Positions 1-36,678 are shown, counted from the stretch's first letter. The stretch is 36,678 bases of DNA from a virus (IMGVR_UViG_3300034121_001318:1-36678), one strand, 5' to 3'. Translations and numbers: made by a program. Notes: a model not told the origin generated them from the letters alone.

Positions 1-127
1 CGCTCCTTTGCAGGGGCAGACGATCAAAGCCGTTGCATTCAACACCACGAACAACACAGTCGTATCGACCAACCAAATTGCGTTCACAAGATTGGCGGCT
101 CTTGGAGGAACCGCAGAAATTCCGGGT
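1..127. repeat. 127-bp terminal overlap, left copy
   Basis: Bases 1-127 are identical to 36552-36678. The reading frame that enters at the right end continues without interruption through this copy, so the contig closes into a 36,551-bp circle. The length matches the largest k-mer of common short-read assemblers, which points to an assembly overlap on a circular or circularly permuted molecule rather than a packaged direct terminal repeat. Confidence 0.97.
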
Positions 128-403
128 TTTGCGGTGCTTTCTGGAACCAACTCAATGGGGCTTTTTGTGGCAAGCCAACTTGGCATTGGCATCTACCTTG
201 GCTTTTCCCACAACGGAACCCGAGTTTTCCTGATCAGCAGCAACGCGATTCGGGCGGAAAATCCTATCACGTTTAACAACACGACCAACGCTGCCACCAC
301 ACGCACAAACCTCGGGCTGGGCAGTGGTTTGATCACGAACGTCCTCGCTGGCACGAACACGCTGGTTTTCTCCAACGGCATTTTGACGGGGGTAAATCCG
401 TGA
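1..403 (+). CDS. Secreted or fibre-like protein, 3' part (starts at 36502)
   Basis: This is the distal part of the 150-residue protein whose ATG lies at 36502. The mature part is Asn/Thr/Gly-rich and ends in a segment of the type TNAATTRTNLGLG, a pattern I associate with repeats in phage tail fibre proteins. The next gene starts at GTG 400, overlapping its stop by 4 bases, so the two are probably translationally coupled. A fibre or virion surface role fits the position, but the signal peptide would instead suggest export from the infected or lysogenic cell. The function is unproven. Confidence 0.7.
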   Translation, partial: APLQGQTIKAVAFNTTNNTVVSTNQIAFTRLAALGGTAEIPGFAVLSGTNSMGLFVASQLGIGIYLGFSHNGTRVFLISSNAIRAENPITFNNTTNAATTRTNLGLGSGLITNVLAGTNTLVFSNGILTGVNP

Positions 404-585
404 GCCTCCACGACCCAATAGAATTTCTTTCGCGGCCATTTGTCGGCGTGACCACCAGCCTCGGCAGCGTGGTCTTTAGCTTGCTTCCTCACTTGGAAAC
501 AGGGATGCGCGTCTCGGCCTTGGTCATGGGCGTCTTCATCGCGTTCATGTCGGCCCGCAAAGCCTGGAGGGATCGCAACAAATGA
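400..585 (+). CDS. Small membrane protein
   Basis: This 61-residue protein starts at GTG, overlapping the previous stop by 4 bases (GTGA). It has hydrophobic stretches at about residues 14-30 and 36-52 and a basic tail (ARKAWRDRNK), giving one or two membrane segments with the C-terminus likely cytoplasmic. It lies in the late operon far ahead of the lysis genes. A second holin-like or accessory membrane protein is possible, but no family is recognised. Confidence 0.6.
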   Translation: MSLHDPIEFLSRPFVGVTTSLGSVVFSLLPHLETGMRVSALVMGVFIAFMSARKAWRDRNK

Positions 586-950
586 GCACTTGCAACTCCA
601 TGACCGCTGATTTGTGCTGGGTGCGCGGCGACTCAGGACGCCTCGATGTAACCGTGGCCAGCGCAGACGGCACGGCCTACGACCTCACCGGGGCAACCTT
701 GTTCCTAACGGTGAAAAACGCTTTGACCGACGCCGACAGTGCAGCCGTGATCAGGAAAGAGGTCACCAGTCACGACAACGCGGCGGGTGGGCTTTCCCAC
801 TTTGATCTGCTCACGACCGACAACGCGACCAACGGACGCCGGTTCTACGATGTCCAACTGAAAGACAGCACGGCCAAAATCTTCACGCTTTTCGGCGGGC
901 TTTGGAACGTCAGCCAGGACGTGACCACCCGCACCGCACCGCTCGCTTAA
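582..950 (+). CDS. Baseplate or fibre-like structural protein
   Basis: This 122-residue protein starts at ATG 582, overlapping the previous stop by 4 bases. The sequence is predicted to be mainly beta strand, with alternating hydrophobics and a segment (DGTAYDLTGATLFLTVK) that resembles the N-terminal domain of baseplate upper (BppU-like) proteins in tailed phages. It sits between fibre-type genes. The most likely role is a small virion adaptor or fibre-attachment protein. The assignment rests on pattern resemblance only. Confidence 0.6.
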   Translation: MSTCNSMTADLCWVRGDSGRLDVTVASADGTAYDLTGATLFLTVKNALTDADSAAVIRKEVTSHDNAAGGLSHFDLLTTDNATNGRRFYDVQLKDSTAKIFTLFGGLWNVSQDVTTRTAPLA

Positions 951-954
951 ACTC

Positions 955-2571
955 ATGGCCGCATACTACAAAGTAGACGTTAGCTTAAGCACCAACTCGG
1001 TAACGGTTGGCGCGCCTTCACCGCAGGAGGTGATCGTGACGTTGCCGCTGGTTGGGCCGCAGGGCGCAACCGGGGCAACCGGGGCAACTGGGGCAACGGG
1101 GCCAGCGGGCAGCGGCATTGAAATTCTCACCACGCAGGGCGACTTACTTTATCGCGGCGCATCCGAGGGCCAACGATTGCCTATCGGCACTGCGGGGCAA
1201 GTTCTAAAGGTTTCGGGAGGCATTCCCGTGTGGAGTGCAGAGTCGGGCGCGGTTTCATCGGTGGCAGGCCGCACAGGGGCCGTGACCCTCGCCGTGGCCG
1301 ATGTCGCCAATGCGGTGGCCTCCTCCGACTCCCGACTTTCAGACGCCCGCACGCCGCTTTCCCACACCCACGGAAACCTCACCAACGCCGGGGCCATCGG
1401 CACAACCAGCGGACTTCCGCTTAAAACAGGCACGAGTGGCGTCATCGAGGCGGGGGCATTCGGGACGGCGGCAGGGAGCTTTTGCGAGGGCAATGACTCC
1501 CGCCTTTCGGACGCACGCACGCCAAGCAGCACGCTTGCCCACGCCGCGAGCCACGCAACGGGCGGCACAGACGCCTTGGCCGTGCGCGACCTTGGCGGCA
1601 TTAGCATCGAAACGCGCTCATCTGTCAGCTATTCGACCGACCAAACATTATCCGCTGCACGCAACACACGCTTATTTGTCAGCAACACAAATGCCTCGGG
1701 CATTAACCTCGATCTGCCGATAGGCAGCGCAGGCGCACTTGAAGGCGACACCTACGCAATCGTCGGCGGTTCGACCGTATCGGGGCCAATTATCATCCGC
1801 CGCTGCGTATTTCTGCCCACAACCTATATCGAAATTGCCAGAATAACTGCCGGAGGGCAGAGCTTTACACTGCGGGCGGCCGGAGGGGGGACAGGAGCGT
1901 GGGAGGTGGTCGGCGTCAATACCCACACGCACGTTGCCGCCGACATCACCGGCCTGCCCACCGCCTCTACCACCACACCCGCCGCCCTCGGCACGGCAGC
2001 GGTCGGGACAGGCTCGACCTTTGCCCGCGCCGACCACGTTCATGCCATGCCGACTGCGGCGAATGTAGGCGCAGCGCAAGCCGTCACCGACATCGAGCTA
2101 ATAGCCGACGCCACCACCACAATTACGACCGCGCAGCTTCCCGCTCGCGGCATTGCTTACTCGGACGGCGAAGCCACATTTACCGTCAATCTCCCGACAC
2201 CCGACATCCGCCAAAGCGGACTGACGTTTTCAATCAAGTCGGAATACGAAGGCGCAAGCGGTCCAAACTTTATCACGGTGGTTCACGACTCGGTAAATTT
2301 GTTGACCACCTACGAATTGGACGAAGATGAGGCCAGCATCGACTTTCTTTGGGACGGCTATGCTTGGACATACAGTTCCACCTATCGACTCCGCAGTTTT
2401 CCGAATCGCGTATTACAACTGCCCAACGCCAGCGGAACCCTCGTAGTCAGCAGCACCACCGGGATCACAGGCGCAGACGCCGTGACCAACATCGTCTCCC
2501 TCACGCAAGCCGAATACAACGCCATCGGCAGCCCCAACGCGGCCACGCTCTTCCTCATCACCGACCCGTAA
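955..2571 (+). CDS. Tail fibre protein with collagen-like tract
   Basis: This 538-residue protein is a probable receptor-binding or side fibre. Residues 34-54 form a Gly-X-Y collagen-like tract (GPQ, four GAT, GPA, GSG), a trimerising element common in fibres. It is followed by a segment with the fibre signature DLLYRG...G and by two copies of a DSRLSDARTP motif near residues 124 and 184 with SHTHG or AHAASH after them. HTHV and ADHVHAM segments near 325 and 360 add further His-rich turns typical of fibre shafts. It starts at ATG 955, four bases after the previous stop. The C-terminal third has no recognised domain and would be the receptor-binding end. Confidence 0.85.
   Translation: MAAYYKVDVSLSTNSVTVGAPSPQEVIVTLPLVGPQGATGATGATGATGPAGSGIEILTTQGDLLYRGASEGQRLPIGTAGQVLKVSGGIPVWSAESGAVSSVAGRTGAVTLAVADVANAVASSDSRLSDARTPLSHTHGNLTNAGAIGTTSGLPLKTGTSGVIEAGAFGTAAGSFCEGNDSRLSDARTPSSTLAHAASHATGGTDALAVRDLGGISIETRSSVSYSTDQTLSAARNTRLFVSNTNASGINLDLPIGSAGALEGDTYAIVGGSTVSGPIIIRRCVFLPTTYIEIARITAGGQSFTLRAAGGGTGAWEVVGVNTHTHVAADITGLPTASTTTPAALGTAAVGTGSTFARADHVHAMPTAANVGAAQAVTDIELIADATTTITTAQLPARGIAYSDGEATFTVNLPTPDIRQSGLTFSIKSEYEGASGPNFITVVHDSVNLLTTYELDEDEASIDFLWDGYAWTYSSTYRLRSFPNRVLQLPNASGTLVVSSTTGITGADAVTNIVSLTQAEYNAIGSPNAATLFLITDP
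1063..1101 (+). repeat. 9-bp tandem repeat coding the collagen-like tract
   Basis: The unit GGGGCAACC (with T in place of the last C once) is repeated about four times and codes for the GAT triplets. Copy-number change would stay in frame and alter fibre shaft length. Confidence 0.8.
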
Positions 2572-2574
2572 GTT

Positions 2575-3414
2575 ATGGCACTTTTACAAAAAGGTTATCT
2601 CGGCGCCACGCCGCTGTTTCGCAACACGTCGTGGTTTGAGGGCACGACAGGGAAACCTATAAATGCCTCCAGCGTTGTCACGGTCACGGCGGACAACACA
2701 GCGCACGTCAAGGGCGGTTGGCAGGAACTAATCGCCAGCACCTCTGCTGATGCTTCGTATGTTGTTATCGACGCGGGCGCGTATACCAGCGGCGCGGACA
2801 CCGCTACGCTTCTTGATTTAGGAACAGGGTCCAGCACCAACGAGACAGCTTTAATCTCTGACGTTGCCATTGGGTCCGCAGCGCGACAAGCCAACCGCGC
2901 CGCGCTTTGTTTTGGTGTTCCCATCAAAATCGCGTCTGGCACACGCTTGTCCGCTCGCATTCAGAGCGTAGTTTCTGGCGGAAAAACCGCGACCATCCAA
3001 GTTTATACTTTTAACATGGGCGACTACGCCGCCGCGCCCACCAGTGTCGATGTTATTGGCACCAGCACGGCGACCAGCGCAGGGACCGCCATGTCTGGTT
3101 CGTCTGGAAACTGGGTGCAAATCATTGCTTCAACCACCCGCGCCTATCGCGGTGTCGTAGTTGTGCCAAGCGCCAGTTCCGCCTCATTGGGTGATATTAT
3201 TATTGAGTATAAGCTCGGCACGGGCGCAAGCCTTGCAGAAGTAGAGGTTGGCCGAACATTTGCACATTACAGCAACATTGAGACAGCAGGAAATGGTGTA
3301 ACTCTATTGCCTGTTTTGGCGCAAAACATTCCAAGCGGAACGCGGTTGTCGATTCAACATAACATTGCTTCAGGCCCTGGCTCATACGATGTCACCCTCA
3401 TCGGCATCCCATAA
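2575..3414 (+). CDS. Probable fibre or virion surface protein
   Basis: This 279-residue protein follows the collagen-tract fibre after three bases. It is rich in Ser, Thr, Ala and Gly with a regular alternation that predicts beta structure, and it has no signal peptide or membrane segment. No family is recognised. Its position between the fibre and the small protein at 3417 suggests either a second fibre subunit or a receptor-binding tip. The start at ATG 2575 is the first in frame, and no good ribosome binding site precedes it, as for most genes here. Confidence 0.65.
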   Translation: MALLQKGYLGATPLFRNTSWFEGTTGKPINASSVVTVTADNTAHVKGGWQELIASTSADASYVVIDAGAYTSGADTATLLDLGTGSSTNETALISDVAIGSAARQANRAALCFGVPIKIASGTRLSARIQSVVSGGKTATIQVYTFNMGDYAAAPTSVDVIGTSTATSAGTAMSGSSGNWVQIIASTTRAYRGVVVVPSASSASLGDIIIEYKLGTGASLAEVEVGRTFAHYSNIETAGNGVTLLPVLAQNIPSGTRLSIQHNIASGPGSYDVTLIGIP

Positions 3415-3416
3415 TT

Positions 3417-3854
3417 ATGCAAAACTGGCACATCCTCTACAACACCACGACTGGCCAAAGCGTCAGCATCGGCACCGTCATCGCTGATCCGCTGCCCGAA
3501 GGTATCACCGCGCTCCCGCTCACCGACGCCGAAGGCGAGGGACTTCAAAATGGTTTGCTCAAGTGGGACGAGGAGACCAGGACGCTGGTGCCTACGCCTG
3601 CGCCGACCGTGACCGCTGAAGAAGCAGTCAGCAAATTCTTTACTCCCTACCAGACCATCGCGCTTCAGCGTTTTGAGATGGCCCTGCTCCAAGCAGGCAA
3701 GCCCCTCGGCCCGAAGATGACCGCCGCGAAGACGTGGCTTGAAGGCGTCATGCTTGCGTGGGCCGTGGACCCAACACCGCAGGAATCTTTCGGTGAGCCG
3801 CAGGCGACCTTTGCCGAGGCCAGCGCGGAGGCGGTTGCGGATCTCGCTGGGTAG
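3417..3854 (+). CDS. Possible fibre assembly or hypothetical protein
   Basis: This 145-residue protein has a short beta-type N-terminus (to about residue 55) and a helical C-terminal half beginning at a Pro/Thr linker (TPAPTVTAEEA). Location directly after fibre genes and before the lysis genes is where tail fibre assembly chaperones often lie, and the two-part layout (binding strand region plus helix) would fit. No conserved family motif is seen, so the role is an inference from position. Confidence 0.5.
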   Translation: MQNWHILYNTTTGQSVSIGTVIADPLPEGITALPLTDAEGEGLQNGLLKWDEETRTLVPTPAPTVTAEEAVSKFFTPYQTIALQRFEMALLQAGKPLGPKMTAAKTWLEGVMLAWAVDPTPQESFGEPQATFAEASAEAVADLAG

Positions 3855-3857
3855 GCT

Positions 3858-3863
3858 TTGACA
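3858..3863 (+). promoter_or_regulatory. TTGACA box before holin-like gene
   Basis: TTGACAC lies in a 24-base gap, 15 bases before ATG 3879, with CGAGG between. It is not part of a stop codon here (the upstream stop is TAG at 3852-3854). Confidence 0.45.
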
Positions 3864-3878
3864 CCCCTGCCGAGGTCT

Positions 3879-4046
3879 ATGGATTACCTCGTTAGCAAGC
3901 TCAAAGAAAAGAGCACCTATGCGGGCCTGCTGGCCCTGCTTTCCGCCGCTGGGTTGGCTATCGACCCTGAGCAATTCGGCGCGATTGCCACCGTGATCGT
4001 CGCCTTGGTCGGTGCGTTTGAAGTCTTCCGCAAGGAGCGGCCTTGA
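3879..4046 (+). CDS. Holin-like membrane protein
   Basis: This 55-residue protein begins at ATG 3879 with GAGG seven bases upstream. An in-frame TTG at 3858 is less likely because it lies in the TTGACA box. It has a short amphipathic lead (Lys/Glu-rich), a hydrophobic helix at about residues 13-25, a PEQFGAI turn, a second hydrophobic helix at about 32-45 and a charged end (FRKERP). This two-helix layout with a central PEQ resembles small phage holins. It is the first gene of a holin, lipoprotein, endolysin cassette, overlapping the next gene by 4 bases. Confidence 0.7.
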   Translation: MDYLVSKLKEKSTYAGLLALLSAAGLAIDPEQFGAIATVIVALVGAFEVFRKERP

Positions 4047-4231
4047 TCCGAGCGATTGCCTTGGCGCTGGCCGCGCTTGCCCTCACCGGCTGCGCCACGC
4101 TTGACGGCATTTCGTTCGGGCTCGATCTGGCGAATGCCGAGACAACCGTGAGCTTCCGCCACGGCGACGGCAAAACCGTTTTGGCTGCCGAGCAGGACGG
4201 CAAAACTGTGCGGGCGCATTTTAGACGGTGA
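4043..4231 (+). CDS. Small lipoprotein, spanin-like (Rz1-type)
   Basis: This 62-residue protein starts at TTG 4043, overlapping the stop of the holin-like gene (TTGA). It has a basic start, a hydrophobic stretch and the lipobox LTGC at residues 15-18, so the mature protein would begin at Cys18 with an acyl anchor. Size and place between holin-like and endolysin genes fit an outer-membrane spanin subunit, which would disrupt the outer membrane in the last lysis step. No separate inner-membrane spanin was found, so it might act alone or with an unrecognised partner. Lipoprotein status is well supported; the spanin role is inferred. Confidence 0.65.
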   Translation: MIRAIALALAALALTGCATLDGISFGLDLANAETTVSFRHGDGKTVLAAEQDGKTVRAHFRR

Positions 4232-4758
4232 AACTTTTCTCATGGTTAAATCGTTTATTGCGGGCCTCGCAAAATGGCCCAGCGCCGACCTCGCCGAACT
4301 CCTCCTTGCCATCCAGCGCATCCTCCACAGTCGCGTCGAGCATCAAGCCGAAACCAAGCGCAGCAAAAGCAAGCGAGTGGGCGGCTGACCCTCGCAGCGA
4401 GAAGAACCTCGCCACGGTCCAGCCGCATTTGGCGAAGATAGGCCGCGAGCTTCTGCGCCGATTAGCCGCCGAGGGGCTGACCTTCAAGGTGATCCAAGGC
4501 CGCCGCACGCAAGCCGAACAAGACGCGCTCTACGCCAAAGGCCGAACGGCCCCCGGCCCCAAGGTCACATGGACGCGCAACTCGCGTCACTTAACTGGCC
4601 GCGCCATCGACCTTGCGCTTTTCCAAGGAAAGAACGTGGTCTGGGAATCCAAGCACTACACCCGTGCGGGGGAAATTGGCGAAGAGCTTGGCCTTGTCTG
4701 GGGCGGGCGGTGGCGCGGCGGCAAGACCGACAGGCCGCATTTTGAGTTGCGCGCTTAA
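4228..4758 (+). CDS. Endolysin, M15-type L-Ala-D-Glu/D,D-peptidase
   Basis: The peptidase domain spans about residues 55-176 and would cut peptidoglycan cross-links or stems. Zinc-binding residues of the M15/VanY pattern are visible: His121 and Asp128 in SRHLTGRAIDLA, and His171 in RPHFEL, with Glu152/153 as the likely catalytic acid. The GTG start at 4228 overlaps the lipoprotein stop by 4 bases. Residues 9-50 are a Ser/Pro-rich, low-complexity stretch that the family lacks, and another ORF (4242-4388) covers the same bases in a second frame. The true start could therefore be later, but no ATG is available in this frame. It is the last gene of the rightward late operon. Confidence 0.85.
   Translation: MKLFSWLNRLLRASQNGPAPTSPNSSLPSSASSTVASSIKPKPSAAKASEWAADPRSEKNLATVQPHLAKIGRELLRRLAAEGLTFKVIQGRRTQAEQDALYAKGRTAPGPKVTWTRNSRHLTGRAIDLALFQGKNVVWESKHYTRAGEIGEELGLVWGGRWRGGKTDRPHFELRA
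4242..4388 (+). CDS. Possible small overlapping ORF in the endolysin 5' region
   Basis: An ATG at 4242, ten bases after the lipoprotein stop, opens a 48-residue frame (starting MVKSFIAGLAKWPSADLAE) in a different frame from the endolysin. Its codons are G/C-ending in keeping with the genome, and it forms a plausible amphipathic helix with a Lys/Arg-rich tail. The endolysin frame over the same bases is low-complexity. It stops within two codons of where the conserved peptidase domain begins. It may be a real gene, or the start of an endolysin produced by a +1 shift, or chance. Confidence 0.35.
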   Translation: MVKSFIAGLAKWPSADLAELLLAIQRILHSRVEHQAETKRSKSKRVGG

Positions 4759-4767
4759 AAGCGTAAC

Positions 4768-4925
4768 CTTTAATAACGCGCACTGCTATTAAAGCGAGGG
4801 GCGGTATCGTTTAATGATACATCGGCAGCCGATGTGGATAGAAAAGGCCACACTTCTGCACAAGTGTTTGCGGTTTAACCCGTGGATTCTGACGGGATTA
4901 AACCCATCGAATCTGATGGGATTAA
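4768..4925. promoter_or_regulatory. Cluster of dyad symmetries between convergent operons
   Basis: This gap between the rightward late operon and the leftward operon holds successive inverted repeats: CTTTAATA/TATTAAAG (4768-4794), a 17-bp palindrome ACATCGGCAGCCGATGT (4819-4835), ACACTT/AAGTGT (4850-4867), and two TTAA-bounded hairpins (4873-4903 and 4898-4925). The last two share TTAAAC, so they cannot form together. Their units are near direct repeats 23-24 bases apart. The obvious role is bidirectional transcription termination; protein binding or an origin is the alternative. Confidence 0.6.
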
Positions 4926-5068
4926 CGCCAGGTAAGCCAAAGAAATCCCACATTCGCCAGGGCATACCCGCCAAAGGCCACCGCCATCGGGCCATTGCCG
5001 TCGCGGAGGAAGCCACCCGCCGTCAGCACATACAGGCCGGTGCAAACCAAGAGCGGCCAGAAAGTCAT
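4922..5068 (-). CDS. Small two-helix membrane protein
   Basis: This 48-residue gene is shorter than usual gene-finding cut-offs. Its ATG at 5068 overlaps the stop of the HExxH peptidase gene by 4 bases (ATGA). The protein has two hydrophobic segments, residues 3-20 (TFWPLLVCTGLYVLTAGG) and 27-46, joined by a short RDGNGP turn. It would be an inner-membrane hairpin. Its stop lies inside the last inverted repeat of the convergent gap. It is the last gene of the leftward operon. The function is unknown. Confidence 0.7.
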   Translation of the reverse strand: MTFWPLLVCTGLYVLTAGGFLRDGNGPMAVAFGGYALANVGFLWLTWR

Positions 5069-5409
5069 TTGTCCCGCCTATGCTGGCCAATGCTGATCTT
5101 CCCTGCACAAAACGTGTTGGCCAACCAGCGCGCAACCACGGAAACCACACGCTCATGGTCGCGGATGTGCGTTTCGTCCACGCACGGCATGGTGGCGTGG
5201 CCGACTTCGTGGGCAACGATGCCAAGCAAGTTTCCTTTGAGCGCCTGCGGGTGGAAGTAAACCACACGCTTACGAAAATCTGTCATGCCTTCGCACAACT
5301 CCTTAGACGGGGGCCGCTGGACCTTGACCGTCCACCACTCTCCATCAAGCTTGAAGCGCAGGGTTGGCCTCTTGCTGCGCCTGCGCGGGGTGCTGGCGGG
5401 CTTTTTCAT
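5065..5409 (-). CDS. HExxH zinc peptidase-like protein
   Basis: The gene runs from ATG 5409, giving 114 residues; longer in-frame upstream extension overlaps the preceding gene and is basic low-complexity. The zinc motif HEVGH is at residues 67-71, followed by a Cys/Asp/Glu/His-rich region (PCVDETHIRDHE, 75-86) that could supply a third ligand. The length and layout recall small phage metalloproteases of the SprT or ImmA type. It directly follows a winged-helix-like gene, and an ImmR/ImmA-like control pair is a possible reading. The catalytic motif is clear, the substrate unknown. Confidence 0.65.
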   Translation of the reverse strand: MKKPASTPRRRSKRPTLRFKLDGEWWTVKVQRPPSKELCEGMTDFRKRVVYFHPQALKGNLLGIVAHEVGHATMPCVDETHIRDHERVVSVVARWLANTFCAGKISIGQHRRDK

Positions 5410-5410
5410 G

Positions 5411-5698
5411 CTAAAGGAGGCGGTAGTGCGGAACAGGCCGCGTCTGCGCTGCGAGCTTGACCGTGAAAACCTTCCGCTCGGCACGGCCCGAGGCAACGAG
5501 CTTGGCAATGACGATCGAGGTGGCGCAGTCACTACGGCCACGCGCCTCGGCCAATTGCCGCACGGTGAACCACCCAGCAGGAACAACCTCCGCAACCGCG
5601 CTGCCCGCGCTTAACACGGCGCACCATTTTTCAAGGTCGGAGTCAGAGGAGGGTGGCAGCTTGCCGCCACCCTTTGCGGTCGAAAGTTTCGACTTCAT
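5411..5698 (-). CDS. Winged-helix-like DNA-binding protein
   Basis: This 95-residue protein starts at ATG 5698, overlapping the stop of the phosphoesterase gene by 4 bases, and ends one base before the next ATG. Residues 47-90 follow a winged-helix plan: a helix with GWFTVRQLAEARGRS, a recognition-type helix (CATSIVIAKLVASG) and a basic beta wing (RAERKVFTVK). It could be a regulator of the leftward operon or of lysogeny. The fold is an inference from the pattern, and no named family was recognised. Confidence 0.55.
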   Translation of the reverse strand: MKSKLSTAKGGGKLPPSSDSDLEKWCAVLSAGSAVAEVVPAGWFTVRQLAEARGRSDCATSIVIAKLVASGRAERKVFTVKLAAQTRPVPHYRLL

Positions 5699-6435
5699 AG
5701 AGGCAGGCGGTAATGAGGAGAAAGCGTGACCATGTTGACCGTGCAGGCGCTGTCGCAGTATTCGCCGTAGGCGAAGCCATGTCGCCAAGCCAAGGTCTGC
5801 CGGCGGCCTGCGGCATACTCCATGTCCAAGCGAGCCAGGCAGCCGATGTTGTAGCCAATAGCGTCAGCGTGCGTCCTGGCTGACTCCATTGCCACGCGAT
5901 GTGTGTGACCGAAGCAACAATGCGCGCCGACCGTCTCCGCTGTGTCGCGTGCGGCGCTGACGTTGAACAAAGATCCGTGTAAGAAGGCTGTGCCACCAAG
6001 GTAGCGCACCGAGTCGCGGGCCATGCCGCGATAGGGGATGATCTCGGTTTTGTATTTGGCTAGGTTGTCGTGGATCTTTGCCATAACCGCGCCGGCGGCA
6101 TAGGCCACGACCTGGTTGGCGCTGTGGGCAAGGGAAACGGCGCGGGCCTCGTGGTTGCCGTGGAAATACATGGTGGGCCGCATCTCGTGCAGGAACGAAA
6201 GCCCGGCGAGCAGATCGTCCATCAAGGACTCGGCGCGGTCGGGGTCATCTGGATCACGGCGAGCGCCGGCGCGGAGACAGGCGAGGTCAATGGCGTCACC
6301 GAGGTGGATGCGCGTCTCGGGCTTGTATCGGTCGAGGAAAGTCAGGAACGCTTCGCGGGCCTTGGGGTCTATGTCGGAGCCGTGACTACAAGAAACGCCG
6401 ACCCACTTCTTCCATTTACGGGTGATTGCCGCCAC
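5695..6435 (-). CDS. Calcineurin-like metallophosphoesterase
   Basis: This 246-residue protein has the ordered motifs of the family: motif I region SCSHGSDID (15-23), HLGDAID (44-50), FHGNHEAR (91-98), FLHGS (His153) and FGHTHR (175-180). Members hydrolyse phosphomonoesters or diesters with two metal ions. Motif I is odd: the usual Asp of SDxH is Cys16, so one metal ligand would be missing or replaced by the nearby Asp21. The start is GTG 6435; no in-frame ATG lies upstream. It heads a four-gene leftward operon with 4-base overlaps, preceded by a TTGACA box. A nuclease or nucleotide phosphatase role is likely, but the substrate is unknown. Confidence 0.85.
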   Translation of the reverse strand: MAAITRKWKKWVGVSCSHGSDIDPKAREAFLTFLDRYKPETRIHLGDAIDLACLRAGARRDPDDPDRAESLMDDLLAGLSFLHEMRPTMYFHGNHEARAVSLAHSANQVVAYAAGAVMAKIHDNLAKYKTEIIPYRGMARDSVRYLGGTAFLHGSLFNVSAARDTAETVGAHCCFGHTHRVAMESARTHADAIGYNIGCLARLDMEYAAGRRQTLAWRHGFAYGEYCDSACTVNMVTLSPHYRLPL

Positions 6436-6449
6436 AGTGCGGCGGGGAG

Positions 6450-6455
6450 TGTCAA
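6450..6455 (-). promoter_or_regulatory. TTGACA box before phosphoesterase gene
   Basis: On the minus strand TTGACAC ends 14 bases before GTG 6435. This is the only copy of the element outside the rightward late operon, and it precedes the first gene of the leftward operon. Confidence 0.45.
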
Positions 6456-6542
6456 AGGGGCTGTCATAGGCATTTCATGCAATTAGTGGCAATCGTTGGC
6501 ACAGCTTTTGTAAAGCGTTCAGCCACAGCATAGGGCTCTCAC

Positions 6543-6600
6543 CTCGAAATCGAGCGTTGGGTTAAACCAACCGTGGGTTCGAATCCCACCCCTTCCGCCA
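6543..6600 (+). other. attP: attP: 3' part of tRNA-Ser(CGA)
   Basis: The stretch reads as a tRNA from the anticodon loop to CCA: loop CTCGAAA (anticodon CGA, 6545-6547), anticodon stem 3' side TCGAG, a long variable arm GTTGG-GTTAAA-CCAAC, T arm GTGGG-TTCGAAT-CCCAC, acceptor CCCTTCC, discriminator G and CCA. The long variable arm marks a serine tRNA. No matching 5' acceptor (GGAAGGG) or D arm lies upstream, so it is not a complete gene. Integration here would rebuild the host tRNA. The excisionase-like gene and integrase follow directly. Confidence 0.85.
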
Positions 6601-6603
6601 ATT

Positions 6604-6644
6604 TTCTCTGTGGAATACGCGCAGCATCAGTGACTTACAGAGAA
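6604..6644. repeat. Inverted repeat next to attP
   Basis: TTCTCTGT (6604-6611) and ACAGAGAA (6637-6644) are perfect 8-bp inverted copies 25 bases apart, starting 4 bases after the tRNA-like core. They may be integrase or excisionase arm sites. Confidence 0.5.
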
Positions 6645-6663
6645 TAGTTAAAGTGAATCAAAG

Positions 6664-6692
6664 TTGACTCTCGTCGTTAATTTTAGTTAGAA
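6664..6692 (+). promoter_or_regulatory. Possible promoter for excisionase-integrase genes
   Basis: TTGACT (6664-6669) is followed after 17 bases by TTAGAA in an A/T-rich stretch. The -10 match is weak. Its place between attP and the excisionase-like gene is appropriate. Confidence 0.3.
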
Positions 6693-6705
6693 ATTGGAAA
6701 GTTAT

Positions 6706-6724
6706 GGCACTTGGCTGGCACTTG
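6706..6724 (+). repeat. Two direct repeats GGCACTTG, 11-bp period
   Basis: GGCACTTG occurs at 6706-6713 and 6717-6724, one helical turn apart, just before the excisionase-like start. Excisionases commonly bind such phased direct repeats, so these are candidate sites for the product of 6744-6965. Confidence 0.45.
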
Positions 6725-6743
6725 TGGCTTATTTGGCTGCAAC

Positions 6744-6965
6744 ATGAACAGCGAGACATTCACCTTGAGCATCCAAGAGGCGGCTAAAATTACGGGATAT
6801 TCCGGCTATATGATCCGACGGTTTGCTCATGCAGGGGCTTTTTGTGCCTGTATGCCACGGGGAAAAAGGGGCGGGTGGGAAATTGTTCGTCCAAGCTTTG
6901 AGCAGTGGTGGAGAGATAAGCGAGCAGCTTCATCAAACAGGAACAACGGCCATGCCAAGAAGTAG
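6744..6965 (+). CDS. Excisionase-like MerR/AlpA-type DNA-binding protein, copy 1
   Basis: This 73-residue protein starts at ATG 6744. The earlier TTG at 6711 lies in the direct repeats and is less likely. It has a short helix-turn-helix (IQEAAKITGYSGYMIRRFAHAG) followed by a wing with PRGKRGGWEIVRPSFEQWW, a layout of MerR-family excisionase and AlpA-type proteins. It overlaps the integrase start by 14 bases and lies next to attP, so control of excision is the natural role. It has a close paralogue at 8919-9122, about 80 percent identical over 54 residues by hand alignment. This copy is more A/T-rich at third positions. Confidence 0.7.
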   Translation: MNSETFTLSIQEAAKITGYSGYMIRRFAHAGAFCACMPRGKRGGWEIVRPSFEQWWRDKRAASSNRNNGHAKK

Positions 6966-7956
6966 TAACGCGGTCAGATACAAGGTTAGGAAGGCACCAG
7001 GGCGTTCGGAAAGCCCGTGGGTCTGCGACTTTCACGCGCATGGAGAACGCATTCGACGGTTCTTTCCTTCCGAAGAATTAGCCTGGGCCGAGGGGGCCAA
7101 GCTCACCGCTCGCGTGACCGAGAAAGGAATGCAGTCGCTACGCAACCCTGACGGTTTGACGGTCAAGGCCGCGCTCCGAATGTTCGTAAACGAGGCCGAT
7201 CCGAAAAGCTCCAGCCACGAGGAAAAGCTGGCCATTTTTGAGAAGGCATTCGGCAAGGCGTTCAGCGGGGCGGTGGGCGACATCGAGGCCGTGGCCTTGA
7301 GGAAGTGGATAAAGGGACGGTCGGCCAACACGAACACGCAGGCCATGTATTTCCGCTACGCTCGGATGTTCTTTGGTTACCTCGCCAGCAACCGGCTCAT
7401 CCCGCACGACCCGATAACCGCAGTGCCAGCGCCGAAGACCAAGCCAGGGCGGAACATCCTCACGCCAGGGCAAATGTCGGCCCTGCTCAATCTCGAGCTG
7501 CCCGACCATGTGCGGGCCTTGCTCCTGCTCGGCGGCTTCGCTGGGCTGCGGACTGAGGAGGTGGAGCGCATGGATTGGTCGCACATCAACACCAAGTCGG
7601 GCCAGATCCACGTCCCGCCGGGCGCGATGAAGGACTCGGGTGGCTATGACCAGCGCATTGTGGATTTCACCGAGCCGCTCAATCGACGCAAGTCGTGGCT
7701 GGCCAAGCAATCGGGCAAGATCATTCCTGTGGCTTCGGAAACCTTTCACACCCACCGCCGGCGGGCCTGCGCGCCTGTGCTGGCCGAGTGGCCGGACAAC
7801 TGCCTTCGCCACTCGTTCGCTACTTACCACTTAGGAAAAGCCAAAAACGCAGGGCTGACGGCTTATCAAATGGGCCACACGAACCCTTCAATGGTGCAGC
7901 GGGTCTATGCTGTGCCGGCGGCGCTTGCCGATTGGCAAGCTTGGTGGCAGCTTTAA
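6952..7956 (+). CDS. int: Tyrosine recombinase integrase
   Basis: This 334-residue integrase starts at ATG 6952 inside the end of the excisionase-like gene; residues upstream of it in the same frame are translations of that gene. Residues 1-170 hold the arm and core-binding region. The catalytic residues are Arg200 (GLRTEEV), Lys227 (GAMKDSG), Arg286 in NCLRHSFAT, His309 in MGHTNPS and nucleophile Tyr319. The box II position that is usually His is Asn283, a variant I recall from integrases of the NxLRHSF type. It would recombine the tRNA-Ser-derived attP just upstream with the host gene. The family assignment is secure. Confidence 0.95.
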   Translation: MPRSSNAVRYKVRKAPGRSESPWVCDFHAHGERIRRFFPSEELAWAEGAKLTARVTEKGMQSLRNPDGLTVKAALRMFVNEADPKSSSHEEKLAIFEKAFGKAFSGAVGDIEAVALRKWIKGRSANTNTQAMYFRYARMFFGYLASNRLIPHDPITAVPAPKTKPGRNILTPGQMSALLNLELPDHVRALLLLGGFAGLRTEEVERMDWSHINTKSGQIHVPPGAMKDSGGYDQRIVDFTEPLNRRKSWLAKQSGKIIPVASETFHTHRRRACAPVLAEWPDNCLRHSFATYHLGKAKNAGLTAYQMGHTNPSMVQRVYAVPAALADWQAWWQL

Positions 7957-7958
7957 CC

Positions 7959-8147
7959 ATGCCTAACCAGAGGGCAAAAAACATAAAGCGCACCACCATT
8001 ACGGTGGAGAAAGCTTCGCACGCGTGGGCCGTGGCCGAGGGGCAGGCAAGAGGCATCAACGATTTCAGCACTTTCGTCCGCGTGCTGATCGCGGCAGAAA
8101 AAAAACGAATGGAAAGGGGGCGGAATGAAAAGAAAGATCGAAGTTGA
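7959..8147 (+). CDS. Ribbon-helix-helix-like protein 1
   Basis: This 62-residue protein starts at ATG 7959, two bases after the integrase stop. A beta strand (KRTTITVEKAS) is followed by two helices (AWAVAEGQARG and FSTFVRVLIAAEKKRM), the ribbon-helix-helix plan of Arc/MetJ/CopG-type dimeric DNA-binding proteins. The ends are very basic. It overlaps the next gene by 23 bases. It is the first of four such genes in about 1 kb. A regulator is expected, and its target is unknown. Confidence 0.6.
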   Translation: MPNQRAKNIKRTTITVEKASHAWAVAEGQARGINDFSTFVRVLIAAEKKRMERGRNEKKDRS

Positions 8148-8298
8148 GATGGACGCGCAAACCATTGAGGCCATCGATGCAGTCAGGGGGGCGCTTTCCC
8201 GCTCTGAATACCTCGACAGGCTTCTTAAAAGGTATCAGGGTGTCACACGTCATCACACGCCGGACAGAGACTGCAAAAAGCAAAAACGTAAAACATAG
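8125..8298 (+). CDS. Ribbon-helix-helix-like protein 2
   Basis: This 57-residue protein begins at ATG 8125 with a purine-rich AAAGGGGGCGGA stretch upstream as ribosome binding site. The strand KRKIEVEMD is followed by a helix (AQTIEAIDAVRG) and a second helix (SRSEYLDRLLKRYQ), with the Ser-Arg-Ser-Glu turn typical of ribbon-helix-helix proteins. A basic tail follows. It is too short for many gene finders. It probably acts as a DNA-binding dimer. Confidence 0.6.
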   Translation: MKRKIEVEMDAQTIEAIDAVRGALSRSEYLDRLLKRYQGVTRHHTPDRDCKKQKRKT

Positions 8299-8468
8299 GG
8301 GTAAGACGACAGATGTCCTACCCCCCAAGGTTACCCTGTCGCTTATGAATGACCAAGAATTAGCAATTGCGTGCGTGTTGTATGTCGCTAAACAAGAGCA
8401 AATTACGCCTCTAGAAGTATTATGGGGTCTTGTCCCCATTGCGAACCGTCAGATAGTGTGTGACGGTT
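8298..8468 (+). promoter_or_regulatory. Leader region with three hairpins
   Basis: The 176 bases between the second and third ribbon-helix-helix genes carry GGGGTA/TACCCC (8298-8324), ATGGGG-tcttgt-CCCCAT (8422-8439) and AACCGTCA/TGACGGTT (8444-8468). The last ends six bases before ATG 8475, and its arms resemble the palindromes at 8713 and 8884. Operator or attenuation functions are possible. Confidence 0.45.
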
Positions 8469-8503
8469 GCCAGCATGAAAAAGAACCAGAGCAAGCCGCG
8501 TGA
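8345..8503 (+). CDS. Possible small protein
   Basis: A 52-residue frame opens at ATG 8345 and ends 29 bases inside the third ribbon-helix-helix gene. It has a hydrophobic start (ELAIACVLYVAK) and a C-terminal Cys-x-x-Cys (CDGC). It also spans two of the hairpins of this leader region, and there is no clear ribosome binding site, so it may be chance. No family is recognised. Confidence 0.3.
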   Translation: MNDQELAIACVLYVAKQEQITPLEVLWGLVPIANRQIVCDGCQHEKEPEQAA

Positions 8504-8696
8504 CCGCGCCGCCAATCGCATCCGCAAAACCATTCCGTTCCCCGACACGCTGGCGAAGGAAATCCAGCGCATTGCCGACGAGAAATATCACGGCGACTTT
8601 ACCCGCGCCGTGCTTGAGGAGATGGCTCGCCGGCATCCGTGTGCGCGAGAGTTTTTGCGGACGAATACAACGGGCAAATTCTCGACCAAAAAATAA
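8475..8696 (+). CDS. Ribbon-helix-helix-like protein 3
   Basis: This 73-residue protein starts at ATG 8475, just after the AACCGTCA hairpin. A basic arm (about residues 1-20) leads to a strand RIRKTIPFPD, then helix TLAKEIQRIADEKYHG and helix DFTRAVLEEMARRH. The strand and first helix match protein 4 (8749-8922: TRKTISFPLALAREIAQ), so the two look like diverged duplicates. A palindrome follows its stop at 8713-8727. It probably represses or activates nearby early promoters. Confidence 0.6.
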   Translation: MKKNQSKPRDRAANRIRKTIPFPDTLAKEIQRIADEKYHGDFTRAVLEEMARRHPCAREFLRTNTTGKFSTKK

Positions 8697-8712
8697 TTGG
8701 AAATATTTCTTG

Positions 8713-8727
8713 AGCCGTCTGACGGCT
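8713..8727. promoter_or_regulatory. 15-bp palindrome AGCCGTCTGACGGCT, copy 1
   Basis: This is a perfect 7+1+7 palindrome between ribbon-helix-helix genes 3 and 4. The same 15 bases (16 with the preceding G) recur at 8884-8898. It is a candidate operator; as a short hairpin without a T run it is a poor terminator. Confidence 0.6.
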
Positions 8728-8748
8728 GGTGGTAGAAACACCACCTAG

Positions 8749-8922
8749 ATGCAAGGAACTACCCGCAAGACGATTTCGTTTCCCCTCGCTTTAGCTAGGG
8801 AAATTGCCCAGTGCGCGGCAAAAGATCACCGTAACTTTAGCAAGCAGGTCGTCGCTATTTGCGAGGATCTTTTTTTTGCCAAGAGCCGTCTGACGGCTTG
8901 TAAAGCGAAAGGCAAGAAATGA
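8749..8922 (+). CDS. Ribbon-helix-helix-like protein 4
   Basis: This 57-residue gene starts at ATG 8749 and its stop overlaps the ATG of the second excisionase-like gene by 4 bases. A strand (TRKTISFPL) leads into helix ALAREIAQCAAKD and helix NFSKQVVAICEDLFF, then a Lys-rich tail. It resembles protein 3 in strand and first helix. The second copy of the palindrome AGCCGTCTGACGGCT lies inside its 3' end, coding for SRLTA. It is a probable DNA-binding dimer. Confidence 0.6.
   Translation: MQGTTRKTISFPLALAREIAQCAAKDHRNFSKQVVAICEDLFFAKSRLTACKAKGKK
8884..8898. promoter_or_regulatory. 15-bp palindrome AGCCGTCTGACGGCT, copy 2
   Basis: This second exact copy lies within the 3' end of ribbon-helix-helix gene 4, about 20 bases before the start of the excisionase-like paralogue at 8919. 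It is placed to control that gene and those after it. Confidence 0.6.
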
Positions 8923-9122
8923 GCACCGGCGACTTTATCATTCGCCCCGAGGACGCGGCAGCCATGACCGGCTACAGCGTTTATATGATCCGCCGCTTCG
9001 CACATCGCGGCGAGTTCGCGGCCTGTATGCCGAGAGGCAAGCGCGGCGGGTGGGAAATCGTCAAACCAAGTTTCGAGGCGTGGTGGAACAACAAACGCGC
9101 TTCCTCATCAAACAGAAAATAA
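8919..9122 (+). CDS. Excisionase-like MerR/AlpA-type protein, copy 2
   Basis: This 67-residue paralogue of the 6744 gene has the same helix-turn-helix and wing (TGYSVYMIRRFAHRG, PRGKRGGWEIVKPSF). Codons are G/C-ending as in the rest of the genome, unlike copy 1, so the copies have either evolved under different pressure or one was acquired. With one copy beside attP and the other heading the early membrane/coiled-coil genes, copy 2 may be an early regulator (Cox or AlpA-like) rather than an excisionase. The DNA-binding fold is well supported by pattern. Confidence 0.65.
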   Translation: MSTGDFIIRPEDAAAMTGYSVYMIRRFAHRGEFAACMPRGKRGGWEIVKPSFEAWWNNKRASSSNRK

Positions 9123-9129
9123 AAACCAC

Positions 9130-9333
9130 ATGGACCCTATCACCATCATCATCGCCACCGGCTGCGTGGCATCACTCGTCGGCCTCGCATTTATGAGCGG
9201 CCACGAATACGGGAGAAAAAACGGTATTGTTGCGGCGCGCATTGCCGAGCGCAACCTCGCCAACCTCCGCGTCAATGGAGTGCTGGCCAGCGAAAACCGC
9301 CGCGCACCGCGCACTCGGAGGACGCGCAAGTGA
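9130..9333 (+). CDS. Small membrane-anchored protein
   Basis: This 67-residue protein has an N-terminal hydrophobic segment (residues 4-22, ITIIIATGCVASLVGLAFM) and a strongly basic C-terminal tail (APRTRRTRK). It would be anchored in the inner membrane with the basic part probably in the cytoplasm. It overlaps the next gene by 4 bases (GTGA). It belongs to a run of tiny early genes of unknown function. Confidence 0.6.
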   Translation: MDPITIIIATGCVASLVGLAFMSGHEYGRKNGIVAARIAERNLANLRVNGVLASENRRAPRTRRTRK

Positions 9334-9500
9334 GCATTAACCCGCGTCTTCGCTATGCCGACAACCTCGGCACTCTTCCCTGCATTGACCCGCTCCTTCT
9401 TGGGCGCGTCATGGACCGGCTGTGCAATGGCCGCACTCCGACCCTACGGCAGCGCGTTGTCGTTGCCCTGGCTCAACTCCGCAACCGCCTGAGCCGATGA
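9330..9500 (+). CDS. Small hypothetical protein
   Basis: A 56-residue frame starts at GTG 9330 (GTGA overlap with the previous stop) and its stop overlaps the next ATG by 4 bases. It is basic with Leu-rich helical stretches (DPLLLGRVMDRL and RVVVALAQLRNRL). It is too short for standard gene calling but the overlaps at both ends argue that it is translated. No family is recognised. Confidence 0.5.
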   Translation: MSINPRLRYADNLGTLPCIDPLLLGRVMDRLCNGRTPTLRQRVVVALAQLRNRLSR

Positions 9501-9595
9501 CCCCTCTTCCTCCCGACAATTCGATTGCCGCAATGCTGCTTCTTACCTCTTTGGCCATTGGCTTGGTGCTGCTCGTTGAATTTTTCGCCCGATGA
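9497..9595 (+). CDS. Tiny single-span membrane protein
   Basis: A 32-residue frame starts at ATG 9497 and ends in an ATGA overlap with the next gene. After a polar start it is one hydrophobic helix (residues 10-29, IAAMLLLTSLAIGLVLLVEF) with a terminal Arg. The overlaps at both ends and clean membrane segment favour a real gene. The function is unknown. Confidence 0.5.
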   Translation: MTPLPPDNSIAAMLLLTSLAIGLVLLVEFFAR

Positions 9596-9960
9596 AAGGC
9601 ACCGGCAACCACCACATAAGGCTGATCGGCGGCAAATTCTTTGTCGTTCTTCGCCAGGCCGACCGCGACATGAAGGTCTTCGCCGGCACCGCCATCAGCG
9701 AGGCCCGGCAAACCCGCGATGACTTAATGCGGGAGCTTGGCCTTTTGACCCTGACTCGCCAAGAGCGCCGCGCACAAATCGCACAAGCGGAAGAAGCGCA
9801 GGAAGCACCACAGGCGCGATTGCCGAAACGCCCGTTTGAATACTTTGCCACCGGCTGCGTGACTCTGCTCGCGGCGGTCTACGGAACGCAAGCGGCTTAC
9901 GATTGGGCGATGGACTCTCTCAATGCGGCCCGCTTGGTGGACGCACGGAGGGTGGCGTGA
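9592..9960 (+). CDS. Hypothetical protein with C-terminal membrane segment
   Basis: This 122-residue protein has a soluble N-terminal part starting with a beta-type stretch (HHIRLIGGKFFVVLRQ), a charged helical middle (to about residue 78) rich in Arg, Glu, Gln and Ala, and a hydrophobic segment around residues 82-100 (EYFATGCVTLLAAVYGTQAA). It lies in the string of small early genes between the regulators and the replication module. No family is recognised. Confidence 0.55.
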   Translation: MKGTGNHHIRLIGGKFFVVLRQADRDMKVFAGTAISEARQTRDDLMRELGLLTLTRQERRAQIAQAEEAQEAPQARLPKRPFEYFATGCVTLLAAVYGTQAAYDWAMDSLNAARLVDARRVA

Positions 9961-10199
9961 TGAGTGACCAGCACTTGAAGGACACCGAGATCAATGCCTT
10001 GCGCGAGGAACTGCAACGGGCGCGTCTAACCGTTGAGCGCCTCGAGGTCGAGGTAAGCGACCTTTACCGTGCCGGCCAGACGGCCACACGCGACAACTTA
10101 GATTTGCGGAAACGTCTGCAAGTTTACATCGACGAGGCAGACGCAGAAATCCAACTGGCCGCGCTACGGCGGGCCGAAGTGGAGGCAATCGAATTATGA
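9960..10199 (+). CDS. Small coiled-coil protein
   Basis: This 79-residue protein starts at ATG 9960, sharing one base with the previous stop. It is almost entirely a predicted coiled coil (heptad-like Leu/Val spacing in INALREELQRARLTVERLE and onwards). It overlaps the next gene by 4 bases. It may pair with the coiled-coil protein encoded directly downstream. The function is unknown. Confidence 0.6.
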   Translation: MSDQHLKDTEINALREELQRARLTVERLEVEVSDLYRAGQTATRDNLDLRKRLQVYIDEADAEIQLAALRRAEVEAIEL

Positions 10200-10654
10200 G
10201 TACTCTCGTAGAGGGAAGGTCACTTGGGGCGGTGGAGCTTGGGGGCTCCGCAAAGGCCGCCCCGGGTGGCTATCCTGTCGGGGCTGTTGGCTTTGGCCCA
10301 TGTTGGGAAGACCAGCCAACTCTGCGGGAACTTTACGACATTGCCTGTGCCGCCATCGTTCGGCAGGAATCCGAGGCCGACGAGTTGCGCGCCGAGGTGG
10401 CGATGTTAAAGCAGGGCATGGTCATGCTGGCCGAGGAGCGCGACGAGGCGCGGGTGCAGTTTCGGTCTGTTGAGGCACTCGGGATGGCCCTGGTCAAAAC
10501 CATTGACGAGCTAAAGACGGAGAAGGCCGAACTGTTTGTGCAACTGGTGAACCTCCAGTCGGGCAGCCGGCGCAGCACCTTGGACGAGATCGCGGAGTCA
10601 GTGAGGGAGAAATACGAGCCAGAATACGAGCGGGAGGCTATGCAGAATGACTAA
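10196..10654 (+). CDS. Coiled-coil protein
   Basis: This 152-residue protein has a Gly/Ala/Pro-rich N-terminal region (1-40) and a long charged helix from about residue 45 to 140, rich in Glu, Arg, Leu and Met (ADELRAEVAMLKQGMVML). The start ATG overlaps the previous stop by 4 bases, and its end overlaps the RuvC-like gene by 8 bases. It looks like a structural partner of its upstream neighbour rather than an enzyme. No family is recognised. Confidence 0.6.
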   Translation: MSTLVEGRSLGAVELGGSAKAAPGGYPVGAVGFGPCWEDQPTLRELYDIACAAIVRQESEADELRAEVAMLKQGMVMLAEERDEARVQFRSVEALGMALVKTIDELKTEKAELFVQLVNLQSGSRRSTLDEIAESVREKYEPEYEREAMQND

Positions 10655-11198
10655 GCTCGTCGCCAACAACTTTGTGATCGGCATTGATCCGGGGCCCGAG
10701 CAATCAGCCTACGTTGAGTTTAATGGTCGGCGCGTTTTGCGGCACGGCATTGCGACTAACAAGGAACTGCACGGGATGATCAGTTTTTTTGGGCAGTCGC
10801 CAATTTTTGTCGAAATGATTGCCAGCTACGGGATGGCCGTGGGCGCGAGCGTTTTTAACACTTGCACGGCGATTGGATGGATCGAAGCCATGGCCGATTG
10901 GTGCGGCATCGAGGCGCAGCGCGTCTTTCGCAAAGACGTGAAGCTGCACCTCTGCAATTCGCCGAGGGCCAAGGACGCCAACGTGCGGCAAGCATTACTG
11001 GACAGACTCGGCCCGCAGGGGACGAAGAAGGCGCCGGGCCCGACGTATGGCGTGCGCTCGCACGAGTGGGCCGCGCTGGCCGTGGCGGTGTATGGGTGGG
11101 ACATGACTTTAGGACGGGCGAGTGGCCTGTCCAAAAACAACAGCACGACGACTGAGGCGCCGTCTGGCTGCAATCAACCAAGCCTCACGGAAAACTAA
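10647..11198 (+). CDS. RuvC-like Holliday junction resolvase
   Basis: This 183-residue protein has an RNase H-fold plan: Asp14 in FVIGIDPGPEQSAY on the first strand, Glu56 in IFVEMIAS, and a C-terminal acidic/His region SHEWAALAVAVYGW (138-151) where the last metal ligands of phage RuvC-like enzymes fall. It would cut branched DNA made by replication or recombination before packaging. It heads the replication and recombination module, with the SSB-like gene next. The last about 25 residues are polar and probably disordered. Confidence 0.75.
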   Translation: MTKLVANNFVIGIDPGPEQSAYVEFNGRRVLRHGIATNKELHGMISFFGQSPIFVEMIASYGMAVGASVFNTCTAIGWIEAMADWCGIEAQRVFRKDVKLHLCNSPRAKDANVRQALLDRLGPQGTKKAPGPTYGVRSHEWAALAVAVYGWDMTLGRASGLSKNNSTTTEAPSGCNQPSLTEN

Positions 11199-11202
11199 TA
11201 AA

Positions 11203-11772
11203 ATGGCAGTATTGCAAGCACCGAAAAGCACGGTCGGTTCTGGACCGCGCATCACCGAGCTGGCGCCGAAAGGCACCTACCTCGCAACCATCCTGGACAT
11301 CGTCGATAAGTTCGGCGTCGAGCGTCCCAAATACGACAACCCGACTGAGATCGAGAAGCTCGACATCACGACCTTTGTGTTCGGCTTCAAGAACAAGGAA
11401 GGCAAGCTCTACCTAGTCAAGACCGGCGATTCGCCCATCACGGCGATGCGGATCTCGAATGGGGAGAAGGCCAAACTGCGCGGGTTTCTCACGCAGTTGA
11501 CCGGCGAGGTGCCCAAGGATGGCTGGGATTACTGCGAGCTGAAAGGCAGCGGCGCGCAGATCACGGTCGCGCACAAAGAGTCAAAGAAGACGGGAAACCC
11601 CTATGCGGTGGTGGCCTCGGTGGCTCCGGTAATGGAAGAAGTGAAGGACAAAGTCCTGCCGGTCTCGGCGTTCTCGGCATTGCTAGAGGGCGGCGAAGCG
11701 GCGGCCCCGGCTAAAGCGGCGACTGCGGTGGCTGCGGTTGAGGAAGACGAAGACGGCGACGCGCCGTTCTAG
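11203..11772 (+). CDS. SSB-like single-stranded DNA-binding protein
   Basis: This 189-residue protein starts at ATG 11203, 4 bases after the resolvase stop; longer in-frame sequence upstream only re-reads that gene. The body (about 15-150) is a beta-rich fold with many Lys residues. A flexible Ala/Gly/Val linker is followed by an acidic C-terminal tip ending EEDEDGDAPF, closely like the DDDIPF tip by which SSB proteins recruit partners. I infer a functional SSB analogue serving the phage replisome. The core fold was not matched to a named family. Confidence 0.65.
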   Translation: MAVLQAPKSTVGSGPRITELAPKGTYLATILDIVDKFGVERPKYDNPTEIEKLDITTFVFGFKNKEGKLYLVKTGDSPITAMRISNGEKAKLRGFLTQLTGEVPKDGWDYCELKGSGAQITVAHKESKKTGNPYAVVASVAPVMEEVKDKVLPVSAFSALLEGGEAAAPAKAATAVAAVEEDEDGDAPF

Positions 11773-11783
11773 GTGAAGCGGGA

Positions 11784-11811
11784 GCCGGGGGAGGTTGCAG
11801 CCTCCTCCGGC
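11784..11811 (+). other. Strong intergenic hairpin
   Basis: GCCGG...GGAGG-TTGCAG-CCTCC...CCGGC forms a G/C-rich stem in the 61-base gap between the SSB-like and nuclease genes. There is no T run, so it is more likely an mRNA-processing, stability or attenuation element than a terminator. Confidence 0.5.
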
Positions 11812-11833
11812 GCCCTAACCCACATCTTACATT

Positions 11834-12640
11834 ATGGCCATTCTCGCGGACACAAAAGCAAGACTCACGGGCTCCCATTGGTATAAGCCAACAGGGGAAC
11901 CGTGTCACCAGTTGCCGAAGTCAAAAGGCGACGGACTTAGGGCGGCGACCATCAGGGACGCCAAGAAGCTGGGACTCCTTCCCAGCGTGACCAACATCCT
12001 CGGCGTCATCGCCAAGCCGGGGCTGGATAAGTGGAAGCTTAATCAGGTGGCTCTGGCGGCTTTTGCCAGTCCACCTGACGGCAAGGAGTCAGAGGACTAC
12101 TACACGGGGCGGATCATCGAGGCGGCGTTTACGCAAGTGGTGCAGGCCGCGGATCTCGGCAGCAAGATCCACGACGGGCTGGAGAAGGTCTTCGAGGGCG
12201 AGGCCGTGCCTGAGGATCTGCTGCCTTATGTGCAGCCGACGCTTGAGTGGAAGTCGAAGCACGGCTTGGTCTTCAGCGAGCGGGAGATTGTCCTGGTCAA
12301 CGAGACTGAAGGCTACGCTGGCCGCTGCGATGTGATCGGCAAAGGCAAAAAGGGGCAGCCGGTCATTCTGGATTACAAGACGCGGAAGACGGAGCCCGGC
12401 AAGGAGGCCACGCCTTACGACGGGCAGGGGATGCAGCTCGCGGCCTATGCCGTGGCGCGTTGGGGCGAGGAGGCGCTGGAAAGCGTCACCGCGGCCAACG
12501 TGTTTATCTCCACGACCGAACCTGGGCGCATGGAAGTGTGCAAGCACGAGAATCTGCGAGGCGAGTGGGAGGCGTTCAAGGCGGCGTGCGTGCTGTGGCG
12601 CCGGCTGAAGGGTTATGACCCGCGGAAGGAGGCGGCATGA
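11834..12640 (+). CDS. RecB/Cas4-like PD-(D/E)XK nuclease
   Basis: This 268-residue nuclease carries the family order: His113 (GSKIHDG), Asp166 (YAGRCDVIG), Asp180-Tyr-Lys182 (VILDYKTRK) and QLAAY at 201-205, the QxxxY motif of RecB-type exonucleases. It would act on DNA ends with two metal ions, in phage recombination or host DNA degradation. It sits between the SSB-like gene and the HNH fusion, in the place where an exonuclease of a recombination pair would be expected. No recognisable annealing protein (Bet/Erf) is present next to it. Confidence 0.8.
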   Translation: MAILADTKARLTGSHWYKPTGEPCHQLPKSKGDGLRAATIRDAKKLGLLPSVTNILGVIAKPGLDKWKLNQVALAAFASPPDGKESEDYYTGRIIEAAFTQVVQAADLGSKIHDGLEKVFEGEAVPEDLLPYVQPTLEWKSKHGLVFSEREIVLVNETEGYAGRCDVIGKGKKGQPVILDYKTRKTEPGKEATPYDGQGMQLAAYAVARWGEEALESVTAANVFISTTEPGRMEVCKHENLRGEWEAFKAACVLWRRLKGYDPRKEAA

Positions 12641-12888
12641 AAAACCCGCGTCTAAACCAGCTAAAGGAATTAGCCTTGGCCGGCGACGAGTCGGCCGTGG
12701 CGGATTTGTTCAAGGAATTTCCAGACGCTTTTATCTGGAACAACCACGGAAAGTATTGGGCGAGGGTTACAACCAAAGCACCAAACAAGTTTGTAAAGGG
12801 CCAGCGGATCGCCGTGCCGCTTAACACGCGAGACCTCGAGGAGGCACGGCAGAATCGCAACAAGGTTTTCGGGGAGGTTGTTCGATGA
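12637..12888 (+). CDS. Small hypothetical protein
   Basis: This 83-residue protein starts in a 4-base overlap with the nuclease stop (ATGA) and ends in the same kind of overlap with the HNH fusion gene. It has a helical N-terminal half (LNQLKELALAGDESAVADLF) and a basic, polar C-terminal half. The tight coupling on both sides suggests a role with the nuclease or HNH protein. No family is recognised. Confidence 0.6.
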   Translation: MKNPRLNQLKELALAGDESAVADLFKEFPDAFIWNNHGKYWARVTTKAPNKFVKGQRIAVPLNTRDLEEARQNRNKVFGEVVR

Positions 12889-13682
12889 CCTACGCACAGA
12901 AGCTGAAAGACCCGCGGTGGCAGAAACGCCGGTTGCACATCCTCGAGCAACGCGGATGGAAGTGCGAGCGGTGCCGGGACGACAAGACGACCCTCCACGT
13001 TCATCACAAGAAATACCGCGGACAGCCTTGGGAGGCGTTAGACAACGACCTCGAGGTGCTGTGCGAGCCGTGCCATAGCGGAAAGCACAGTAAGACCAAC
13101 GTTACCAAACGCTTTTCAGTTTATTGCGCGGGTAAGATCGGGATAAGCGATTGGCGGCACAGTTTGTTCGACCTTCAGTTTGGTGAAGGTTACGAAAGTC
13201 TGTGGGCAAGCCGGGACGGACTTATTCAAGTTTCATACGCCGGCCCATATTTCGCGGACAGCCAGCATGGATCAGCGCACGGTCAAAATACTCACGGCCG
13301 ATTTGACCAAGAGTGGTTGCAGGAAACAGACCACGTCTATGCCGGGGATTTTGGTGACTTAGATTTAGGGTCACGGATGCTTCGTAGGATTGAAGTCTAC
13401 GACAAGTGCCAAACTTGGTTGGACACTGCCGACACAATGTTTGCCTACATCGACGGCCTAGGAGCCTATGGAACTTGTTTAGAGGTGGAGGGGTTTTTGC
13501 ACAGAAAGCGCGGGAGGAATAGCTGCGCTGTCCTTTTTTCAAGTGTGCAGCTCTTAGAAGAATATTGGTTTTTGGCTTCAAGGTCATGGAGAGGGGTACA
13601 GCAAGATTGGAACGCTTTAGTTATGCCAGACGTTAACAAAGCGTTTAACTCGTTTGCTAATTGGGCGGCTAAATGGAGATGA
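12885..13682 (+). CDS. HNH endonuclease fused to nucleoside deoxyribosyltransferase-like domain
   Basis: This 265-residue protein has two parts. Residues 1-70 form an HNH nuclease domain with a zinc knuckle (Cys27-x-x-Cys30), the core LHVHHKKY (37-44), Asn54 in NDLEVL and Cys60-x-x-Cys63-His. From residue 77 the sequence follows the deoxyribosyltransferase-like family: VYCAGKIG...DWRH (79-92), AGPYF (119-123), HGSAHGQNTHG (128-138), FAYIDG with Asp190, and GTCLE with Glu200. Such enzymes move or cleave the N-glycosidic bond of deoxynucleosides. The second part is richer in A/T. It could modify or hydrolyse nucleotides for the phage, or be an anti-defence or toxic enzyme. Domain calls are by motif. 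Confidence 0.7.
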   Translation: MTYAQKLKDPRWQKRRLHILEQRGWKCERCRDDKTTLHVHHKKYRGQPWEALDNDLEVLCEPCHSGKHSKTNVTKRFSVYCAGKIGISDWRHSLFDLQFGEGYESLWASRDGLIQVSYAGPYFADSQHGSAHGQNTHGRFDQEWLQETDHVYAGDFGDLDLGSRMLRRIEVYDKCQTWLDTADTMFAYIDGLGAYGTCLEVEGFLHRKRGRNSCAVLFSSVQLLEEYWFLASRSWRGVQQDWNALVMPDVNKAFNSFANWAAKWR

Positions 13683-15412
13683 CCAACGTCCTAGCCATCG
13701 ACTACGAAACCGACTACTCACGCGAGTATTCGGTGAGGGACTTGGGCGCCTGGGCCTATGTCCGCGACGACCGGTTCCGGGCGCATACGGTGAGTATGTG
13801 GGCCGAGGGCTTGCAGTATGCCGGCAAGCCGTCGGACGCACCCTGGGACGAGGCCGCTAATTACCCGCACTGGGTGTCGCATAATGCGGCGTTTGATGAG
13901 CAGGTGCATACTGTGTCCCAGATCCAGCAGGTGTGCCGAATCCCTGTGCTGCCGGCCTTGTGGGATTGCACGGCTGATCTGATGGGCTATCTGCAACATC
14001 CGCGTTCGCTCAAGGACGCTTGCCGGGTCGGGCTGGGCGTGGCGGTTAATAAGTCGGTGCGGGACGCGATGATGGGCGAAACGCTTTTCACGCCGTCGGC
14101 CGCGGAGATTGCCGAGTATGCGCTCGAGGATGCGCGCCTGTGCTACGAACTGTGGAAGAAGTTTTCGCACCGTTGGCCAGAGCGGGAACGCTTGCTTTCG
14201 CGCCATACGAGGATGATGGCGGCCCGCGGTGTCGGCTTTGACCAGGACGCGGCCAAGGCGGCGCTGGCCAAGCTGGATAAGAGTCTCAAGACGGCCGCGA
14301 GTAAGATCCCCTGGACGGCCGCGGGCAAGCCGCCGACCTCGAGGCTGGAACTTTTTGCGGAGTGCTCGCGCTTGGGGTTGCAGCCGCCGGAGACAACCGC
14401 GGAGAAAAGCGAAGCCTGGCAGGCGTGGTTAGACGCGAACGAAAAGTCGGTGCCTTGGGTGCGGGCGATCAACAAATGGCGCCGGATCAACCGCACCCGC
14501 ACGGTGATCGAGGCAATGGTGAAGCGCTCGGGGCACGGTCGGCTGCATGGGGCTCTGCGTTACTACGGCGCCGCGGTCACGGGACGCTGGTCGGGATCGG
14601 ACGGGCTAAATTTGCAGAACCTTAATTCGCGGGACGCGGAGGGCGGCATTGATGTGCGCGGGATGATCAAGCCGCCGGAAGGTAAGGTGTTCATCGTTTC
14701 GGATTTGGCACAGATCGAACCCCGGGTGCTGGCGGTGCTTTGCGGGGATACGGAAATGCTGGCCGGGCTGCGGAGCGGTCTGGCGCTTTACGAGGCGCAC
14801 GCCCGGGCGACGATGATGTGGGATGGCGGGCCGCTCAAGAAGGAGCAGCCGAAGCTTTATGCGCTGGCTAAGGCTAGGGTGCTCGGGCTGTCTTACGGCG
14901 CGGGTGCGGTGACGTTCCGACGGGTAGCTAAGGTGCTGGCTGGTCTGGATCTCGACGAGACCGACGCAAAGACCACGGTGGACGAGTTCCGGCAGACGAA
15001 CCCGCGGATCGTCGGGCTGTGGGAGCGCCTGGACAAGGCGTTCGGGCGGGCCGAGTCGGTGCTGTCGATCAAGACCAAGGCCGGCCGTCCGCTGCGGTAT
15101 TTCGAGCCGCTGGCCGGAGAGTGCTCGGTCGTGAAGAGCGGGAAGCGGGTGCGCTATTGGGGCAGCAAACTTTGCGAGAATCTGATCCAAGGCACGGCGC
15201 GGGATGTGATGGCCGACATGGTCTTAAAGATCGAGGCAGCGGGCATTCCGGTCGTCTTGCACGTTCACGACGAGATCGTATGCGAGGTATCAATTGATAC
15301 CGCCGAGCGGGATCTGGTCACGGTGCGGGATATTATGAGCACGGCGCCGGATTGGCTGCCCGAGCTGCCGGTCGAGTGTGAGGCGCAAATCATGGAGGCA
15401 TACGGAAAGTAA
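13679..15412 (+). CDS. Family A DNA polymerase with 3'-5' exonuclease
   Basis: This 577-residue polymerase starts at ATG 13679 (ATGA overlap); ATG 13673 is an alternative. The proofreading domain shows Asp8-x-Glu10, SHNAAFD (Asn69, Asp73) and YALED (Asp151). The polymerase shows TGRWS (301-305) and NLQN, motif A SDLAQIEPR (Asp342), motif B around Lys398 to YG (406-407) and motif C HVHDE (528-532, Asp531). Motif A has Leu and Ala where DYSQIE has Tyr and Ser. No 5' nuclease domain is present. With the primase and helicase that follow it gives the phage its own replisome. Confidence 0.95.
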   Translation: MTNVLAIDYETDYSREYSVRDLGAWAYVRDDRFRAHTVSMWAEGLQYAGKPSDAPWDEAANYPHWVSHNAAFDEQVHTVSQIQQVCRIPVLPALWDCTADLMGYLQHPRSLKDACRVGLGVAVNKSVRDAMMGETLFTPSAAEIAEYALEDARLCYELWKKFSHRWPERERLLSRHTRMMAARGVGFDQDAAKAALAKLDKSLKTAASKIPWTAAGKPPTSRLELFAECSRLGLQPPETTAEKSEAWQAWLDANEKSVPWVRAINKWRRINRTRTVIEAMVKRSGHGRLHGALRYYGAAVTGRWSGSDGLNLQNLNSRDAEGGIDVRGMIKPPEGKVFIVSDLAQIEPRVLAVLCGDTEMLAGLRSGLALYEAHARATMMWDGGPLKKEQPKLYALAKARVLGLSYGAGAVTFRRVAKVLAGLDLDETDAKTTVDEFRQTNPRIVGLWERLDKAFGRAESVLSIKTKAGRPLRYFEPLAGECSVVKSGKRVRYWGSKLCENLIQGTARDVMADMVLKIEAAGIPVVLHVHDEIVCEVSIDTAERDLVTVRDIMSTAPDWLPELPVECEAQIMEAYGK

Positions 15413-16272
15413 TGGCCGTCCTCGACTCTTACTCTACGACTTTCCGACGCCTGCTTGAGGGCGTGCCGGACGGGATGCCGCGGCATGATTGGATCAACAA
15501 GGTGGCCTTCTACGGCGCTCGGCATAAGTCGCCGGAGAAGCTCGAGGCGGTGCTGTTGAAAATTTCCGACCGGCTCGGCTGGAACTCGACGCGGGATTTT
15601 ACAAATGAAATTAGACGTGCTGTGCGCGATGCCGTGCGTGCGGTCCAAGCCGGTCCGGTGGCCGAGCGGGAGCGGGTGCCGGATTGGCCCTTGCCGAGCC
15701 GTGAGGCGCGCAGCAAGCGCGACGGTGGAGGGTTGTTCGGGCCGCAGTCCTGCGGGGCCACGGCGGCTGAGGCTTGGGCCATGCTTTACGCCTCGGGAGC
15801 GTGGGTCTGCGCGGGGGCCAACGAATACCAGGCGGAAACCCGACCGCTCGAGGAGTGGCGGGATTTCTTGCACAGTGTGCAATTTTGCGTGCCCAACGCG
15901 ATGCGGGCCGCGGAGGGGCGGCTGGTCGATGGCCGGCCTTCGGCGCGGTGCCGCGGTAATGCGTGCCGGCGGCGGCGCTGGTTGGTCGTCGAGTGCGATC
16001 TTGGCACCGGTTTGGAAGAGCAGTGCAACGTGATCGCCTCGCTTGATCATCCGCGCTGCCCGCTGCGGATGGCCGTTTATTCGGGCGGCAAGAGCGTGCA
16101 CGGGTGGTTCGACGCCGCGGACCTGTCGGAGGGCGAGCAATTGCGATGGTTCCGGCACGCGGTGTTTTTAGGCCACGACCCCAAGCTCTGGCTCAAGTGG
16201 CAGTGGGTCAGGGCGCCGGGGGGACGGCGCGAAAACGGCAACAAACAGGAGATTTACTACTTAAAACCATGA
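15412..16272 (+). CDS. Archaeo-eukaryotic primase (AEP)-like protein
   Basis: This 286-residue protein shares one base with the polymerase stop (TAATG). The C-terminal half has the ordered AEP motifs: acidic motif I VVECD (Glu194, Asp196), motif II SGGKSVH (224-230) and motif III QWVRAPGG (264-271) shortly before the end. The N-terminal 110 residues are helical and basic, and a Cys/Arg-rich stretch (CRGNACRRRR) just before motif I may bind metal. It would make primers for the family A polymerase. It overlaps the helicase gene by 4 bases. The third catalytic residue is not certain. Confidence 0.75.
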   Translation: MAVLDSYSTTFRRLLEGVPDGMPRHDWINKVAFYGARHKSPEKLEAVLLKISDRLGWNSTRDFTNEIRRAVRDAVRAVQAGPVAERERVPDWPLPSREARSKRDGGGLFGPQSCGATAAEAWAMLYASGAWVCAGANEYQAETRPLEEWRDFLHSVQFCVPNAMRAAEGRLVDGRPSARCRGNACRRRRWLVVECDLGTGLEEQCNVIASLDHPRCPLRMAVYSGGKSVHGWFDAADLSEGEQLRWFRHAVFLGHDPKLWLKWQWVRAPGGRRENGNKQEIYYLKP

Positions 16273-17441
16273 TCAGAGAAATTTGGGATGAAATTGAAGA
16301 CGACTTGTTCCGTAAAGTTGAAGACGAGGCGCAAGGGCGGCCGGCCAAGTCTTTCACAACGATGTCGGCCCGGCTGTTGTTAGAAGCTAAATTACCTAAA
16401 TTGGTCTGGATCTGGGGTAAGGGGTTGATCACCCGCGGGCAGCTCTGCGCGATTGTCGGGCAGGGCGGCACGGGCAAGAGCCGCCTCACCTTGCAAGTGG
16501 CGGTGGACGAGCGGGCAGGCGTGCCGCCTTTGGGTATCGCGGGCGCGACAAGTAATTCCAACCGTTGGTTATTTGTGGGCACGGAGAACGGCATCCATCG
16601 TTTGCAGGAGGAGTTGGGTAAGATGTGCTCTGTCTACAAGGGCGAGCAGCGCGATCGGGTGCTGGACGGGATACACTTTCACGTTCTCAAAGAGGATGAC
16701 GACGCGGACATTCTGCTGCGGGAGGACAATTTGGGGCGCTGGAAGGCGATGCTGGAGGAGGTGGCGCCGACCGTGGTCGTAGCCGACCCGTTCGGGGATT
16801 TGCACCCGGGCGACATCAACAAGCCCGCGGAGGTGCGGGCCACGGTGCGGGCGTTTATGCGTCTGTGCCGCAGTGTGGACAAGGAGATGGCTATGGTGAT
16901 CATCCACCACGCCAGGGCAGGGCGGACCAACATCGCCGGCGCCGTGGGCTGGGATCAGGGGGCGTTTTCTTTAGGGGCCAAGGACATCACGACGATGGCG
17001 CGGGTGCAGCTTAACGTGACCTTCACCGACCCGGAGGACTGGGGTAAGATTATGGTGAGCCTAGGCAAGGCCAACGACACGGAGCGGATCGAGCCGATTG
17101 GTTTGAACCTTAACCGCGAGGTGATGCGCTACGAGGTCGATATGGACTTTGACCTTGACGAGTGGAAGGCTGATTTAGACGGGAAGCGGTCGCCTGGGAC
17201 GAAGTTGTCGGTCACGCAATTGGTGCAGCACACCAAGGAAAAAGGAGGGCCGGAGCCGCGCAAAAAGCGGGAATGGCAGACCCAAGTCGGGGAGCACTTC
17301 AACGTCTCTTACCGCACTGTGATCACCAAAATCAACAAGGCGAAAGAGGCCGGATGGCTGCGCGAGGCGCAAAACGGCGAATTACGCGTCATGCCTAAAT
17401 TTGACGAACACACGGCAAAACGCGAAGACGGCACGAAATAA
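16269..17441 (+). CDS. RecA-fold (RepA/DnaB-like) replicative helicase
   Basis: This 390-residue ATPase starts at ATG 16269 in a 4-base overlap with the primase stop; the longer upstream frame is a shadow of the primase. It has Walker A GQGGTGKS (64-71), Walker B VVVADPFG (169-176) and a sensor-like MVIIHHARAG (209-218). A C-terminal segment (about 325-372) with VSYRTVITKINKAKEAGWL looks like a winged helix. The AAA_25/RepA-type ATPase would unwind DNA as a hexamer or load at the origin. It ends the replication operon before the repeat region at 17472-17557. Confidence 0.85.
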   Translation: MIREIWDEIEDDLFRKVEDEAQGRPAKSFTTMSARLLLEAKLPKLVWIWGKGLITRGQLCAIVGQGGTGKSRLTLQVAVDERAGVPPLGIAGATSNSNRWLFVGTENGIHRLQEELGKMCSVYKGEQRDRVLDGIHFHVLKEDDDADILLREDNLGRWKAMLEEVAPTVVVADPFGDLHPGDINKPAEVRATVRAFMRLCRSVDKEMAMVIIHHARAGRTNIAGAVGWDQGAFSLGAKDITTMARVQLNVTFTDPEDWGKIMVSLGKANDTERIEPIGLNLNREVMRYEVDMDFDLDEWKADLDGKRSPGTKLSVTQLVQHTKEKGGPEPRKKREWQTQVGEHFNVSYRTVITKINKAKEAGWLREAQNGELRVMPKFDEHTAKREDGTK

Positions 17442-17448
17442 ACGACTT

Positions 17449-17640
17449 ATGAAAGTGTGCAAACGTGAAATGGGAAATGTTTGGTCTTCACAGACATTTT
17501 CCCGAAAGCAAAGTGTGAAATGTGAAGCGTCCCCTTATAGGGGACTTCACGTTTCACGCTTTCTAGGTGCGGCTATTTTTCAACAACGCGACCAGAGGGC
17601 ATTGCGGGCGCGGGAGACGGCAAAAGGAGAACAACTATGA
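17449..17640 (+). CDS. Possible small basic protein
   Basis: A 63-residue frame runs from ATG 17449 to a stop that overlaps the next ATG by 4 bases, the junction typical for this phage. It is basic with two Cys and no recognised motif. It also covers both inverted repeats of this region, which may be the real content, so coding status is uncertain. Confidence 0.3.
   Translation: MKVCKREMGNVWSSQTFSRKQSVKCEASPYRGLHVSRFLGAAIFQQRDQRALRARETAKGEQL
17472..17503. repeat. Inverted repeat GGGAAATGT/ACATTTTCCC
   Basis: The arms lie at 17472-17480 and 17494-17503 with a single-base bulge. It directly follows the replication operon and precedes a stronger dyad. GTGAAATG-type words recur around it. Confidence 0.55.
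17515..17557. repeat. Long inverted repeat after the helicase gene
   Basis: GTGAAA-t-GTGAAG-cg-TCCCC, loop TTATA, GGGGA-CTTCAC-g-TTTCAC forms a stem of 17 base pairs with small bulges. There is no T run after it. The repeated GTGAA words on both arms suggest a protein-binding site, an origin element or an attenuator rather than a plain terminator. Confidence 0.65.
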
Positions 17641-18152
17641 TTGACATTCGACGCTTCGCCAGCATGGGAGAAAACCCGCTGGATAAATTAGAAACAAGCA
17701 AACGGCCAGACATGGCCGCTTATATGGACACATTGGCAGGGGAGTGGGCGGAGGAGCTAGACCTCTGCGCCTGGCAAGTTGAGGCACTTGCGCTGCTGCT
17801 GGCTGAATACCATTTGCGCGAGAGTCGGGAAACGGCCAGCCGGATGCTTATTCCGATTTTGACCTATTTGAACGAGGCAAAGGGCAACAAAACTCTACGC
17901 TACTATGCCTTCCTGCTGGCGGCAGGGGATACGTCGATCACGGTTGCCCATAGCTATTCAGACTTGGCGCGAAAAATTGGAGTAACCCGGGCGGCACTGT
18001 CCAAGGCGGTCATCGAGATGCAGACGAAGCTGGGTTTAAGTGGTCATAACGAATTTCAGAAGAGCGATCAGGCGCGGGAGAGTTCCCGCAAGGCCGCGCA
18101 TCGCTCTTGGACAAAACGACAGGGAGACAAGGAGAACACACACAATGAATAA
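17637..18152 (+). CDS. Putative helix-turn-helix protein
   Basis: This 171-residue protein has a good ribosome binding site (AAGGAGAAC, spacing 6). Residues 25-95 are helical and acidic. Residues 105-140 contain a likely helix-turn-helix (YSDLARKIGVTRAALSKAV). The C-terminal 35 residues are polar and basic. It lies between the replication module and packaging genes and overlaps the next gene by 8 bases. A regulator of late transcription would fit the place but is not shown. Confidence 0.6.
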   Translation: MIDIRRFASMGENPLDKLETSKRPDMAAYMDTLAGEWAEELDLCAWQVEALALLLAEYHLRESRETASRMLIPILTYLNEAKGNKTLRYYAFLLAAGDTSITVAHSYSDLARKIGVTRAALSKAVIEMQTKLGLSGHNEFQKSDQARESSRKAAHRSWTKRQGDKENTHNE

Positions 18153-18720
18153 AGAAATTGAGAAAGCGGCAGCGCAGGCGCTGGCCGAGGAAATCAACGC
18201 AAAGCACGCGGCCATCATGGCCCTTGTGGACGGGGTGAAGGACGTGGCCAAGGAAATTGGCGGGCTGGCCAACGAGGTTGGCATGGCCTTAACCAGCGCA
18301 CGCGACACCGCCGGGCCATCCTTCCACCATTGGCTGAGAGAGAACGTCACCATTAGCACGGCAGTGGCCGAGCGATACATTCGCCATCATGCCCACTATC
18401 ATCCAGACCAGCTATTCCTGCCCGGCTTCAAGATGATTGAGGACCGAGCCAGCGTGGTGGCTCAAGCACAAGCCAACGCCGAAGTGGCCGAGGGTGACCA
18501 ACCCAGGCAAGACGAAGTGCCAGACTTAATGGTCAGGGACATTGCCGCCGGGTGGGTATACGATGCGCGGCGCTGGTTCTCGCAACTGATCCACAAGCTG
18601 CCGCCCGAGAGCATGAGCGCGGCACAGATTGAGGACACGTTGCGGGTGGTCAAGCCTGTGCGCGATGCTATCTGGGCTTATGAGAAGCGTTTGGTGGCCT
18701 TGACAGGAGGGCAGGGATGA
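18145..18720 (+). CDS. DUF3102-like protein
   Basis: This 191-residue protein starts at ATG 18145 with AAGGAGAAC ten bases upstream, inside the end of the previous gene. An N-terminal helix rich in Ala, Glu and Lys leads to a GPSFHHWLRENVTISTAVAE segment, which I recall from DUF3102-type phage and plasmid proteins that resemble the binding domain of ParB-like factors. The C-terminal part (residues 125-190) is helical. The role is unknown; DNA binding is plausible. Confidence 0.55.
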   Translation: MNKEIEKAAAQALAEEINAKHAAIMALVDGVKDVAKEIGGLANEVGMALTSARDTAGPSFHHWLRENVTISTAVAERYIRHHAHYHPDQLFLPGFKMIEDRASVVAQAQANAEVAEGDQPRQDEVPDLMVRDIAAGWVYDARRWFSQLIHKLPPESMSAAQIEDTLRVVKPVRDAIWAYEKRLVALTGGQG

Positions 18721-18845
18721 AGATACAGGGCCGCGATTCCGACTTCGCTGGCAGCCCGTCAGTCTCAATAAGGGCTGATTTGATAAGTCCTCATGAGACA
18801 ATGAAAGGAATCTTTTATTATCAGGAGAGCGCGTGGCAGTCATGA
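18717..18845 (+). CDS. Possible small protein before the packaging genes
   Basis: A 42-residue frame opens at ATG 18717 in a 4-base overlap with the previous stop and is preceded by GGAGGGCAGG, a strong ribosome binding site. It contains the first GTCTCAATAAG repeat. No family is recognised. The start signals favour translation although the region is A/T-rich and regulatory. Confidence 0.4.
   Translation: MKIQGRDSDFAGSPSVSIRADLISPHETMKGIFYYQESAWQS
18762..18787 (+). promoter_or_regulatory. GTCTCAATAAG...TTGATAA element, copy 1
   Basis: GTCTCAATAAG (18762-18772) is followed after 7 bases by TTGATAA (18780-18786). The same pair recurs 148 bases downstream, just before the small terminase gene. 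Confidence 0.5.
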
Positions 18846-18963
18846 CAGGCAGGAAATGGGCCATAGTTTTTTGCGAATGGTCGAGATAAACAACTATCAT
18901 CCAAAACTCGTCTCAATAAGCCCTTTTGATAATGCGACTCGCAAAAGCCACCCATAATGCCCA
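18846..18963 (+). promoter_or_regulatory. A/T-rich leader of the packaging operon, element copy 2
   Basis: GTCTCAATAAG (18910-18920) is followed after 5 bases by TTGATAAT (18926-18933), ending about 30 bases before the small terminase ATG. GATAAT could be a -10 box; no -35 match is seen, so an activator bound at GTCTCAATAAG is a reasonable model for a late promoter. A cos or pac site may also lie here but cannot be recognised by eye. Confidence 0.45.
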
Positions 18964-19503
18964 ATGGCCCTGACTCAGACCCAATTAGCCAACGCCCTCG
19001 ACTCAAATCCAGCGAGCGTGTCCATCTGGAAAAGCCGGGGGATGCCGGTGGACTCGGTGGACGCGGCGAAGGCGTGGGTCGCGGCCAACATCCGCCGAAA
19101 CAAAGGGGCAAGAATAAGCGGGCTGGTGGCCTCGGAAAACCTAGCAATGGGGGCAAGGCCAAGGCTCGACCGCGCAGCCGAGGGGGAGATCCGACACTAC
19201 GAGCTATGGAAGGCAGCGGCGAACAGCCAGGACATGAACAGCCGATCAGTGGCCGAGTTGGCCGGGGCATGGCGCGACAGTCGAAAGGCAGCAGCGCAGG
19301 CCGAGCAGGAGTTGGCGGCATTTCTGGCGATGAAGAACGCAACACTCAACAAGCAAGAGACGGTGGCGGCGATTCGTTCGCTAGTCTCGGCACTGAGGCA
19401 GGATTTCTCGACGTTCCCTTGGGGCCGACAAGCCACGGAGTTGATGAAGAAGCATCTGGGGACATTGCCCAGCTCCTTGAGCGAGGCGACCGCCACGGCT
19501 TAG
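18964..19503 (+). CDS. Terminase small subunit (Nu1-like)
   Basis: This 179-residue protein begins with a helix-turn-helix (ALTQTQLANALDSNPASVSIW and a following Val/Asp-rich helix) of the Nu1/excisionase-like kind, for binding the packaging site. A long charged helix in the middle (about 80-125) would mediate oligomerisation and contact with the large subunit. It starts at ATG 18964. A longer frame over the same bases (from 18957) belongs to the large subunit's reading frame and is not coding here. Confidence 0.8.
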   Translation: MALTQTQLANALDSNPASVSIWKSRGMPVDSVDAAKAWVAANIRRNKGARISGLVASENLAMGARPRLDRAAEGEIRHYELWKAAANSQDMNSRSVAELAGAWRDSRKAAAQAEQELAAFLAMKNATLNKQETVAAIRSLVSALRQDFSTFPWGRQATELMKKHLGTLPSSLSEATATA

Positions 19504-19529
19504 ACTTTGCCTGGGGGGAGGCAAGGGCC

Positions 19530-21200
19530 GTGACTCTTGAACCTCCCAAGCTCGGGGTGGTTGAGTGGGCCGAGGGCAATCTGAAACTCTCCGAACGCAT
19601 CACCAACAAGCCCGGCAGCTACCTCACATCACGCACCCCTTATGTGCGCGAGGTGCTGGAATGCTTTGCTGATGACCGCGTGCGCCGGCTGGCCTTGGTC
19701 TGGGGGGCGCAGACCTCAAAGACCACGGCCATCATCGTGGGCATGGCCTACAAGTTAGACAATGACCCCGCGCCCTGCCTGTGGGTCATGCCGTCCACGC
19801 ACTTGGCCAGGTCATTTTCTGAAACGCGGTGGATGCCGTTGATTGACCAGAACCCAACGCTGGCCAGGCACAAAGAGCCAGACCCTGACAAATACCGATT
19901 GCTAGAGCAGCACTTTGACCGCATGAGCGTGTGGTTCACTGGCAGCAACTCGCCCGCCTCGCTTTCCTCTCGCTCGATTGCCGCTCTGTGCATGGACGAG
20001 TTGGACAAGTTCCCTGCCAAGGGCGGCAAAGAGTCGGCACCTTTGCAGTTGGCAGAGGCCCGAGTGGCCACCTATCCGCAGCATATCATCATCACGACCA
20101 GCACCCCGACATACGAGGACGGCGCGATCTGGGAGGAATGGCTCAAGGGCGACCAGCGCAAATACTTTGTGCCGTGCGCCGGCTGCGGCGAAGCCTTTGT
20201 CATGGAGTGGGAGACAATCAAATGGTCGCAGGAGGCCAAGCAAGATTCCGCGTGGAACATGGAAGCCGTTGCAGAAACGGCGCGATGCCATTGCCCGGCC
20301 TGCAACCACGCGCACACCGAGGCCGACAAGGCGCAGATGTTAGAGCGCGGCGAGTGGCGGGCAACTGACCTTGCCGCCGAGCCAGGGCGGCGCAGCTACC
20401 ACCTATCGTCACTCTATGCGCCGTGGCGCAAATGGTCGGATCTGGCCGTCAAATTTCTTCAAGACCGCGAGACGCCTGGCGGGTTGCAGGATTTCTTCAA
20501 CCGTGAGCTGGCCCTGCCTTGGAAAGCCGCTGGCTCCCTTATCACCACGGCCATGATCCGCGAGCGGGTGGACGCCTCGCCGCGCTACACCATCGGAGAG
20601 CCGCCCGAGGGCAAGATGCTGGGCCGCATCATGTCCGTGGACGTGCAGCAAACCGAATTGTGGTGGATCATTCGCGAGTTGCACGAAGACGGCAGCAGCT
20701 ACTTGGTTGATTACGGCGCAGCGATCGGCTGGGACTTGATCCTTGAAAAGTTTCGCCACTACAAATGTTTTAAGGGGGTGGTTGATTCGGGCTACGCCGC
20801 CAAGACCCCGGCGGGGGTTTACGATTTTGTCGCCCGCTCGGGTGGCCTCTTTTGCGCGGCCAAGGGGCGCACGGTTAGCCAGGGACTGCGGGAACCGTGG
20901 AAGTTCCAACAGATTCTCGGGGCCGGCCACAATATCTGGATGCTCCAATTCGACGCCGAGTTTTGGCAGGCACGGCTTTACCACGATGTGCTGCGCGATG
21001 GGCGGGGCAAGTGGTATCTGCCGCGAGACATTGCCAAGGATTATGTGACGCAGCTGCAGGGCGAGGCGCTGGTCGAGAAAGAAGGCGTGGCCAAGTGGAC
21101 CCGACTAGGAGAAAACCATTTGGCCGACTGTGAAAAGATGGGGTTGGTCCTGATTGATTCCATCATGTCGCAGTATTCGGCGGCGCAGCCCGCCTCTTGA
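19530..21200 (+). CDS. Terminase large subunit, GpA-like
   Basis: This 556-residue packaging motor and nuclease starts at GTG 19530 with GGAGG eight bases upstream. An open frame reaches back to 18957, but that part is Gly/Arg-rich and overlapped by the small subunit gene. The ATPase has Walker A GAQTSKT (59-65) and Walker B ALCMDELD (152-159). A zinc-like cluster has Cys216, Cys219, Cys255 and Cys258. The nuclease has Asp371 (MSVDVQQ) and Asp419 (GVVDSGY), with NHLADC near the end as a third acidic site. This is the lambda gpA family, which makes cos ends. Confidence 0.92.
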   Translation: MTLEPPKLGVVEWAEGNLKLSERITNKPGSYLTSRTPYVREVLECFADDRVRRLALVWGAQTSKTTAIIVGMAYKLDNDPAPCLWVMPSTHLARSFSETRWMPLIDQNPTLARHKEPDPDKYRLLEQHFDRMSVWFTGSNSPASLSSRSIAALCMDELDKFPAKGGKESAPLQLAEARVATYPQHIIITTSTPTYEDGAIWEEWLKGDQRKYFVPCAGCGEAFVMEWETIKWSQEAKQDSAWNMEAVAETARCHCPACNHAHTEADKAQMLERGEWRATDLAAEPGRRSYHLSSLYAPWRKWSDLAVKFLQDRETPGGLQDFFNRELALPWKAAGSLITTAMIRERVDASPRYTIGEPPEGKMLGRIMSVDVQQTELWWIIRELHEDGSSYLVDYGAAIGWDLILEKFRHYKCFKGVVDSGYAAKTPAGVYDFVARSGGLFCAAKGRTVSQGLREPWKFQQILGAGHNIWMLQFDAEFWQARLYHDVLRDGRGKWYLPRDIAKDYVTQLQGEALVEKEGVAKWTRLGENHLADCEKMGLVLIDSIMSQYSAAQPAS

Positions 21201-21202
21201 CA
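21197..21202 (+). promoter_or_regulatory. TTGACA box before gpW-like gene
   Basis: TTGACAC overlaps the terminase stop (TGA at 21198-21200) and lies 14 bases before GTG 21217. Confidence 0.45.
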
Positions 21203-21216
21203 CAGCCGTCTTGAGC

Positions 21217-21480
21217 GTGACGGACGCCGCCATTTTATCCGAAGTATTCAGCGCAGCCGAACTGGCGCAACTCAAGGCGTCCTGCAAAGCGCAGATCCTG
21301 TCCGGCGGGGCCAGCCAGGCGTTTGTTGTCAGCTCCAGCGTTGGCGGGCGCAGCGTCACACTTCAGCAAACCTATTCCTGCTGGGATATGCTGGGTCTAA
21401 TCGAAACAGCTTTGGCCATCAACGCCGGCACGATTGGCAACTCCCGCGTCACGCAGATGCGCTTTCCCAATAGAACATGA
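21217..21480 (+). CDS. Head-tail joining protein, gpW-like
   Basis: This 87-residue protein lies between large terminase and portal, the place of lambda W. It has two helices (DAAILSEVFSAAELAQLKAS) and a short beta hairpin with SSVGGRSVTLQ, as in gpW-type proteins, then a further helix. The start is taken as GTG 21217; TTG 21211 is possible. It overlaps the portal gene by 4 bases. It would sit at the portal vertex and allow tail attachment. Confidence 0.6.
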   Translation: MTDAAILSEVFSAAELAQLKASCKAQILSGGASQAFVVSSSVGGRSVTLQQTYSCWDMLGLIETALAINAGTIGNSRVTQMRFPNRT

Positions 21481-22997
21481 AGACCAAATTTGTTGACCGC
21501 GTTGCCGCCGCCTTTGGCTTTTCGCGCATGATCGAGGCCGTCAACCACCGCAGCGAAGAGCGCGGCTGGGTTTACGCTCAGGCGCAAGACTCCAAAGTTG
21601 ACCTTTCCTCCTATGACCGCACCCGCCTTATGGCATTATCGCGCAAGTGTTTCTACAACAACGCGATAGTCAGGGGCGCGGTGCGTGATAAAGCGATGTA
21701 TTCGGTGGGCAGCGGCATCGGTATCCGCCCGCAAGCCATGTCTGGCGACCAAGCGTGGGACGATGCTGCCGAGGCTTGGTGGGAAAATTGGGCGCGCTCG
21801 CCCGAGATCAGCGGGCGGCACGATATGCGCTCGCTTCAGATGTTGGTTTCCGAAGCCATTGACCGCGACGGTGAAATCTTTGCCGTCCTAACCGCCAAGA
21901 GCGATGGCGCTCCCGCCGTGCAGATCGTCGAGTCTCACCGCATTGAGTCGCCCGACACCGCAGCCAACAACAACGGCGTGGTGGATGGCGTGAAGCTGGA
22001 CAAGTTCCAGCGTCCGCTGGGCTATTTCATCGGTGAAGGCGACGAATACCCGCGCAGACACCGCGAGGTAAAAGCGGACGTGATGCTCCACGTCTACGAG
22101 CCCGAACGCTCCGACCAGGTGCGCGGCTATCCTGCCATCGGCGTGGCGCTCAACAGTGTTTTAGACCGCGACGAGCTGCTCCGCTTTGAAATGATGGCGG
22201 CAAAGGCCGGCAGCAGCATCGGCCTCGTTATCAAAAACGCCACGGGGAACATTGGCGCGGAAGGATTCCTTGGCGACTTCAGCAAAGACAGCAACGGCAA
22301 CCTGACCCGCGAAAGCATTTTCGGCGGCGGGCTTGTGCCCAGAATGAAGAACTCAGAGGACATTCAGTCTTTCGTAATGAACAGGCCGAACGAGAAGCTG
22401 GACAAGCACCTCGAGCAATACATTCGGGCAGCGGCCATCGGCTTGGGCCTGCCTTACGAGTTTGTCTGGGACACCAGTGCCATCGGCGGCGTGGCGCAGC
22501 GGTTTATTATCCAGAAGGCCGCAAGATGCTTTGCCGCTCGCCAGGATGTGCTGGTCAATGCGTTCCTTTCCAAGCTGTGGCGCTACGCTATCGCTCGCGC
22601 TATTTCTCGCCGCGAATTGCCAATGGTCGCCGGCTGGCAGCAAGTGGGATGGCAGACGCCGCGCTCGATCACCGTGGACGTGGGCCGCGAGGCGACCGCC
22701 CGGCGCGATGACGTGAAGGCGGGCTTGATGACCCTTTCGGACTACTTTGGCGAGCAGGGCATTGATTGGAAAGAGGCGGTGGCTGAGATTGCTGCGGAAC
22801 GCGAGTTTGCTGCCGACCTTGGCGTAATGATCGGAGTGGAGCAGGCCCAGCCGCAGCCGCTCTTGGTTGATGAGCCAGAAGCGCCCGCCGTGGTCGCGCC
22901 ACAGTTGGAAGCCAAGGAAGAACCAACCGAACTTGCCCTGCCTAAAAAGCGCAAGCGTCTGTATCGCCGCAAGAAGACTGAGAAGCCGACCCCTTGA
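21477..22997 (+). CDS. Portal protein, lambda gpB-like
   Basis: This 506-residue protein has the lambda-portal pattern: an N-terminal helical part (YDRTRLMALSRKCFYNNAIV), a wing with EAWWENWARSPE, a conserved DRDGEIFAVL strand (about 128-137), LHVYEPERSDQVRGYP (about 203-218) and a long stem helix after GLPYEFVWDTS. The C-terminal 70 residues are polar and basic, ending in a Lys/Arg cluster. Twelve copies would form the DNA entry ring. The start overlaps the gpW-like stop by 4 bases. Confidence 0.93.
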   Translation: MKTKFVDRVAAAFGFSRMIEAVNHRSEERGWVYAQAQDSKVDLSSYDRTRLMALSRKCFYNNAIVRGAVRDKAMYSVGSGIGIRPQAMSGDQAWDDAAEAWWENWARSPEISGRHDMRSLQMLVSEAIDRDGEIFAVLTAKSDGAPAVQIVESHRIESPDTAANNNGVVDGVKLDKFQRPLGYFIGEGDEYPRRHREVKADVMLHVYEPERSDQVRGYPAIGVALNSVLDRDELLRFEMMAAKAGSSIGLVIKNATGNIGAEGFLGDFSKDSNGNLTRESIFGGGLVPRMKNSEDIQSFVMNRPNEKLDKHLEQYIRAAAIGLGLPYEFVWDTSAIGGVAQRFIIQKAARCFAARQDVLVNAFLSKLWRYAIARAISRRELPMVAGWQQVGWQTPRSITVDVGREATARRDDVKAGLMTLSDYFGEQGIDWKEAVAEIAAEREFAADLGVMIGVEQAQPQPLLVDEPEAPAVVAPQLEAKEEPTELALPKKRKRLYRRKKTEKPTP

Positions 22998-22999
22998 CA
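22994..22999 (+). promoter_or_regulatory. TTGACA box before protease gene
   Basis: TTGACAT overlaps the portal stop (22995-22997) and ends 15 bases before ATG 23015, with GCGAGT directly before the start codon. Confidence 0.45.
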
Positions 23000-23014
23000 T
23001 GAGGCCAAGCGAGT

Positions 23015-23842
23015 ATGGACTCGCTTAATTTTGAAGGCATCAGCGTTGCAACGGTCGGCCCCGCGCTCGGCCACAGCATGATGGTGGATGACGTAACCCT
23101 GTTGCAGGCCGAGGAGGCCGGCAAGGTGGGCAGCCCGGTTAAAGTGTTCGTTGATCACGACGAGTCGATTGATTCCCTGATCGGCTTTCTGTCGAACTTT
23201 CGCATCGTTGAAGACCAGCTCCGCGCCGACCTCGATCTTCTCGGCTCGCACCCGCAGGCCGCTTTTTACTCGGAGATTCTGAACAAAGCGCCCAACCGCG
23301 TGGGCTTCAGCATGACCTTTAGCGGCCAGCCTGACGAGCAGGACGGCAAGCGTTTCGCCAGGGTGTCCGAGCTGGTCAGCGTGGATCTGGTCAGCCGCCC
23401 AGCAGCCAATCCTGACGGTGTATTTCGCGCAGGATCAGAGCCTGAAGTTGACACCACCGCAGTGGGCATGGGCAATCCCGCACCTATCCAAACAGTTGAG
23501 TTCGACGCTCAAGCCGCCATCGAATCGTTGGCCGCTTCGGTTGCTGATCTCAAATCCACCGTGGACGGCCTCGCCGCTTCGCAAGACGAAACACCCGCCC
23601 CTGTGGCCGCTCCCGTTGATTCGGAAATGTCGGCCAAGCTCGACGCGGCCCTTAACAAGCTCTCGGCCCTTGAGGTCGAACTCGCCGCTCGCGGCGACAA
23701 CGCCATCAGCGGCAACGGTTCTGCCGTTTCCGTCGAAGACGCTTACGCCTCTGGCGACCGCGCCACCAAATTTGAAATCGTTCGCAAGGCTCTTGAAGCC
23801 CGCGACTTTTCTCTCATCAGCAAACTCAAATCCAACAAGTAA
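23015..23842 (+). CDS. Prohead protease fused to scaffold
   Basis: This 275-residue protein has a protease domain (about 1-140) with a conserved His in VFVDHDES (His48), a strand with VGFSMTF (Ser99) and ELVSVDLVSRPA (119-130), the typical end of herpes/HK97-like prohead proteases. A Pro/Ala-rich linker follows, then a coiled coil (about 165-232) and a basic C-terminus. The C-terminal part would be the scaffold, removed by self-cleavage. It lies directly before the major capsid gene, as expected. Confidence 0.85.
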   Translation: MDSLNFEGISVATVGPALGHSMMVDDVTLLQAEEAGKVGSPVKVFVDHDESIDSLIGFLSNFRIVEDQLRADLDLLGSHPQAAFYSEILNKAPNRVGFSMTFSGQPDEQDGKRFARVSELVSVDLVSRPAANPDGVFRAGSEPEVDTTAVGMGNPAPIQTVEFDAQAAIESLAASVADLKSTVDGLAASQDETPAPVAAPVDSEMSAKLDAALNKLSALEVELAARGDNAISGNGSAVSVEDAYASGDRATKFEIVRKALEARDFSLISKLKSNK

Positions 23843-23854
23843 CTACCTAAAAAT

Positions 23855-24769
23855 ATGGCCTCGATTTCCAATCTCAACGACGACGTAATCAGCAGCGCCG
23901 CTCTCAAAGCGTTCGTTGATTCCCTCCATCCCCTGTCTGCCTTCAGCGTTAACTACAACGCCGAAGCCGCACGCAAGGGCGAAGTGGTGAGCATCCCGCT
24001 CATCTCCTCGATCACCGCCTCGACTTTCAACAACACTTATGAAGGTGCTGACGGAGACGTGACCCTCACGGCCCGCGAAGTCACCATTGATAAGCACTTC
24101 CTGTCGACCGTCGACTTCACTGACACCCAGTGGGCCAAGTCTTCGGCTCTCACGCCTCAAATGCTGGCCGAAATCGGCGCAGAGCAGGGCCGTGCAGTTG
24201 CCCAGGCGTTCATCAGCTCCGTCTGGAGCATGATCACCACGGCCAACTACGGCGCGGCGGTGGCCAGCTTCACCTCGGCCTCCTTCAGCATGGCGGAAGT
24301 CCGCAAGGCTCGGCTTGAGTTGACCAAGGCGAAAGCCCCGCAGAATGACCGCTCGCTCTTCTTGGAGCCCGAGGCCTACGACGCGCTGCTGTCCGACAGC
24401 ACCAACATCCTCGCCAACTTGAACTTCGGTTCTGAAGGCGTGCGTGAAGGTGTGGTTCGCCGCTTGGCCGGCTTGAACGTCTACGAGTCCACCCTGATCC
24501 CGGCGACCAACGTCGGAACCAGCATCACTCTGGCCGCGTTCGCGGTGCATCCTTCGGCCATTGCCGTGGCGATCCGCACCCTTCAGCCCCAAGCGCCTTC
24601 AGAGTATCTTGAGGCCCGCACCATCGTTGATCCTGTCAGCGGCATTGGGCTCGGATACCGCCGTCACTATAATACGGCAAATGGCACTCACTTCTTGAAT
24701 TTTGAGGTAGTCGGAGGCTACACCTACGGTGTGACCGGCGGCCTTAAGATCTTGGCCAAGAAGGCCTAA
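23855..24769 (+). CDS. Major capsid protein
   Basis: This 304-residue protein has no Cys or signal peptide and a composition typical of capsid proteins. It follows protease-scaffold and precedes a strong terminator, which fits a highly expressed shell protein. Segments such as the helix with LTPQMLAEIGAEQGRAVAQA and the later RSLFLEPEAYDALL loop fit an HK97-fold coat protein. The fold is inferred from context and general pattern rather than a specific motif. Confidence 0.88.
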   Translation: MASISNLNDDVISSAALKAFVDSLHPLSAFSVNYNAEAARKGEVVSIPLISSITASTFNNTYEGADGDVTLTAREVTIDKHFLSTVDFTDTQWAKSSALTPQMLAEIGAEQGRAVAQAFISSVWSMITTANYGAAVASFTSASFSMAEVRKARLELTKAKAPQNDRSLFLEPEAYDALLSDSTNILANLNFGSEGVREGVVRRLAGLNVYESTLIPATNVGTSITLAAFAVHPSAIAVAIRTLQPQAPSEYLEARTIVDPVSGIGLGYRRHYNTANGTHFLNFEVVGGYTYGVTGGLKILAKKA

Positions 24770-24792
24770 TCACTGGTCTGGTTGTGTGTTCC

Positions 24793-24824
24793 GCAAGCCC
24801 CCGGCATCAGCCGGGGGTTTTGCT
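24793..24824 (+). terminator. Rho-independent terminator after major capsid gene
   Basis: CCCCCGGC (24798-24805), loop ATCA, GCCGGGGG (24810-24817) and TTTT, flanked by GCAA and TTGC, form a strong hairpin with a short T run. It separates the head genes from the glycosyltransferase-like gene. Confidence 0.92.
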
Positions 24825-24834
24825 TTTGGTTTCG

Positions 24835-24840
24835 TTGACA
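24835..24840 (+). promoter_or_regulatory. TTGACA box before glycosyltransferase gene
   Basis: TTGACAA lies 14 bases after the terminator T run and 16 bases before ATG 24857; no stop codon is involved. Confidence 0.45.
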
Positions 24841-24856
24841 AGTGCGCCGTGCGCGA

Positions 24857-26608
24857 ATGACCACACAACATTCTTTGGCGTTGGTCGCTATCACTGGCAA
24901 TAGCGAGTCGTATATCGGGCGTTTTATTGAGAGCTTCCAGAAACTCACGCCGCACATCTACATCGTGCGGGCCTGCGGCGGCAGGGAACCAGACCGCTCC
25001 CTAGACATTGCCCGCGAGATGGGCTGCAAGGTGGGCGAATACAAAAACGCCGACGCCTTCCAGTTCTGGGACCATGTGGACAACTTCGCCAACGCCCGGC
25101 AAATGGCCACCGACATGGCCCAGGCAGACGGCCACCAGTGGCTAATGTGGGCTGATACGGACGATATTATCGAGCAGGAGTCGTGCGACATTATCCGCCA
25201 GCACCTTTCCGAGACAGCTACCACGACCACGTTGGCCATGATTCCCTACCGGCTGACCAACAACGGACTCAACCTCCTCCGCGAACGCATCTGGAAGACT
25301 GGCACGGCGCGCTGGGAGGGTGCGGTGCATGAACACCTTGAGCCATTCGACAAGTCAGGAGACGGCCAAGTCCGCTGGGAGGACGCCCGCATCGTTCACG
25401 CTCCTGACGAAAAGAAAGACGCCGCTGCCGAAAAGCAAGGCAACAGCCGCAACTGGCGCATCCTGTCTAGCCAGCCTGGCTGGGAGAAAGACCCGCGTTG
25501 GCTGTTCTACGGCAGCCTTGAGCATTTTGGCATGAAGGACGATGCCCGAGGCATGGAGCTGGCCATCGAGGCGCTTAAGCATGAGGCCTTGTCGGGCGAC
25601 GAACGCTACGAGTTGTATCTGCAACTGGCCATGCGGACACCTGTGTTTGCCGCCAAAAAGTCGCTTTTGCATGAAGCCTACAAGGTCAGCCCTTGGCGCA
25701 GGGAAGCCTTGGCGCAGCTCGCCGCGACCAGCTTGGACAACAACGAGGAGCAAGACGCCTTGGCTTATGCTCGGGCCTTTATGTCGCTGCCAGTGCCTGA
25801 GATTGTCCCGTGGACCCATCGCCCGGTGGTTTATGGATTCGGAGGCGTTGGCCTCTATGCCTGCACCCTGCGCGCCAACGGCGACACCAAGCGCGCCGAC
25901 CAGTTTGAATTGGATTGGTTTAAGAAGTGCGGAGGCAAGATTAGCGTTTGCCACCCTACTCGGGGCCGTCCAATGCAAGCCGCCGAGACGCGCAAGAAAT
26001 GGCTAGAGGCAGCCAAAGACCCGCAAAGCGTGGAATACATCTTTGGATTTGCCGAAGACGATGACGAGACGCGGGACATTTTGGGGCGCTTCAAGCACGC
26101 ACTGTCACCCGCCGGGCTCATGGATCAAGTGGGCGGCAATGCTGTCGCCAACTACAACGCGGCGGTCAAAGCCTCCACAGGCCACATCATCGTGACCGCG
26201 CAGGACGACATCGAGCCGCCTCTTTTTTGGGATGAGCTTGTCTGGCAGGCGCTGGAGCCGCATCTAAAGCGACCCAAGGTTCTTGGCGTGAAGGACGGCC
26301 ACCGCAACGACGGCCTCATGGTCACTTTCATTTGCACGCGGCCAACCCTCGGGTGGCTTGGCAACGGAGGCGGCATCTTGTCAGGCGATTACCACGGCAT
26401 CTATTCTGACACCGAGTTTTCCCACCGCGTCCGCAAGGCGGGCATTGTCTTGGACGCCGACATTGTGTTTTTGCACAACCACCCGGCCTTTGATCCCAAA
26501 GTTCCAACAGACGCCATTTACGATGTTGAGAACAGCAACGAGGCTTACAAATTCGGGGCAGAAGTCTTTAAACGCAGAAACCCTGACGCCTTTGACTCCA
26601 AGCCATAG
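24857..26608 (+). CDS. Double-domain glycosyltransferase (GT2-like)
   Basis: This 583-residue protein starts at ATG 24857; GTG 24842 is a weaker option. Residues 6-190 follow a GT-A family 2 plan: LVAITGNSESYIGRFIESF, a FANARQMA motif (77-84) and the metal-binding WADTDDIIE (Asp100, Asp102). The middle (about 215-350) is a run of helix pairs resembling TPR repeats. From about 362 a second GT-A-like domain begins (ISVCHPTRGRP), with NYNAAVKASTGHIIVTAQDD (Asp450, Asp451). It lies behind a terminator inside the head-tail gene order, so it may be a cargo gene. Virion or host surface glycosylation is likely. Confidence 0.8.
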   Translation: MTTQHSLALVAITGNSESYIGRFIESFQKLTPHIYIVRACGGREPDRSLDIAREMGCKVGEYKNADAFQFWDHVDNFANARQMATDMAQADGHQWLMWADTDDIIEQESCDIIRQHLSETATTTTLAMIPYRLTNNGLNLLRERIWKTGTARWEGAVHEHLEPFDKSGDGQVRWEDARIVHAPDEKKDAAAEKQGNSRNWRILSSQPGWEKDPRWLFYGSLEHFGMKDDARGMELAIEALKHEALSGDERYELYLQLAMRTPVFAAKKSLLHEAYKVSPWRREALAQLAATSLDNNEEQDALAYARAFMSLPVPEIVPWTHRPVVYGFGGVGLYACTLRANGDTKRADQFELDWFKKCGGKISVCHPTRGRPMQAAETRKKWLEAAKDPQSVEYIFGFAEDDDETRDILGRFKHALSPAGLMDQVGGNAVANYNAAVKASTGHIIVTAQDDIEPPLFWDELVWQALEPHLKRPKVLGVKDGHRNDGLMVTFICTRPTLGWLGNGGGILSGDYHGIYSDTEFSHRVRKAGIVLDADIVFLHNHPAFDPKVPTDAIYDVENSNEAYKFGAEVFKRRNPDAFDSKP

Positions 26609-26611
26609 AGC

Positions 26612-26944
26612 ATGGCCACCCAACTAGATACGGCGCACGTCCTTGGCATTGGCGCAATTACTGACCTTGGCGGCGAGGTGGTCACGATTGGAGCCGTGTG
26701 CTTCAAGGCCATTGTGGGCAGCGTGGACGAGAGGGACGAGTTGGCCGAGGGCGGCGTGCGCCAGATCCGTAGCGTGCAAGTCGGGCTTCCGGCCAGCGTC
26801 TTTGAGCCGAGCTTTGCGAACATCAACGCCGCAGTGCCGACGATCTGGAGCCGCATTACAGTGCGCGGGCAAGAGCTGCAAGTGCTGGCGGTTAACAAAG
26901 ACGAGGCCGTGGTCGAGATCACTGCCGGCGGGCTGGCAGAGTAA
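26612..26944 (+). CDS. Head-tail connector-like protein
   Basis: This 110-residue beta-rich protein lies where lambda-like phages have gpFII-type connectors, just ahead of the tail completion and tail terminator genes. A segment SRITVRGQELQVLAVNKDE near residues 80-98 fits the small barrel with a hairpin seen in such proteins. It starts three bases after the glycosyltransferase stop. Support is mainly context. Confidence 0.6.
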   Translation: MATQLDTAHVLGIGAITDLGGEVVTIGAVCFKAIVGSVDERDELAEGGVRQIRSVQVGLPASVFEPSFANINAAVPTIWSRITVRGQELQVLAVNKDEAVVEITAGGLAE

Positions 26945-26952
26945 GGGCTTCT

Positions 26953-27837
26953 ATGGCCGCAATCAATTTGACCATCAGCCTGGACGAGCTGCGCGAGTTT
27001 GTGCCGAAATTCGTCAACGCCACCAAAAGGGAGGTGTCGCTTGAAATGCGCCGCCAGGGGCGGCTTTTAGTCGCGGGTGATAGTGGCTTTGGCTTGGTTT
27101 CCATCACCGCCCCACAGGGCGATGGCGACAGCGCAAAGGCCATTGGTGATTTTGCCGTGGCCCGAGACATTAGCAAAGTGTTTGCCCAGCGCGGCACTAT
27201 CGCAGCCATCCTCGGGCAAAACGGTAAGCGCGGGGACCAGACCGCCTTCAATCGCTATATCCGCAACGGCGAGTTGCAAAAGGCCAAAGACTTTGTGAAT
27301 GGCCAAGCGCCAACCTCTGTGCAAGTAAGCGGCTACGTCCGCAACGGCAAACCAGTTAAAGCCTACTCGCAGACAAGGCAGGCCAGCGTTTTTTCTGACC
27401 CTCGCCTTGGTCGAATTGAGCACATTGCCGACGAACCAAGCGCAATGCTGCACCAAAGCCGCCGTGGTTCTCGGGGGAAAGTGGGGCGCTCGCAATGGGC
27501 GCAAATCGTTCTAAAGAAGACGGCCTACAATCAATATGTGACCGACACGATTAAAAGGGTCGGCTTACTCAAAGCCGGGTGGGCCAAGGCCGCAGACCAA
27601 GCCAATCTTGGAGTCAGTGTGCCACGCTTTGTCAGAAACAATGTGGACCGCGCTATGGGCAAGGGCCGCGTAAGCGACGGCGACCCCTACAACATGTTCG
27701 TTGAGTTGATTAACGAAAACCCAGTGGCCTCGACCAAGATCAACAAGGGCAGCATTCAGTTCCTTCTAAACCTCCGCAAAGAAAACATCTTGGCCGAATT
27801 TGAAAAACGGGTTGGCAAGGTGGCAAAGGCAGCATGA
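26953..27837 (+). CDS. Tail completion or minor tail protein (gpZ/gp10-like)
   Basis: This 294-residue protein lies between the connector and tail terminator genes. It starts ISLDELREFVPKFVNATKRE, like the helix of HK97 gp10/lambda gpZ-type proteins, and is basic throughout with repeated Arg/Lys/Asn segments. The stop overlaps the next ATG by 4 bases. It probably acts at the head-proximal tail end. Confidence 0.6.
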   Translation: MAAINLTISLDELREFVPKFVNATKREVSLEMRRQGRLLVAGDSGFGLVSITAPQGDGDSAKAIGDFAVARDISKVFAQRGTIAAILGQNGKRGDQTAFNRYIRNGELQKAKDFVNGQAPTSVQVSGYVRNGKPVKAYSQTRQASVFSDPRLGRIEHIADEPSAMLHQSRRGSRGKVGRSQWAQIVLKKTAYNQYVTDTIKRVGLLKAGWAKAADQANLGVSVPRFVRNNVDRAMGKGRVSDGDPYNMFVELINENPVASTKINKGSIQFLLNLRKENILAEFEKRVGKVAKAA

Positions 27838-28724
27838 TCAACCGCGAAATCGAAGCCAGCTTTGCCGATTGGATCACCTCGGGCGTCAGCGGCACGTCTT
27901 TAGCCGGGGCGTCTATCCGTAGCGGCGTGCCTCCCGAGTCGCTGTCTTACCCTGCCGTGATCGTCCAGGCCAATTCCAGCGAGGTCTTGGAGGGCGGGGC
28001 GAGGCAAGGCTCTCGGATTAACGTGGACATCAGTGTGGTTAGTTCCGCGAGCAACGAAAGCGGCTGGCAAACCGCGCACAAAAACAGGGTGGGGGCGCTG
28101 GCCGAGCTGCTGGACGATACCAACACCAACCCGAGCTTGGCCTCGATCAACGCCGCGCAAAGCGATTACACCCTTTATGGCTGGGCGCTTTCCGAGTTGG
28201 CCAGCGAAACCTCGGCCAACCACCAAGCCGACAGCTTCCGCCTGGCTGCCGTGGCTGGCGACCGCATTGGGACCACGCCGACAGGGCCGACCAACGCCGA
28301 CCCGCAGGACTTCAGCCTGCGCCATGAGGTTGAGCAAATCCTGACCGCGCACTTGGTGGCCGAGTTGCCCGAGGCCGTGACTGACGATTATTCGGTGCAG
28401 CCCTACTACAACGAAGCGCCTGCCGCCGGCTCGCGCATCGTGGCAGCCTGCCTGTCAGCGTCCAAACCCTTCCCGCAGTTGGCCCGCTACCAAGCGCAGG
28501 CCACCGTTCACGTCATCACCAATGGGGCCGATTCCACAGGCCACGTTGCCGCCGTCAGGCAAGTGCAAGACACGCTGCGCCTCTTGACCACGCAGGACTT
28601 TACCTCGGCCAACGTCACTGTGGCAGGGGTCATTGAGGGCTCGCACACCAACGATACGGACAGCAACCGCATTTCTGATGTGCTGGCTCTGAGTCTCTAC
28701 GCGCAAGTAAACCAGGGAAGTTGA
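27834..28724 (+). CDS. Tail terminator-like protein with internal duplication
   Basis: This 296-residue protein looks like two tandem gpU-like domains: residues 1-140 and 160-296. Each has an N-terminal helix (IEASFADWI; VEQILTAHL), a strand region (SYPAVIVQ; SRIVAACL), a beta strand followed by helix with NRVGALAELL or RQVQDTLRLL, and an end strand after SETSANHQADSFRL or NDTDSNRISDVLAL. Usual members are about half this length and act as a hexamer. A fused dimer might form a ring from three chains. It is followed by the tube protein. Confidence 0.65.
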   Translation: MINREIEASFADWITSGVSGTSLAGASIRSGVPPESLSYPAVIVQANSSEVLEGGARQGSRINVDISVVSSASNESGWQTAHKNRVGALAELLDDTNTNPSLASINAAQSDYTLYGWALSELASETSANHQADSFRLAAVAGDRIGTTPTGPTNADPQDFSLRHEVEQILTAHLVAELPEAVTDDYSVQPYYNEAPAAGSRIVAACLSASKPFPQLARYQAQATVHVITNGADSTGHVAAVRQVQDTLRLLTTQDFTSANVTVAGVIEGSHTNDTDSNRISDVLALSLYAQVNQGS

Positions 28725-28726
28725 CA
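28721..28726 (+). promoter_or_regulatory. TTGACA box before major tail gene
   Basis: TTGACAC overlaps the tail terminator stop (28722-28724) and ends 14 bases before ATG 28741, with CGAGGG between. Confidence 0.45.
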
Positions 28727-28740
28727 CCGCCCGCGAGGGC

Positions 28741-29301
28741 ATGGCTATCGTCTATGGCGTCTCTGGGGCTTTTTCTAAGTCCACCTCTAAAACCTTTGAG
28801 AAACTGCTTGTTGCGGACAAGAACGGCGTCACCACGACGATCCTTTCCAAATACGTCCGCACGGAGACAACCACCGAAACGGTTGGCACTACTTTCGGCG
28901 CAGGGGCGATCGGTTCAGATGACGTTCTCAACGCAACCATCACCGCCCAGGTGGACGAGCAGCTTATAGAAAGCGGCAGCGCCAGCACTGCTCCACCGGC
29001 CATTCGCTTTTACAATCCTCGCGCCGAGGCGTCTGCTCAGATTTTGGGCGATTTCACGGGGTCGAGCTTCACTTTAGACGGAATCACCTTTGTGACCTTG
29101 AGCGCTGAGAAGGCCGAAACAGCCGGCGATGTGGTCAAGACCAACATTCGCGGCACGGCCATCAACACGGCCACCGTGGCTGGCTCAACCCTGACCACTG
29201 GCGACCATTCGACAACTTCAACCATTCGGGTTGAAAAGCGGCTTTCCAACACTGATTACAACCGCACCACCGTCACCACGGTTGCCTTTGCTGGATCGTA
29301 A
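28741..29301 (+). CDS. Major tail (tube) protein
   Basis: This 186-residue Thr- and Ser-rich protein is mostly predicted beta strand and lies between the tail terminator and the chaperone/tape measure pair, the usual place of the tube subunit. Length and composition fit a siphovirus tube protein without an added Ig-like domain. No Cys is present. The call is from synteny and composition. Confidence 0.75.
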   Translation: MAIVYGVSGAFSKSTSKTFEKLLVADKNGVTTTILSKYVRTETTTETVGTTFGAGAIGSDDVLNATITAQVDEQLIESGSASTAPPAIRFYNPRAEASAQILGDFTGSSFTLDGITFVTLSAEKAETAGDVVKTNIRGTAINTATVAGSTLTTGDHSTTSTIRVEKRLSNTDYNRTTVTTVAFAGS

Positions 29302-29313
29302 CCGCCAAGGGCT

Positions 29314-29913
29314 ATGGATAGCCTGGCCGCAGAAGCGTTTCTAAACGCAAGCCACAAGGTTTATGGCCTCGCCATGCGCCCGCTGTCGCTGGGTCACGCC
29401 TTTGTTCTAGAAAGCCTCGGCAATCCCTTCTACCACGGGCGCCTCGGCACACCCGAGGAGCTGCGAGTGGCCGCGTGGATCTGCGCCAACCCACCGCTTT
29501 CCGCGCTTCGCCTAGGCGGGGCTGGCAACTTGTGGTGGCGTTACCGCACCCGCAATGCCGATTTTGAGCGAGAGGTGGCCCGCTGGAAGGTCTTTGTTGA
29601 TGACTTCTGCACACCACCGCAGCTTTGGACAAAAACCCCAAAGCCGGGCGAAAGCCGCGCCGAGCCGTCGCGCATCCCGCACCAGATTTCAACCGCCGTG
29701 CGCCTGATGCGCCTCGGCATGAGCGAGCGCGAGGCATGGCAAACTCCAGTGGGAGTGGCGTCCTGGTATGAGGCTGCCGGCTACGAAACCGAAAGCGGGT
29801 CACGCCTAGACATTGTGACCGACTCCGAGCGAGTCGCCATCCTGCGTCAAAAGATAAAAGAGCAACAGGCCGCAGCGTCTGACATCGAGGGTAAGGACGA
29901 AGGCAATGGCTGA
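29314..29913 (+). CDS. Tail assembly chaperone-like protein
   Basis: This 199-residue helical protein overlaps the tape measure start by 8 bases. The segment YGLAMRPLSLGHAFVLESLG (17-36) is a pattern I recall from tail assembly genes of siphophages. A C-terminal region (about 165-199) is Gln/Glu/Lys-rich. Lambda uses a frameshift to extend this protein, but there is no open alternative frame of useful length here, so a single product is expected. Confidence 0.55.
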   Translation: MDSLAAEAFLNASHKVYGLAMRPLSLGHAFVLESLGNPFYHGRLGTPEELRVAAWICANPPLSALRLGGAGNLWWRYRTRNADFEREVARWKVFVDDFCTPPQLWTKTPKPGESRAEPSRIPHQISTAVRLMRLGMSEREAWQTPVGVASWYEAAGYETESGSRLDIVTDSERVAILRQKIKEQQAAASDIEGKDEGNG

Positions 29914-31387
29914 AGTAAAAGTAAAAATTACAGCTCAGAACGAGGTGCAGACAGGTCTGCAAGCCTCGCTGGCCGAGGTGCGCCAATTTGCGGGGCAGGC
30001 GCAAAAGGAAATGCAGACGGCCATGCAGATGCCCGCCCGGCAGCCGGCGCAAGAGCGGGTGGCTCCTACCTTTAAGATAGACATTGGCGACTACGGCCTT
30101 GAGCCGCTGCGGCAAATGCAGGAGGAGCTTAAGAGAGTTAGGCAATCAGCTCAAGAGGCGCTTGACCCATCGCCAGCACAAGACTTTGCCGGGGGCATCG
30201 GTGGCGTCATTGGCCGATTTGCAATTCTAATCGGGGTGGCGGCTACAGTCGGCAAGGTCATCGCTTCTGCTTTTGATACGCTGAGTGCGGCAGTTAGCAA
30301 ATCCACAGAGCTGCAAAAACAATTTGCCGCCTCGTTGGAATCTGCGGGAAGCCAAACCACGCTGTCTGGAGCTATTTCCGAATTCAAACAGTTAAGCTCA
30401 ATTGCCGAGGCAACCCAAAAAACTTTAGATGACACTTTTAGCAAAACAAAACTCGGGGCATTAGCAAATATAAGCAAAGGCAACTTCGGACCAATGTTGG
30501 CCAGAAGTGCAGACGCGCTTACAGGAGGAGCAGTTTCTAATCTATTGGGCGGAAACGCAGACCAGCAACGCGAGCAATCCCGACAAGCATTTTTGGCCTC
30601 TTTGCAGAGGCAAAGAATAGAGGCTGAAGAACTGGCCGCCGCTGGCGGCGATCCAAAAGCACAAGATACCGTAAGGCAAATGCAAGAAGCGCGGGAGCGC
30701 AGAAGGCAGTTTGACGTTGGGATTGAGGGCAGCGGCCTTAACCCAGCACAAGTGGCGCAAGCTAGGGCCGACATGGAGGCAGTCATTGCTGCTAATCAAG
30801 CCTCGACAGCCGCCCAAGAGCGACTAGACACCGAAAAAGAAATCACCCGCGAAAAAGAGCGTCAGCAAAAACTGGAATCTGGAACTCGCGCTGGCAACGT
30901 GATCGGCAAGCAGCTCGGGCCAGGCAGCTTTGAGGGCATTGAGGAACTGAACCGCGAGCGGGAAAGCGTTCGCAAGGATGCCGAGCAGACAGCAAAAGAG
31001 GCCGAAAGGAAAAAGCAAAAGGCCGCCGAATTTAACTTAAACACCAAGCTCCTTGAAGCTCGGGCAATGGGAGACAAGGCCACCGAGGAGTCTATCCTTC
31101 AAGGGCAAGACATGGCCAAGGGGCTTGAAGTAACCGACAGCTTTGAGGATGCGGCCAACTTCGCTGCTGCCGCCTCCGCGCTTCGCGAGCAACAAGGAGC
31201 CAAAGGGCAATCAGGATCATTTGGAGCGTCATCCCTCCAGCGCATCGGCTTTGCCTCAAACGAGTTCTTCGACACACGGAGCAAGGATGACACTGCCGCG
31301 CAAATTAAGACCGTGGGCAATGTGGTCAAAGAAATTGGCCAGCTACTGAAAAAGGAAAACGTCCTACTAATGAAATCGGAGTTTTAA
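29906..31387 (+). CDS. Tape measure protein
   Basis: This 493-residue protein has long helical, Gln/Ala/Glu-rich coiled-coil segments, with a hydrophobic stretch at about residues 94-130 (GGIGGVIGRFAILIGVAATV) typical of tape measure proteins. Length is short for the family. At about 1.5 angstrom per residue a tail of roughly 70 nm is predicted. It follows the chaperone gene by overlap. The middle (30350-30600) is more A/T-rich than its surroundings. Confidence 0.85.
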   Translation: MAEVKVKITAQNEVQTGLQASLAEVRQFAGQAQKEMQTAMQMPARQPAQERVAPTFKIDIGDYGLEPLRQMQEELKRVRQSAQEALDPSPAQDFAGGIGGVIGRFAILIGVAATVGKVIASAFDTLSAAVSKSTELQKQFAASLESAGSQTTLSGAISEFKQLSSIAEATQKTLDDTFSKTKLGALANISKGNFGPMLARSADALTGGAVSNLLGGNADQQREQSRQAFLASLQRQRIEAEELAAAGGDPKAQDTVRQMQEARERRRQFDVGIEGSGLNPAQVAQARADMEAVIAANQASTAAQERLDTEKEITREKERQQKLESGTRAGNVIGKQLGPGSFEGIEELNRERESVRKDAEQTAKEAERKKQKAAEFNLNTKLLEARAMGDKATEESILQGQDMAKGLEVTDSFEDAANFAAAASALREQQGAKGQSGSFGASSLQRIGFASNEFFDTRSKDDTAAQIKTVGNVVKEIGQLLKKENVLLMKSEF

Positions 31388-31389
31388 CC

Positions 31390-32037
31390 ATGTCACAATT
31401 TGAAACAACAGGCGGCGGATTTATCGACAGCGGCGACAGGCGCATTGAACGCAAGGTGGTTGTTGCCGTAGGTGGCGCGGCCCTAACGGTGCCAGCTTCT
31501 GATCAGGGGTTTCCGCTAAGTAACGTGAGCGTGACGCAAGAGCCGGGCGGCGTTCGTCGCGGGGTCTTTGAGTTTAGCCGGGCAGGGGAGGGCGGGGCAG
31601 GGTTTAACCAATACGGCAAGCGGATAGAGCTGACCGGCGGAACCCGCGAGGTGCCGATTCAGACGCACGTTAAGTTTGAAACGATGACCGACGCGCAGGT
31701 TGTCCAAGTTCAAGAGGCAGTTGACCAAGGCTCGGACGCAGTTCTGACCTCATTTACCCCCGACCAAGAGCTTCTCTATTCCTTCCTGTCTCGCAAAATT
31801 GAATACGTCTTGGCCCCCGCCGTAGTCGGGCGGGTTACCGAGGTCGAATCAAATTTGCCGTCGCTGAACATCATTGCCAAGGTGGCCAATCCATCCGAGC
31901 TAAACGCCCCTAACGACACATTTTGGATTTGCACCGCCGTCACGGCTTCTCCCATTGGCGACCGCTATGAGGTAACGCGAGAATACACCTTAAATTTCAG
32001 CAGCTGGTCAGACGTAGAAGAGCTTTATTCGTGGTGA
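31390..32037 (+). CDS. Distal tail or minor tail protein
   Basis: This 215-residue beta-rich protein starts two bases after the tape measure stop, a place where distal tail proteins usually lie. It has a central segment with GFNQYGKRIELTGGTRE and ends in a Trp-containing strand (FSSWSDVEELYSW). No named family motif is seen. The role is inferred from gene order. Confidence 0.6.
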   Translation: MSQFETTGGGFIDSGDRRIERKVVVAVGGAALTVPASDQGFPLSNVSVTQEPGGVRRGVFEFSRAGEGGAGFNQYGKRIELTGGTREVPIQTHVKFETMTDAQVVQVQEAVDQGSDAVLTSFTPDQELLYSFLSRKIEYVLAPAVVGRVTEVESNLPSLNIIAKVANPSELNAPNDTFWICTAVTASPIGDRYEVTREYTLNFSSWSDVEELYSW

Positions 32038-32041
32038 GCTT

Positions 32042-32680
32042 ATGGCGCAATTCGATTCCATTCGGTTCACGCCTGGCCGTCCACTGACTAAAGAGCTCGG
32101 GTCCGAGCGGCTTAATGCCATCATCACCGAGATCAAGCGCAACAAGCCCAAGGGCGAGCGCGGTATCACGGTGCGGCAGGATGGCACTGGCACCTATATC
32201 GGTCTTGCCGCGTCTTTACCTCGAGGAGGCGCCTCCACCCCAAGCACCCGGCAACCTTGGGACTTGCAGGCCCAAATAGATCCCGAGGCTTCGCCCGAAG
32301 ACGAGACACCGCCTTACCTGATCCGTGTCCGCCCTGGCACGCTCAACGGCATCCTGCCTGCAAATTGGGACGAAGAATTTACCTATCCTGGCACTGGACT
32401 GTGGTATGCCAAGGCCGTGATTGCCACGGACGGGGAGGCGGTCACGGGGGTCACTATCTCAATCAATGGAACCGCGCCCACCGTGCAGCAGCCGGTGGAG
32501 TTTGGCATTGCAAGCTCTGTGCAATACTTGTTTGGGCTGTTTTCTGAAGGCCAAGCCTATCGCGTGATAGGCTCGGGGCATATTGTGCTGCCAACGAGGA
32601 CGTGGCTGGTCACCAGCGCCGACCCTGCGGCTTCTGCTGGCCAATCGCCCTACGACATCTATTACCTTTTGGGGCCATGA
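32042..32680 (+). CDS. Tail tip-associated protein
   Basis: This 212-residue protein begins with a helical, basic stretch (LTKELGSERLNAIITEIKRN), then a Gly/Pro linker, then a beta-rich domain from about residue 90 to the end. Its stop overlaps the start of the Ser/Thr-rich gene by 4 bases, so the two probably act together. No family is recognised. Confidence 0.55.
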   Translation: MAQFDSIRFTPGRPLTKELGSERLNAIITEIKRNKPKGERGITVRQDGTGTYIGLAASLPRGGASTPSTRQPWDLQAQIDPEASPEDETPPYLIRVRPGTLNGILPANWDEEFTYPGTGLWYAKAVIATDGEAVTGVTISINGTAPTVQQPVEFGIASSVQYLFGLFSEGQAYRVIGSGHIVLPTRTWLVTSADPAASAGQSPYDIYYLLGP

Positions 32681-34482
32681 TCGAGTGGACTATACCCAAA
32701 GCTGGCGCTTTAACTGGCTACACCGAAGAGACTCAAAGCAGCTCAACAAGTTACACACTAATACTTGAAAGGGTGGGCAGTGGTGATGCGGAGATTTATA
32801 GTGACAGCGGCGAGTCGGCATTCTTTGGAAGCAGTTACACCGTCCACGGCGATACAGGCTCAACGACCTTTTGGAGTTCGTCCTCCAGCGGAACCGACAC
32901 CCATTTCACTTTAGGAGGAACAGACGGTTACAGTGGGTCAGGCTCGTCTTCACACACCCAGCAAACCACGTCAGCCCAATTATCTGTTGCCGCTCAAACA
33001 AGCACAACAGACACGCGACAACTGTTTTTTGCATCAACCATCCTTACAACCGTCGGGGGGTATGTTTGGACGTATGAATCAAGCAGTTTTTATCAAAACC
33101 CGACAGTCCTGACTATTTACAGCACTGAAACCGCCTCGGCTTCGGAAACATTTGATACGACAACCGAGTCAGGGACCACGCTTGAAGGAGGGCTGGCCGA
33201 CACAATTTTGCAAGCGGCGGACTCGGAGGTCATTTGGTATTACAGTGCAATTACGAACTGGTCTGGCCTAAGCGCAGCAACCAACAGGGCTACTTCAACA
33301 ACGCGAATCACGATTTCTCCAACTTATTCCACGGCCTTGCTTCTAAAAGTAACGGAACAAACAAGCGGCACGGCCACGACAGTTGCGGGGAACGTCTCAA
33401 CACAGTGGAGTCGTTCGGAAAGCTCTTATTCGACCAACTACACAACGGCAATACCAACGCAAGAAACCGAAACGGTAGTTGTATCAACGCGCTTGCCAAA
33501 CGTCACCGCAACACAAACGCGGTATTGCCTGACTACGCAAACCGCGTCTTTAGAGGCCACCGTGTTTGAGAGTCAATCAAGCTCCATTGCAGCAACTGAT
33601 GGAGCAACGCAAGTCGGGACGCTGGCCTTTTCTACTTATAAAAATCCTGGCGCATTTTACAGCGGGAGCTTGGAGTGGGACGCATTAAGAACAGAAAACA
33701 GCGTTTACACCTTTACAAAGTCTGCGCCAATAGCCTTGTGCCGGGCGTATCAGTCCTCAACGGCTACTTCAAACATTAACACCACTTTTGACGTTGATTA
33801 CACTTCGTCAGAAGGTGGTGCCAGCGGAACTTCCAGCGGGAAAAACGTAGACCAAAACTGTTACTTGCCGTTGCCGCCATCTTGCGTCGCCTCAATAGGC
33901 GAATCCCTTCAGCGTTCAAAATTCGTGGTGAAGGCTGCAAAAATAGGGACGGCCAAAGGGCTCTGGTTTGAAATTGACGTAGCGACAACACTGCAAGATG
34001 TGACCTACGCATTCCAAGCCCGCAGCGCCTTGACCACGGTCTTTCCTGCGGAATCACGGGGGGTCGCCACTTACAACAGTGACAGTGTGACCTTTACAAG
34101 ATCAACCCAGCTAACAGGACAAAGCGAATCAACGACAACAACATCAAGCGCCCTGCTGGAATTGGCAGGAGGGTCTACCACCACAACGCTTGCCCCCGGC
34201 CCAATTAGTGCTTGGGGCGGCTATCCGGGCGAGGGCGAAACCTTTGCAAATGTGGCTGGAGGCACTGGCGGAGTTTACCGCAACCGAATCGGGGGCCAAA
34301 CCATAGCCATTCAGCCAGGAGCAACGACCTTTTCAAATTCTTCTCCGCTGTCTTTTTATGAGCCGATTTACGGCATTGTCGCCCCGCTTGGATTTGACGA
34401 GCAAACGCAACCTTCTTTTGGCTATTGGGTGGCAGATCGCAACAGCACGGCCCTGCCGCCCGTGATGCCGCCTGACGCTTGA
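32677..34482 (+). CDS. Very Ser/Thr-rich tail tip or fibre protein
   Basis: This 601-residue protein starts at ATG 32677 (ATGA overlap); a longer frame to 32602 re-reads the previous gene. Serine and threonine are exceptionally frequent: 33 of the first 90 residues by my count, and the bias holds through most of the length. It looks like beta-structured repeats, with few Lys/Cys and many Tyr. It is the largest virion gene after the tape measure, in the place of a tip or receptor-binding protein. It lies directly before glycosyltransferase and cupin genes, so it is a natural candidate for O-glycosylation. Confidence 0.65.
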   Translation: MIEWTIPKAGALTGYTEETQSSSTSYTLILERVGSGDAEIYSDSGESAFFGSSYTVHGDTGSTTFWSSSSSGTDTHFTLGGTDGYSGSGSSSHTQQTTSAQLSVAAQTSTTDTRQLFFASTILTTVGGYVWTYESSSFYQNPTVLTIYSTETASASETFDTTTESGTTLEGGLADTILQAADSEVIWYYSAITNWSGLSAATNRATSTTRITISPTYSTALLLKVTEQTSGTATTVAGNVSTQWSRSESSYSTNYTTAIPTQETETVVVSTRLPNVTATQTRYCLTTQTASLEATVFESQSSSIAATDGATQVGTLAFSTYKNPGAFYSGSLEWDALRTENSVYTFTKSAPIALCRAYQSSTATSNINTTFDVDYTSSEGGASGTSSGKNVDQNCYLPLPPSCVASIGESLQRSKFVVKAAKIGTAKGLWFEIDVATTLQDVTYAFQARSALTTVFPAESRGVATYNSDSVTFTRSTQLTGQSESTTTTSSALLELAGGSTTTTLAPGPISAWGGYPGEGETFANVAGGTGGVYRNRIGGQTIAIQPGATTFSNSSPLSFYEPIYGIVAPLGFDEQTQPSFGYWVADRNSTALPPVMPPDA

Positions 34483-34484
34483 CA
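34479..34484 (+). promoter_or_regulatory. TTGACA box before second glycosyltransferase gene
   Basis: TTGACAC overlaps the stop of the Ser/Thr-rich gene (34480-34482) and ends 16 bases before GTG 34501, with CGA directly before it. Confidence 0.45.
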
Positions 34485-34500
34485 CGGCTGCCGCTGCCGA

Positions 34501-35523
34501 GTGCTGGCAATAGCGACATACGCAACCAAGAGTTACTTCCACTGCTGGCCGCAATTTTTGAGGAGAATTGCCGCCGCCGCCGGACACCACGCCGAGGCGC
34601 ACTTTATCCTGGCTACTGACCAGAGTGACGAAGCCAAGGCTGCGGTAGAGGTGGCCCGACACGAACTGCCCGAGGGCTGGCGCATCCAAGCCGTGCAGCT
34701 TCCGCTTGAGGACGGCGGGGTGGAGGGCAAGGACTACAAAGAGCCAGCACAAATGCGGATTGCCGCGCTTCAAGGTGCCGCTTTCGCCGCAGCCCGAAAG
34801 ATCCGCGCCACGGCCTTGTGGTCGGTCGAGGCCGACAACCTTGTCCCGCCCGATGCGCTGCGCGTGGCCGAGTGGGCGCTGGCCATGCCTACCGAGGACG
34901 GCTCGCCTTACTATCAAGTGGCGGCGGTCACTTACCCCAACGGACTGTTCCTCGGAGGCAACGGCACGCCGCAGAATCCCATTGCCGAGGACTTCACCGA
35001 GAAGGAGCGCAAGCTGCCGGCGCGACTGATCCTCGCCTTAGAGGCTTGCCGCGCCCGCCTTAAGGACTGCCGGGACAAAGCCATCGGAGAGCGAGAGGGC
35101 AAGCGGCTGGGGCGGCTGGCCGAGCGGGTCCGAAAATGCCCACCAGACGGCAATGTCTTTGAAGTGAGCGGCAAACACGGTTGGAGGCGCAGAGGATGGA
35201 TGGACTTTGCTTACCCCGGCATTGGCAGGGGGGCCATTGTGCCGTCCGATTGGTGCGGCCTTGGCTGCACCCTGATGTCTGCCCGTGCGCTGGCCTTGGC
35301 CAGCTTTGAAGGCTACCAGGGCAAAGGCACGCAAGACCTATTCCTTTGCTGGCACAGATGGCATCCCGCCGGCCTTCGCGTTGCCGCTATCCCGCACACG
35401 GCAGCCGACCATGTGAAGCGTGATGCGAAGGGCGAGATCGTCCACCACCGGGCGTATCACGAAACGGAAGGCGAGTATCGCGGCCACCTTCGCCAGCGGC
35501 ATCAACCGTGGATGCCATGTTAG
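34501..35523 (+). CDS. Glycosyltransferase-like protein
   Basis: This 340-residue protein starts at GTG 34501. It has a GT-A-like first strand (MLAIATYATKSYFHCWPQFL), then ILATDQSDE, and a metal-site-like SVEADNLVPPDAL (108-120, Glu110 and Asp112), the DxD-like place of family 2 enzymes. A His/Trp-rich C-terminal part includes GTQDLFLCWHRWHPAGLRVA, like the acceptor side of these enzymes. Residues 165-210 form a charged helical insert. It overlaps the RmlC-like gene by 7 bases, which supports a shared sugar pathway. Confidence 0.7.
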   Translation: MLAIATYATKSYFHCWPQFLRRIAAAAGHHAEAHFILATDQSDEAKAAVEVARHELPEGWRIQAVQLPLEDGGVEGKDYKEPAQMRIAALQGAAFAAARKIRATALWSVEADNLVPPDALRVAEWALAMPTEDGSPYYQVAAVTYPNGLFLGGNGTPQNPIAEDFTEKERKLPARLILALEACRARLKDCRDKAIGEREGKRLGRLAERVRKCPPDGNVFEVSGKHGWRRRGWMDFAYPGIGRGAIVPSDWCGLGCTLMSARALALASFEGYQGKGTQDLFLCWHRWHPAGLRVAAIPHTAADHVKRDAKGEIVHHRAYHETEGEYRGHLRQRHQPWMPC

Positions 35524-35945
35524 CCGAGATCCGCCAGCTCACCGCGCACCTCGATGAGCGTGGACGCCTGACCGAGATCTTCCGCGCCAGCGACGATACG
35601 CACGGCTTCGGCCAAGCATACATCACCACGGCCTCGGCTGGCGTCATCAAGGCGTGGCACCGCCACCGTGAGCAGTGGGACCGCTGGTATTGCGTGGGCG
35701 GCGCAGCCAAGGTCGGCATTTGGGACGCGCAAGCCATGCGCGGCGAGACGATCATCCTTGCCGCCGACCATCCGCAGCTTCTGGTCATTCCGGCAGGATT
35801 GTTCCACGGGTTCACGCCCTGCCACGGACACCGCGAGGCTTCCATTCTCAACTTGCCGAGTCACGAATACGACCCTGCCGATCCAGATGAAGACCGCCGA
35901 GGGCCGTTTGCCTTCCCATTTCAATGGGACGTTCAGTCTCGCTAA
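35517..35945 (+). CDS. RmlC/WxcM-like sugar epimerase or cupin
   Basis: This 142-residue cupin starts at ATG 35517; GTG 35508 is an alternative. The family plan is visible: ERGRLTEIFR (14-23), AYITTASAGVIKAWHRH (34-50) with His48 and His50, a YCVGGAAKVGIWD strand (58-70) and IPAGLFHGFTP (91-101). The C-terminal DPADPDEDRR resembles dTDP-4-keto-sugar 3,5-epimerases. It would alter an activated deoxysugar. The rest of a dTDP-rhamnose pathway is absent, so host enzymes would have to supply the substrate. Confidence 0.75.
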   Translation: MLAEIRQLTAHLDERGRLTEIFRASDDTHGFGQAYITTASAGVIKAWHRHREQWDRWYCVGGAAKVGIWDAQAMRGETIILAADHPQLLVIPAGLFHGFTPCHGHREASILNLPSHEYDPADPDEDRRGPFAFPFQWDVQSR

Positions 35946-35949
35946 CCCT

Positions 35950-35955
35950 TTGACA
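35950..35955 (+). promoter_or_regulatory. TTGACA box before the 175-residue baseplate-like gene
   Basis: TTGACAC lies in a 27-base gap, 17 bases before ATG 35973, with CGAGG between; the upstream stop is a separate TAA. Confidence 0.45.
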
Positions 35956-35972
35956 CAGACCCGAGGTCAAGG

Positions 35973-36500
35973 ATGAAGGTCTACGTCAACTTGGATTCGC
36001 GTGAATTTGTGGTCAGCCCCGTTCTTCTTCAGCGGGTCAGCACGCTGTCTTTTACCCGCCGTGACGTGGTGCCGGTCGAAGTTCAGTTTGTGCGCTCCGG
36101 CGCGGTGGTCGAGCTGGCAGCCGGCGCAACAGGCGCAATGGGACTCAAAAAGACGTTTGCGGGCAGCTTCCTCGCGAATGACGCAGGCTTTACCAAAACA
36201 GGAACAGGCTCGACCACGGTTTACCAGTTCGACCTCAACCTAAACACAACCAACCTCAACGCGGAGTTCCCGCTGGATACCGAGGAAAGCATAACGGCGA
36301 AGGTGGAAATTGAGTGGACCGAATCCGGCACGACATCGAGCACGCTGCCCACCTCCGCAATCGTTTACAATGACGTGATCCGGGGCGGCGAAGGTGTGCC
36401 GACTGTTACCGCTGCCGCCTCCTTTAAGCTCCTGGCTCCCGACTCAAGCCTCTGGACCGTCTCCATCGACAACAACGGCGTCTTGACCGCCACCAAATAA
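35973..36500 (+). CDS. Baseplate or fibre-like structural protein
   Basis: This 175-residue protein is predicted to be almost all beta strand, with a start (VYVNLDSREFVVSPVLLQRV) and a segment RRDVVPVEVQFVRSG that recall BppU-type N-terminal domains. It has a Gly/Ala-rich turn (AAGATGAMGL). A C-terminal part (about 145-175) forms a short strand pair. It is followed after one base by the signal-peptide protein and is similar in size and style to the gene at 582. A virion adaptor role is likely. Confidence 0.55.
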   Translation: MKVYVNLDSREFVVSPVLLQRVSTLSFTRRDVVPVEVQFVRSGAVVELAAGATGAMGLKKTFAGSFLANDAGFTKTGTGSTTVYQFDLNLNTTNLNAEFPLDTEESITAKVEIEWTESGTTSSTLPTSAIVYNDVIRGGEGVPTVTAAASFKLLAPDSSLWTVSIDNNGVLTATK

Positions 36501-36501
36501 C

Positions 36502-36678
36502 ATGACCACACGCCTTATCATCCTCCTCGCCGCCGCCTTGCTTTGCTTGGCCGCTCCTTTGCAGGGGCAGACGATCAAAGCCGTTGCATTCAACACCACG
36601 AACAACACAGTCGTATCGACCAACCAAATTGCGTTCACAAGATTGGCGGCTCTTGGAGGAACCGCAGAAATTCCGGGT
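36502..36678 (+). CDS. Secreted or fibre-like protein, 5' part (continues at 1-403)
   Basis: The gene starts at ATG 36502, one base after the stop of the 175-residue gene upstream, and continues across the circle join to the stop at 403, giving 150 residues. The N-terminus looks like a signal peptide: Thr-Thr-Arg is followed by about fifteen hydrophobic Leu/Ile/Ala residues and a small-residue region ending near Gln-Gly-Gln. A Sec signal is unusual for a protein in the tail-fibre region of a phage. The rest is rich in Asn and Thr. The intact frame across the join is independent support for circular closure. The function is not recognised. Confidence 0.75.
   Translation, partial: MTTRLIILLAAALLCLAAPLQGQTIKAVAFNTTNNTVVSTNQIAFTRLAALGGTAEIPG
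36552..36678. repeat. 127-bp terminal overlap, right copy
   Basis: This is the right-hand copy of the exact repeat at 1-127. It lies inside the coding sequence that starts at 36502 and should be counted once when the genome is treated as a circle. Confidence 0.97.

Follow-up and report, generated by a model that had tools for sequence, protein, structure and literature searches.

A candidate phage-encoded system for virion protein glycosylation, with a transferase gene paired with a Ser/Thr-rich neighbor

Why would a phage keep glycosyltransferase-like genes among its head and tail genes, and which protein might receive the sugar? The question is raised by the window analyzed here, the whole 36,678-nt stretch of the IMG/VR virus record IMGVR_UViG_3300034121_001318:1-36678, which derives from a freshwater phage. 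An earlier note had proposed that two transferases, an RmlC-like cupin and a very Ser/Thr-rich protein form one sugar module within the head–tail block, and that they decorate a virion protein, most likely the Ser/Thr-rich one. All four ORFs were found where it had placed them, as was the structural setting.

The phage and its probable host

The gene order of the window was that of a tailed phage, with TerL (18957-21200), portal (21477-22997), major capsid protein (23855-24769, + strand; PHROG 283/267 major head protein, 1e-24) and tail genes up to ~32680, followed by the sugar module. A tyrosine integrase gene at 6823-7956 indicated that the phage is probably temperate. The next gene after the cupin (35973-36500, +) encodes a 175-aa protein whose likeness to BppU-N was judged by eye; downstream of the module lie this BppU-like gene and a tail-fiber gene (in relatives, and also at the opposite end of the window). 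Window genes 582 and 955 have homologues that, in relatives such as L025, share a locus with transferase 2 and the 35973 gene. Since the counterparts of window 1-3400 and 35973-36678 lie in one locus in relatives, the window probably represents a circularly permuted, near-complete genome.

The nearest isolate by terminase was Akkermansia phage Moulinsart (32% identity), in which no transferase is annotated downstream of the capsid region. The transferase 2 search also matched a Chthoniobacter flavus MAG (L172), and a scan of 388 genomes of the phylum of this MAG revealed one further Verrucomicrobiota genome with transferase 2, G096 (39% identity). The G096 prophage (L283) is located on a 70.8-kb contig, the first ~39 kb of which are host-like and are followed by an integrase-like gene (recognized by eye) and phage genes. 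Because of this prophage and the terminase affinity to an Akkermansia phage, a Verrucomicrobiota host is likely; however, the host is not settled, since two betaproteobacterial MAG contigs matched as well.

The hexamer TTGACA occurs on the + strand at window positions 21197, 22994, 24835, 28721, 34479 and 35950, 20–23 nt 5' of several late-gene starts. Across 21 related loci, the distance from TTGACA to the start peaked sharply at 20–23 nt in comparison with three control motifs. The hexamer exhibited no overall enrichment, and no -10 box was seen near the sites; it is perhaps a start-associated sequence.

Two glycosyltransferases of different families

Transferase 1 (24857-26608, +; 583 aa) consists of two GT-A-like domains and a middle linker. 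Its score for Pfam Glycos_transf_2 was 28.4 bits against a cut-off of 23.3, residues 7-310 matched PHROG 13126 ('beta-1,4-glycosyltransferase', 3e-14), and residues 361-521 weakly matched PHROG 14945 ('glycosyltransferase', 0.001). The motifs WADTDD and QDD were invariant across 8 homologues, down to 50% identity. With a Pfam score above cut-off and a conserved acidic DxD-type motif, transferase 1 is classified by sequence as a family-2-like GT-A glycosyltransferase, in agreement with the earlier note.

The same label for transferase 2 (34501-35523, +; 340 aa) could not be proven by sequence, as searches of Pfam, PHROGs, NCBIfam and PDB by sequence gave no match for the protein. Structure prediction, which the earlier note had suggested as a check, supported the label: the AlphaFold model (pLDDT 80.5, pTM 0.76) gave its best Foldseek matches to COLGALT1 (E 5e-9, with a modest TM-score of about 0.47) and LH3, further matches to chondroitin polymerase and GnT-I, lower ones to GalNAc-T1/T2, and many to viral transferases as well. 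Alignment of 33 homologues revealed that E110, D112, D279 and H304 are invariant, and E110-x-D112 (ExD) ends strand 105-110, the strand on which GT-A enzymes bear DxD. The modeled protein thus has a GT-A fold in which the fourth strand is followed by an acidic metal-binding motif. It shares this fold and motif with the protein O-glycosyltransferases COLGALT1, LH3 and GalNAc-T1/T2, but differs from them in its low identity (8–15%), TM-scores of about 0.4–0.47 and length of 340 aa. GT-A enzymes transfer sugar from a nucleotide sugar and are usually metal-dependent; such transfer is predicted for transferase 2, although its fold does not reveal which donor and acceptor it would use. Its family, for which Pfam, PHROG and NCBIfam hold no model, appears to be new. 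Profiles of both transferases found no match when searched against PDB sequences. INPHARED protein searches with transferase 1, transferase 2 or a distant transferase 2 likewise gave none, and a distant transferase 1 gave weak, partial matches in three records.

Neither transferase contains a hydrophobic or membrane segment. This bears on the possibility, also raised in the earlier note for blocking of superinfection, that the enzymes act on host surface glycans to exclude superinfecting phages or to change serotype, and that they lie among structural genes by coincidence. Serotype-converting transferases are classical genes of temperate phages, and the integrase makes this phage a probable member of that class. 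However, a GtrABC serotype cassette comprises a membrane-anchored transferase and a GtrA flippase, whereas both transferases here lack a hydrophobic segment and no GtrA was detected among the window proteins scanned; moreover, the genes lie in the late structural block and not beside the integrase, and transferase 2 is the fixed partner of a Ser/Thr-rich gene (see below), so that we regard action on host glycans as improbable. Glycosylation of phage DNA bases as an anti-restriction measure would accord with the frequent occurrence of phage transferases that act on DNA (as cited in PMC12619734), but no nucleotide hydroxymethylase or base hydroxylase was present among the window proteins scanned and the genes accompany late structural genes instead of replication genes, which leaves this idea very little credibility.

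Each transferase gene and its neighbor

Transferase 1 was located just downstream of the capsid gene in every capsid-sharing contig of sufficient length, and the order was kept in L023, in which the capsid and the transferase were 41% and 49% identical to those of the window, respectively. A second lineage (L236-L276), with a transferase ~35% identical to transferase 1, carried this gene directly 3' of a 282–283-residue capsid-like ORF (weak Pfam Phage_capsid_4 match, 20.5 bits) in all checkable loci. Adjacency to the capsid gene, which is the sole evidence bearing on its acceptor, suggests that transferase 1 may act on the capsid protein or extend a glycan there.

For transferase 2, viral contig scans yielded 116 relatives, 80 of which were kept, and a distant query yielded 64. 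Gene co-occurrence, a further check named in the earlier note, was pronounced: 75 of 76 distinct homologues had an adjacent ORF with at least 20% Ser+Thr (mean 30%), compared with 13 of 470 low-Ser/Thr proteins from the same loci used as control (2.8%), although homologous loci share ancestry and these counts are not independent. The single exception among the 76, L184, has only ~80 bases of contig upstream. Under a stricter length rule the neighbor was present for 69 of 70. In 9 loci, the Ser/Thr-rich gene was encoded on the other strand and pointed towards transferase 2, with adjacency intact. The pairing persisted in distant relatives (39–59% identity), across unrelated capsids and exchanged capsid and tail genes. 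Because it recurs in dozens of contigs, the arrangement is not attributable to chance.

A conserved 212-aa tail-region protein (32042-32680, +) precedes the Ser/Thr-rich gene and travels with the pair. In a reverse test starting from homologues of this protein, transferase 2 was found in 26 of 29 loci, which are all of the testable ones, the other 3 being contigs that end just after the 32042 homologue. The G096 prophage retained the order of 32042 homologue, Ser/Thr-rich ORF (660 aa, 31%) and transferase 2, followed by a protein with a Ser-rich tract (L283:11174-12562). The latter gene is the counterpart of window 35973-36500, and its product contains a ~330-residue tract of the SSDSSLSSES type and 55% Ser+Thr overall. 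Ser-rich tracts of this type are glycosylated in bacterial adhesins, for instance in SD-repeat proteins, which have dedicated transferases, SdgA and SdgB (PMC3794999); the combination of a Ser-rich protein and a dedicated transferase, and the tract of the prophage protein, resemble that system, but SD-repeat proteins belong to the bacterial cell wall, and the likeness is one of analogy, with no claim of homology.

The Ser/Thr-rich protein itself (32677-34482, +; 601 aa), the proposed acceptor of transferase 2, contains 31.4% Ser+Thr overall and 50% locally, in line with its earlier description as very Ser/Thr-rich. Comparison with its relatives revealed a hypervariable sequence (15–53% identity to the window protein) in which a Ser+Thr content of 21–39% is kept, even where identity drops to 15–30%; mean column identity was 21%, and only short ends (MISWT..., W..RNS..LP) were conserved. 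The transferases beside these proteins were 82–96% identical. AlphaFold prediction of the protein together with 15 relatives gave no reliable fold (pLDDT 35). Alternation of Ser/Thr residues, a sign of beta-fibers, reached weak z-scores, with a weak excess at distance 2. Per-column Ser/Thr variance lay far above that of shuffled sequences, and was set aside as evidence since the aligner itself favors such columns. Composition alone is no proof of glycosylation because a high Ser/Thr content is frequent in beta-rich virion proteins in any case, as in the putative tail tube protein (window 28741-29301; 28.5% Ser+Thr). By analogy with mycobacteriophages, the tail tube may be one more acceptor.

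A narrower alternative is that just one of the two virion proteins receives sugar, or that the two transferases cooperate on one glycan of one acceptor such as the capsid or tail tube, and that the Ser/Thr-rich protein is an unmodified beta-fiber tail protein. The composition of the tail tube would agree with this, as would the excess at distance 2, which fits strands, and the location of mycobacteriophage glycans on capsid and tail tube (PMC12619734, PMC12363180). Nevertheless, transferase 2 and its Ser/Thr-rich partner occur as a pair in phages in which neither transferase 1 nor the capsid type of the window was detected, and we consider this narrower alternative unlikely. Instead of the single sugar module of the earlier note, the arrangement is more aptly described as two pairs that can be separated, one of transferase 1 and the capsid gene, the other of transferase 2 and the Ser/Thr-rich gene. 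The central proposal of that note, glycosylation by the phage of its own virion and most likely of the Ser/Thr-rich protein, gained strong comparative support from the recurrent pairing, with acceptor, sugar and linkage still inferred.

The tailoring slot and a possible role in tail decoration

The cupin gene (35517-35945, +; 142 aa), the start of which overlaps the end of the transferase 2 gene, had been called RmlC-like. The likeness was borne out by Polysacc_synt_C (39 bits, above cut-off) and by PDB 3ejk 'dTDP Sugar Isomerase' (E 9e-5), but identity as an RmlC epimerase was not, as the dTDP_sugar_isom score (23.5 bits) fell below the cut-off of 27. Like RmlC dTDP-4-dehydrorhamnose 3,5-epimerase and FdtA, the cupin has invariant residues (H48, H50, H97 and Y118), whereas with its 142 aa it remained below the Pfam cut-offs of both families. 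With regard to the catalytic His-Asp dyad of RmlC and its accompanying Lys and Tyr, H48 and Y118 were invariant, and no Asp or Lys equivalent was assignable from the alignments. No RmlA, RmlB or RmlD companion was found among the window proteins scanned.

L026, like the majority of distant relatives, has no cupin gene beside transferase 2. In relatives, the slot after transferase 2 contained the cupin alone, a DUF3431 protein (PF11913, 50–55 bits) between transferase 2 and the cupin (L201:7022-7711, L194, L215 and L200), neither, or another ExD-containing protein ('WMEPDAVP'; L100, L178 and L185), and in L065-type loci the cupin was located 5' of transferase 2. A long ORF follows transferase 2 in L083:10852-12519, L078:10744-12519 and L085:10897-12531; its reading as an N-terminal GT-like part and a C-terminal sulfotransferase-like part (PRCGTT) was based on motifs seen by eye, and was discarded as the ORFs had no Pfam or PHROG match. 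The cupin is thus an optional accessory with a putative sugar-tailoring reaction, and the variable slot is as would be expected were related phages to differ in the sugars that they attach.

Taken together, we consider it reasonably probable that the phage O-glycosylates its virion proteins in the cytoplasm by means of its own enzymes, one of them a transferase dedicated to a hypervariable, mucin-like protein of the adsorption region. Late in infection, transferase 2 would move sugar from a nucleotide-sugar donor to Ser/Thr side chains of the neighbor protein, before or during tail assembly, while transferase 1 would modify the capsid or extend a glycan on it, and the sugar would be varied by the cupin or, in relatives, by whichever enzymes occupy its slot. 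Such glycans might mask the particle, allow lectin-like binding, or stiffen a mucin-like rod at the tip of the tail. More tentatively, a Ser/Thr-rich protein conserved in composition, its own transferase family and an exchangeable tailoring slot could constitute a mucin-like system that yields different tail glycans; the cupin, DUF3431 and second ExD-type proteins might, with similar reserve, be its exchangeable parts.

Mycobacteriophages Che8 (gp110), Corndog (gp38) and Myrna are reported to glycosylate capsid and tail-tube proteins by means of phage-encoded transferases, the genes of which lie near the genome 3' end in Che8 relatives (PMC12363180, PMC12619734 and PMC11256854, citing Freeman et al. 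2023). The present system would operate in a similar way, with transferases of the phage attaching sugars to proteins of the virion. It differs in that transferase 1 follows the capsid gene, transferase 2 has a dedicated, hypervariable Ser/Thr-rich partner and belongs to an undescribed family, tailoring genes are adjacent, and the likely host is another one. The pairing of a transferase gene with a Ser/Thr-rich gene also appears to be new.

Phage virion glycosylation has so far been reported from a few mycobacteriophages. If the proposal is true, these environmental phages would provide a second, widespread case, in which enzyme and acceptor are named by gene pairing and a new transferase family comes with a testable substrate. 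This would suggest that phages vary the glycans of their tails besides the sequence of their tail proteins.
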